A stretch of 64,000 nucleotides of DNA from Arenicola marina. Taxonomy: Eukaryota; Annelida; Polychaeta; Arenicolidae. Position 1 is the first letter of the stretch; each line of letters opens with the position of its first letter. Position numbers and translations under genes: made by a program. The notes beneath the pieces were generated by a model, which ran no database searches, was not told the origin of the DNA, and saw only the letters and a list, made by a program, of their open reading frames with translations. The DNA is taken from NCBI GenBank assembly GCA_964019135.1, contig OZ025256.1:20157911-20221910 (forward strand), given 5' to 3'. This document shows, piece after piece, positions 1 through 64,000 of the stretch.

Positions 1-86
1 CCAATGACGGATCGATAAAGCCAATTGGACGGTCCTCGGCGACGTGCCGACAGCGAGTCGTTAAAGACGTTCTCTATCAGCCCCCA

Positions 87-140
87 GTGAGGGGTGAGGA
101 GTACGGGGTGAGGGGTGAGGGGTGCGGGATGAGGGGTGAG
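87..140. repeat. short G-rich direct repeat
   Basis: About five imperfect copies of a 10-bp GAGGGGTGAG-like word. The rest of 1-221 is unique-looking and shows no gene. Confidence 0.5.
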
Positions 141-221
141 CGACCGCTCCTGGTGGAAGGCCTGGTGGCCGAGCAGGCACTGTGCTCGAGGGGATTCGCT
201 CCGTGTTCACGTCGGCTGGTG

Positions 222-735
222 GCGGATGATGGTGGATGATCGTGAGTGATGGTTATGTTGGCGGATGGTCATGGTGAATGATGGTGGATAATGGTGGATG
301 ATGGTGGATGATGGTGGATAATGGTGGATGATGGTGGATGATGGTGGATGATGGTGGATGATGGTGATGATGGTGGATGATGGTGGATGATGGTGGATGA
401 TGGTGGATGATGGTGGATGATGGTGGATGATGGTGGATAATGGTGGATGATGGTGGATGATGGTGGATGATGGTGGATAATGGTGGATGATGGTGGATGA
501 TGGTGGATGATGGTGGAGGATGGTGGATGATGGTGGATGATGGTGGATAATGGTGGATGATGGTGGATGATGGTGGATGATGGTGGATGATGGTGGATGA
601 TGGTGGATGATGGTGGATGATGGTGGATAATGGTGGATGATGGTGGATGATGGTGGATGATGGTGGATGATGGTGGATAATAGTGGATGATGGTGGATAA
701 TGGTGGATGATGGTGGATGATGGTGATGATGGTTA
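222..735. repeat. 10-bp minisatellite (ATGGTGGATG)n
   Basis: About 50 head-to-tail copies of ATGGTGGATG, with scattered G-to-A variants (ATGGTGGATA) and two shortened units near 361 and 721. A 10-bp unit repeats in frame every 30 bases, so the complement stays open for 156 codons as a His-Pro-Ser-Ile repeat. That open frame is a by-product of the repeat, not a gene. Confidence 0.95.
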
Positions 736-814
736 CCATGATATTATAGAAGAATGGGGGATTTTGCTTCTTGGAGAGATACCGGGGTTGGAACGTAGAG
801 CTGAGGCAACAATG

Positions 815-1165
815 CCAACGCCAGCCCCTGCCCCTCCCTCTCCCCCTACCCCTCCCTCTACCCTTACCCTCCTTCTCCCCTGCCCTCCCTCTACTCTACC
901 CCTCCCTCTCTCTCTTCTCCTCACTCACCCCTTGCTAGTCCCTCTGCCCCTGCCCCACCCTCTCTCCCTACCCCTCCTTCTAACCTTACACTCACTCTCC
1001 CTGCCCTCCCTCTACGATACCCCTCCCCCTCTCCTAGCTCCCTCGCTCTCCATCACCCCTTGCCCCCCCCCTTTCCCCATGCTCCGCCCCCCTGTACCCC
1101 TGTCCCTCCCTGTCCCCCTGCCCATCCCTCTTCCTCTACCCCTGCCCCCCCCCCCTAGGGTCCAC
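815..1165. repeat. C/T-rich polypyrimidine tract
   Basis: About 350 bases of almost pure pyrimidine on the plus strand, built from degenerate CCCTCC/CCCCTNCC words with an 8-10 base C run at the right end. It is followed at 1190-1250 by a G-rich purine patch. Leucine/proline open frames here reflect composition only. From 1250 to 1628 I see nothing recognisable. Confidence 0.85.
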
Positions 1166-1628
1166 GGATGGCGGATTAGCTCTCCTCGTGGACGGGGGTG
1201 GTGGTGCGGAGGTGGGGAAGTGGGGAGGTGGAGAGGTGCGTTGGCGGATAGGAGTACAAGGACGATAGAGGATATCTTCGAGGATAATCTGATAGGTCTC
1301 TAGTACTCTAATGGGCCATCGCCGTTACGACATCGTGCAAGTGACACTTACCTACTTGCGTCCATGTCTATGCCACGAGGTGACCTGTGAATTAGATTTA
1401 GGCAGCTTATCTGATTACTCGTCGCGAATGCGTCAGCAGATTTTGAATTCGAACCTGACGCTTCTCCGGTCACTGTGAAATGTAATAGTGTTTTGCTGGG
1501 CTTTGTTACACCATGTTAGTCCTCTAACGGCTGCGTAGGCGGCCAACGGGTCAGCTTGGGTCTTCAAGGGTTTGTCGCTTCTCTTGTTTGGTCAGTGCTT
1601 GTGTTGCTAACACTAGTGAGCAATATTT

Positions 1629-4600
1629 GTCTGTTATATCATGATAATATTATTGGTAAATGGTTGATATATATATATCTAATAGTAGGTATATAATATT
1701 ATTTGTAACATAGTCACTGTATTGTCGAGGGCCTTGTGGATCGCGTCTGGCCGATCTTATTGCGGTACGTGAAGAGGAGAGAGAGAGAGATATATACAGA
1801 TATATCGAGCGAAATAGGGAGATACAACGTTAGAGATACAGCCAGGAAAGAGAGAGAGAGAGAGATCAGACGTATTGGTACGCCACGTGACCATGTCTAG
1901 CGTCCACCAGTACACACGGCGCCAGTCAAGCGCGCGGTAACCGGTGGCCGCCTGAAACCAAGCTCCCTTCCGGTTCAATCCGAGCGACGTTGGGGAATTT
2001 CCGTTTTTAGTCTTGACGAGGGGGAGAGGGGGACGGGGGGGGGGAGGGCAGCGGGGTCCGCTAGGAGTGTGATTACAGTGGCTCTAATTGAATGTCACAC
2101 ACAACAACAGGATCGCTCCAACAGCTTTTAGGCGCCGCGTGTTTTCCAGGGGAATAGTTCTTGGTATTGTGCTCCCGCTGTGTTGACAGCTGATGGGCGT
2201 CTGTCTCTCTCGCTTTAATCAGGGAGACAAAAGTCCCGCAGAAAGCATTGCCGGCCGAGCGACTGACTGGATAACTTGATTTTACCCCTAACATAATAGG
2301 GATGTGATGGAAGGGTGATGCGGCGTAATTGATCTGTGTAATCATGCCAGACAATACTGAGGAATTAAACTGAGTGGCGGAGTGCTATCTAACGCTACTG
2401 ATTGGATAAGTATATTTTATTGAATCTCATTGCTGAGAGTTTAAGGAATCAGTTCCAATGTTAAGAGCTAAGGAGTCCCTTTTTATTGCCCATATGTAGC
2501 CTAAATATACCTGACGGATTTGGCCAGAGACGCAATAGCATTGAAACATTGTCCAGCAGAGAGAGGCACAAACTCACCCATACCATTTGTTTTGCCGTCG
2601 GCGGCATCAATGACCACACAAGCGATGACCAGTGGGGACAAAGCGATCGAGTAAAAAATGTTATCTTGGTCGATAAATGCGGTCCACCTCGTCACAAGAT
2701 GTCGGGATAATCTACGGCTATGGTTTCAATCAAGAAATATTTTTCATTGCTGGTTGTCAAATATGGCGCTTTGAAACCGATCTTTTGCAGTCACAAAGCT
2801 AAACCAATAGTGGATGGGGATGAAGAGGGATACCAAGGGACAACAAGACCCCCTTCTTTGGAACATTGGGGACTCCGAGCGTTGTGCTGTGCCTGCAATA
2901 AGAACATTTTGATAACAAATACATAAATCAGACAAATAAAGATATCTGCATATTTTCTTTGGCTACGACTAAGTTTTCTGCAGAATAAAGCGATTGGACA
3001 TTGCTTCCGGTTAGTCCAAGGAATATGGTTTGTCTAAACATTAATCTATTTGCTTATTTTAGTGTTTCCAAATGTGCAAGATATACGCCAATATGCTAAT
3101 ATGCATTAAAAATACGCACCACTGCCCTCCATAACCGCCAGACTGTCACATTTCCCAGGCTTCAAAAACTGGCATAAAAAATGAACTGGCATCGCAGTTC
3201 AGAATAACAGTATGGCTTTAGCTCAGATTTAAACGACGAGTTAACCCATGCTGCCCGCCCCTCTAGCCGCAAATCTTTGCGATCTCCGCCCACAGATATG
3301 CCCAATGCTCTCGGGGCTCTCATGTCCCATGCCCCCACGGGCCAAGTGAAGACTCTTCGACCAATGGGCTTTGACACCGCAAGCTTATTACTGACACGGA
3401 TGATCAAACGCCGCTCTGTAATCTACTTACATCCTTCGTTCTGTTGCTGAAGCTGAGTTTTTCGGGCTCCTTTGGCTTCGTCGGTGGATCTTCATTTCTG
3501 AAGGAGGCGGCCAGTGGGGAAACAAAATACTTCACTCGCCGTAGAGATCACATGCGGCTCATCATTTCCGGTTGACGCGTGCGACTTCCGGTGACAGACG
3601 CCGCCGAGAGTATCGAAGTGGAAGCCGGAGCATGATAACTACTCTAGTGAAGCCGGAGGATAATTCCTACTTTAGTACCCCCGCGCTGTCTCGTCGCCAC
3701 ACTCAAGTTATCAACAGAAGATGCATTTGGCTCCTGACTTTAGTGTCGCGGGCTCGTTTTACTGCCGGCCGCCCGTCCGAGAAGAGGAAAAAACATGGCC
3801 GTCCATACAAATTAACGCGCATGTAGCATAGGATATGTCCCACCGCGCGCCACCGCGACATGAGGGTTCTCTCTATAGATCTATATCTCCTTCTCTCTCG
3901 ATCTATTTCCGTCTTTCCCTCTCTCTCTCTCTCGCGGTCTCTCTATTCTTGTCTCTCTCTAATTGCCTCACTCCGGCTGCCTGTTTTTATTTGCAGGCAC
4001 ACATATATGGATGAGGATGTGTGTGGGCCGGGGGCGTGGCGGGAGCCCTGACGGGCTTGGGAGGGGGCGTGGGGGAGATTATCGGGGTGACATTTATTCA
4101 TGACAGTAAATATCAGAACAAAACGTTGTCATAACAACCAGGATGTCTCTGGGGCGCCGTGTGCTTTATATCTGCTTTCCTATGTTTTCCATCTTACCTT
4201 TAGTTTTCCTCCATAGTAGATCAGAATAAATATGCAATATGAAAAACCTCACAGAATTGCGTGCATTTATCTCGCGAAAACCCTTGACACACATGAAATA
4301 TAGTACGCAGAGTGGATATTTCTCACGGTGTGTTCAGGCCTGAAGAGCAAGAAAATCGTTTCACGGACCAGACAGAAACATACCAGCCAATCAGAAAACA
4401 GCATTTCGTTTTTCGCCGTCTCGGTTGGGAGGAGTTATCGTCCCCAAAAGCCAATCAAATCGAATGTTGCAACGAGCATTTTAGTGCCATGTGCGTTTTT
4501 AGCGTTACGCATGATCCTGTTAATAGGCGATTTATTTTGATTGAATGCCGGAGAACAAGTAGGGGATCGTGGGAGTTAGGACTCGAAACGGGAATTGCAA

Positions 4601-5454
4601 TTATACCATAATATCGCACAATTTAGAGACGGAGATAATGTTTAATCTATTTTATTACACATGCAGAAATAGACAATGATAATTCGTTCGATTATGTAAT
4701 TGTTGGATCTTAACCTGGAATTTGGTGAGTGACGCTATTGCCAGTGAGCAATCGATCTTAACTAGAGTCTTCCAACCATGGGATTCGATTTTTGTGTTGT
4801 TTGACATACTCGTGGCACGCCGGAATGACGTTTTATCCATGATGTGAAAGCGTTCCGTATGTTATCAAGATAATTGTAGTACGTCGATAATGTGCATATA
4901 TGCGACACGCATTCTAAACTAGCGCAAATAAACCATTGAATAACGGACATTCGCTTTGCACGTCTATATGATAGGAATCCAAGAAGGGGAAACTATTGAA
5001 GAAAAAGCCTCACGAAGCTCTGGCGTCTTGCTTCATCACCTAGAGAAGAACAACAACACGTTCAACTTGTATTCATGTGTCATTTGCTTTCTGCCATGGT
5101 ATTGCAATCCCATTATTTGTCGCATGCTCTGAGCGTTGTGCTGTTGCCGCAATAAGAACATTTTGATAACAAATACATAAATCAGACCAATCAAGATATC
5201 TGAATACTTTCTCTGGATACGACTCTTTCTCTACGTCTTTTCTGCAGAATAAAGCGATTGGACATTGCTTCCGGTTAGGCCAAGGCAGACAGTTTGTCTA
5301 TGAATTAATCTACTTGTTTATTTTAGAATGTCCAAATATGCAAGATATACGCAAATAATAACAATATCATTTAACATTTGCAAAACATTTATTTATTAAT
5401 TCAAGAGTTGTACAATACACCGTTAGTTTCGCTAATTTATATCTTTCTATATTT
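1629..5454. repeat. macrosatellite monomer L1 (long)
   Basis: Left-most monomer, 3826 bp. It begins directly with the L-specific segment, so the array edge falls at the L/S difference point. It has small differences from L2 and L3, for example CCCTTCCGG where the others have CACTTCCGG, a shorter (GA)n run near 1850, and loss of two bases (CAGTTCCAATG against CAGTTGACCAATG) near 2455. Confidence 0.9.
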
Positions 5455-8400
5455 GTCTGTTATATCATGATAATATTATTGGTAAATGGTTGATATATTT
5501 ATATCTAATAGTAGGTATATAATATTATTTGTAACATAGTCACTGTATTGTCGAGGGCCTTGCGGATCGCGTCTGGCCGATCTTATTGCGGTACGTGAAG
5601 AGGAGAGAGAGAGAGATATGTACAGATATATCGAGCGAAATAGGGAGATACAACGTTAGAGATACAGCCAGGAAAGAGAGAGAGAGAGAGAGAGAGATCA
5701 GACGTATTGGTACGCCACGTGACCATGTCCAGCGTCCACCAGTACACACGGCGCCAGTCAAGCCCGCGGTAACCGGTGGCCGCCTGAAACCAAGCTCACT
5801 TCCGGTTCAATCCGAGCGACGTTGGGGAATTTCCGTTTTTAGTCTTGACGTGGGGGAGAGGGGGACGGGGGGGGGGGGGGTGGGAGGGCAGCGGGGTCCG
5901 CTAGGAGTGTGATTACAGTGGCTCTAATTGAATGTCACACACGACAACAGGATCGCCCCAACAGCTTTTAGGCGCCGCGTGTTTTTCAGGGGAATAGTTC
6001 TTGGTATTGTGCTCCCGCTGTGTTGACAGCTGATGGGCGTCTGTCTCTCTCGCTTTAATCAGGGAGACAAAAGTCCCGCAGAAAGCATTGCCGGCCGGGC
6101 GACTGACTGGATAACTTGATTTTACCCCCAACATAATAGGAATGTGATGGAAGGGTGATGCGGCGTAATTGATCTGTGTAATCATGCCAGACAATACTGA
6201 GGAATTAAACTGAGTGGCGGAGTGCTATCTAACGCTACTGATTGGATAAGTATATTTTATTGAATCTCATTGCTGAGAGTTTAAGGAATCAGTTGACCAA
6301 TGTTAAGAGCTAAGGAGTCCCTTTTTATTGCCCATATGTAGCCTAAATATACCTGACGGATTTGGCCAGAGACGCAATAGCATTGAAACATTGTCCAGCA
6401 GAGAGAGGCACAAACTCACCCATACCATTTGTTTTGCCGTCGGCGGCATCAATGACCACACAAGCGATGACCAGTGGGGACAAAGCGATCGAGTAAAAAA
6501 TGTTATCTTGGTCGATAAATGCGGTCCACCTCGTCACAAGATGTCGGGATAATCTACGGCTATGGTTTCAATCAAGAAATATTTTTCATTGCTGGTTGTC
6601 AAATATGGCGCTTTGAAACCGATCCTTTGCAGTCACAAAGCTAAACCAATAGTGGATGGGGATGAAGAGGGATACCAAGGGACAACAAGACCCCCTTCCT
6701 TGGAACATTGGGGACTCCGAGCGTTGTGCTGTGCCTGCAATAAGAACATTTTGATAACAAATACATAAATCAGACAAATAAAGATATCTGCATATTTTCT
6801 TTGGCTACGACTAAGTTTTCTGCAGAATAAAGCGATTGGACATTGCTTCCGGTTAGTCCAAGGAATATGGTTTGTCTAAACATTAATCTATTTGCTTATT
6901 TTAGTGTTTCCAAATGTGCAAGATATACGCCAATATGCTAATATGCATTAAAAATACGCACCACTGCCCTCCATAACCGCCAGACTGTCACATTTCCCAG
7001 GCTTCAAAAACTGGCATAAAAAATTAACTGGCATCGCAGTTCAGAATAACAGTATGGCTTTAGCTCAGATTTAAACGACGAGTTAACCCATGCTGCCCGC
7101 CCCTCTAGCCGCAAATCTTTGCGATCTCCGCCCACAGATATGCCCAATGCTCTCGGGGCTCTCATGTCCCATGCCCCCACGGGCCAAGTGAAGACTCTTC
7201 GACCAATGGGCTTTGACACCGCAAGCTTATTACTGACACGGATGATCAAACGCCGCTCTGTAATCTACTTACATCCTTCGTTCTGTTGCTGAAGCTGAGT
7301 TTTTCGGGCTCCTTTGGCTTCGTCGGTGGATCTCCATTTCTGAAGGAGGCGGCCAGTGGGGAAACAAAATACTTCACTCGCCGTAGAGATCACATGCGGC
7401 TCATCATTTCCGGTTGACGCGTGCGACTTCCGGTGACAGACGCCGCCGAGAGTATCGAAGTGGAAGCCGGAGCATGATAACTACTCTAGTGAAGCCGGAG
7501 GATAATTCCTACTTTAGTACCCCCGCGCTGTCTCGTCGCCACACTCAAGTTATCAACAGAAGATGCATTTGGCTCCTGACTTTAGTGTCGCGGGCTCGTT
7601 TTACTGCCGGCCGCCCGTCCGAGAAGAGGGAAAAAAATGGCCGTCCATACAAATTAACGCGCATGTAGCATAGGATATGTCCCACCGCGCGCCACCGCGA
7701 CATGAGGGTTCTCTCTATAGATCTATATCTCCTTCTCTCTCGATCTATTTCCGTCTTTCCCTCTCTCTCTCTCTCGCGGTCTCTCTATTCTTGTCTCTCT
7801 CTAATTGCCTCACTCCGGCTGCCTGTTTTTATTTGCAGGAACACATATATGGATGAGGATGTGTGTGGGCCGGGGGCGTGGCGGGAGCCCTGACGGGCTT
7901 GGGAGGGGGCGTGGGGGAGATTATCGGGGTGACATTTATTCATGACAGTAAATATCAGAACAAAACGTTGTCATAACAACCAGGATGTCTCTGGGGCGCC
8001 GTGTGCTTTATATCTGCTTTCCTATGTTTTCCATCTTACCTTTAGTTTTCCTCCATAGTAGATCAGAATAAATATGCAATATGAAAAACCTCACAGAATT
8101 GCGTGCATTTATCTCGCGAAAACCCTTGACACACATGAAATATAGTACGCAGAGTGGATATTTCTCACGGTGTGTTCAGGCCTGAAGAGCAAGAAAATCG
8201 TTTCACGGGCCAGACAGAAACATACCAGCCAATCAGAAAACAGCATTTCGTTTTTCGCCGTCTCGGTTGGGAGGAGTTATCGTCCCCAAAAGCCAATCAA
8301 ATCGAATGTTGCAACGAGCGTTTTAGTGCCATGTGCGTTTTTAGCGTTACGCATGATCCTGTTAATAGGCGATTTATTTTGATTGAATGCCGGAGAACAA

Positions 8401-9296
8401 GTAGGGGATCGTGGGAGTTAGGACTCGAAACGGGAATTGCAATTATACCATAATATCGCACAATTTAGAGACGGAGATAATGTTTAATCTATTTTATTAC
8501 ACATGCAGAAATAGACAATGATAATTCGTTCGATTATGTAATTGTTGGATCTTAACCTGGAATTTGGTGAGTGACGCTATTGCCAGTGAGCAATCGATCT
8601 TAACTAGAGTCTGCCAACCATGGGATTCGATTTTTGTGTTGTTTGACATAATCGTGGCACGCCGGAATGACGTTTTATCCGTGATGTGAAAGCGTTCCTT
8701 ATGCTATCAAGATAATTGTAGTACGTCGATAATGTGCAGATATGCGACATGCATTCAAAACTAGCGCAATAAACCATTGAATAACGGACATTCGCTTTGC
8801 ACGTCTATATGATAGGAATCCAAGAAGGGGAAACTATTGAAGAAAAAGTCTCACGAAGCTCCGGCGTCTTGCTTCATCACCTAGAGAAGAGCAACAACAC
8901 GTCCAACTTGTATTGATGTGTCATTTGCTTTCTGCCATGGTATTGCAATCCCATTATTTGTCGCATGATCTGAGCGTTGTGCTGTTGCCGCAATAGGAAC
9001 ATTTTGATAACAAATACATAAATCAGACCAATCAAGATATCTGAATACTTTCTTTGGATACGACTCTTTTTCTACGTCTTTTCTGCAGAAGAAAGCGATT
9101 GGACATTGCTTCCGGTTAGGCCAAGGCAGACGGTGTGTCTATGAAGTAATCTACTTGTTTATTTTAGAATGTTCAAATATACAAGATATACGCAATTAAT
9201 AACAATATCATTTTAACATTTGCAAAACATTTATTTATTAATTCAAGAGTTGTACAATACACCGTTAGTTTCGCTAATTTATATCTTTCTATATTT
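5455..9296. repeat. macrosatellite monomer L2 (long)
   Basis: 3842 bp. The L-specific part (about 5455-6715) carries GA microsatellites, CACGTGACC and CACTTCCGG promoter-like words, and a G run. It is followed by a second, diverged copy (6719-6930) of a 220-bp block that also precedes it at 5128-5350. The remainder matches S monomers. With S1 it makes the first 6.33-kb higher-order unit. Confidence 0.9.
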
Positions 9297-11785
9297 AATT
9301 GAACCTAGTGCAATGAATACACACACGCATCATGGCCACTGTCTGGTTAATATTTCCCTAATGCCGAAGGACAGCATACTCAATGCTAATATGCTTTAAG
9401 AATACGCAACGATGCCCTCCATAACCGCCAGACAGTCACATTTCCCAGCCTCCAAAAACTGGCATAAACAGTCAACTAGCCCCGCAGTTCAGAATAACAG
9501 TGTGGTTAGAGCTCAGATTCAAACGACGAGTTAACCCATGCTGCCCGCCCCTCTAGCCGCAAATCTTTGCGATCTCCGTCCACAGATATGCCCAGTTCTC
9601 TCGGGGCTCTCATGTCCCATGCCCCCACGGGCCACGTGAAGACTCTCCGACCAATGGGCTTTGACACCGAAAGCTTATTACTGACAAGGATGATCAAACG
9701 CCGCCTTGTAATCTACTTACATCCTTCGTTCTGTTGCTGAAGCTGAGTTTTTCGATCTCTTTTGGCTTCGCCGATGGATCTCCATTTCCAAAGGAGGCGG
9801 CCAGTGTGGAAACAAAAAACTTCGCTCGCCGTAGAGACCACACGCGGCTCATCATTTCCTGTTGGTACGGGCGACTTCCGGTGACAGACGCCGCCAAGAA
9901 TCTCGTCGAAGTGGAAGCCGGAGCATGAGTCCTACTCTAGTAAAGCCGGTGCACAATTTCTGCTCTAGTGAAGCCGTAGGAAGGTTCCTACTTTAGTGCC
10001 CCCGCGTTGTTGCGGCTCCACACTTAAGTTATCAACAAAAGATGCATTTGGCTCCTGACTGTAGTGTCGCGGGCTCGTTTTACTGCGGGCCGCCCGTCCG
10101 AGAAGAGGAAAAACAATGGCCGGCCATACAAATTAACGCGCCCTGCATGTAGTATACGATATGTCCCACCGCGCGCCACCGCGAGATGAGGGTTCTCTCT
10201 ATAGATCTATATCTCCTTCTCTCTCCATCTCTTTCCGTCTTTCCCTCTCTCGCTCGGTCTCTATCCCTATTTCTCTCTATTCTTGTCTCTCTCTAATTGC
10301 CTCACTCCGGCTGCCTGTTTTTATTTGCAGGCACACATATATGGATGAGGATGTCTGTGGGCCGGGGGCGTGGCGGGAGCCCTGACGGGCTTGGGAGCGG
10401 GCGCGGGGGAGATTATCGGGGTGACATTTATTCATGACATTAAGTCAGAACAAAACGTTGTCATAACAACCAGAATGTCTTTGCAGCGACGTGTGCTTTA
10501 TATCTGCTTTCCTATGTTTTCCATCTAACTTTTAGTTTTCCTCCATGGTAGATCAGAATAAATATGCAATATGAAAAACCTCACAGAATTGCGTGCATTT
10601 ATCTCGAGAAAACCCTTGACACACATGAAATATAGTACGCAGAGTGGGTATTTCTCACGGTGTGTTCAGGCCTGAAGAGCAAGAAAATCGTTTCACGGAC
10701 CAGACAGAAACATACCAGCCAATCAGAAAACAGCATTTCGTTTTTCGCCGTCTCGGTTGGGAGGATTTATCGTCCACAAAAGCCAATCAAATCGAATGTT
10801 GCAACGAGCGTTTTAGTGCCATGTGCGTTTTTAGCGTTACGCATGATCCTGTTAATAAGCGATTTATTTTGATTGAATGCCAGAGAACAAGGAGGGGATC
10901 GTGGGAGTTAGGACTCGAAACGGGAATTGCAATTATACCATAATATCGCACAATTTAGAGACGGAGATAATGTTTAATCTATTTTATTACACATGCAGAA
11001 ATAGACAATGATAATTCGTTCGATTATGTAATTGTTGGATCTTAACCTGGAATTTGGTGAGTGACGCTATTGCCAGTGAGCAATCGATCTTAACTAGAGT
11101 CTGCCAACCATGGGATTCGATTTTTGTGTTGTTTGACATAATCGTGGCACGCCGGAATGACGTTTTATCCGTGATGTGAAAGCGTTCCTTATGCTATCAA
11201 GATAATTGTAGTACGTCGATAATGTGCAGATATGCGACATGCATTCTAAACTAGCGCAATAAACCATTGAATAACGGACATTCGCTTTGCAAGTCTATAT
11301 GATAGGAATGCAAGAAGGGGAAACTATTGAAGAAAAAGCCTCACGAAGCTCTGGCGTCTTGCTTCATCACCTAGAGAAGAACAACAACACGTTCAACTTG
11401 TATTCATGTGTCATTTGCTTTCTGCCATGGTATTGCAATCCCATTATTTGTCGCATGCTCTGAGCGTTGTGCTGTTGCCGCAATAAGAACATTTTGATAA
11501 CAAATACATAAATCAGACCAATCAAGATATCTGAATACTTTCTCTGGATACGACTCTTTCTCTACGTCTTTTCTGCAGAATAAAGCGATTGGACATTGCT
11601 TCCGGTTAGGCCAAGGCAGACAGTTTGTCTATGAATTAATCTACTTGTTTATTTTAGAATGTCCAAATATGCAAGATATACGCAAATAATAACAATATCA
11701 TTTAACATTTGCAAAACATTTATTTATTAATTCAAGAGTTGTACAATACACCGTTAGTTTCGCTAATTTATATCTTTCTATATTT
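9297..11785. repeat. macrosatellite monomer S1 (short)
   Basis: 2489 bp. In place of the L-specific segment it has about 90 bp starting AATTGAACCTAGTG. Internally it holds three 28-bp subrepeats (AAGCCGG...CTCTAGT-like) near 9915-9995, a pyrimidine tract at 10195-10320 ending in TTTATTTGCAG, and paired CCAATCA boxes near 10720 and 10782. Confidence 0.9.
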
Positions 11786-14700
11786 GTCTGTTATATCATG
11801 ATAATATTATTGGTAAATGGTTGATATATTTATATCTAATAGTAGGTATATAATATTATTTGTAACATAGTCACTGTATTGTCGAGGGCCTTGCGGATCG
11901 CGTCTGGCCGATCTTATTGCGGTACGTGAAGAGGAGAGAGAGAGAGATATGTACAGATATATCGAGCGAAATAGGGAGATACAACGTTAGAGATACAGCC
12001 AGGAAAGAGAGAGAGAGAGAGAGAGAGATCAGACGTATTGGTACGCCACGTGACCATGTCCAGCGTCCACCAGTACACACGGCGCCAGTCAAGCCCGCGG
12101 TAACCGGTGGCCGCCTGAAACCAAGCTCACTTCCGGTTCAATCCGAGCGACGTTGGGGAATTTCCGTTTTTAGTCTTGACGTGGGGGAGAGGGGGACGGG
12201 GGGGGGGGGTGGGAGGGCAGCGGGGTCCGCTAGGAGTGTGATTACAGTGGCTCTAATTGAATGTCACACACGACAACAGGATCGCCCCAACAGCTTTTAG
12301 GCGCCGCGTGTTTTTCAGGGGAATAGTTCTTGGTATTGTGCTCCCGCTGTGTTGACAGCTGATGGGCGTCTGTCTCTCTCGCTTTAATCAGGGAGACAAA
12401 AGTCCCGCAGAAAGCATTGCCGGCCGGGCGACTGACTGGATAACTTGATTTTACCCCCAACATAATAGGAATGTGATGGAAGGGTGATGCGGCGTAATTG
12501 ATCTGTGTAATCATGCCAGACAATACTGAGGAATTAAACTGAGTGGCGGAGTGCTATCTAACGCTACTGATTGGATAAGTATATTTTATTGAATCTCATT
12601 GCTGAGAGTTTAAGGAATCAGTTGACCAATGTTAAGAGCTAAGGAGTCCCTTTTTATTGCCCATATGTAGCCTAAATATACCTGACGGATTTGGCCAGAG
12701 ACGCAATAGCATTGAAACATTGTCCAGCAGAGAGAGGCACAAACTCACCCATACCATTTGTTTTGCCGTCGGCGGCATCAATGACCACACAAGCGATGAC
12801 CAGTGGGGACAAAGCGATCGAGTAAAAAATGTTATCTTGGTCGATAAATGCGGTCCACCTCGTCACAAGATGTCGGGATAATCTACGGCTATGGTTTCAA
12901 TCAAGAAATATTTTTCATTGCTGGTTGTCAAATATGGCGCTTTGAAACCGATCCTTTGCAGTCACAAAGCTAAACCAATAGTGGATGGGGATGAAGAGGG
13001 ATACCAAGGGACAACAAGACCCCCTTCCTTGGAACATTGGGGACTCCGAGCGTTGTGCTGTGCCTGCAATAAGAACATTTTGATAACAAATACATAAATC
13101 AGACAAATAAAGATATCTGCATATTTTCTTTGGCTACGACTAAGTTTTCTGCAGAATAAAGCGATTGGACATTGCTTCCGGTTAGTCCAAGGAATATGGT
13201 TTGTCTAAACATTAATCTATTTGCTTATTTTAGTGTTTCCAAATGTGCAAGATATACGCCAATATGCTAATATGCATTAAAAATACGCACCACTGCCCTC
13301 CATAACCGCCAGACTGTCACATTTCCCAGGCTTCAAAAACTGGCATAAAAAATTAACTGGCATCGCAGTTCAGAATAACAGTATGGATTTAGCTCAGATT
13401 TAAACGACGAGTTAACCCATGCTGCCCGCCCCTCTAGCCGCAAATCTTTGCGATCTCCGCCCACAGATATGCCCAATGCTCTCGGGGCTCTCATGTCCCA
13501 TGCCCCCACGGGCCAAGTGAAGACTCTTCGACCAATGGGCTTTGACACCGCAAGCTTATTACTGACACGGATGATCAAACGCCGCTCTGTAATCTACTTA
13601 CATCCTTCGTTCTGTTGCTGAAGCTGAGTTTTTCGGGCTCCTTTGGCTTCGTCGGTGGATCTCCATTTCTGAAGGAGGCGGCCAGTGGGGAAACAAAATA
13701 CTTCACTCGCCGTAGAGATCACATGCGGCTCATCATTTCCGGTTGACGCGTGCGACTTCCGGTGACAGACGCCGCCGAGAGTATCGAAGTGGAAGCCGGA
13801 GCATGATAACTACTCTAGTGAAGCCGGAGGATAATTCCTACTTTAGTACCCCCGCGCTGTCTCGTCGCCACACTCAAGTTATCAACAGAAGATGCATTTG
13901 GCTCCTGACTTTAGTGTCGCGGGCTCGTTTTACTGCCGGCCGCCCGTCCGAGAAGAGGGAAAAAAATGGCCGTCCATACAAATTAACGCGCATGTAGCAT
14001 AGGATATGTCCCACCGCGCGCCACCGCGACATGAGGGTTCTCTCTATAGATCTATATCTCCTTCTCTCTCGATCTATTTCCGTCTTTCCCTCTCTCTCTC
14101 TCTCGCGGTCTCTCTATTCTTGTCTCTCTCTAATTGCCTCACTCCGGCTGCCTGTTTTTATTTGCAGGAACACATATATGGATGAGGATGTGTGTGGGCC
14201 GGGGGCGTGGCGGGAGCCCTGACGGGCTTGGGAGGGGGCGTGGGGGAGATTATCGGGGTGACATTTATTCATGACAGTAAATATCAGAACAAAACGTTGT
14301 CATAACAACCAGGATGTCTCTGGGGCGCCGTGTGCTTTATATCTGCTTTCCTATGTTTTCCATCTTACCTTTAGTTTTCCTCCATAGTAGATCAGAATAA
14401 ATATGCAATATGAAAAACCTCACAGAATTGCGTGCATTTATCTCGCGAAAACCCTTGACACACATGAAATATAGTACGCAGAGTGGATATTTCTCACGGT
14501 GTGTTCAGGCCTGAAGAGCAAGAAAATCGTTTCACGGGCCAGACAGAAACATACCAGCCAATCAGAAAACAGCATTTCGTTTTTCGCCGTCTCGGTTGGG
14601 AGGAGTTATCGTCCCCAAAAGCCAATCAAATCGAATGTTGCAACGAGCGTTTTAGTGCCATGTGCGTTTTTAGCGTTACGCATGATCCTGTTAATAGGCG

Positions 14701-15625
14701 ATTTATTTTGATTGAATGCCGGAGAACAAGTAGGGGATCGTGGGAGTTAGGACTCGAAACGGGAATTGCAATTATACCATAATATCGCACAATTTAGAGA
14801 CGGAGATAATGTTTAATCTATTTTATTACACATGCAGAAATAGACAATGATAATTCGTTCGATTATGTAATTGTTGGATCTTAACCTGGAATTTGGTGAG
14901 TGACGCTATTGCCAGTGAGCAATCGATCTTAACTAGAGTCTGCCAACCATGGGATTCGATTTTTGTGTTGTTTGACATAATCGTGGCACGCCGGAATGAC
15001 GTTTTATCCGTGATGTGAAAGCGTTCCTTATGCTATCAAGATAATTGTAGTACGTCGATAATGTGCAGATATGCGACATGCATTCAAAACTAGCGCAATA
15101 AACCATTGAATAACGGACATTCGCTTTGCACGTCTATATGATAGGAATCCAAGAAGGGGAAACTATTGAAGAAAAAGTCTCACGAAGCTCCGGCGTCTTG
15201 CTTCATCACCTAGAGAAGAGCAACAACACGTCCAACTTGTATTGATGTGTCATTTGCTTTCTGCCATGGTATTGCAATCCCATTATTTGTCGCATGATCT
15301 GAGCGTTGTGCTGTTGCCGCAATAGGAACATTTTGATAACAAATACATAAATCAGACCAATCAAGATATCTGAATACTTTCTTTGGATACGACTCTTTTT
15401 CTACGTCTTTTCTGCAGAAGAAAGCGATTGGACATTGCTTCCGGTTAGGCCAAGGCAGACGGTGTGTCTATGAAGTAATCTACTTGTTTATTTTAGAATG
15501 TTCAAATATACAAGATATACGCAATTAATAACAATATCATTTTAACATTTGCAAAACATTTATTTATTAATTCAAGAGTTGTACAATACACCGTTAGTTT
15601 CGCTAATTTATATCTTTCTATATTT
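11786..15625. repeat. macrosatellite monomer L3 (long)
   Basis: 3840 bp and nearly identical to L2. The visible differences are the length of the G run near 12200 and single substitutions such as GTATGGATTT against GTATGGCTTT near 13383. This indicates very recent duplication, recent homogenisation, or assembly duplication of the same sequence. Confidence 0.9.
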
Positions 15626-18114
15626 AATTGAACCTAGTGCAATGAATACACACACGCATCATGGCCACTGTCTGGTTAATATTTCCCTAATGCCGAAGGA
15701 CAGCATACTCAATGCTAATATGCTTTAAGAATACGCAACGATGCCCTCCATAACCGCCAGACAGTCACATTTCCCAGCCTCCAAAAACTGGCATAAACAG
15801 TCAACTAGCCCCGCAGTTCAGAATAACAGTGTGGTTAGAGCTCAGATTCAAACGACGAGTTAACCCATGCTGCCCGCCCCTCTAGCCGCAAATCTTTGCG
15901 ATCTCCGTCCACAGATATGCCCAGTTCTCTCGGGGCTCTCATGTCCCATGCCCCCACGGGCCACGTGAAGACTCTCCGACCAATGGGCTTTGACACCGAA
16001 AGCTTATTACTGACAAGGATGATCAAACGCCGCCTTGTAATCTACTTACATCCTTCGTTCTGTTGCTGAAGCTGAGTTTTTCGATCTCTTTTGGCTTCGC
16101 CGATGGATCTCCATTTCCAAAGGAGGCGGCCAGTGTGGAAACAAAAAACTTCGCTCGCCGTAGAGACCACACGCGGCTCATCATTTCCTGTTGGTACGGG
16201 CGACTTCCGGTGACAGACGCCGCCAAGAATCTCGTCGAAGTGGAAGCCGGAGCATGAGTCCTACTCTAGTAAAGCCGGTGCACAATTTCTGCTCTAGTGA
16301 AGCCGTAGGAAGGTTCCTACTTTAGTGCCCCCGCGTTGTTGCGGCTCCACACTTAAGTTATCAACAAAAGATGCATTTGGCTCCTGACTGTAGTGTCGCG
16401 GGCTCGTTTTACTGCGGGCCGCCCGTCCGAGAAGAGGAAAAACAATGGCCGGCCATACAAATTAACGCGCCCTGCATGTAGTATACGATATGTCCCACCG
16501 CGCGCCACCGCGAGATGAGGGTTCTCTCTATAGATCTATATCTCCTTCTCTCTCCATCTCTTTCCGTCTTTCCCTCTCTCGCTCGGTCTCTATCCCTATT
16601 TCTCTCTATTCTTGTCTCTCTCTAATTGCCTCACTCCGGCTGCCTGTTTTTATTTGCAGGCACACATATATGGATGAGGATGTCTGTGGGCCGGGGGCGT
16701 GGCGGGAGCCCTGACGGGCTTGGGAGCGGGCGCGGGGGAGATTATCGGGGTGACATTTATTCATGACATTAAGTCAGAACAAAACGTTGTCATAACAACC
16801 AGAATGTCTTTGCAGCGACGTGTGCTTTATATCTGCTTTCCTATGTTTTCCATCTAACTTTTAGTTTTCCTCCATGGTAGATCAGAATAAATATGCAATA
16901 TGAAAAACCTCACAGAATTGCGTGCATTTATCTCGAGAAAACCCTTGACACACATGAAATATAGTACGCAGAGTGGGTATTTCTCACGGTGTGTTCAGGC
17001 CTGAAGAGCAAGAAAATCGTTTCACGGACCAGACAGAAACATACCAGCCAATCAGAAAACAGCATTTCGTTTTTCGCCGTCTCGGTTGGGAGGATTTATC
17101 GTCCACAAAAGCCAATCAAATCGAATGTTGCAACGAGCGTTTTAGTGCCATGTGCGTTTTTAGCGTTACGCATGATCCTGTTAATAAGCGATTTATTTTG
17201 ATTGAATGCCAGAGAACAAGGAGGGGATCGTGGGAGTTAGGACTCGAAACGGGAATTGCAATTATACCATAATATCGCACAATTTAGAGACGGAGATAAT
17301 GTTTAATCTATTTTATTACACATGCAGAAATAGACAATGATAATTCGTTCGATTATGTAATTGTTGGATCTTAACCTGGAATTTGGTGAGTGACGCTATT
17401 GCCAGTGAGCAATCGATCTTAACTAGAGTCTGCCAACCATGGGATTCGATTTTTGTGTTGTTTGACATAATCGTGGCACGCCGGAATGACGTTTTATCCG
17501 TGATGTGAAAGCGTTCCTTATGCTATCAAGATAATTGTAGTACGTCGATAATGTGCAGATATGCGACATGCATTCTAAACTAGCGCAATAAACCATTGAA
17601 TAACGGACATTCGCTTTGCAAGTCTATATGATAGGAATGCAAGAAGGGGAAACTATTGAAGAAAAAGCCTCACGAAGCTCTGGCGTCTTGCTTCATCACC
17701 TAGAGAAGAACAACAACACGTTCAACTTGTATTCATGTGTCATTTGCTTTCTGCCATGGTATTGCAATCCCATCATTTGTCGCATGCTCTGAGCGTTGTG
17801 CTGTTGCCGCAATAAGAACATTTTGATAACAAATACATAAATCAGACCAATCAAGATATCTGAATACTTTCTCTGGATACGACTCTTTCTCTACGTCTTT
17901 TCTGCAGAATAAAGCGATTGGACATTGCTTCCGGTTAGGCCAAGACAGACAGTTTGTCTATGAAGTAATCTACTTGTTTATTTTAGAATGTCCAAATATG
18001 CAAGATATACGCAAATAATAACAATATTATTTAACATTTGCAAAACATTTATTTATTAATTCAAGAGTTGTACAATACACCGTTAGTTTCGCTAATTTAT
18101 ATCTTTCTATATTT
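15626..18114. repeat. macrosatellite monomer S2 (short)
   Basis: 2489 bp, the same length as S1 and nearly identical over most of its length. Substitutions cluster in the last 350 bases (for example CCCATCATTTG near 17770 and CAAGACAGACAG near 17940). Confidence 0.9.
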
Positions 18115-20529
18115 AATTGAACCTAGTGCAATGAATACACACACGCATCATGGCCACTGTCTGGTTAATATTTCCCTAATGCCGAAGGACAGCATACTCA
18201 ATGCTAATATGCTTTAAGAATACGCAACGATGCCCTCCATAACCGCCAGACAGTCACATTTCCCAGCCTCCAAAAACTGGCATAAACAGTCAACTAGCCC
18301 CGCAGTTCAGAATAACAGTGTGGTTTTAGCTCAGATTCAAACGACGAGTTAACCCATGCTGCCCGCCCCTCTAGCCGCAAATCTTTGCGATCTCCGTCCA
18401 CAGATATGCCCAGTTCTCTCGGGGCTCTCATGTCCCATGCCCCCACGGGCCACGTGAAGACTCTCCGACCAATGGGCTTTGACACCGAAAGCTTATTACT
18501 GACAAGGATGATCAAACGCCACCTTGTAATCTACTTACATCCTTCGTTCTGTTGCTGAAGCTGAGTTTTTCGATTTCTTTTGGCTTCGCCGATGGATCTC
18601 CATTTCCAAAGGAGGCGGCCAGTGTGGAAACAAAAAACTTCGCTCGCCGTAGAGACCACACGCGGCTCATCATTTCCTGTTGGTACGGGCGACTTCCGGT
18701 GACAGACGCCGCCAAGAATCTTGTCGAAGTGGAAGCCGGAGCATGAGTCCTACTCTAGTAAAGCCGGTGCACAATTTCTGCTCTAGTGAAGCCGTAGGAA
18801 GGTTCCTACTTTAGTGCCTCCGCGTTGTTGCGTCTCCACACTTAAGTTATCAACAAAAGATGCATTTGGCTCCTGACTGTAGTGTCGCGGGCTCGTTTTA
18901 CTGCGGGCCGCCCGTCCGAGAAGAGGAAAAACAATGGCCGGCCATACAAATTAACGCGCCCTGCATGTAGTATACGATATGTCCCACCGCGCGCCACCGC
19001 GAGATGAGGGTTCTCTCTATAGATCTATATCTCCTTCTCTCTCCATCTCTTTCCGTCTTTCCCTCTCTCGCTCGGTCTCTATCCCTATTTCTCTCTATTC
19101 TTGTCTCTCTCTAATTGCCTCACTCCGGCTGCCTGTTTTTATTTGCAGGCACACATATATGGATGAGGATGTGTGTGGGCCGGGGGCGTGGCGGGAGCCC
19201 TGACGGGCTTGGGAGCGGGCGCGGGGGAGATTATCGGGGTGACATTTATTCATGACAGTAAGTCAGAACAAAACGTTGTCATAACAACCAGAATGTCTTT
19301 GCAGCGACGTGTGCTTTATATCTGCTTTCCTATGTTTTCCATCTTACTTTTAGTTTTCCTCCATGGTAGATCAGAATAAATATGCAATATGACAAACCTC
19401 ACAGAATTTCGTGCATTTATCTCGAGAAAACCCTTGACACACATGAAATATAGTACGCAGAGTGGGTATTTCTCACGGTGTGTTCAGGCCTGAAGAGCAA
19501 GAAAATCGTTTCACGGGCCAGACAGAAACATACCAGCCAATCAGAAAACAGCATTTGGTTTTTCGCCGTCTCGGTTGGGAGGATTTATCGTCCACATATC
19601 GTCCTGTTAATAAGCGATTTATTTTGATTGAATGCCGGAGAACAAGGAGGGGATCGTGGGAGTTAGGACTCGAAACGGGAATTGCAATTATACCATAATA
19701 TCGCACAATTTAGAGACGGAGATAATGTTTAATCTATTTTATTACACATGCAGAAATAGACAATGATAATTCGTTCGATTATGTAATTGTTGGATCTTAA
19801 CCTGGAATTTGGTGAGTGACGCTATTGCCAGTGAGCAATCGATCTTAACTAGAGTCTGCCAACCATGGGATTCGATTTTTGTGTTGTTTGACATACTCGT
19901 GGCACGCCGGAATGACGTTTTATCCATGATGTGAAAGCGTTCCGTATGCTATCAAGATAATTGTAGTACGTCGATAATGTGCATATATGCGACACGCATT
20001 CTAAACTAGCGCAAATAAACCATTGAATAACGGACATTCGCTTTGCACGTCTATATGATAGAAATGCAAGAAGGGGAAACTATTGAAGAAAAAGCCTCAC
20101 GAAGCTCTGGCGTCTTGCTTCATCACCTAGAGAAGAACAACAACACGTTCAACTTGTATTCATGTGTCATTTGCTTTCTGCCATGGTATTGCAATCCCAT
20201 TATTTGTCGCATGATCTGAGCGTTGTGCTGTTGCCGCAATAAGAACAAATACATAAATCAGACCAATCAAGATATCTGAATACTTCTCTGGATACGACTC
20301 TTTCTCTACGTCTTTTCTGCAGAATAAAGCGATTGGACATTGCTTCCGGTTAGGCCAAGGCAGACAGTTTGTCTATGAATTAATCTACTTGTTTATTTTA
20401 GAATGTCCAAATATGCAAGATATACGCAAATAATAACAATATCATTTAACATTTGCAAAACATTTATTTATTAATTCAAGAGTTGTACAATACACCGTTA
20501 GTTTCGCTAATTTATATCTTTCTATATTT
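18115..20529. repeat. macrosatellite monomer S3 (short, deleted)
   Basis: 2415 bp, 74 shorter than S1/S2. Most of the loss is one deletion near 19597 that removes the second CCAATCA box and following sequence; a smaller loss is near 20248. It is otherwise clearly the same monomer with more substitutions than S1/S2. Confidence 0.9.
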
Positions 20530-22625
20530 AATTGAACCTAGTGCAATGAATACACACACGCATCATGGCCACTGTCTGGTTAATATTTCCCTAATGCCGA
20601 AGGACAGCATACTCAATGCTAATATGCTTTAAGAATACGCAACGATGCCCTCCATAACCGCCAGACTGTCACATTTGCCAGGCTTTAAAAACTGGCATAA
20701 AAAGTGAACTGGCATTGCAGTTCAGAATAACAGTATGGATTTAGCTCAGATTCAAACGACGAGTTAACCCATGCTGCCCGCCCCTCTAGCCGCAAATCTT
20801 TGCGATCTCCGTCCACAGATATGCCCAATTCTCTCGGGGCTCTCATGTCCCATGCCCCCACGGGCCATGTGAAGACTCTTCGACCAATGGGCTTTGACAC
20901 CGCAAGCTTATTACTGACACGGATGATCAAACGCCGCTCTGTAATCTACTTAAATCCTTCGTTCTGTTGCTGAAGCTGAGTTTTTCAGGCTCCTTTGGCT
21001 TCGTCGCTGGATCTCCATTTTTGAGAGAGGCGGCCAGTGTGGAAACAATAAATTCACTCGCCGTAGAGATCACATGCGGCTCATCATTTCCTGTTGGCGC
21101 GGGCAACTTCCGGTGACAGACGCCGCCGAGAATCTCGTCGGAGTAGAAGCCGGAGCATGATTCCTACTCTAGTGAAACCGGTGCATAATTCCTGCTCTGG
21201 TGAAGCCGGAGGATGATTTCTATTTTAGTACCCCCGCGCTGTCGCGTCGCCACACTTAAGTTATCAACAGAAGATGCATTTGGTTCCTGACTTTAGTGCC
21301 ACAGGCTCGTTTTAATGCGGGCCGCCCGTCCGAGAAGAGGAACAGAAATGGCCGTCCATACAAATTAACGCGCCCTGCATGTAGTATACGATATGTCCCA
21401 CCGCGCGCCACCGCGAGATGAGGGTTTTCTATAGATATCTATCTCTCTCTCAATATCTTTCCGTCTTTTCCTGTCTCTCTCGGTCTCCTTCCTTGTCTCT
21501 ATTTGTGTCTCTCTCTACCTGCCGCACACTGGCTCCCTGTCTTCATTTGCAGCAACACATATATGGATGAGGATGTGTGTGTGTGGGAGGGGGGGGGGGG
21601 ATGGGGGCCGTAGAGGGGCTTGGAAGGGGGCGTGGGGGAGATTATCGGGGTGACGTTTATACATGACAGAAAGTCAGAGCAAAACATTGCCATAACAACC
21701 GGGTTGTCTCTGGAGCGCCGTGTGCTTTATATCTGCCTTCCTGTGTTTTCGTCTTACCATTAGTTTTCCTCCATGGTAGACCAGAATAAATTTGAAATAC
21801 GAAAAACTTTACAGAATTGCGTGCATTTATCTCGAGAAAACCCTTGACACACATGAAATATAGTACGCAGAATGGGTATTTCTGTGTTCGGGCTGAACAA
21901 AAAAGAAAGAAAATCGTTTCACCGGTCAGACAGAAACATACCAGCCAATCAGAAAACAGCATTTCGTTTTTCGCCGTCTCGGTTGGGAGGAGTTATCGTC
22001 CCCAAAAGCCAATCAAATCGAATGTTACAACGAGCGTTTTAGTGCCATGTGTGTTTTAGCGTTACGCATGATCCTGATAATACGCGATTTATTCTCATTG
22101 AATGCCGGAGAGCAAGGAGAGGGTCTTGGGAGTTAGGACTCGAAATAACCACAGTGAATTGCAATTATACCATAACATCGCACAATTTAGAGACGAAGAT
22201 AACGTTTAATCTATTTTATTACACATGCCGAAATAGTCCATTATAATTCGTTCGATTATGTAATGTTGGACCTGGGATTTGGCGAGTGACGCTACTGCCA
22301 GTAAGCAATCGATCTCAACTAGAGTCTGCTAACCGTGGGATTCGATATTTGTGTTGTTTGATATACTCGTGGCACGCAGGAATGACGTTTTATCTGCGAT
22401 GTGAAAGCGTTTCTTACGCTATCAAGATGATTGTATTACAGTAAATGCATGTATATGCGGCGCATCATAAACTGGTTCTATAAACCATTGAGTTGAAGAC
22501 AAAGCTTCACGAAGCTATGGCATTTTGCTTCCTCATCTAAGAAGAAACAACAACACGTTATCCAAATGCTCTGTTATTAGTGTGTCATTTTGTTTCTGCC
22601 ATGGTATTGCAATCCCTTAATTTCG
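20530..22625. repeat. macrosatellite monomer S4 (diverged edge copy)
   Basis: Right-most monomer, truncated at about 2.1 kb. It carries many substitutions and small indels compared with S1-S3, including a TG microsatellite and G run near 21580-21602. Similarity to other monomers fades near 22615-22625, after the GCCATGGTATTGCAATCCC word. Its greater age fits the usual pattern of diverged edges and homogenised centres. Confidence 0.85.
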
Positions 22626-22734
22626 TCTGGTGCGTCTCTATCCCTTGCAGAAAACTCCGTTTTAATTGCCAATATCTGGTAAAGGTTGCTGAAAGAGCCA
22701 CGTATTGTAATTACCACTCTGCCTTAGTTACGCA

Positions 22735-23225
22735 GGTCTCCCGCCGCCGTCACGTCTTGTCTTTTTCTCCTTCTCTATCTTTCTCTCTCTGTCACGCCCC
22801 TGCTCTATTGTTTTGTCTCACTTCATCTCTCTCTCGTTCTGTCTCTTTTTTCTCGCCCTCTCGTTCCTTTCGTCTCTTTCACTTTCGCTCCCTCACCCCT
22901 CTTTTTCTGTCTCTCATCCCTTCGCAATCCTCCTTCGCTCTGTCCGTCTGTTTCTCGTTTCGGCTTCCCCCCTCTCTATCTCGTTCTCTTGCTTTGGCTC
23001 CTTCACCCGTCGCGTTTTGCCTTCCACCCCGCTATCTTCTCCCTTTTTGACTTCCCATTTGGCTTTCTCCGTCTGCCGCTCGTTCTGTCTGACCCTCTCT
23101 GTCTCTCGTCTTCTCTCGTTTTGTCTCACCTTCTCTTCGTCCCTCGTCCTCTCTCGTTCTACCTCCACTTGGATCCCCCACCCCTCTCGCTATATCTCCA
23201 CTTGATTCGCTCGCACTCCCTTCCA
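22735..23225. repeat. C/T-rich tract
   Basis: Pyrimidine-rich low-complexity DNA with degenerate CTCTCGTTCTGTCT words. Open frames on both strands here are compositional. Confidence 0.8.
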
Positions 23226-23255
23226 ATACGCACCCATCTGGTCCATTCCCTCCCT

Positions 23256-23415
23256 GGGTTACGTGTGGCCCATCAGGTGCTTTCCGGCCAGTCCTGGGCT
23301 ACGTGAGGCCCATCAGGTGCTTTCTGGCCAGTCCTGGGCTACGTGAGGCCCATCAGCTGCTTTCTGGCCAGTCCTGGGCTACGTGAGGCCCAGCAGGTAC
23401 TTTCTCGCCAGTCCC
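23256..23415. repeat. 40-bp tandem repeat, 4 copies
   Basis: Four 40-bp units beginning GGG(C/T)TACGTG and ending GGCCAGTCCT, differing at a few bases. From 23416 to 24689 I see no gene; one perfect CRE palindrome TGACGTCA lies at 24628-24635, followed by TTACGTCA. Confidence 0.9.
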
Positions 23416-24689
23416 TCGTTGCCATTCCTCTTGTTGCGTCTTATTCCCAAGCACCTAGTTATCTACGAGGCCCTGCAATTTTCTTCTTCATCCCCTTAGG
23501 AATCCTAGTAGAGCCAGGTTAAGTCTCGTGGCTTAACATCTCGTACATATCCCCGGTGTCGTCGCTACCCCATGTGACTGTTCCCGCCAGGTCTCCATTC
23601 CATTCCCTGCCGTCTCTTGCTGACTGCAGCGAAACGATTTCAGCAAATTACTTTTTTCTCTCGTCTGTGCCGACCCATAATAACTGAAGTAATTACTCGT
23701 TCTATATGCTCTCTGTGATTTTCATGATGTTGATGAAATCGTTTCATCCCTTGTCAACAAGTAGCAGAGATTGTTCTCTTTCTGAAGATATGTTTGCTAT
23801 GTAGTTAAATACCTGAAGACACACACAAATGCAGATGTCAAATGTATATAAAGGTGTGAAAATCGTCTTGGGCTGCTTAGAGGCTGTTTAGAGGCTGAAA
23901 TACAAGCTGGATATTCTATCGAAGGCTCTGCCGCTTGTGTTCTGCATATATCACCCATGGGCGCGGAGTTATAACATGTGACATGTCTAGGTACCATAAT
24001 GGTATTATTGAGCGATTAACATATGTCATACGCATTCATGCGGTGATTGAGCGTAGATCAATGTTCCACGGATTGAGTGAATTTCAATCTTCATTAGTGT
24101 AATTGATTAGTTAATGTATCTATGTTTCCAGAACTAGACCGGGGAGACCGAGGCGTATACCTCAGAGTGGCTGCAGTCCTGGTAAATATCATATCAATAA
24201 CAACATTATCATTGTTATGACGTATCACATGGAGTTTTAGTAAAGCGTGGGCACTACCTAATTCATGTCTATAATTTGTAATGTCTGCATGAAGTTGAAT
24301 TGTCTGGTTTATTACATGCCGTGTTTCATGTATCGTCCACTCATCCTACATGTCATGCACGTGATTAGTAGTAAATTAGTCGGAACTTTATATTTATTTC
24401 AAACATTCCTTGAGGTAAACAGCCTACTACTGTGGCCCTTTCACGTTATTTTTTTGTTTCTACTTGTATCTGTATAGATCCAGTTGTGAAGTTTTATATT
24501 TTACGTTAGCGTATAAGCTTCGGCTTCTGCTGTTGTCTATGTAATATATGTTTGTTTACTTGTGATGCATACCCTTGGACAATAAGCGTTATTATTAAGG
24601 GGATGTCCTTAAACGGGTGTGCTTCAATGACGTCATTTACGTCATCCTTCCCTGATTATAAGATATCCCTTCTAAATTTCCATGATGGG

Positions 24690-25110
24690 TGATCTAATAT
24701 CTTGGCTGATATCTGGTTTAATATCGCTTGAAATTGGTTTTAATATCGCCTGATTTCGGACTTTATATCGCCTGAAATTGACTTTAATATCGCCTCATAT
24801 TGATATCGCCTGAAATTGACTTTAATATCGCCTGATATTGATATCGCTTGAAATCAGATTTAATGTTGCCTGATATCAGATTTGACATTGCCTCATATCA
24901 GATTGGATATCGCCTGATATCAGATTGGATATCGCTTGATATTTACTCTGATATCGAGTGATATGTTCTCTGGCATATATTATCTGCTTTGATATCGCCT
25001 GATAAGCCTCATAATTATATAATACTAAGATAATAGTATCCATATTTTAGTCTTGCTTTTATTTCTTGCCATCTGCTCTGGTATCGCTTGATAAGCCTGA
25101 TGGCTGCTTT
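24690..25110. repeat. degenerate GATATCGCCTGATAT repeat
   Basis: Irregular tandem repeat built on ATATCGCCTGA(A/T)AT words with spacers of about 15-32 bp. It lies immediately upstream of the first visible glutamate-receptor exon. Confidence 0.75.
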
Positions 25111-25340
25111 GAAACCCCTGCCACGTGTGTGAAATTCCGCATATTCTTTCCGACATAACCTTAAATGTCAATACAATAATCTTTTACTGGACCATGTTAA
25201 CACAGCAGTACTTAATAACATGCACCGTAGATAGACAAAAGCAACAGGTTGAGAACCGCAGTTGTAGTGGCTATAGCAATGGATGCCACCGTTATAATAT
25301 ATATATTTATTTAATAGAAAGAATACATATGTTTCTCCAG

Positions 25341-27406
25341 ATCGAGCCCTATGTGATGCCGGATCCCGCTCCCAGGAACGCCAGCGCCCCCTACGACTCG
25401 GACGTCAAGTATGTCGGGTACATCGTGGACATTCTGGATCGTATCACGGACATGCTGGGACTCCAGTACAAGATCATTCCGGAGGCCAATGACGACTACG
25501 GCTTCCGACGATCTGATGGGACGTGGAGCGGCCTCATTGGACAAGTGGTCCGCAGGGTATGTCAGCAGGGGGGCGGGGGAGGGGGGGGGGGTGATGGGAC
25601 GTTGAGCGGCCTCATAGGACAAGTGGTCCGCAGGGTATGTCAGCAGGGGGGCGGGGGAGGGGGGGGGGGTGATGGGACGTGGAGCGGCCTCATAGGACAA
25701 GTGGTCCGCAGGGTATGTCAGCAGGGGGGCGGGGGGGGGCGATGGGACGTGGAGCGGCCTCATTGGACAAGTGGTCCGCAGGATATGTCAGCAGGGGGGA
25801 GTGCGTGGGGGGGAGGGGGGTATTTCGATAAACGGGTTGATTCTACCCAAACTTTCCTCATATAACCGACTAGAGCAATAACGTTCCACACTCCGAGCTA
25901 AGCTCCGCCCACGCTTGTCACTCCGACACCAAGCCCCGCCCACGCTTGTCACTCCGACATTAAGCCCCGCCCACGCTTGTCACTCCGACACCAAGCCCCG
26001 CCCACGCTTGTCACTCCGACATTAAGCCCCGCCCACGCTTGTCACTCCGACACCAAGCCCCGCCCACGCTTGTCACCCCGACACCAAGCCCCGCCCACGC
26101 TTGTCACTCCGACACCAAGCCCCGCCCACGCTTGTCACTCCGGGCTAAGCCCCGCCCACGCTTGAGTCCTTTTTCTTAAAGCGTGACTATGAAATTGACA
26201 AGGATAGCTGATGGTAGGTACAAGTGAAAAGTACTCATGTCTGAAACTGACAAGATTGGCTGGTTATTCAGGACGCTTTAACCACTTTTGGTCATGTAGC
26301 GTCAATGGGAGAAGGAAGGGAGAGTGGAGCCATGTCTCCGGGGGTAACCCCCTACTCTTTACGAAGAAAGACATGGGATCTTTATTCTGCGACCATACAA
26401 ACATGGCTACAGCAGGGCTCGAACCACCGACCCACGCGCCGTTAGGCTCTCAGGCCGCCAGAGCACTCAATGCGAGCGCTCTAGCCCATTGAGCCGTTGC
26501 ACCGGCCCCTGAAACTGACAAGAAAGTGACATGTTGTTTAATTTGTTGGACTTGTTTGTATGACAATAACGCACATGGAAGACCTTTTCGCCATATGATT
26601 CGATAAAAGCGACAGTCAATATTTGGCTTTTACAGCTGTTTGTTGTTTAAAACTTATTGGGCATTACATTCTGACATTTTCTTTTTGGCTTTTAGGAGGC
26701 AGATTTAGCAGCGGCGCCGTTATACATAACCGAACAGCGAGCAGAAGCCGTTGACTTCTCTATGCCCTTCCTGGAAGTTCAGGCCACCATGTTGTTACAC
26801 CGGCCGCCAACAGAACACCCGCTGCCCTTTAAGTCCGCGGAAGACCTCATCAGTCAGACTAGATACCGCTTCGGAACGCTAAAGTCGGGCATGGTGAGCC
26901 GAGCTTTCCGACAGACTAACAACACGATATACCAAAGACTCTGGACGCGTATAAATCGATTCCCAAGCAAGGTGCTCACGGAGACGAACGAGGAAGGAAT
27001 ACAACTGGCCCGACAAGAGCGATTTATCTTCATTTTACCGGCGCCAATCGGAGAATACGTCGCTAGAGACTGCGAGCTCATCACCATGGATAAGTTCCTT
27101 ATGAAGCGCCATTTTGCCTTTGCTCTTCCGAAACCTTACCTGCATGGTACTTCAGGGTTGATGCCGCAGTTGAACAAGATTTTACTGCTCCTCAAGGAGC
27201 AAGGATTCCTGGAGAATGTGTATCGCAAGTGGTGGACCAAAGGGAAGAAGTGTAATGGCGTGCAGAGTAGTAAGATGTATAGTTTGAATTCCACTGGCGC
27301 GGTGACTTCTGGGAGCGCTTGGGTTGTGGTAACTTTACAGCTGGCGTTCCACTGGCGAATATTGATGCTTCGCGCTAGTCACGTGTCGCTTTATACACGA
27401 CAGTGA
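25341..27406 (+). CDS. Pore-less ionotropic glutamate receptor-like ligand-binding protein (3' part, 2 exons)
   Basis: Spliced from 25341-25556 and 26696-27406. The first exon follows TTTCTCCAG, the donor is AGG|GTATGT, and the second exon follows GGCTTTTAG; the junction is phase 0. The joined 308-residue stretch matches the iGluR ligand-binding core: lobe S1 with EPYVM (2-6), KYVGYIVDIL, and APLYITEQRAEAVDF (79-93), whose Arg87 is the alpha-carboxylate contact; then lobe S2 with SAEDL (119-123), Glu192 in the GEY word, and a Cys198/Cys258 pair placed as the conserved S2 disulphide around KWW. In the family, S1 is followed by pore helices M1-M3. Here S1 passes through HRPPTEHPLPF straight into S2 inside one exon, so the channel is absent. 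There is no clear M4: the 50-residue tail has only a weak hydrophobic run (AWVVVTLQLAF). Upstream exons (start, signal peptide, any amino-terminal domain) were not found. It is probably a secreted or lipid-/tail-anchored amino-acid binder, or a decoy; this is inference. Confidence 0.85.
25515..25800. repeat. tandem duplication of the exon 3' end plus splice donor, 4 copies
   Basis: The last 42 bases of the first iGluR exon plus about 36 bases of intron start, including the G-rich run, recur at 25515, 25593, 25671 and 25741 (units 78, 78, 70 and about 60 bp). Copies 1-3 keep CGCAGG|GTATGT; copy 4 has CGCAGGATATGT and has lost the GT. The second unit changes the conserved Trp of the TWSGLIGQVVRR word to Leu. 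The first two units are multiples of three and stay open. Confidence 0.9.
25891..26166. repeat. 31-bp minisatellite with nine EGR-type sites
   Basis: Nine units of CTCCGACACCAAGCCCCGCC(CACGCTTGTCA), the first one base short. Each contains CGCCCACGC, the reverse complement of the consensus EGR/Zif268 site GCGTGGGCG. It lies in the iGluR intron. A single unit of the same sequence stands in methyltransferase intron 1 at 54829. Confidence 0.9.
26139..26625. repeat. dispersed repeat copy A (in iGluR intron)
   Basis: From GGCTAAGCCCCGCCCACGC through TTGAGTCCTTTTTC to GATAAAAGCGACAGT this matches 54829-55035. It is interrupted by the SINE at 26256-26508. Family unknown; no coding capacity. Confidence 0.8.
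26256..26508 (-). mobile_element. tRNA-derived SINE, minus orientation
   Basis: 253 bp bounded by perfect 15-bp target-site duplications CTGAAACTGACAAGA (26241-26255 and 26509-26523). Read on the minus strand it begins GGGGCCGGTGCAACGGCTC and has box A-like (GGCTCAATGGGCTAGAG) and box B-like (GGTGGTTCGAGCCC) RNA polymerase III promoter words. A family-specific body follows (AAAGATCCCATGTC...TTACCCC) and the 3' end is ...GTCCTGAATAACCAGCC. Two further copies are at 29763 and 43084. Confidence 0.92.
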
Positions 27407-28000
27407 TATCTAGCGTCGTTATGGTGAATCTATTCTCTCTCACTGACGCCATATGGACGTCACAACGCGACGTCACCACAGAATGAAACGGACGTCGTGA
27501 CGTCGATGACGCGATTGCAAAGTCATTACGGAAGCTACTAAATACTCATGGATGACGTCACATCGTTCTTTAGTGCGGACGTGATTAACGTCCGTGAGCT
27601 GCGTTTTAAGTGATGAGCACGGCTGCGTGTTTGTGAGCACGGCGGTATTCTCTGCGTCATAATGTAACCCACTGTCCACGTCATAATGTACCCCACTTGC
27701 TATCAAGAGGATTTCTACTGCTAATATTAAGAATATTAATTCCAGTGCTGATATTTTGAGCATGTCGTCTTCTGGCGTCATGTAACTTACACCACACTAT
27801 GGGCGTCATTCGACGAGGCTGCTGATATCACGCGGTATAGAATTCATGACGTCATAATGCGCCCCATTGCGGGCGTCATGAGGTAACCCAGTCATGACGT
27901 CATAATGCATCCCACTGTTGGCGGCATGTTGCATCCTATTCCAGACATCATAAGGCAATCCACAGTCGGCATCCTGCGATATTTAACTGTGGACATCATA
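27407..28000. promoter_or_regulatory. CRE-word-rich degenerate repeat downstream of the iGluR stop
   Basis: Perfect TGACGTCA palindromes stand at 27553-27560, 27847-27854 and 27895-27902 among many CGTCA half sites. From about 27640 the words CGTCATAATG(T/C)A(A/C)CCCACTG recur as a degenerate repeat of about 24-50 bp spacing. It could be a regulatory cluster or simply a decayed minisatellite. From 28000 to 28575 I see no gene. Confidence 0.45.
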
Positions 28001-28575
28001 ATGAATTTTCTTTCTGACGCCAAGCTGAACGGATACTACAAAAAATTGAGATATTGCTGTAATTACCATTTCAGTTATCATCTGGCTACTAATATCAACG
28101 GATTCATAACTATTGGAGGATGGATTGTTATCTTTAACCTAATATTGATTAAATATAGGGAACGTTTAGTTTTAATGTGGTTAAAAGTGCTATATTTTAC
28201 ATGAATGCGAACACCTTTGTGAGCTGCATTGTGCATATGTCTTATCAGCCGCATTTTTATATTCGTATTCGTCAGCGCATAATACTGCTTTAAAAATACC
28301 ATTGTTTATTACAATGTCAATATTAAACAGACATGGGAAGCTCATAAACTATTTCTACTTGTTTCACCTAGTGAATACGTCATCGGTTTGAGATCTGCAG
28401 TTTAGGTTGTTTTAACTTTAGGATTCCCATTAATTTGCAACCTTTACATCGATGGAAGAAAAACAAAATGGAATTAGCATAGCTGGCCACAGTTTTCACG
28501 CTGGTATCATGTTGTTTTAATGAACCTCCCTACCTCAATGGGTAAGCAGACCGATCTGCAGATCAAAAGATTGCG

Positions 28576-29035
28576 TGGCGGGGGGGGCGGGGGGGGGGGG
28601 GTGAACCCTGGCACCCTCATCGGGGACAAGAATCATCGAGCCCATATCATTGTTTCGGGAAGGTTAAAGTTTGGCCCAATTTTAAAACACTTACTGTTTT
28701 TTGGTCCACACGATTTTTGGTACTGATGCAAGGGCGGATCCAGGGAAGTTCCAGGGGTCCCCCCCCCGCCCCCTCCCCCTTTATGAGGACGAATGCCGTT
28801 TTGCAATGTAAGATATAGGCCATCTGGAGCGTGGTCCCCCCCCCCCCCCACCCACCCCTTTTTGAGGAAGGACGCTATCTCTGAGGCGGCGTCGCCCCCC
28901 CGCACCCCACCCCCGTTCGCAATCAGTGGATCCCCTCCCCCTGGTCGTCAAAACATTGATGGACCCCCGGTCGCATGTTTCAACGCCCGGGGGTCCATCA
29001 AATGACGCCCCCACCCCTTTTTTTTAAATCCTGGG
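28576..29035. mobile_element. poly-G/poly-C element remnants (GGGCGGATCCAGG type)
   Basis: Long G and C runs with a GGGCGGATCCAGGG word at 28734, an end word seen in non-autonomous DNA transposons of invertebrates. It includes TTTTGCAATGTAAGATATAGGCCATCTGGAGCG, related to TTTTCAGTGCAAAATTTAGGCCATCTGAGGCG near 51950. No open frame of note. Element limits are uncertain. From 29036 to 29762 nothing is recognised. Confidence 0.55.
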
Positions 29036-29762
29036 TCCCGCCCCGCTTAGGTATGCCGCGTAAGATGCTCATAAGCCATTTCTCGGGTCAGATCCTGACC
29101 TTCGCTAACATATATAATGAAGATAACGAATATAAAAGCATTGTATTTTGCCAAATTTGCTTGTTAAGCGGTTGCTTTACCATATGCGCGGATCGTGTAG
29201 ATTTTTTTAACTATAGTTATCAGTTAATAAAGTTAGGTTATCAATAAATTTGCATGTTATTTAGGGCAATAACAGGCGGCGTCGACGCACTCTGCGCATT
29301 TCAAATTTAAGTGTGAGATATTGTGTGAGTAAAAGGCGTGAGCGTGCATTCACAGTGAGTGTCAAAGTGGCAAAGTGCGCGCTAACAGCATGTAAAAAAT
29401 AGTCTTCAACATCTTTAAGGTAAGATACAGATATGCTCATCAGATAAACTAACCTATAAACTAACCTACAAATTAGGATACTAAATTAACTACAGTTCAA
29501 AATTCGATTTCATAACATGTGCGGAAGACGGAGATTGGGGCACGATTCTACCGCGAACGACTTTAAATAGGTCACCATTACTCCAATCAGCCACGATACA
29601 ATGATAATACTTCAAAAGTATTCAAACCGTGCCATTCGTAGCAATATGTGCAACTGCATATATTTCCTTCTATAATTGCCAGGGATAAAAGATTCATATC
29701 ATGCCATTTGACCAGCGACCGAGACGACTGTGCTTGCTCCTTCCGTACTTTAGTTGATTGCA

Positions 29763-29999
29763 TATTCAGGACGCTTTAAGCAATTCTAGTCATATCGTGG
29801 CAACGGTAGACAGAAGAGAAGAGCGGAGCCACGTCTCAGCGGTAACTCCGTACTCTTTGATGAAAAAGAACGATATATTGGTATTAATCTTGCGACCACA
29901 TAGACATGGCTACAACGGGGCTCGAACCATCGATCCACGTGCTGGTAGGCTCTCAGGTGGTCAGAGCGCTCTAACCCACTGAGCTATCGAGGCGGCCCC
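29763..29999 (-). mobile_element. tRNA-derived SINE, minus orientation
   Basis: Second copy of the 26256 family. The minus strand starts GGGGCCGCCTCGATAGCTCA, with box A TAGCTCAGTGGGTTAGAGCGC and box B ATGGTTCGAGCCC, and ends in ...AAAGCGTCCTGAAT. No convincing target-site duplication is visible beyond GCAT. From 30000 to 30919 I see no gene; a G run lies near 30647. Confidence 0.88.
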
Positions 30000-30919
30000 G
30001 CATGTTTCGGGCCCAGTGAACCTGCGACTCCGCGGCAATGTGTGACACGTTTCATTTATTACGTTGGGGATTTTCAGCCACGATAACTGCAATAGGGGAT
30101 GTGGCCCAGCCATCGGGATGATCCGCTTGTATCTACTGCCAAATCCGCTGCATCTGTAATGCATGTAATATCATTATATGTAGCTGTTCTTCAGGCGGTG
30201 TGTAATGACGGTGGTCAGGATAGGGAGGAGGGGGAGGCGTCAGTCGCCTAACTGGTCGACAGATCAACAAGTCGCTCTTCAGCGCCGTGAGAACTGGAGT
30301 GGATATAGCCTAGTGTTGTCTGAGAGATGATAGATCGATGAAACATATAGACAATAATAGCGCCAATATATCACAAATAGAAGTATCTTATATGTGTCTG
30401 GTTACAGATAACATAAAATAGTGTTATTACCGTCTGTGTATAATAAACAAGTCAACAATAAACAGTAGCGTTAAAGTGCTATTGACCGACAATGACAAAC
30501 CGGTTTAAACTGGTCGGGTATATGTACATCATGATAATTATACATTAAGCATTCTACCATCACGTTAAACCCTACCCATCAGCTACGCTGCACAATTCCT
30601 TGGCATATATGACCACAGGCACAGTAAATCGACTGACACAGAGTGTGGGGGGGGGGCGGGGAGGTCCGCACCGCCTACTAATAAACAGGAAGGTGTCCAA
30701 CTCAGCCCGCTGCTCGCCTACCCCTCCTCGCTTCAAACCCCCAAATCCACCTCTGGCCGCCTTCGTCTCATCCGCTCAATGCCGTAATCCTGTAATCTGA
30801 TTCCTGGATACTTTATCTTCCTTTTCAGCCAAACAACTGCGTTTGTAACTCATATATACATCACGACCCAAGCATTCTTTCCGCTTCCGAGGCGAAACAC
30901 AACAAACAATGCTCACCAT

Positions 30920-31003
30920 ATGTTCAAATCATTTGCACATACGTCCAAATCATTTGCACATATGTTCGAATCATTTGCATATATGTCCAAATCATGTGCA
31001 CAT
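30920..31003. repeat. 21-bp minisatellite, 4 copies
   Basis: Four 21-bp units of ATGTTCAAATCATTTGCACAT with T/C and A/G variants. Each unit carries CATTTGCA-like octamer words; one has ATTTGCAT, the reverse complement of ATGCAAAT. Confidence 0.85.
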
Positions 31004-31005
31004 AT

Positions 31006-31260
31006 CAGGGTTCCCACAGGTCAGGGAAATCATAAAAACAATTCATGCAAAATCAGGGGATTTAATTGTCAAGAAGAAACCAGGGAAAATTCAGGGAAGT
31101 TAATTGTGAAGAAGAAACCAGAGAATTTCATTTTTAAAAATAAATAAGGGAAAAATCAGGGAATTATTCAGAAGTCTAGATCACATTTTTCTAACTGTTC
31201 GATCCCAGTTATTGCTTTGAAGGTTATGAATTCCCTGACTTTCATGTTTATTAATATCCG
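31006..31260. mobile_element. CAGGGTTCCCAC-type repeat, one end only
   Basis: Begins CAGGGTTCCCACAGGTCAGG, the terminal word of a repeat class common in invertebrate genomes, and then repeats TCAGGGAA words and a 38-bp direct repeat (TTAATTGT(C/G)AAGAAGAAACC). The matching GTGGGAACCCTG end is not found before the assembly gap, so this copy is truncated or hidden by the gap. Confidence 0.6.
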
Positions 31261-31367
31261 TTTATTAATGTCCTTATATGATTAATTCATGGTGATTCAG
31301 AATAAATAATCTGATGTTACTTCTGGGCCTGGGGATCGTTTCACTGAGAGTTACGAGCTCATATGCC

Positions 31368-31567
31368 NNNNNNNNNNNNNNNNNNNNNNNNNNNNNNNNN
31401 NNNNNNNNNNNNNNNNNNNNNNNNNNNNNNNNNNNNNNNNNNNNNNNNNNNNNNNNNNNNNNNNNNNNNNNNNNNNNNNNNNNNNNNNNNNNNNNNNNNN
31501 NNNNNNNNNNNNNNNNNNNNNNNNNNNNNNNNNNNNNNNNNNNNNNNNNNNNNNNNNNNNNNNNNNN
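31368..31567. other. assembly gap (200 N)
   Basis: Exactly 200 undetermined bases, a typical arbitrary scaffold-gap size. The real distance is unknown. The right flank is a C run and a G run follows at 31630, suggesting the assembly broke in poly-G/C sequence. Confidence 0.99.
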
Positions 31568-32465
31568 CCCCCTTTTCCCCCTATCTCCAGAGAAAGTCCG
31601 TGCCTTTTTTCGCCTATTTCCTAGCAAAGGCGGGGCGGGGGGGTGGGGGGGGGGGGCACGTGTGGCAGTAAAATGCGTCTGTGATGGCAGAAACGCGCAC
31701 GCAGTATAGTTCCCCGCCTCTCGCCCTAGGTACAATATACCACTAGTGGTGTGGTGAATTTAATGTCTGCACGTGTGTTAACCTAAGTGGCAAAAATATG
31801 CGTCGTGCTTCCGTTCGTCATAGCAAACCACAAGAACTAGAGCCATGTGACTGCGAAATAAACATCAGACTACATGAGACTATAGGGCGTTGCATGCATG
31901 GAGCATGGAGCATGGCGCAAGTGCCCCCAAAACAAGCCGGCTTCTCTAGGGGCAAAACTGCACAACGGTGTCAACGTTAAATTCTTTAGTCTCGAGTAGG
32001 GAATCGACTGTGGCTTTGTGACTGTGACAGCGTTGCGCCTTTAGAGAAACGGGTTTGGCTGGGCTCTTGCGTCAACAAGCGCCTGTGCCGCTTGACTTCT
32101 GCATGGTCCGCACGATATATGTAATTGACGGCCTGTTTCCAAGTGCTTATTTTATAACACACGGCAGAAAGGTGAGTTTATAAGCCTACAGGATTCACGT
32201 ACTGTGAGAGTGTTATTTTGGTTGTTGAAGGGGGTTAGATTCTAGATTTAGTTTTTTGTGTTGAATTATTGACTTGCTCGCCTGTTCAGGGCATCAGAAT
32301 AGACCCATCCACGGCGGAAACTTGATTTGGATGTTTATGCCGCTTTCGTGCATACAAGGACTAAACTGAGATGGAACCTCCCGTGACCCTGAAGGCAGAA
32401 TGGATGAAACATGCATCAGATTGAGAGCCCGGGTTAGGATTCGAACCCAGGACCTGCTGTCCCGG
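31568..32465. other. no recognisable gene
   Basis: Mixed unique-looking sequence with a G run near 31632-31656. Open frames are below about 70 codons and show no recognisable domain or splice context. Confidence 0.5.
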
Positions 32466-32640
32466 GGGGGGGGGACAATATAATACAAATTTGGTGGGGG
32501 CATTCCCGGGTGCCTTGATACCTGAGATACCGGTGAAACAGATACCCCTATAGAGCGGACATTTTATAACTTGCGACCGCGGGGGTGGGGGGAGATTTTG
32601 GCGGTAAAACGCCCCGACCGAGCCGAGCCACCCCATTCCC
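32466..32640 (+). mobile_element. dispersed G-run element, GCGGACATTT family
   Basis: Contains TAATACAAATTTGGTGGGGG, GGTGCCTTGATACCTGA, ATACCCCTATAGAGCGGACA and TTTTGGCGGTAAAACGCCCC. The reverse complement of 52150-52450 carries the same words in the same order, so the two are members of one family in opposite orientation. A partial member with TTTTGGCGGTAAAGCGCCCC is near 35002. Confidence 0.7.
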
Positions 32641-33060
32641 CCTCACCCTTCCACCCATCCCTCCTCACCCGTCCCATCTCCATCCCAATCACACCCGCTC
32701 CCCCCACGCTACCCCCCCCCCCCTCTCCCCAAGCCTCTTCTGCCTTCCTCCCTGCCTCGGTAACCCACCCGGTGACCCCGACGGCCGTCCCCCTCTCTAA
32801 CTGCCATTCTGGGGGCGGGAGAGGTGAGGGTAGACACCCCCACTCCTCCATGTCCCATCCCCGCCTGTCCCCAGCACCGTCTGCTCCCCCCCTCCCCCCC
32901 CCCCACCCCCTCTCATCTCGCGCGGCGGGCAAACAGCCAGCGGACAAACATACTTTCCGCTCGGTTCCAACCGATCGAGCCTGCTGTCTGCGTGGTTTCA
33001 GCTTGGACCCCGCGCGGCAGCGGCAGCGGCAGCGGCAGTCTCCGCCACACCCACTACCCG
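32641..33060. repeat. C-rich low-complexity tract with (CGGCAG)n
   Basis: Pyrimidine/C-rich sequence with several C runs, then four CGGCAG hexamers near 33015-33035. Proline-rich open frames on the plus strand are compositional. From 33061 to 34680 there are only short AT and GA microsatellites (33250-33265, 33377-33388) and no recognisable gene. Confidence 0.75.
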
Positions 33061-34682
33061 CCGAGTCACTTTGTGGTAAAGGTGCCCAGCAAAAACCGCT
33101 ACATCTAGTGGCTCCCTCAAGTGAGCTTATTACGTAGTTAACTGACGGATGTGGTGCAAACAGGCGCGACGGGCGACTGTGATCAATCTCACTGATTGAC
33201 GACTACATGAGGTAAACGCTGATCGCTTCGATATCATCTGGGATTATCCTGATATATATATATATAGAACATACATACGACAACAAAGGAGAGTAGGACG
33301 TGGAGATATAAGGCGAGAAAAAACAAAAATCATGGTCCAGAAGATCGGACAGGGAGATATAAGCAACGAGTCTGCAGAGAGAGAGAGGCGCAGAGAGATT
33401 AACATTCGAGATGAGTATTTTTCATGCGGAAATAGGCAGTGAAGTGTTCTTGTGTGACAGAACCCGGCGCTATCGTGGCTGCCGCATCGAGTTCAAGTCG
33501 CACCAATTTCCTGAATGGCGGAGGCAATTAGGATGTCAGTCTGTCGTGGGAGCGAGCTACCACGCCAAGAGATTGATTGATCAAGAACCAGATATGTACA
33601 GCCAGAGTTAACCGACCGACCGAGAGCACTCAATGTGCAAATTGGATGGCATACATGCCGGGGCACGGGTTTTCGGTGTATGTAGAGTACGGAATACCAG
33701 CCTTCAGGACAGTTCACCAGGGCATTATTGGCGGTATAGGTAGCCGGGAATACCAACCATACCAGGGCATAATCGGAAACGCATTGGAAACTCCGATTCC
33801 ACACCGTCGCGTATATAAGCAATTATTGAGTAATTTTGCTTTTTATTCGGATAATTGGTTTGTTTTCCGGATCAGCTCAGTGTTTTGATTGAAAGCACCT
33901 GCTAAACGGTAGATGCTTCGCAGCCTCAATCTGTCTGCGGAAGATTCGATTTTAGCATAAGGTAAGGACTGTAAGACCGTCGAGACATTAAGCTGGAATG
34001 GGGCCGGTACGACATAAAATACAAACAAAGGAACGCCGAATGCCTTGTTTCATCACCACCCGTGGCGCCGTGATCGGGTGGTGGTTGAGTTTGTTTTTGT
34101 CATAATCTTTTCCTCGCTGGAGATGTTGCCGCCCAGTGTTTTAGGGATCGTGGTAGGGGAAGATAGTGTCGATGTTATGTCCCGTTATGAATAATGTGTC
34201 CCCGACTCAACTCGGTGATAATGGTAAAAGTGATGAATTCGAGGTTACAGTCTGTGAGATGTGTCGATGGTTTGTATAGCGACAGGGGTCCCCGACTGGA
34301 TTTAGAAAAAGAGTCTCGAAGTTTATTGCATAACGGCGATCCATTATTGCCATACAGTGCGTTAGTAATAAAAGCCCGAATTGCGGTAAATAAAAGGGTG
34401 ATATAATCTTCACCATGCAAATGGAAGCTTTGATTTATCCCCGCATCGATTTTACCGTCATAGAGTCACTTCGGGGCACCCATTTCGGCAGAGTCAATCT
34501 CACCCTTCTACCCTATGCACCACCCGCAAACCGAGCACGCTATCACCTCTGCCACCAGAGCTATGATTTTTTAATGAACTTTCATGTTTTGCTCTGGATA
34601 TGGATGTCATGTTCACACCGTCAAGAGGTCCCCCGTAGGTGAAGCTATCATCAGTCAATGACATTTTGTCCCCAGGGACTCA

Positions 34683-35132
34683 CAGGGGCGGAACTAGGGG
34701 TGGGGGGGGGGGGGTAGTTAGGGGAGTTGCACTCCCCCCCCCCCCCTTGGGAACATGAGCATACACTGTAAAAGTCGGGCTTTCCAACGAAATACAGTAG
34801 AGACATTTTGTAGATAAACCAGAGGCGGATCCAAGGAGGAGGGGTGGGGGGGGGGGGGTTTAGGGGATTGTTCAGGACTGTTCAAGTCGACATTTGTTCC
34901 ACCTGCCCCCGGTTTTAAAAATTGGATGGACACCCGCGATCATTTTGAAAATGTGCGTTCATAGAGAGGGTTGGTGCCAAACATACCCCTTCCGAGCTGA
35001 TTTTGGCGGTAAAGCGCCCCAACCGAGCGGATGTTGGCTGTTCGGGGGGGGGGGGGGGTTGGGGCTTTACCGCAGAACGCCCCCAAACCGAGCCATGTAT
35101 TAAGTACCCTCCCGCCCCCCCCCCCCCCCCAC
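34683..35132. mobile_element. nested poly-G/poly-C element fragments
   Basis: CAGGGGCGGAACTAGGGG at 34683 and GAGGCGGATCCAAGG near 34834 are two element-end words, each followed by 13-14 base G runs. Two GGCGGTAAAGCGCCCC / GGGGCTTTACCGC words near 35002 and 35058 form an inverted pair. No coding content. From 35133 to 35825 no gene is recognised. Confidence 0.55.
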
Positions 35133-35827
35133 ACATATACATATATATAGCGGGGTGGGTCCGGTCCTGGGTGTCAACGGCCGAGGTGCGACAGTGAAAA
35201 ACCCAGCCACTTCAATGCCGCCTTAGGCAATATGGCCGCCGTTTATGTACGTGCAGAAGTCAAACGTGATCTGCGCGACTGAAACTTGACTACGCAGCGC
35301 AAACATTTGTCGATCGTCGGGAACAAAACGTCATCATCTTCACTCTATTCGGTGTCAGAAATGGGGCCACGTTGTGAGACGGCTTCTGCATTTAGCCAAC
35401 ATTTGCTTTCAAATTGTTGGCGTACTGGGATCACTCACAAAAAGAAGAGCCTTCGTCACAAAGACATGGATGTTTGCTATTGCTAACGTTTTTCCACGGC
35501 AAATGCAAGGCTGCTTTTTTGTGTGGGTGTGTACGATTCGCTGTCTATGTAATAGCTGTCGCCCATTGTCGCAACATTGGAGCACACTTTATTGCTGAGA
35601 TATATATAAAGGGGTATTCTCAGTTCCACAATCCTGACTGTTCTACTGTTAGTGTTGCCAAAACATGTGATTTTACGACCCGACTATGCTGAATATCCAA
35701 GATTGGTAAAGAAAATTATATTTCGATACTTTCCTTTTGTAATTCCTTGATAAGATCACTCTCGGTTAAAAAAAATCACGTTTTCTTTAAAACGATTTAC
35801 CTCAGTAACAATCTGTTTAGGAAGGAC

Positions 35828-36010
35828 ATGGGCGTGTCCAGGGGGGGGGGCACAGGGGGCATGTGCCCCCCCCCCTTCAGACACCTCCCATCGTGCGTTG
35901 GTTTCGTTCACCCACCCCGTTCGCAAGATTTATTAGTGCCCCCCACCCGTCCGGTCATGAATTTCTTTTATTGTGCCCCCCCTTTCAATGATTCCTGCAC
36001 ACGCCCCTGT
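35828..36010. mobile_element. small terminal-inverted-repeat element (MITE-like)
   Basis: About 183 bp with imperfect ends: GGGCGTGTCCAGG on the left and, reversed, AGGGGCGTGTGCAGG on the right. The inside has G and C runs, CATGTGCC and no open frame. Size and ends fit a non-autonomous DNA transposon. Confidence 0.6.
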
Positions 36011-36123
36011 AGGGTGTAAACAATCATGTAATCATGAGATGGAAATCAGTGGGTGTCCCACGTGTCGGCGTCGTGTTTAGTTTCAATGCGCGCCAGCTAT
36101 ATAATTCATACCTTGCCCGTCTG

Positions 36124-36457
36124 CTGTACCACTGCCTTGGTGTACCGCTGCCTTGGTGTACCACTGCCTTGGTGTACCACTGCCTGGGTGTACCACTGCC
36201 TTGGTGTACCACTGCCTTGGTGTACCACTGCCTTGGTGTACCACTGCCTTGGTGTACCACTGCCTTGGTGTACCACTGCCTGGGTGTACCACTGCCTTGG
36301 TGTACCACTGCCTTGGTGTACCACTGTCTTGGTGTACCACTGTCTTGGTGTACCACTGCCTTGGTGTACCACTGTCTTGGTGTACCACTGCCTTGGTGTA
36401 CCACTGCCTGTGTGTACCACTGCCTTGGTGTACCACTGCCTGGGTGTACCACTGCCT
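36124..36457. repeat. 16-bp minisatellite, about 21 copies
   Basis: Unit TTGGTGTACCACTGCC with sparse variants (TTGG/TGGG/TGTG, CTGCC/CTGTC). Because 16 is not a multiple of three, every frame cycles through the same 16-residue repeat, giving five overlapping open frames on both strands that are not genes. Confidence 0.95.
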
Positions 36458-36784
36458 TGCAGCTCTACCTTGGTGCCTCAATGACCGTTAAGTATGCGGA
36501 AATGCAAAACGCGAAATGCAGAAAGTGTGGAAAATTGTTCGAGCTATAACCTCTGACGGTGGGCGGGGGGAGGGGGGGGGCGTACGGATGATGATGAGTA
36601 TATGAGAAATAACTACAAAATTAACAATACCGTTAAACCATAAATTGGGCAAAAACACCCCCTCATTTTATGGTTAGATTTCTGAGAAAACATCCTACAA
36701 ACAACACGAGATGTTTGCCGCTGGCATGGCTCAAAACCACATCCGATTAAGGTATAGCTGAGCACGCTACCTACAACTCGACCA

Positions 36785-37050
36785 CTCGGCCACACAGCCA
36801 TACGGCCAGTCGGCCACATGGCCACTCGGCCACATAGCCCCTCGGCCACTTGGCCAGTCGGCCACTCGGCCAGTCGGTCACTCGGCCACTCAGCCACACG
36901 GCCACTCAGCCACACGGACACTCGGCCACACGGCCACCCAACCACTCGGCCACTCAACCACTCGGCCACTCGGCCACTCGGCCACTCGGCCACTCGACCA
37001 CTCGGCCACTCGGCCACTCGGCCACTCGACCACTCGGACACTCGACCACG
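36785..37050. repeat. 8-bp minisatellite (CGGCCACT)n
   Basis: About 33 copies of CGGCCACT with CGGCCAGT, CGGCCACA and CAACCACT variants. An A run of about 23 lies further right at 37287-37308. Confidence 0.93.
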
Positions 37051-37344
37051 GGTTCCCTTACACTCACTCAAATAGTGCCTCGGACCTTCCACATAATGGT
37101 TCCATTAGTATGCCCCCACCCAAATTATCACTTCAACCTGATCCCAACCTGCTAACTTGGGGCCGTTTGCCAACACGAAATAGGCCATGCTCAATCAGTG
37201 CCATCAATTTCACCCATTTGGTCGTTTATTTCCAGCACTGACTCGCCAATTCGTTGAACTTACCCAGAGGAAATAGATCGCGATTAAAAAAAAAAAAAAA
37301 AAAAAAACAGTTCTCATCTGTCGCACAGGTTGTTTATTTGCATA

Positions 37345-38095
37345 GGAAAACGGTTGGGCGCCGGGTAGGGTATAGCGGGTGTGGTTGGGGGCGGTGTGAG
37401 GGAGGTGATGGTGGTGGCCTGGGTGGAGGGTGGGTTTGAGAGGTACGATTTGGGGATGGGTTTGGACTGCGACGCGGTGGCTCAGGGGAGGATACATGGC
37501 GGGTGGGGTAGGAATAGTGATGGCGGTGGGTGATTGAATGCTGGAGAGGGGTAGGGATTGAGATGACTTTGCTATGATGGAGGTGGCGGAGGGGGTGGGG
37601 GGGGGGAGGGGGAGGGTTAAGGACCATGACGGCGATGGGCGGATGGAGGTTGGGGGGGAGGGGGGGGAGGAGTAGGGATGGTAACGGCGGTCGGTGGGTA
37701 GATGAGGTATAGACCTGGGTGGTGACGGCGGTAGGTACAACGAGACGGGAACGGGGTAGGGATTCTTAACGGCTGTGCGGGTGGGAGGAGACGAATGGTG
37801 ACGGTGACGGTGGGTGGGGGGAAGCAAGTGGAAAGCTAGATGGAGGTTCGCTCGGAGGTTATCCGAATGATTTCTCAAGGGTGGGGGAGGTGGGCTGGGA
37901 GGGGGGGGGTGGAGGGAAGGTGTGGTACTGCGTATGTATGTTTGTGGGTGGGTGTACTGGGGGAGGTGGGTATTGCGTAAGAGGTAACATCTTGGTATAC
38001 ATGGAAGCATTACAACGCAATGTAATTCTAAGTAAAGTGCTGAATGCGAGGCTGGACGGACAGGCAGGCGGGCAGGGTGGGGCGGCGGGGATGGA
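37345..38095. repeat. G-rich purine tract
   Basis: About 750 bases of GGTGGGGG/GGTGATGG-like degenerate sequence. The 297-codon open frame on its complement is Pro/Ser/His-rich and compositional. From 38096 to 38915 no gene is seen; 38757-38860 has a few degenerate CATAATNTNTGCCA words. Confidence 0.8.
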
Positions 38096-38915
38096 GGAGA
38101 CATGCTGAAGCATGGAATAAAAGAACCTCTAGTGGATGCAGGTGTTGTGAAACTGTTTGGATCCAGCTCAGATTTATTTTAGACATAGAGAACAAAAACT
38201 ACTCCCAACAGACTCACACGTCTCGCTATGACTGTAACCATGCCCGCCGAGCGAACAGAGCAACACATACTCACGCCGCCACTCGCCCATCACACAAAAA
38301 TAACACGTGGACAAACATTATATCCCCCGGGGGTATGGTGATGACCTGACTATGTATTCCTACGCCGATTCCTACAGGAGGCAGACAGACCACCAGGGAG
38401 TCAGATCGCGAACAGTGACAACCTGACAAGCCATAGGCCTATATAATGTGTCAGCAGGGCGCTGCTGGCCCCGTAACTCCAGTAACATTACATAGACCGT
38501 CAGATTGCGGGGACAGGAAAGGTAACTGTATCTATAGAGATATAATTTTGTATATTTTGCATAATGGTTTATTTCTCAGGCGAAACAAAAAACGAATCTG
38601 TAGTTTGTTGACATTCGACGCCTTGTAAATCACAGACCACGCTAGTGGCATAATAATGTCACTATGTATTATAACATAATCATTATTGTTCCCTTAAATT
38701 CCTGATAATAATCTTTGACAAATGCCGAGCGTAACATCAAATATCACATCACATAATCTTTAACAGTTGGCATGCCAGTTGGCAAATGTCCATAATCTCT
38801 GCCAAACATACATTATCGTTGCCAGATGTACATAATATTTGGCATTTGGAGGGTCGGCATTACCGTCCAATGGTTTGTATGACAATGTCGCAGTGCCGAG
38901 CCTAGCGGATACGAC

Positions 38916-40378
38916 GTATGGGATAGTGCTGTCATTGCGCGAAGGCGAATGGGATAGTGCTATCATTGCGCGAAGGCGAATGGGATAGTGCTATCATTGC
39001 GCGAACGCGTATGGGATAGTGCTATCATTGCGCGAAGCCGAATGGGATAGTGCTATCATTGCGCGAAGGTGAATGGAATAGTGCTATCATTGCGCGAAGG
39101 CGAATGGGATAGTGCTATCATTGCGCGAACGCGTATGGGATAGTGCTATCATTGCGCGAAGGCGAATGGGATAGCACTATCATTGCGCGAAGGCGAATGG
39201 GATAGTACTGTCATTGCGCGAAGGCGAATGGGATAGTGCTGTCATTGCGCGAAGGCGAATGGGATAGTGCTATCATTGCGCGAAGGCGAATGGGATAGTG
39301 CTATCATTGCGCGAAGGCGAATGGGATAGTGCTATCATTGCGCGAAGGCGAATGGGATAGTGCTATCATTGCGCGAAGGCGAATGGGATAGTGCTATCAT
39401 TGCGCGAAGGTGAATGGAATAGTGCTATCATTGCGCGAAGGCGAATGGGATAGTGCTATCATTGCGCGAACGCGTATGGGATAGTGCTGTCATTGCGCGA
39501 AGGCGAATGGGATAGTGCTATCATTGCGCGAACGCGTATGGGATAGTGCTATCATTGCGCGAAGTCGTATGGGATAGTGCTATCATTGCGCGAAGGCGAA
39601 TGGGATAGTGCTATCATTGGGCCAAGGCGAATGGGATAGCACTATCATTGCGCGAAGGCGAATGGGATAGTACTGTCATTGCGCGAAGGCGAATGGGATA
39701 GTGCTATCATTGCGCGAAGGCGAATGGGATAGTACTGTCATTGCGCGAAGGCGAATGGGATAGTGCTATCATTGCGCGAAGGCGAATGGGATAGTACTGT
39801 CATTGCGCGAAGGCGAATGGGATAGTGCTATCATTGCGCGAAGGCGAATGGGATAGTACTGTCATTGCGCGAAGGCGAATGGGATAGTACTGTCATTGCG
39901 CGAAGGCGAATGGGATAGTGCTATCATTGCGCGAAGGCGAATGGGATAGTACTGTCATTGCGCGAAGGCGAATGGGATAGTGCTATCATTGCGCGAAGGC
40001 GAATGGGATAGTACTGTCATTGCGCGAAGGCGAATGGGATAGTGCTATCATTGCGCGAAGGCGAATGGGATAGTACTGTCATTGCGCGAAGGCGAATGGG
40101 ATAGTACTGTCATTGCGCGAAGGCGAATGGGATAGTGCTATCATTGCGCGAAGGCGAATGGGATAGTACTGTCATTGCGCGAAGGCGAATGGGATAGTGC
40201 TATCATTGCGCGAAGGCGAATGAGATAGTGCTGTCATTGCGCGAAGGCGAATGGGATAGTGCTATCATTGCGCGAAGGCGAATGGGATAGCACTATCATT
40301 GCGCGAAGGCGAATGGGATAGTACTGTCATTGCGCGAAGGCGAATGGGATAGTGCTATCATTGGGCCAAGGCGTATGG
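38916..40378. repeat. 31-bp minisatellite, about 47 copies, with higher-order structure
   Basis: Unit GCGCGAAGGCGAATGGGATA(GTGCTATCATT). Two main variants, GTGCTATC (B) and GTACTGTC (A), alternate in the right half as ABABABA, ABABABA, ABAB, with starts at 39667, 39885 and 40102, giving a period of about 217 bp. In the left half a variant block (AAGGTGAATGGAATAG followed by AACGCGTATGGG) recurs 11 units apart (39067 and 39411). No spacers, so it is not a CRISPR array. From 40379 to 41059 nothing is recognised. Confidence 0.95.
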
Positions 40379-41059
40379 AAAGGCCCTAGCATTATGGAAG
40401 ACTGGAACCAAGCAGCCCCATTCGGGATTTCGGGGTCACCGACACTAACCTCGAAATCTATTAACGTGTTTCTGCTTGGTCACAAATAACCCATCTGCAT
40501 TGATGAAACTGGCTCCAAAAAAATTCGCTTCTCTCTGGCTTTCTATTTTCACCATGTGCAGATCAAATACTTGAGATCTGACCTTTGTAATCGGAAAGCT
40601 ATTTATATGCTAAAATTAAAAATTATCATTCACTTTTCACATATTGTGCATGAAATGTGTTGTAAAAATTGAGCTTGTTTCACAAACGCTGGGAAGTTAG
40701 AGATTACATGTAAAACATGCATGATATCTATCAACAGATGAAAACGATCAATAATTTGTTAGTCTTAATTGTTATTACCTATATATTCGCCACTTGGATT
40801 GTTTGGGTTGATTGCGGTACTTTGATACATTAATCATGGCTAAGAAGGCTAGGCTTACATAGAGCAATACATAATGCAATAATTCATTGCGTCTTTTTTT
40901 CCTTACGCAGTGGACGAGCGGCGTGAAGCAACGTGGTAAGTTAGCTTTCCTACCCACTGGACATAGTGTCCACATGCTGTCAACATCGGCGGTAATGTGA
41001 ACAGGATACAGAAAAGATAACGTGTAGACGAGAAAATTGTGCAATGGATCATACATAAA

Positions 41060-41475
41060 GGATTACTACTAATGGACCAGGCGTGAGGATTACGCCTACT
41101 GGACAAAGCGTGAGGATTACGCCTAATGGATAAGGCGTGAGGATTACGCCTAATGGACAAGGCGTGAGGATTACGCCTAATGGATAAGGCGTGAGGATTA
41201 CGCCTAATGGACAAGGCGTGAGGATTACGCCTAATGGATAAGGCGTGAGGATTACGCCTAATGGACAAAGCGTGACGATTACGCCTAATGGACAAAGCGT
41301 GACGATTACGCCTACTGGACAAGGCGTGAGGATTACGCCTAATGGACAAAGCGTGACGATTACGCCTAATGGACAAAGCGTGACGATTACGCCTACTGGA
41401 CAAGGCGTGGGGATTACGCCTAATGGATAAGGCGTAAGGATTACGCCCAAGGAATAAGGCGTAAAGATTACGTGT
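41060..41475. repeat. 27-bp minisatellite, about 15 copies
   Basis: Unit GGCGTGAGGATTACGCCTAATGGACAA, with ATAAGG/ACAAGG alternating in the left part (54-bp dimer). Each unit can form a hairpin with stem GGCGT/ACGCC. 27 bp is nine codons, so open frames in several registers persist and are not genes. Confidence 0.95.
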
Positions 41476-41582
41476 CGCGAATTGGATATAATGCCATCAG
41501 CATGACACTGTCATGGTCAAACGTATCATACAATAGATACTGCGTACTGTGCAACGCCTGCCGCATAAGGCCAATTGGATAA

Positions 41583-41858
41583 TACACACATAGAGCGCCG
41601 TGGACACCGTGTTACTGTTACCACCGTGACGCTAGTTGCAAATATGCATCAGCAAAAGCAGCAGCATCAGTAATAGGATCAACAACAGTAACAACATCAG
41701 CAGTAGCCTCAACGGCCTCAGAATCAGCGGCCCCGGCCCCATTACTAAGAGAAGCATCGTCACCGTTACCACCACCATCGCCATCCTCGGCATCCCCATC
41801 CCCATTACCATCACCATCGCCTTCACCATCAGAAGCAGCTACACCGACGTCATCAGCC
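41583..41858 (+). other. open upstream extension, Ser/Thr/Pro/Ala-rich
   Basis: In frame with the membrane protein and free of stops, with CCATCACCATCG-type codon runs. Several CAG words (for example ATGCATCAG at 41650) could be splice acceptors. It could be the outer stalk of the protein, 5' untranslated sequence, or a degenerate trinucleotide repeat. Confidence 0.35.
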
Positions 41859-42917
41859 ATGTTACGTCACACGTTTATCTTTGGGGTTGTCATCCCCACG
41901 GCCATCACCGTCATCTCCTTCCTGGCTTTCCTCGTCTGCTGGTACAAACTCAACATGAGGGACCGCCTCTTCAAGTCGCGCTTTTACAAGAAGCACTTCC
42001 AGAAGATGACTCCGATAGCGACCGGACCCCAGGAGAAGAAATCCGCCAGCTACCGCCACCTGAGGCCCCTCTCAGATGGAGCCGGGGGCGGTCCACCCGA
42101 CGCCGGTGGCAGAGGAGGCCACATGCCGTCTGGGACCCCGGGCGGTTGCGGGGATTGTGGTGGAGGGGTGGGCGGGGTGGGTTATCAGCACACTGGTGCG
42201 GGAACCTGGGGCGGAGGGGATATCATTCCCGGCACGTGGAACATAGGTGGTGGCAATCGCGGGGATGACGCGGCTTCCATTAGCGACCTTGACCTCGGTA
42301 ACCCCTATGAACCGGAGTCGAGCGCCGACGAGCGGGCGCTGGGGGACAAATACAAGGAGCGGTTTTCATTGGCGGAGCGATACTGTCACCGGTTAGTCGG
42401 CTTCCGGCCTCAGCACTCACTCGGCTCCCGCGAACTGCTAATGGCAGCGGAGAAATACGTGGCATCGGAAAACGCACTCGCGGGATTGCATCCCCAGTGC
42501 GTACCCTCAAACGAGGCAGTGGAGTACCAGCCGGAATGTCTGGATCACCACCACCACCATGTGGCCAAGGACGCCACCGATGAGACCCAAGGATTCGGCA
42601 GCGTTCCCCAGCACGGGGAATACGGTCATTTCGTGTATCAAAGCGACTTGGCCGACAAATGCCAGGACAGACTGCCCCTGTTACGAGGATCGTGGTCCCC
42701 AGTCAAAATTATCACACCTGGAGCCATTCCCAGAGATAAATCATCGCGACAACCCTGGCCAGAGGCGGGAGAAGATACCGCCCAGGTTTTCATTGACGCT
42801 GACGCAAGTTCTGATATCACTGATCCCGAACCCGAAAAATCCGCCGCTGTGAAATACAGACATGATAACTTTGTTTGCAGATCTTCGTCCAACTGCGCAT
42901 GCGCCGAAGCTCAATAA
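41859..42917 (+). CDS. unrecognised single-pass membrane protein (hypothetical, 352 aa)
   Basis: Starts at ATG in GCCATGT and ends TAA TAA. Residues 6-29 are a strong membrane segment (VVIPTAITVISFLAFLVCWY core) after a four-residue leader. It is followed by KLNMRDRLFKSRFYKKHFQK, whose charge predicts an exterior N-terminus and a cytosolic 320-residue tail. The tail is hydrophilic, has a Gly-rich part (about 75-135), a five-His run near 229 and acidic stretches; no enzyme motif is recognised. The frame is open upstream to 41583, encoding a Ser/Ala/Thr/Pro-rich stretch, so an earlier start or upstream exon giving a mucin-like ectodomain is possible. AATAAA overlaps the stop (42914-42919). High GC and steady codon use beside AT-rich flanks support real coding. 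Function unknown. Confidence 0.6.
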   Translation: MLRHTFIFGVVIPTAITVISFLAFLVCWYKLNMRDRLFKSRFYKKHFQKMTPIATGPQEKKSASYRHLRPLSDGAGGGPPDAGGRGGHMPSGTPGGCGDCGGGVGGVGYQHTGAGTWGGGDIIPGTWNIGGGNRGDDAASISDLDLGNPYEPESSADERALGDKYKERFSLAERYCHRLVGFRPQHSLGSRELLMAAEKYVASENALAGLHPQCVPSNEAVEYQPECLDHHHHHVAKDATDETQGFGSVPQHGEYGHFVYQSDLADKCQDRLPLLRGSWSPVKIITPGAIPRDKSSRQPWPEAGEDTAQVFIDADASSDITDPEPEKSAAVKYRHDNFVCRSSSNCACAEAQ

Positions 42918-43083
42918 TAAAACCGGAAGTGACGTTGTACATGTGGCGACTTAATTGTGGACGAAGACAGGCTACGACAAGGCAGAGACTGATTTGTGGG
43001 TCATCCAATATATCTTTACAACTACGCTGAGTTAACTCTATCAATTCTCTGCAACCGTGCCTCCGTTGCCCATAACATACATA

Positions 43084-43308
43084 GGGGCCGCCTCTATAGC
43101 TCAGTGGGTTAGAGCGCTCGCCTGGAGTGCCACCTGAGAGCCTAACGGCACGTGGATCGGTAGTTCGAGCCCTGCTGTGGCCATGTCTGCGTTGTCGCAG
43201 GATAAAGATCCCATGTCCTTCTTCGCAAAAATTAGGGCGTTACCCCGGGGACATGACGCGATATGGCCAGAACTAGTTACAGAGTCCTGAATATTTACAA
43301 CCAACCAA
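43084..43308 (+). mobile_element. tRNA-derived SINE, plus orientation
   Basis: Third copy of the family. It starts GGGGCCGCCTCTATAGCTCA, with box A TAGCTCAGTGGGTTAGAGCGC and box B GGTAGTTCGAGCCC, and ends in an ACCAACCAACC tail. The 10-bp duplication CCCATAACAT flanks it at 43069-43078 and 43309-43318, with extra partial matching beyond. Confidence 0.9.
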
Positions 43309-43509
43309 CCCATAACATGTAGAATGGTGTAGCCGTCGCCTCCCGACTAACCCAGCGCGCAATCTCCAGCAGTGTAGCGCCTACTCTACTCTTTTTCATT
43401 TGGCGTAGAATGCCGCGTTCAAATATTTAGTGGCTTCGGATGCTGCCTCGTTTCATGTGAAAACGTGCTCACATGACCGCATTGGACCCCGCTTGGAATT
43501 TACGTAACC

Positions 43510-43598
43510 CAATTTGACATGACTTCACTGACCTAATTTGACACGACTTCACTGACCCAATTTGACACGACTTCACTGACCTAATTTGACACGACATA
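43510..43598. repeat. 24-bp tandem repeat, about 4 copies
   Basis: Units of AATTTGACACGACTTCACTGACCT with small variants; the last unit is cut short. The flanks 43319-43509 and 43599-44279 show no recognisable gene. Confidence 0.85.
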
Positions 43599-44279
43599 AT
43601 TGGCCCTGATGTGACATCCTCTGGCCTCGCTGGGCCTTACTTTGACGTCCGTTTTGGCTCGGCGGTCACCTCTCGGTGCACCCGGTTTCGATGTACCCGT
43701 TGTAACGCTTTGGATACACGCGGGCGTTTCAATCAGTATCGATGTGGTTGACTTGAATCCCGATGGAATACGGATGACCTGACCCAGATTAACCATCGGG
43801 GTCAGCAAGTTTGACCGCCGCATGTGTACTTTGTCCGATATGCACCGCTCAATGATGCCTCGGTGAAGGTATGTCCTGCGGCAGATGTCTGTATATATAA
43901 AATACATTTATTCCTGCAAATTGATTTGAATAATGAACGCCGGCCACCCCCTCCTGCCATGTTAAAAACGATGTATGTATACATACTGCAGTTGTAACTG
44001 TGATCTTTGTCCGAGCAAGATTAAATGTTCTCACATTGTCTGTTTTTGCGTTATTTCGACTAGTGACTACATGGGCGTCACGAATGCCAAACTTTGATCT
44101 GTTCTTTATCGAATGTTAAACATTTTTCTTGAAATAAATGTAGATTAAGCACTAGGGGCATTGCTTGTAATTGCCGATATAATGCTTGAAACACGATCGC
44201 TTAACCAATATATATATATAATGCATTAAATGACGCTATATAGGACTTAAGTTGGTTATTTAAGACACCAATATCAAGC

Positions 44280-44600
44280 ACCCCCCCCCCCCGCCCCGTC
44301 TCCCCACCCCTCGGCTACACACCCTTTCAGTCTCGATCACCGTAAAATAGCGTTTTTTGCCACACACGCGCCCATACAACGAATTCACACCATTAAAAGA
44401 AACCGTTAACGGTCCAAACAACTCGCCGTAAAACACGACAAAAACCAAAACCCCGGTGGCAGATTTACCCGGTAGCGACCCCGCATTTTCTCGTGCGTAA
44501 TGAGTCGGTACAGAACTCTTTAGCGGACCCCCAGTTGGTGGGCGGTAGGTGGTAAGGAGTAGGAGGAGGGGGAGGGGGGGGGGGGCTACCGTCCGCCCGT
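44280..44600. other. C-run and G-run bounded segment
   Basis: A C run at 44281-44292 and a G run at 44573-44585 about 300 bases apart, in opposite sense, resemble the ends of the small poly-G/C elements elsewhere here, but no clear inverted ends are visible. From 44601 to 45330 no gene is seen. Confidence 0.3.
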
Positions 44601-45334
44601 CTAGCGTTTAGGGGAATGTTAAAAGCACGTGCCTCTGAAGTAGCCACCACAACCGGGGGCAGGATTAATATCGATTTTCAATCTGTCAACGTCAAATGCC
44701 CCATTGACTATTCGCGATTGAGGAGCTTAACCAAAGCAAGCGTTGAGAGCGGGAGTCGCTGCTTGAGCCGGTCCTGAGGATGCGTCCGTCCGTTGTGGGG
44801 ACCCCCGCGTGGTGTATACTAAAAACGTGTGTCACCGTACGCCAGGCTAACAGTAAGTTAAGGACTGCAGTAAGGATTTGGGTGCCGCGTCGTTGCCTCT
44901 TGCAGATTTTGCCGACTAAATCAATCTCGTCTGTGAGTTAAGAAAGCAAACCGAAGTAGAGTGGAGCGTCAGTTTTATATTAGTTTGGGATGGGGTGTGT
45001 TTAACGGGGGGGGGGGATTGCGTGTTTGTGAAATAAGAACATCTTGGAACACAGTAGGAATTTTATGGATGGTGTTTATAAGCTGGATTCGTACAACACA
45101 GTCACAAAGATTATTATAATAGCCACATATGTCTCTTATAAAGCTTCGTCAGACGTTTTAAGATGACCCGTTATGCTTTCATTCTTGAACTGATGTATGA
45201 GATTTAATGGCACTAGCTCGCGCTTCAACTTTAATAATATCAATATTAATGATTGTCTTGTGTTTTCTATGATATAATCTATTATATATAGTCTTCTGCG
45301 TGGAAGATGTAATCGGGAGTGACTGGCCTACGGG

Positions 45335-46035
45335 CAATGGGGAAGGGGGGGGGGGAGGGCGGGGGCGGTGGGAAACTTACTGCGTCACAGTATATGGCTT
45401 CAACTAGGCGAGGGCTCACCGTATGGTCCCAGAGACAGGATACAGGGAAGGGTGCCACGGGTAAAAAGGCGGGTGGGGGCCTGAGTGGGGAGGGGTGGGC
45501 GGGTGGAGGTGAAGCAGGGTATTATAGTTGCCAGCAGGGATGTCGGCCTCGGATGGCCTACTGAGGCCTTCTGAGACCTCATGTGAGTCTTGGAGCCACT
45601 TGGCGTATTCAGGCCACGTCGGCCGAATGGCTGGAGATTTATCTACGGCTGTCTTGCCTGGGTGCCTCGGGTTACTAAGCGCTGAGGGAGAGCGGGGAGG
45701 GGTGCTGGAGTGACCGGGGGGAGGGGGGGGGGGGTAGAGGGGAGGGTGACAGGACAAGGGTATGGAAGGGCACAGTGACGGTGTCAGGGTAAGGAAAGGC
45801 GGAGAATGGTGGGGGTGGTGGGCGGAGCGGGGGGGGGGAGGGGGAGGGCGGAGGGGAGGAGGGGGAGAGGGAGGGAGGGGGGCAAGGGGCGGGGTCATGG
45901 ACCATGGGTTGGTATTGTGGAGGCTGGGGTCCAATAAAGGAAAAGACAAGGGGGGGGGGGGGCGATTTGGGCTGGGAATAGGAACGGGTGGCGGGATGGG
46001 GTGGGCAAGGGGGAAGGGAAGAGGCGGAGGACATG
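45335..46035. repeat. G-rich purine tract
   Basis: Around 700 bases dominated by G and GGA on the plus strand, with several long G runs (45722-45735, 45830-45840, 45950-45962). Pro-rich open frames on the complement (226 and 127 codons) are compositional. Confidence 0.8.
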
Positions 46036-46224
46036 AGTGTAGATGTGACTGCCTGCATGGGAAGAGAAATAAACGCCGCCTCTTTGAGGTCAGCAAAAGG
46101 AAAGCCTCGCTGTGGCTTACAGACCGAGTCAGCTCAAGTCAGCCAGGGAGGGATTGAGAATAGCAAGGGCTTGCTTTGTGGTTGCAACAACGGGTGAATT
46201 CAATGTGAATTAGACCAGGAGGTC

Positions 46225-46432
46225 TCCCTCGATCCATCTTACATATAGGCTGTCCCTCTAGAGCCATAAGCCGGCAACAGTTGCAGCGTTGGTTCCAAGC
46301 CAGCTATAGCATTACGGGGGGAGTGACCGTCCACAATACAAAAACGACCATATAAACATCCGTTACCCAGAGACTTGAACCGACTTCCTTTGAAAAGCGA
46401 CGTCGTCTCGCTAGAGCGCAAAACCATATATT
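46225..46432 (-). mobile_element. possible second tRNA-like SINE
   Basis: On the minus strand, GGTTTTGCGCTCTAGCGAGA followed after about 30 bases by AGTCGGTTCAAGTCTCTGGG resembles a tRNA-like head with a box B word. No box A of good quality, no tail and no target-site duplication were found, and only one copy is in the window. From 46433 to 47034 nothing is recognised. Confidence 0.3.
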
Positions 46433-47034
46433 TGACCTATATTGACGTGGAATATCAATGAAGCGGAAATTATGGACTGTGGGAGAGCGCTTAGTGCTCC
46501 CTCTGGCGGTGGCCCAAAGAGTGAAACAGAGGATCAGGGTATTAACTGAAAACGAGGCACAAAGACATTGGCTATTGTGATATATTGGCCTCTATACACT
46601 CACAATACAATTGCGCAAGGATAGACTTTGGGGGATGATACATTTTATGGGATCGTAAATCAAATATATATATAGGCTCGCCATGAAATTGTACCCATCT
46701 ATAAACTTCCCTGAATCGATCGATATATTGACCAGATTGCTTGCCTTTTTCCATGTACTCCAAGAACGGTATATATGACGACAATATTAAGGACTTGAGT
46801 GTAATGATCCACATAGTAAATGTAGGTGTATATAACATTGTTGCCATGAGAAGCACGTTACATCTTTTAGGTGGAAATATTTTATTAAAGGTTATTAATG
46901 ACACAATAATAAACTGAGTTACCCAATAACTGAGATGTTCTTGTAGACATTTCTGTCAGGCTAGTGTCAGGCAGGGGAGAAAAAAAAATGGCTTTGCTGT
47001 GTGCTATGTCCTCCAACCTTGGGCAATTTTACTG

Positions 47035-47122
47035 TTGATAAAAGTGACAAATGGATATGAATCTTGGAGATATAACAATTGATAAAGGTGAGAAATGGAT
47101 ATGAATCTTGAAGATATAACAA
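47035..47122. repeat. 44-bp tandem duplication
   Basis: Two adjacent 44-bp units starting TTGATAAA(A/G)GTGA and differing at about three bases. Confidence 0.9.
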
Positions 47123-47492
47123 TTTGGCCTCTCTGTGAAACAATCTGGAATTCTTTATTACGCATAGACAGCCTTCAGAAAATATTATAATTTTGTGGCT
47201 AGAAAAAAAGGAGTTTAGAAAGGTATCATATATGTACAAGACATGCTTGACGAACAAGTTGGTCAGAAATCAGGGATCGGTATCAAATATAGCTGTTATA
47301 TGTTAACTTCGCTGACTTTTATAGTTTGATACATTCGCTGCCTCGAGAGTGGAAAGCTATCTATGCTAAGTCTATTGATAATGAGCTTTTTATTAGTATA
47401 CCAACCAGTGCATTACATGAATTACAAAGTAAAACTTGTATAATAAGTTATAGTAATGGGTGTGAAAAGGAATACATGTAATGGTAATGAAG

Positions 47493-47850
47493 TGAAATGG
47501 GACGTGGTCACCGGATCAATGGCCCCGTCACTATGTATTGTCGATGAAAAAAATGGGAAAGATTGCAAGTTTCCACTTTGAGATGCTGCAAAGGGTGATC
47601 GCGACTAATATCTATTTGAAAAAACTGTAAGGTGAGACGAGATCGGCCAACAGACCTTGACTAATACGTGCTGTTCAACATTACTACATCTCCTCTTAGA
47701 ACTTGATACTCTAAATCGATGTCAGAATCATCAATGTATACAGAGAAACGTATCACATTTTATAGCATGACAAATCACTCACATTTGTCGTATGTCAATT
47801 ATCATAGCGCCTGATGTCAGTCGTTTTATGGCTACTGTGGAGTATTATAT
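47493..47850. repeat. dispersed repeat copy 1 (pair with 63660-64000)
   Basis: About 350 bases from GAAATGGGACGTGGTCACCG to the ACTGTGGAGTATT word match 63660-64000 in the same orientation with a few percent differences and small indels. No coding potential is evident. Confidence 0.9.
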
Positions 47851-48137
47851 GGATGCGTTATGATACTTTATATTTCCTTTTTTCCATTTCGTTAGGGACC
47901 GTTATCTGCCATTATAAGCATTTACTTGCCTCTGACGGCGATAGCAAATATCGTCGTATTCAAAACGGATGCAATTTCCCATGATGCCTCACGCCAAGTT
48001 GAAGAGGCAGCAATCGAGAAGTTTACATTAACACGCAAATTGAAGTGACAAATTGCTTTCCTAGAAACACCATTGAGCGGTGTCATACATTTTGTGACCA
48101 TGTGATGTAACGGCATACATACGTCCACGTTGTTGAG

Positions 48138-51100
48138 CGTATAGGGCATGTCAGTTCTCGCGGGTTCTACTTCCGGCCTGGCATTTTGGGGACAAACAAA
48201 CGAACACGTGCTTTTTGTTCAGTGCGCAGCCTGACTCGCCCCCTGCGTAACAATGGATACCGCGCGCAGAGGGCTGTCATACTAGTTACGACATAAGACG
48301 TGGAACCAGGTAAGCTGCGCGGCCGGCGCGGCGAGCAAGGGGTGGGTCGAAATTCGTCTTTCGTGCGTCTTAAATAAGGAACTGTTAACTTTTTCGTGTC
48401 GATCTGTTGGTAGATGACACTTAGAACATGTTATTTTCCATAATACTGGCCACGTTCAGCAAACTAGGCGCACAACAGGTAGATGATTTCCCTATGTTTA
48501 CACTGATCTGGAGTGATCGGGTGACAGGTACGGACAGCCTTTGCAGTCATAATACAATTTTTTTCAATCCTGAATGCAACTATACAATTCAAATAGGCAA
48601 ATTTCAAGAGCAACGTTGTAAATTTACTGTGCAAACATTATCTTTCTAAATTGCTTCAGTTCTGTTACATTCATAGTTGTGATGGGTATTTTGACAAACA
48701 GTTTCATGAGAACCACAAAATAGACCAATACTGTCACTTTTCCATTTCCACACAGTGAGCCAGCTTACATGTACTTATCGGCTTACCAGTATAATGCTTT
48801 GGATCAAATAGATTGTGTAGCAAGTTAAACTGGTGCAGCAAACCTACTATCAAAGAAGTATATACATGTATGCAGTTGACTACAGTCATACCTCAGTTTA
48901 ACCTCAGGTCCTTTCACATATGCTTGCAAAAATATATAATCTATGCTTCCTCTATATGGGAATGGTGGAATTAAGCCTTAATTTATAAAACAAAAAGTTT
49001 TTAGATTTTTATAGGTGGACACTTGTGTTGATAAAAAAATATTCATTTGTATAGCTGATATGTGTCTACGTTCAGCTCACTGATAGCTTTAGTTCTGCAT
49101 AAATCTTTAATTTTAACATTTCCTTTTAATTTTGAATAATTAAAATACACTTTCTTTTGCTACTTTTGACATAAACACACAAGGAAACAAAATTATTAAA
49201 CAATTGTGGCATCTTTAGATATATGAAGATTTTCATCAAGAATCTGCAATGTAAAACATACAGAATCAATAATAATTCAGTGAATAACCTTCATGATTCA
49301 ATATTTGTTTGCTCATACATTGCATAAACTTTGATCTGATGATAATAAATCCAACTTTCTATTTGTCTCTTTGCATTGGATTTGCTTCTATCATATCAGT
49401 TTAATTGGGTTGACAACATATGGTATAAAATAAAATCTGCAGGTATTTCAAAAGTAGCAGATACAAAAACTAAGTTAAGGTACAAAACATGAGACACCCT
49501 TATATATATATAGGCATATTCTTTTTATACTTCATCAAATTAATAACATTTCCTTTTAGGGTTGTCCAATTAATTTTTGATTAAATTACGCCTTTCATAA
49601 CTACGGTACTTTTGTTCTGATGTCTATACATACGACATATAATAAAGAAACTAGAGAACAACAAACTAGTAAAAATATTGATAGCAATTAACGCATAAGG
49701 AATTTAGTAATATTATGGAATTGTCACTGGTTTATGTACAGAGACCTTTTTATTTAACCAGCATAAACATAAAAAATCCCAATAAAGGGATCATCAATTT
49801 ATATTTTACATTTTGTTAGGTCAATTTCATCTCTTAGTTCTCTTGCATTCAACAACAGTATTGACAAGGGCACATTCCTTGCTTAATAAATCCTGTGTAC
49901 GTTAATAAATAACTGGTGTCGTATACCGGTAATCACTTTTTCAGACTTCTGCTCGGTTGCTATATATTATAACGTTTTCCGTGACCAGTTTACAACATTT
50001 AAAATATAACTGGACATTACAATTCAGTTGGCTATAATAATCAACTTTCTACGTTCTGTGATGACAAACATTACTTATGACATTGGTAAATTCATCAATC
50101 GTTTTTTAATATTCTAGAGTTTTATGCAGTCTGTGAACTTTTTCATTTCTTCATAGATTTACTTGCCATTTGCATCCACATACTTTGTACTCTTGTCTTA
50201 TGCAATGTTAAATTGGTATGTTCACTTGACTGTTGACTTGCAAAAAATAAAAATTGTCCATATAATCAAAAAACTAAAATTTGACAAATTGAATAAAAAT
50301 TAATCATAGATAAAAACATATGTAAAGGACATATCATATCCCATATGCTTAGATCTATATCTATATGTGATATATAATATCAGACAAAAATGAAGGTACA
50401 ATGTAAACATTATTTGACATTAAATATTTGCTAAATACAAATTTAAGGGCATGATTAAGGATTCATATATATTCACAATATTTAAGTTAATACAGTTACG
50501 TTTTTCTTAAATTTTATAATGTTATTCCCATGCAAAACTTTATTTAAATAAAGCATAGTTATAATTTGTCAAAGCCTTCATGATTGATTTCTTGATTTGG
50601 ACAAAACTGTAATAAAATAATTTGCGGTATAAAATCAATTAAGTATTATTGAGCTCTATCATATCTGCTCGTTAAATTACCTATATGCATCCGCAGTATG
50701 ATGCTAAGAAACATTGGATATGTGTTCGTCAATTACGTACTTTGAAAAAGATAAATCGATATGTCGATAACAATAGCCGTTTCCCCATTTTTGCGAATTA
50801 TGGTTTATTCCGCTTGTCATCTGTCATTCGGCCGTCAGCAACACAGTCAGGCCAGCGCAAATATTGGGTGTTCAGCGGGCTGTAGTGCGCCAAGTTTACT
50901 GACCGCAGTTATTGATACGGGAAAATACAAGTTCAAAGTGTCTTCCAACAAAATATTGTCACTAGATAGTTAACAGGTGCTTATTGAAGTTGCATACAGG
51001 TCTAGAAGGGACCCACCCTTTTCTTGCCTCGCTCACCGCGCAGGTTGCCTGGTTCCACGTCCTAAATCGGGACTAGAATGGCAGCGTTTTGATTCGTCAA

Positions 51101-51215
51101 GCAGGGAGCGAGTGAGCTGCGCAGTGAAAAATTAAGGTCGCATATAACGTCGTTGTCCCCAAAATCTGATCTCGTGAGATATCGCACATATAAAACGAGA
51201 TTCACTTGCATGCCC
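48138..51215. mobile_element. 3.1-kb AT-rich element with about 200-bp terminal inverted repeats
   Basis: The left end (48138-48350) and the reverse complement of the right end (51005-51215) share, in order, ATAGGGCATG, TTTTGGGGACAA, TGCGCAGC..ACTCGC, GACGTGGAACCAGG, CTGCGCGG and GGGTGGGTC. The ends are GC-rich and the 2.65-kb interior is strongly AT-rich with no open frame over about 75 codons. A TA (or AT) dinucleotide flanks both ends, the smallest possible target duplication. It fits a large non-autonomous DNA transposon; the superfamily is undetermined. Confidence 0.7.
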
Positions 51216-51896
51216 TATTGCGGTCTCTATTTTAACAATTTTCATTATTTTCACAATCAACTGCTGTAGGGATTGAATGACAATGAAGCAATATTAGATT
51301 ATAATTATCAGGTGTTCATATGCTGGAATTGAACTGTTCATTTTGCTCTAGGCACCGAAATCGGCTTGTTACGACAGATCTGGCATTACGTCAAACCTGA
51401 AGCGCACATATGTAAACTGTAAACGACCATTTACCCCACCTGCATCTGTCAAGTAGGGATGCAGGTTGCCGAATCGATTGCACCGTACCATATATGGGAA
51501 GGCATTGCATTTCAGATGGCCGTTCAACACTTACAGATATTGTACGACTGTAGACGAACATGGGCAAAATGACCACCTTAACTTTAATTGTATTTTTGGG
51601 GGGACAAGCAGTGCTATAAAAAGAGCCAAATTTTGGTAAACTGACAACATTAGTATTGTGAATAACATAGCTTGGATACATGCGATTGATACGAACACAA
51701 TTTTTACTAGCACACAAAACATGTTTTATGTCACAGTGGGTCATTTTGCCCACCTAATGGGGCAACATGGTCAGCACATTATTTCAGCATGTTAATAAGT
51801 GAACTGAACAGCCTAAGAAGGCAAAGTCCTAACTCTCCGGAACAGTTTGACCCAGAAGGATCACACGCAGAAATTACAAATAACGTTTACGTCAGC

Positions 51897-52150
51897 AGAG
51901 GCGGATCGGGCGGGGGGGGGACACCCCCTTCCCCCACTCTTTGCCGTTTTTCAGTGCAAAATTTAGGCCATCTGAGGCGCGGAACTCAGCTTTCATGCGA
52001 AGTCCAACTGTTGAAGAGACCCTGGACAGGGGCGGATCCAAGAGGGGCCGACCCGGCCCCGGCCCCCCCTTTTAGGACGAAAATGTATATAATTTACCGG
52101 CCCCCCTATCCAGCATATCTGGATCCGACCCTGAAACCGACCCCCCAATA
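51897..52150. mobile_element. poly-G/C element fragments (GGCGGATC type)
   Basis: GAGGCGGATCGGGCGGGG at 51899 and CAGGGGCGGATCCAAGAGGGG at 52027 are two element-end words of the family seen at 28734 and 34834. The stretch 51216-51896 has no recognisable gene. Confidence 0.55.
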
Positions 52151-52450
52151 ATACATTGCTGGGTTTGGGGGGTTCCGGGGTAAAGCCCCCCCCCTTTTTC
52201 ACCGCCAAAATCCGCTGTATGATCGCATATTTTTTTCAAAGCCCCCCCCCCCAAACGATCGCTTTTAAAATATTCGCTCTATAGGGGTATCTTCGTCATA
52301 AATGTCCGCTCTATATGGGTATCTTTTTCATCATAAATGTTCGCTCTATAGGGGTATCTTTTTCATCACAAATATCCGCTCTATCAGGCATCAAAGCACC
52401 CGCGGAACCCCCCCACCAGATTTGTATAATAGTGCCTCCCCCCCCCTACT
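52150..52450 (-). mobile_element. dispersed GCGGACATTT-family element with internal 40-bp repeats
   Basis: Reverse-orientation relative of 32466-32640. Inside, about four tandem units of roughly 40 bp carry CGCTCTATA(G/T)GGGTATCTT and TCATCA(T/C)AAAT. C runs lie on both sides. From 52451 to 53663 there are open frames up to about 150 codons but none with a recognisable domain and proper start. Confidence 0.65.
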
Positions 52451-53663
52451 CCCCATTTGCGTCTTATTTTGACGAGCAGCTGGAAGGAATGACCCTTAGT
52501 TTCTCCGAGGTTTCTGACTTCTCGAAATCAGCCGGGCCTTGCCACACTCTTTCTGGTGGGAACCGTATCGAGACATTGCCTGTTACTTGGCTTTGTCTTT
52601 CTAACTGGAAGTTTAGTAGCTTTTGGGAGTGCGCATGTATCGAATGGAGACACGATGTCGCGTGCCGCCTGGCTCTGCTTCAATCAACGCTTCCGGCTCC
52701 CTGGGGCGCACAACTCTCCCTTCTCCAAGCTCCCTGTGACGCACATCGTTTTCTTCTTCAAGCATATTCGTGATCATCAAAGATGTTCCGATTCAGTGGA
52801 CATACCGTTCAATTTGCTAAAGATAATCGTTTCTGTTAGAGTATACAGAACTGGAACGATTACCCGCCCTACACGGGTCGCGGTATTTATATTTATTGCC
52901 GGGCCAACTTCCACAATCTTCAATGTTAATGTGTAGGCACATTGGTCCAGATATGGCTACCAATCGACTAGTGAGATAATGAGGCACATATCACATGTGT
53001 GGCATTATGGTGCCAGCATGAGTTATAGAGGACGGTATCTATATATACTAGGTTCGCTGGTGAAACCAAGAATGTACGGGCGCGATACACCGGGCCGCAT
53101 GCAACATGACCTTTATCTTACCAAGCCATGTAACAGGTAACTAGCGTTTTACGTAAATCAATGTGCGTCCAACGACTGGTTGCCTCCGCTCTTTTCGTGA
53201 TGTAACTGGCCGCAATCTGCCGGTCGTGTACTTTTCCCTCTCAATCAGTTGGTAGATAGAGCAAACCAGCTCTTTTTGTTAGTAGACACATCGCCCAACA
53301 CGCCGCAACCGGATTGCAGTGCTCATAACAAAAAAAATGTTTCAAGCTGGTATACTCTATACGCCTTTCCCAGGGTTATGTGCCAGCGACCAGAGTTGAT
53401 GTATTCTTACGCTGGGCCTCACCACCGTCAGTCTGTAACATAGTGTGCCGCTAGCCAATATAGGAGGAGAGTGCACATACCCAGAGCCAGAGCTACAGTT
53501 TTCACAACAGCGTGCGCTATCATTTACCGACTTCAGGCTTTGGGTATAACCTGTATCCGTATTCGCACATGCGATAAGACGTTTCATCTCTTTATTTGGC
53601 ATACCCCTGTGTACGGAACGTTTTTATATTTCATAATAGATTAAGCTAGCTGAAGCATAAATC

Positions 53664-56600
53664 ATGGCTGACAATGACGAAACTGCTGATATGTTTGCCA
53701 AGAGGATGACGAATACCATTCTGGAGGGTCACGTAGCTGTGGGCGTGGCCTTGGGACTTGACCTTGGGTTGTTTCGCGCCCTGGCGGCGGCTGCGGAACC
53801 AATCACTGCCGCGGCGCTCTCCGATGCCTCCGGGTGCAAGGAAAGGTAAATATGGGGGCTGGGTTAAGTCGGTTATGCATCGTTGGGGTTACCGTACTTG
53901 TCCTGCCGGGTGACATATCAGCGTTACAATTAAAATACCGCATAATATCTGTCATCAGCGACCTTTTGACCAATCTTACTTGTATTTTTAATGTATTTAA
54001 ATAAAGATTAACATATTATTTTGGGGCCAAGAAATCCCCAATTCTCCGTGGGTTTGATGTGTCAGCGTTGCCTTTATCTTTCACCAAGCATTCACCGATT
54101 GGGCTAGTATGAATAAAAACTAAATTTTCTTATTGTGATTATAAAGACCAGGTCGTCGTAAAGAAAAGCTACGGCCAACGACGGCGTAACATAAACCAGG
54201 CTTAGTAGACCACGCATTAAGAGCCAACTTCTTCTAAATTAATTAAGGCGCGCGGGGAAGCTCTTTCCGCATGGGACTTGGCCTTACGCCACTAAATGTG
54301 GAATGATTGCCTCTGACTATTTTTTGATGTTTTAACGAGTTATCTGGGATCATGGCAACTATTCTGGATTTTGATCCCGAATACAATTAACGGTTATTCT
54401 TTCGTGATTTTGATTTGGAACAAATTCTAACCTTTACAATCAATATCAACCTATTCTTATTAGGCAGACCACACCAGGCAGTGGGTTTGAGGGAGAGAGA
54501 GGATGTGGGATAGTTGCCGGTGGTGGGGGGGGGGGGGATCTTATGTTAAAACGGAGCCCGCAAGGTTCTTCACAAATTTGCTGGACGCATTTTCTGATCT
54601 TGCTCGCGTTAATTATTTAGGAAAGATTTGGTGCTTTCATATACTGCTTCGACATTAGAGGCGGGAAACTACAGCGATGTCGTCATTTGAATGACGTAGT
54701 ACAACAGAAAGCCACATTCCCCATGCGAGATACACCGACAAACTTAACATGCCCTTTAATTGATCATGCCTTGTATATTATGCGAACAAATTTATAACAG
54801 AACATCGTGAATCGACCATTCCAGGCTCCGACACTAAGCCCCGCCCACGGTTGAGTCCTTTTTCGTTACTCGCGAGTATAAAATTGACCATAATAGCTAA
54901 TGGTAGATATGGTGAGAAGTAATCATCTCTGAAACTGACAACAAAGCGACAAGCTGCTTTATTTGACCGACTTGTTTGTCGACATAACGCACGTGGAAGA
55001 GCTATTTTCACCACATCATTGGATAAAAGCAACAGTGACGTCAGTGAATGATTCACAGCCTGGATCGGTCTATTACTTGGCTCGCGTCAATATATTTCAT
55101 GTCCTGTTTCTCATACTCTAGGCGTTTTCCCCAAAACATGGATATCTTCTGTGTTTGATCCTGGGCTTTGACTGGATCACAAGCATTAATTATAAGCTAA
55201 ACGGTTCTATACTCACAATTCACCTCGTGATTCACCGTTCATAAGACGGCGCGATCTCCCGGCAGAGGGCGTTACGCTTGCGCCATAGTCCATCTGCCCC
55301 ACCTCAAATTTAAACATGAAAATTATTCTTCATGCTCGAAAATTGACTCTAATCGAAGATAAATTCACAGTTTGGCATCAAATACGCCACTGTTTAGCAT
55401 TAACTGTGCCACTGGTACCATACCTGACAAATGTATTTGAGTTTGATTAACTTGAAGCCTTGCTACTTTCGAACTATATGTTCGAGCGCGGTCGAGGTCA
55501 AAGGGGTGAAGCGTTTTGAACTTTGACCCCGTGTTATTTTGAAATATTTTCTTGCTTAATCATTACATTGTGATCATTCGGAATGTCTAAATTTTTTAAA
55601 TTCTGCATCGAAAATTCAATATTCAATCTAAAAAAACCCTCTAAAACCATTCGTGACCCCAGGACCGTTGGCGTCAACCGTGAGGTGGGCGGTGACGTGG
55701 GGCAGAGGTGATGTGAGAAACGAGCTCCCTCTGCCGGCAGAGTGAAGATGGCCGTCACTTTATTGATAATATATGCCAATGACACTGGACTCCCTATTGC
55801 TGTCTTACAAATGAACTCACCTAATGATATGGATATCCTATTGACCATATCTTTGCATTATTTAGCTGATAACAATTATTTTTACTTCTACTATTACCAA
55901 AGACCTTACTATGATAAGACGCCACACTCAGCGGGCCCATTGGTTATCGCGCGACTGCACCGCCGCCAGGCGGATGGAGTTGGATGCCCGCTGTCAAAAC
56001 AATTTCGGGTGAAACGACCCGCAGCTGCTATTGTTCAGCGTTTGACTGCAGCAACAACAACAAACACCAACCCGAACTATCATTTTCTCGTTTCCCAAAG
56101 AACACGCAGAGGCAGAGGCAGGCAAATTAAATGTAAAAGTCAGTAAATTTAACAAAGAGCAGAGTTCTCCACAAGCCCCAGCGGCCGGCGATAACGCCGG
56201 CTACTCGTATGACTTGTTAGCCTGTCAAGGTTGTCAATTGATTTAAAATGGAAATGAAAATTTTGTTACGAAATTTTTTTACTTCAGGGGTTATTTTGCC
56301 TGAATTTACAGCAATATATCTACATAAATATCCATATCTACATGGAGTAACCAACTATTTTTTGTGAAGAAAGACACATATTTAATTAGCACTGGCACTT
56401 AATTTTGGGCTTGTGTATAGGTTCAGCTATTATCCAGTGTGCTTCCCAATGGTTGTCAAAGGTCATTTGTTTTTTGCAATAGCTAAGTTATATCAATCAA
56501 GGTTGATATCAAAGTGTTCAAGTAATTTCCGTTAATCAGGGCGTCCGTCAACATTCTTATTTGTGATATTACCGATGCTAACATTAATGTATTTCTTATT

Positions 56601-59540
56601 GTTAAGATGCCCAAAGCTCAGTTGTGGAAAGAACCACACCACATCATCAACCTAGTATTTCTTGTGTCTCCCCTGGCAAGAAGAAGTTAAAATATCAGCT
56701 GCAGAAATTGAGAATGGTGCAGCGCAGAGCTCAAATGAAGAAAATATGCAGAAGAAATCACAAATACCTTTAGTTTGTGTATTTAAACTTAATAACTTCA
56801 TCGTATATGAAGACATTTGGAAATATTTCCTATAATTTCCTTTACATGCATATAGTATCTGAAACCCACTCCAAAATTAGATTATCTATTTTATTTATTT
56901 TTATTTATTTCTCCTTATCATTAATAACTACTATTTGAGTTTCCAGTGAATGTCCTGGGTGCCCCCAGGTGGTACCTAGCTGTACATATGGGCTTCATAC
57001 AAAATAAATGGAAATACAACAATAAACCAGATCTGTTATGGTGACAAATTATTTTTTGCTTAAGTAAGTAGGTGTCTAGTAATTATTTACATACTCCACC
57101 CATGAATCATGAATGAATGACCCATATAATGCGATAAACGTTCCATGAGGAAAAATAATAAAATAACTATGCCATACCCGCTGATTGTCCCAAGAAGCAG
57201 GCCCTAACGAGCCCTATCATCATTCAGCAGCGTCAGAACTACAGTCCCGGTTATGAAGTGTTTTACGTCATATCAATTCCACATCGTCACTGAGTACTTA
57301 ATTTTTATTCTCTTATTTTTCTGTACCGCTAAAGCTCGCTGGGACCCCCCCCCCCACTCCCCCAAGAGAGTCCCAGTTATAAATTATTTTTAACTTAATA
57401 CATATCTCAGTACTTCCATATCGTCCCGGGGTAATTAATCTTACGGCAATTAAGTTGTTTTCTCTTTACCGATAAAGCTTGCTTTAACAGATCAGACCCG
57501 CGAAAATCGTATGGTTTCGTACCCCCCCCCCCCCTCCGCCACCTCCAACGGCACCAAAAATAGTCCTAATTATTAATTTTTTCCAAATGTATGTCTTAAT
57601 ACTTTCAAATGGTTCTCAACTAATTAATCATAAAGGCAAGTTGTTTTGTCTTCACATCTTTATTGCTTGCTTTTTACCTTTTTACTTTTACCTATTAACA
57701 TATGTCTGAATACTTCCAAATAGTCCGAGGGTATTAAATTTGACGGCAAATGCTCTGTCTGTATCGAAAAAGCTTGCGTAAACCAATCGCATCCGCGAGA
57801 ATCTTATAGCGCAAGACCAAACTGGGCGATTCTTTTTTTCTCGCCAACTCCATCCGTCACTGTCGCTAGCATAACGGAAGTTGCCATTGGGCTGTACTGA
57901 GTGTGGCGTCTTAGCATAGTAAGGTCTTTGCTATTACCCAGGTACATCAAAGAGTGGCTGCATTTCATGACGCTGAGCGATGTGGTGATCGTCGACGAGT
58001 CCGGTACTTTATTCACGTTGCCTGAACACCGAAAAGCTGGCCTCTTAAACGACGATATCGTGACGCCGTTCGGCCGAGCGTTCTCTTACCTGTGCGGGTC
58101 ACATCAGCAAATTAAAGAAAAATTCAAACGAGATGGCCCCCAAGGTAATTGTACGTTATAACTTGAGGTCCAACGAAGGAATTAAATTGACGGTTCCCAA
58201 GGCCAGTTGTAAGACACTTGGCAGACGTGCTTTTGCTGTAAAGGCTTTAATGTTGTGGAACGCCTTGCCTAGCCTAGCCTTCGTTCGCTTGGTTCATTGA
58301 GTCAGTTTAAATAGGGCTTGAAAACTTACTTGCTCACTAAAATTGACGATGAAGGTTATTAGTGTTGTGCATGTAGTTCTTATTTCAGTGAACTACCTAT
58401 AGTCCTACGATATTTACTTTCTTTCAGGTTTACCATACTCTTCCGTCAACGCTTATACAGAGGCTGAAAATCATTTCCCAAAGCAGAAACTTGTTTGCGT
58501 TGACAAAAATGTGTTTCAACGCTTTCCAGACATAGTGAAGGAACTGGGTAAGTTGTCATATCGCAGAGGTGTAAGACATAACCACTGTTGAATAGTTTCA
58601 TACCTTATATTTGTGCACGTGTTATGCCTCGTCGTATGTCTGAATAGCGAACAAGTGTTTCTTGTCGCAATAAAACAGTGCTGGCCCACATATCATATTT
58701 TAGCAAGATGGCCATTGCTTGAATTTGTACTGCGCAATATTCATTAGATATGCATGACCATCCTGTCCTGCTTAGTATTGTTCTCCTTTGATGTTGTATA
58801 AGCTTGTCGAACAACTGTAACTGATTTAAGAGAACAATAAACCGATTCAATACGCCGGTCAAACATTTTCGTCTCAAAATAACTCAGTTAAATGCGAGTG
58901 AATCTATTCTATAGTCCGCCTCAAGTCACCATGCCAAGAGTATATTTAGCAATCATATGCGTCATGATAATATCCTATTTTCTCCGTAGATTCCGGCTGT
59001 CGCCAACGCGTCTTAAGCATGGCCAAATCATATCCCAGTTCGTCCTTCGTGGGGTGTGACATACACGAGCCGTATGTTAAGGCTGCTGCGGAAGAAGCGC
59101 AGAAGGAAAACAATCATAACACGACGTTCATACTGCAGGACGCGTCGCATTTACCCCGGGACTGGCAAAACGGATATGACATCATCACGATGAAAAAAGC
59201 TCTGCATGACATTCCGTGGGCGTCTTCGTGTTTAGCGGAATGCTTCCGGTGCGTAAAGCCAGGCGGCTGGATCTCTATCATTGAATATAACATGTGTAGT
59301 AACCCTTTTATCGCTCGGCAGGATGACAGGCAGACCTTCGTCGGCAGACTTCTGTACGCTGTCAGCATTTACATGTGTCTGCCAGTATCCATGGCGCATG
59401 AAGGGAGCGAAGGACTGGGGACAATACCGGGAACAGACTCTCTCGAAAAGATGCTGCACGTCGCTGGATTCGTAGATATCCAGTGTCATCTTCTGGATGA
59501 CTTACAGGTTCACATTATTGGTCGAAAACCGGAATTTTAA
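53664..59540 (+). CDS. Rv2258c-like class I methyltransferase homologue lacking SAM motif I (4 exons)
   Basis: Exons 53664-53845, 57942-58144, 58428-58547 and 58990-59540 (donors AAAG|GTAAAT, CAAG|GTAATT, CTGG|GTAAGT; acceptors CCCAG, TTTCAG, CCGTAG) join in frame to 351 residues. Residues 1-128 fit the N-terminal helical/winged-helix part of the family. The catalytic part shows VGCD with acidic Asp192 after strand 2, ALHDIPWA (239-246), CVKPGGW (256-262) and the family-typical CLPVSMA..GSEGLGT. In class I enzymes the first strand ends in a (D/E)xGxGxG loop; here the corresponding stretch is KELDSGCRQRVLSMAKSYP, with the glycine loop missing or reduced, within one exon. No exon carrying it is visible between exons 3 and 4. 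The protein may be inactive or have another role. A polyadenylation signal AATAAA is at 59572. Substrate unknown. Confidence 0.85.
54829..55035. repeat. dispersed repeat copy B (empty site, methyltransferase intron 1)
   Basis: Matches 26139-26625 without the SINE and with a single 31-bp unit (CTCCGACACTAAGCCCCGCC). The SINE target reads CTGAAACTGACAACAAAGCG uninterrupted near 54931. Confidence 0.85.
55984..56773 (+). pseudogene. THAP-domain protein fragment, probably pseudogene
   Basis: In methyltransferase intron 1. An ATG at 55984 opens 48 codons containing SCYCSAFDCSNNN and LSFSRFPKN, matching the start of a THAP zinc finger (Cys-x2-Cys... with the SF.RFPK word). The frame meets TAA at 56128 and a second TAA six bases later, just where the conserved Trp and the later Cys-His pair should follow. 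At 56609-56773 an open stretch ends in SPGKKKLKYQLQKLRMVQRR..., like the basic coiled-coil tail seen in THAP proteins, followed by TAG; AATAAA is at 57003. The pieces could be two exons of a decayed gene or a retained fragment of a THAP-bearing element. Confidence 0.55.
57340..57540. other. C-run pair in methyltransferase intron 1
   Basis: Two related stretches, each AAAGCT(C/T)GCT... followed by a 10-12 base C run, about 170 bases apart (57346 and 57522); a third AAAAAGCTTGCG word is near 57767. They look like a degenerate direct repeat of about 170-250 bp with TTAATTAATC-like spacers. No coding content. Confidence 0.45.
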
Positions 59541-60090
59541 CTTTTGGTCTACCCTGTTGTTCATCAATGGAAATAAACATCGTACTATGTGGATGCGAAC
59601 AAACACGTAGGAAACATGGAGGCTTCAGCGACTAAATATGGTACAAAAGTGCTTAAACACGATCTATATCATAATGGTGTAATCAAACAAGCAAATAGCC
59701 TATAATAATGCACCAATATGGCTTTTAAATATATATTCTATATTCTGGCTAATGAGTGGTTTCTTACGGGTTCCCAATATATCGAGCCGGGCTCGGAAAA
59801 TGATTAGAATTATCAATTGATTAGAATAAGTACACGTGAAGTACAACAGATGACCAATTAAGAAGATGTGCGCGAATGTCATAATTAACAAACTCAATAT
59901 GAAGTAGGTTCTGCAATTGATATCTTGATTCACTGTATCTGAACTCTGTCCTTCAGTGCTTCAATATTTCATGTTTTCTGTGCCGCAATAATTGTCATGA
60001 TCGAGATTGCCCAGGCGTCTTGATGTCCAGCTTGTGTCTTCTCCCAGATCTGTGGAATCTGGAACGTAAGTAAAACAACTCCAATCTAGC
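59541..60090. other. 3' untranslated region and downstream flank
   Basis: AATAAA at 59572-59577 suggests a 3' UTR of about 50 bases for the methyltransferase. The remaining AT-rich sequence has no recognisable gene. Confidence 0.6.
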
Positions 60091-60091
60091 C

Positions 60092-63000
60092 ATTTGAGAT
60101 ATCCCGAGGGAAGCTCTTGGGATATCTTCATGGAAGCTATTTGGAGATCATGCGGGGAGTTGCTGGGATATCACGCGGGGAGCTTTTGAGATATCATACC
60201 GGAAGCTAGGGGAGCTATTGAGATATCATTCTGTAAGCTAGTGGAGCTATTGAGATATCATTCCGTAAGCTAGTGGAGCTATTGAGATATCATTCCGTAA
60301 GCTAGTGGAGCTATTGAGATATCATTCCGTATACTAGTGGAGTTATTGAGATATCATTCCGTAAGCTAGTGGAGCTTTGAGATATCATTCCGTAAGCTAG
60401 TGGAGTTATTGAGATATCATTCCGTAAGCTAGTGGAGTTATTGAGATATCATTCCGTAAGCTAGTGGAGTTATTGAGATATCATTCCGTAAGCTAGTGAA
60501 GTTATTGAGATATCATTCCGTAAGCTAGTGGAGTTTTTGAGATATCATTCCGTACGCTAGTGGAGCTATTGAGATATCATTTCGTAAGCTAGTGGAGCTA
60601 TTGAGATATCATTCCGTAAGCTAGTGGAGCTATTGAGATATCATTCCGTAAGCTAGTGGAGTTATTGAGATATCATTCCGTAAGCTAGTGGAGTTATTGA
60701 GATATCATTCCGTAAGCTAGTGGAGCTGTTGAGATATCATTCCGTAAGCTAGTGGAGCTATTGAGATATCATTCCGTAAGCTAGTGGAGTTATTGAGATA
60801 TCATCCCGGAAGCTAGTGGAGCTATTGAGATATCATTCCGTAAGCTAGTGGAGTTATTGAGATATCATTCCGTAAGCTAGTGGAGCTATTGAGATATCAT
60901 TCCGTAAGCTAGTGGAGTTATTGAGATATCATTCCGTAAGCTAGTGGATCTATTGAGATATCATTCCGTAAGCTAGTGGAGTTATTGAGATATCATTTCG
61001 TAAGCTAGTGGAGCTATTGAGATATCATTCCGTAAGCTAGTGGAGCTTTGAGATATCATTCCGTAAGCTAGTGGAGTTATTGAGATATCATTCCGTAAGC
61101 TAGTGGAGTTATTGAGATATCATTCCGTAAGCTAGTGGAGCTATTGAGATATCATTCCGTAAGCTAGTGGAGTTATTGAGATATCATTCCGTAAGCTAGT
61201 GGAGCTATTGAGATATCATCCCGTAAGCTAGTGGAGCTATTGAGATATCATTCCGTAAGCTAGTGGAGTTATTGAGATATCATTCCGTAAGCTAGTGGGG
61301 CTATTGAGATATCATTCCGTAAGCTAGTGGAGTTATTGAGATATCATTCCGTAAGCTAGTGGAGCTATTGAGATATCATTCCGTAAGCTAGTGGAGTTAT
61401 TGAGATATCATTCCGTAAGCTAGTGGAGTTATTGAGATATCATTCCGTAAGCTAGTGGAGTTATTGAGATATCATTCCGTAAGCTAGTGGAGCTATTGAG
61501 ATATCATTCCGTAAGCTAGTGGAGCTATTGAGATATCATCCCGGAAGCTAGTGGAGCTATTGAGATATCATTCCGTAAGCTAGTGGAGCTATTGAGATAT
61601 CATTCCTTAAGCTAGTGGAGTTATTGAGCTATCATTCCGTAAGCTAGTGGAGCTATTGAGATATCATTCGGTAAGCTTGTGGAGTTATTGAGATATCATT
61701 CCGTAAGCTAGTGGAGCTATTGAGATATCATTCCGTAAGCTAGTGGAGCTATTGAGCTATCATTCCGTAAGCTAGTGGAGCTATTGAGATATCATTCCGT
61801 AAGCTAGTGGAGCTATTGAGATATCATTCCGTAAGCTAGTGGAGTTATTGAGATATCATTCCGTAAGCTAGTGGAGTTATTGAGATATCATTCCGTAAGC
61901 TAGTGGAGCTATTGAGAAATCATTCCGTAAGCTAGTGGAGCTATTGAGATATCATTCCGTAAGCTAGTGGAGCTATTGAGATATCATTCCGTAAGCTAGT
62001 GGAGCTATTGAGATATCATCCCGGAAGCTAGTGGAGTTATTGAGATATCATCCCGGAAGCTAGTGGAGTTATTGAGATATCATTCCGTAAGCTAGTGGAG
62101 CTATTGAGATATCATTCCGTAAGCTAGTGGAGCTATTGAGATATTATTCCGTAAGCTAGTGGAGTTATTGAGATATCATTCCGTAAGCTAGTGGAGTTAT
62201 TGAGATATCATTCCGTAAGCTAGTGGAGTTAATGAGATATCATTCCGTAAGCTAGTGGAGTTATTGAGATATCATTCCGTAATCTAGTGGAGCTATTGAG
62301 ATATCATCCCTGAAGTTAGTGGAGCTATTGAGATATCATTCCGTAAGCTAGTGGAGTTATTGAGATATCATTCCGTAAGCTAGTGGAGCTGTTGAGATAT
62401 AATTCCGTAAGCTAGTGGAGTTATTGAGATATCATTCCGTAAGCTAGTGGAGTTATTGAGATGTCATTCCGTAAGCTAGTGGAGTTATTGAGATATCATT
62501 CCGTAAGCTAGTGGAGTTATTGAGATATCATTCCGTAAGCTAGTTGAGTTATTGAGATATCATTCCGTAAGCTAGTGGAGTTATTGAGATATCATTCCGT
62601 AAGCTAGTGGAGTTATTGAGATATCATTCCGTAAGCTAGTGGAGTTATTGAGATATCATTCCGTAAGCTAGTGGAGCTATTGAGATATCATTCCGTAAGC
62701 TAGTGGAGTTATTGAGATATCATTCCGTAAGCTAGTGGAGTTATTGAGATATCATTCCGTAAGCTAGTGGAGTTATTGAGATATCATTCCGTAAGCTAGT
62801 GGAGTTATTGAGATATCATTCCGTAAGCTGGTGGAGTTATTGAGATATCATTCCGTAAGCTAGTGGAGTTATTGAGATATCATCCCATAAGCTAGTGGAG
62901 TTATTGAGATAACATTCCGTAAGCTAATGGAGTTATTGAGATATCATTCCGTAAGCTAGTGGAGTTATTGAGATATCATTCCGTAAGCTAGTGGAGTTAT

Positions 63001-63655
63001 TGAGATATCATTCCGTAAGCTAGTGGAGCTATTGAGATATCATTCCGTAAGCTAGTGGAGTTATTGAGATATCATTCCGTAAGCTAGTGGAGTTATTGAG
63101 ATATCATTCCGTAAGCTAGTGGAGTTATTGAGATATCATTCCGTAAGCTGGTGGAGTTATTGAGATATCATTCCGTAAGCTAGTGGAGTTATTGAGATAT
63201 CATCCCGGAAGCTAGTGGAGTTATTGAGATATCATTCCGTAAGCTAGTGGAGTTATTGAGATATTATTCCGGAAGCTAGTGGAGTTATTGAGATATCATT
63301 CCGTAAGCTAGTGGAGCTATTGAGATATCATCCCGGAAGCTAGTGGAGCTATTGAAATATCGTTCCGTTAGTTAGTGGAGTTATTGAGATATCATTCCGT
63401 AAGCTGGTGGAGCTATTGAGATATCATTCCGTAAGCTAGTGGAGCTATTGAGATATTCCGTAAGCTAGTGGAGCTATTGAGATATCATTCCGTAAGCTAG
63501 TGGAGCTTTTGGAATATCATTCCGTAAGCTAGTGGAGTTATTGAGATATCATTCCGTAAGCTAGTGGAGCTATTGAGATATCATTCCGTAAGCTAGTGGA
63601 GCTTTTGGAATATCATTCCGTAAGCTAGTGGAGCTAATGGAATATCATGTCGGAT
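60092..63655. repeat. 32-bp minisatellite, about 111 copies
   Basis: Unit GAG(C/T)TATTGAGATATCATTC(CGTAAGCTAGTG). The left 100-150 bases are diverged (60092-60210) and the right edge shows a TTTTGGAATATC variant. The main variation is GAGCTATT against GAGTTATT, with occasional CCCGGAAG units; runs of one type suggest local unit spreading. Each unit has an EcoRV word GATATC and a TAGTGGAGCTA direct word. No stable open frames because the unit is not a multiple of three. Confidence 0.97.
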
Positions 63656-63659
63656 ATCA

Positions 63660-64000
63660 TGAAATGGGACGTGGTCACCGGATCAATGGCCCCGTCACTA
63701 TGTATTGTCGATGAAAAAAAGGGGAAAGATTGCAAGTTTCCACTTTGAGATGCTGCAAAGGGTGATCGCGACTAATGTCTATTTGAAAAACAGTAAGGTG
63801 AGACGAGATCGGCCAACAGACCTCACTAACAACATTAATACAATCCCTCTTAGAACTTGATACTCTAAATCAATGTCAGGATCATCAATGTATACAGAAA
63901 AACGTATCACATTTTATAGCATGACAAATCACCCACATCTGTCACATGTCTATTAACATAGCGCCTGATGTCAGTCGTATTATGGCTTCTGTGGAGTGTT
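63660..64000. repeat. dispersed repeat copy 2 (continues past the window)
   Basis: Starts at GAAATGGGACGTGGTCACCG immediately after the 32-bp array and matches 47493-47850 to the window end, with small differences such as AAAAAAAGGGG against AAAAAAATGGG and loss of about ten bases near 63825. Confidence 0.9.

Follow-up and report, generated by a model that had tools for sequence, protein, structure and literature searches.

Pore-less relatives of ligand-gated channels are, to our knowledge, rare. Acetylcholine-binding protein (AChBP) is a pore-less binding domain from a ligand-gated channel superfamily, a soluble pentamer of the Cys-loop type, and it changed Cys-loop pharmacology. Ionotropic glutamate receptors (iGluRs) are themselves thought to derive from a binding-protein role. 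A 2018 eLife survey of metazoan iGluRs required at least four residues of SYTANLAAF for a sequence to enter its final phylogeny (PMC6307864), and 12 oyster iGluRs were described with four transmembrane domains (PMC10642201). The protostome chemosensory receptors (IRs), present in annelids and molluscs, lack some glutamate-contacting residues, according to passages of PMC2924276. No description of natural pore-less or GPI-anchored iGluR binding-domain genes was found among the titles and abstract openings that searches of open-licence PubMed Central listed.

A contiguous S1-S2 gene without a pore

The window is the whole 64,000-nucleotide stretch of DNA analysed (C9:20157911-20221910 of genome G000, which comprises 867,369,267 bases in 762 contigs). 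An earlier note had read in it an iGluR ligand-binding core with the pore naturally missing, and the gene (Table 1) was confirmed, far beyond chance, as a contiguous S1-S2 domain without a pore. Exon 2 holds an open frame of 236 aa plus stop, behind a canonical acceptor (...cttttag followed by GAG), and all the residues originally quoted from it were verified (EADLAAAPLYITEQRAEAVDF, MLLHRPP, TEHPLPF and SAEDLISQT). Exon 1 has an ag acceptor and a gt donor, is in phase 0 and matched PF10613 (E 1.1e-11).

When exon 2 alone was searched against PDB sequences, S1S2 constructs aligned without interruption over its residues 2-186 (best E 2.7e-26), and full-length receptors matched only from residue 43 onward, that is, S2. 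The joined 308-aa product (exons 1 and 2) had matches to 373 different PDB sequences at E 0.001, led by a GluA4 S1S2 construct (E 5.3e-38); it aligned in one stretch to S1S2 constructs and in two stretches to full-length receptors, with the pore left out. Pfam recognised Lig_chan-Glu_bd and SBP_bac_3 in these exons and found no Lig_chan in them. The gene has the S1S2 glutamate-binding domain of iGluRs. S1 is joined to S2 by RPPTEHPLPFK, a short linker of the kind used in engineered constructs. The direct passage from the end of S1 into S2 and the resemblance to S1S2 constructs, both claimed earlier, were thereby borne out; because the junction lies inside a single open exon, splicing cannot restore the pore, as had also been argued.

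Table 1. Coordinates of the features of the pore-less gene (positions in the window).
Feature	Position	Strand	Description
Tentative upstream exon	24132..24181	+	LDRGDRGVYLRVAAVL, would carry the binding domain's beta-strand 1; flanked by ag acceptor and gt donor, joins exon 1 in phase 0
Exon 1	25341..25556	+	72 aa, first part of lobe S1 (IEPYVM...GQVVRR)
78-bp tandem repeat	25514..25818	+	Built from the exon 1 3' end together with its splice donor; about 4 copies
Exon 2	26696..27406	+	Last part of S1, junction, complete S2, C-terminal tail, stop codon
S1-S2 junction	26804..26833	+	PPTEHPLPFK, from alignment to S1S2 constructs; where the M1-pore-M3 block would sit in an iGluR
C-terminal tail	27254..27403	+	50 residues following the final conserved cysteine; includes a stretch that is GPI-signal-like or weakly transmembrane

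Rat GluA2 and GluK2, used as tblastn queries, gave significant matches in the window solely to exons 1 and 2. No M1-pore-M3 block was found there with these queries, the best match (E 0.44) being at chance level. Lig_chan (PF00060) had at least 101 matches genome-wide, none of those listed lying at a pore-less locus and the nearest lying about 47 kb from one. The genome search with exon 2 and the PF00060 search likewise gave no intact-pore copy at the same locus, which the earlier note had named as a possible refutation. An M4 exon was found, at E 0.05, neither in the C9 regions nor downstream in the window (27001-64000), as anticipated, versus four of four pore-bearing loci on contig C13; one weak match in the paralogue P9.87 corresponded to the part preceding M4 and not to M4 itself. 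The C-terminal tail could be a remnant. The amino-terminal domain (PF01094, ANF_receptor) had 74 matches in the genome, none near the C9 genes, but this says little because none lay near the pore-bearing C13 cluster either.

The tentative upstream exon was obtained with the third and loosest of three successively looser motifs, and since the control gave one match on each of three other strands or stretches, this candidate is at chance level. The sole point in its favour is its position, 1160 bp upstream of exon 1; in the nearest paralogue the corresponding distance is 1111 bp. Such candidates were present in 9 of the 10 pore-less genes of the genome, P19.05a having none with any of the three motifs. 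A signal-peptide exon of the gene was looked for in the window and not found.

Other features of the window were also recorded. The open reading frame at 41583-42914 (444 aa) contains a region rich in Ser, Pro and Thr, a single hydrophobic segment and a basic end, and in this resembles the terminal exon of a single-pass membrane protein; it was rejected as a distant transmembrane exon of the pore-less gene, since exon 2 carries its own stop and the frame had no significant Pfam match. Positions ~1-19500 form a tandemly duplicated, repeat-rich block: near-identical open reading frames recur every ~6.33 kb (e.g. 5535/11866, 8139/14468, 10629/16958), and a 28-bp unit recurs at 3621, 7463, 13792 and 21146. 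Long satellites lie at 60179-63648 (32-bp unit, ~109 copies) and 38918-40378 (31-bp unit, ~47 copies), and a 189-aa frame at 58971-59537 encodes a SAM-dependent methyltransferase domain (Methyltransf_31, E 1.3e-14).

Copies, paralogues and relatives

Exon 2 had 22 matches in the whole genome: 12 on C9, nine on C13 and one on C7. Four of those on C9, at 20.00, 20.08, 20.12 and 20.18 Mb, were copies of the window gene with 100% protein identity (the window holds the last of them, at 24132-27406); they are near-identical, lie 44-76 kb apart on one contig (20.00-20.19 Mb) and are a recent tandem expansion. The 78-bp repeat varies in copy number among them (gap columns in their alignment). At the eight other places on C9 the match spanned the S1-S2 junction, and with one further gene found by tblastn, ten distinct pore-less genes were modelled on this contig. 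All ten models showed a contiguous S1b-S2 exon, ag acceptors, gt donors and an S1a/S1b intron in phase 0, which is a consistency check and not a blind prediction, the model ends having been set by hand at conserved motifs. Deletion of M1-M3 by a one-off assembly error, a possibility raised in the earlier note, is excluded because the four copies and nine other distinct genes all lack the pore.

The matches on C13 and C7 covered S2 or mostly S2. The four C13 loci fetched were pore-bearing (GluA2/GluK2 alignments spanned S1b, pore and S2 in one or more exons), and M3 and S2 were visible at the C7 locus. The position of the S1 intron was common to the pore-less genes and to the pore-bearing C13_26.25. 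Thirty short loci around PF10613 matches were also inspected: 19 entered the M1 region from S1b or contained M1 (two of the 19 being one gene), nine comprised S1 only and were uninformative on the pore, and two were pore-less C9 genes. An additional S1 exon was seen on the pore-less contig (G000:C9:34073238-34073462, minus strand). P19.05b (G000:C9 19055793-19057251 and following) has a Ser/Thr/Pro-rich, mucin-stalk-like stretch of ~370 residues after its binding domain, and then a hydrophobic end. At two pore-bearing loci, L040 and L041 (G000:C13 26.49 and 26.60 Mb), the GluK2 alignment goes straight from residue 665 to residue 751 over 47 bases, as though S2 lacked a segment.

When the four copies were compared, exons 1 and 2 (927 nt together) contained 7 variable sites, ordinary non-coding sequence 31 and the two tandem repeats 3. 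All seven exon differences were synonymous and the four proteins identical, which is why purifying selection on the window gene is concluded. The expected non-synonymous share of random changes is 0.72-0.77, giving a probability of 0.0008-0.0026 for none or one of seven (script) and of about 3e-5 to 1.4e-4 for none of seven (by hand). Gene conversion among the copies could reduce the number of differences, but not alter their kind.

A protein database search with exon 2 alone returned 153 candidates, none of them at E 0.001, probably an effect of the length filter and word choice of that search, whereas the alignment of the ten paralogues did yield relatives. At E 1e-5 the ten-paralogue profile matched at least 10 proteins, eight without Lig_chan (P0001-P0008) and two with it. 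A wider profile matched at least 15 proteins at E 1e-8: two of the known pore-less ones, six new ones (P0011, P0012 and P0016-P0019), four with Lig_chan, P0021, which is cut off at M1, and the bacterial-type P0022 and P0023. Pore-less relatives thus number at least 14. Those named come from the annelid Owenia fusiformis (P0006, P0008) and from Lamellibrachia satsuma (P0018), which we take to be an annelid as well.

P0002, P0011 and P0012 (~315 aa) read as a signal peptide, S1S2, a short linker and a hydrophobic C-terminus; the Owenia protein P0006, also with an apparent signal peptide, ends in a His-rich tail and lacks the hydrophobic end. Signal peptides in these four complete-looking relatives were judged by eye, and none of the four has an amino-terminal domain or an interruption where the C9 genes carry their intron. 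The first three lie on contigs of only 1.2-1.4 kb. These features suggest that the sequences are transcripts.

The tree comprised 23 pore-less rows (10 paralogues and 13 relatives; P0007 was omitted as too short) and 10 pore-bearing ones. On one side of a branch with support that is not strong (91/86) stood 22 of the 23 pore-less rows. The remaining one, P0004 (296 aa, metagenomic), grouped with pore-bearing receptors and is perhaps a second independent loss of the pore or a fragment. A single clade of all 23 was not rejected (AU p 0.445); with P0004 removed the best tree needed two changes, and one change sufficed in 42% of bootstrap trees, so that a single origin of the family is possible. 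The window gene, two C9 paralogues, P0001, P0005 and P0016 together formed a supported group (99/93; six members), and another C9 paralogue paired with P0018 of Lamellibrachia (95/89). Since C9 and database members mix in this way, the subgroups seem to predate the divergence of these species. On these comparisons the window gene is not a lone oddity: it belongs to a multi-gene family, relatives of which occur in at least two annelids.

Binding pocket, C-terminal end and fold

In GluA2, the amino-acid-binding residues are presumably T480, R485, S654, T655 and E705, R485 binding the carboxylate and E705 the amine. The window gene has Y, M, V and P at T480, S654, T655 and E705 and keeps R485 and P478, so the amino-acid-binding set T480/R485/T655/E705 reads Y, R, V, P. 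Its group of six is uniform in proline at E705, isoleucine at M708 and the retained R485 (6/6 each); T480 is replaced by Y, F or L, and both S654 and T655 by hydrophobic residues. Seven other members (P20.54, P0002, P0003, P0011, P0012, P0017 and P0019) keep T480, R485, T655 and E705 in every case, and P0012 additionally retains S654. Across the family the disulphide cysteines were conserved in 23/23 rows and R485 in 22/23. Altered pockets are not confined to pore-less proteins, because the pore-bearing C13 receptors have D in place of E705 and GluK2 has alanine at two pocket positions. The “amino-acid sensor” of the earlier note fits the sister subgroup that keeps the binding residues; for the window gene it is doubtful, since its subgroup lost all of them except the arginine, and a free amino acid is an unlikely ligand of its protein.

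The most hydrophobic 14 residues of the window tail (27323-27364) lie 13 residues before the stop, have a hydrophobicity of 1.45 and are followed by a polar end. A loose cut set at these very values (14-mer with mean Kyte-Doolittle of at least 1.45 within 13 residues of the stop) was passed by 19 of the 23 members, the window gene included (not by P19.05a, P0006, P0004 and P0018). A stricter cut (1.65, 8 residues) was passed by 18 of the 23, the window gene not among them, versus 16/827 windows of domain cores and 18/366 ends of non-gene open reading frames in the window; at 1.9 and 8 residues the figures were 14/23, 8/827 and 17/366. A hydrophobic C-terminal end is therefore a feature of the family, of which the window gene is the weakest case, and it looks like a GPI-anchor signal. 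The product had been thought possibly secreted or tail-anchored; this reading is amended by the GPI-signal-like end of the family, though the window's own tail falls short of the stricter cut. One of the synonymous differences among the four copies lies in the tail (codon 278), so the tail seems to be translated.

Structure models were made for the relatives P0012 and P0001 (AlphaFold2; pLDDT 86.3 and 84.8, pTM 0.77 and 0.80, respectively), with high confidence across the binding domain and low confidence towards either terminus. Their best fold matches in the PDB were GluA ligand-binding domains (8fpc_A, E 5.3e-30, TM by target 0.85; 9s3z_A, E 4.3e-31, 0.92).

Proposed role and comparison with known systems

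The window gene probably encodes a non-conducting extracellular ligand-binding protein descended from an iGluR, within a family that is mostly GPI-anchored. An ancestral receptor would have lost its amino-terminal domain, M1-pore-M3 block and M4. What remains would be a signal peptide, an S1S2 clamshell with the iGluR disulphide, a short linker and, directly before the stop codon, a hydrophobic C-terminal end. This end would direct GPI anchoring in most members, and the Owenia protein with the His-rich tail looks secreted. The clamshell would close on a small ligand outside the cell with no gate to open, and the bound ligand might be buffered, carried, or presented to a partner (a transporter or a true receptor), much as AChBP serves Cys-loop receptors and solute-binding proteins serve bacterial ABC importers. 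One subgroup would bind alpha-amino acids; that of the window gene would bind a carboxylate that carries no free alpha-amino group, because the arginine is kept, the glutamate is replaced by proline and the pocket is hydrophobic.

A soluble secreted protein with no membrane anchor, acting as decoy or carrier like AChBP, would suit the weakly hydrophobic tail of the window gene with its polar end, and P0006 of Owenia offers a precedent; it is nevertheless unlikely, as 18 of the 23 members pass the stricter cut and the synonymous difference in the tail speaks for its translation. GluA binding domains dimerise. The window protein, whose fold is of the GluA binding-domain type and whose genome also encodes pore-bearing relatives, might accordingly pair through this domain with that of a pore-bearing subunit, the tail holding it at the membrane, as an auxiliary or dominant-negative partner; this role is considered quite improbable.

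Two further explanations were weighed. Deletion of the pore in a defunct copy, or its loss during assembly, could be imagined in a repeat-rich locus with tandem repeats and a run of N (31368-31567), but the same state in four copies, in nine other distinct genes and in relatives from other species, together with seven of seven synonymous exon differences, makes a pseudogene or artefact very improbable. Least credible is a bacterial solute-binding protein acquired by horizontal transfer that was never a channel: SBP_bac_3 also matches, and some relatives are named “ABC-type amino acid transport substrate-binding protein” by a source, yet animal AMPA receptors lead the PDB sequence matches, Lig_chan-Glu_bd exceeded SBP_bac_3 in 9 of 10 relatives scanned (the exception, P0019, concerned exon 2 only), the S1 intron lies where it does in C13_26.25, and the iGluR cysteines are present in 23/23 members.

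Returning to a non-conducting, mostly GPI-anchored binding protein, a wider and more tentative proposal is that annelids and their kin possess an ancient class of “glutamate-receptor binding proteins”, GPI-anchored and descended from a ligand-gated channel that has become a solute-binding protein again. Its separate lines, for amino acids and for other carboxylates, would capture ligands of environmental or synaptic origin at the cell surface or present them there. They would be the iGluR counterpart of AChBP, possibly serving dissolved amino acid uptake or as co-receptors of IR-type channels. As part of this proposal, the family may have been passed over because the main metazoan survey dropped sequences without the pore motif; applied as worded in the passages of PMC6307864, its SYTANLAAF filter would remove the entire pore-less family. 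A natural, selected, multi-gene set of iGluR binding domains would supply soluble receptor cores with many pocket variants and would demonstrate a channel reverting to its ancestral binding-protein role, and its two pocket types (amino-acid-type, and arginine-plus-hydrophobic) lead to direct binding predictions.

Engineered S1S2 cores share with the family the short S1-S2 linker and are its top PDB sequence and fold matches, but the family is natural, multi-gene, under selection and equipped with a C-terminal tail and, in complete relatives, a signal peptide. The bacterial family 3 solute-binding proteins have the same clamshell without a pore (Pfam SBP_bac_3) and capture ligands extracellularly, whereas the pore-less family has eukaryotic introns, a disulphide, iGluR-type sequence and no known partner transporter. 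AChBP is likewise the binding domain of a channel superfamily without its pore, but is of unrelated fold and a soluble pentamer, while most members of the pore-less family look membrane-anchored. The chemosensory IRs resemble the family in their divergent pocket, some glutamate-contacting residues being lost (as described in passages of PMC2924276), but combine it with a channel pore, which the family does not have. From AMPA/kainate iGluRs, finally, it differs in lacking M1-pore-M3, M4 and a recognised amino-terminal domain and in the hydrophobic C-terminus at the stop of most members, and with them it shares the S1S2 domain, the conserved disulphide, R485 and the S1 intron position of a pore-bearing receptor of the same genome.
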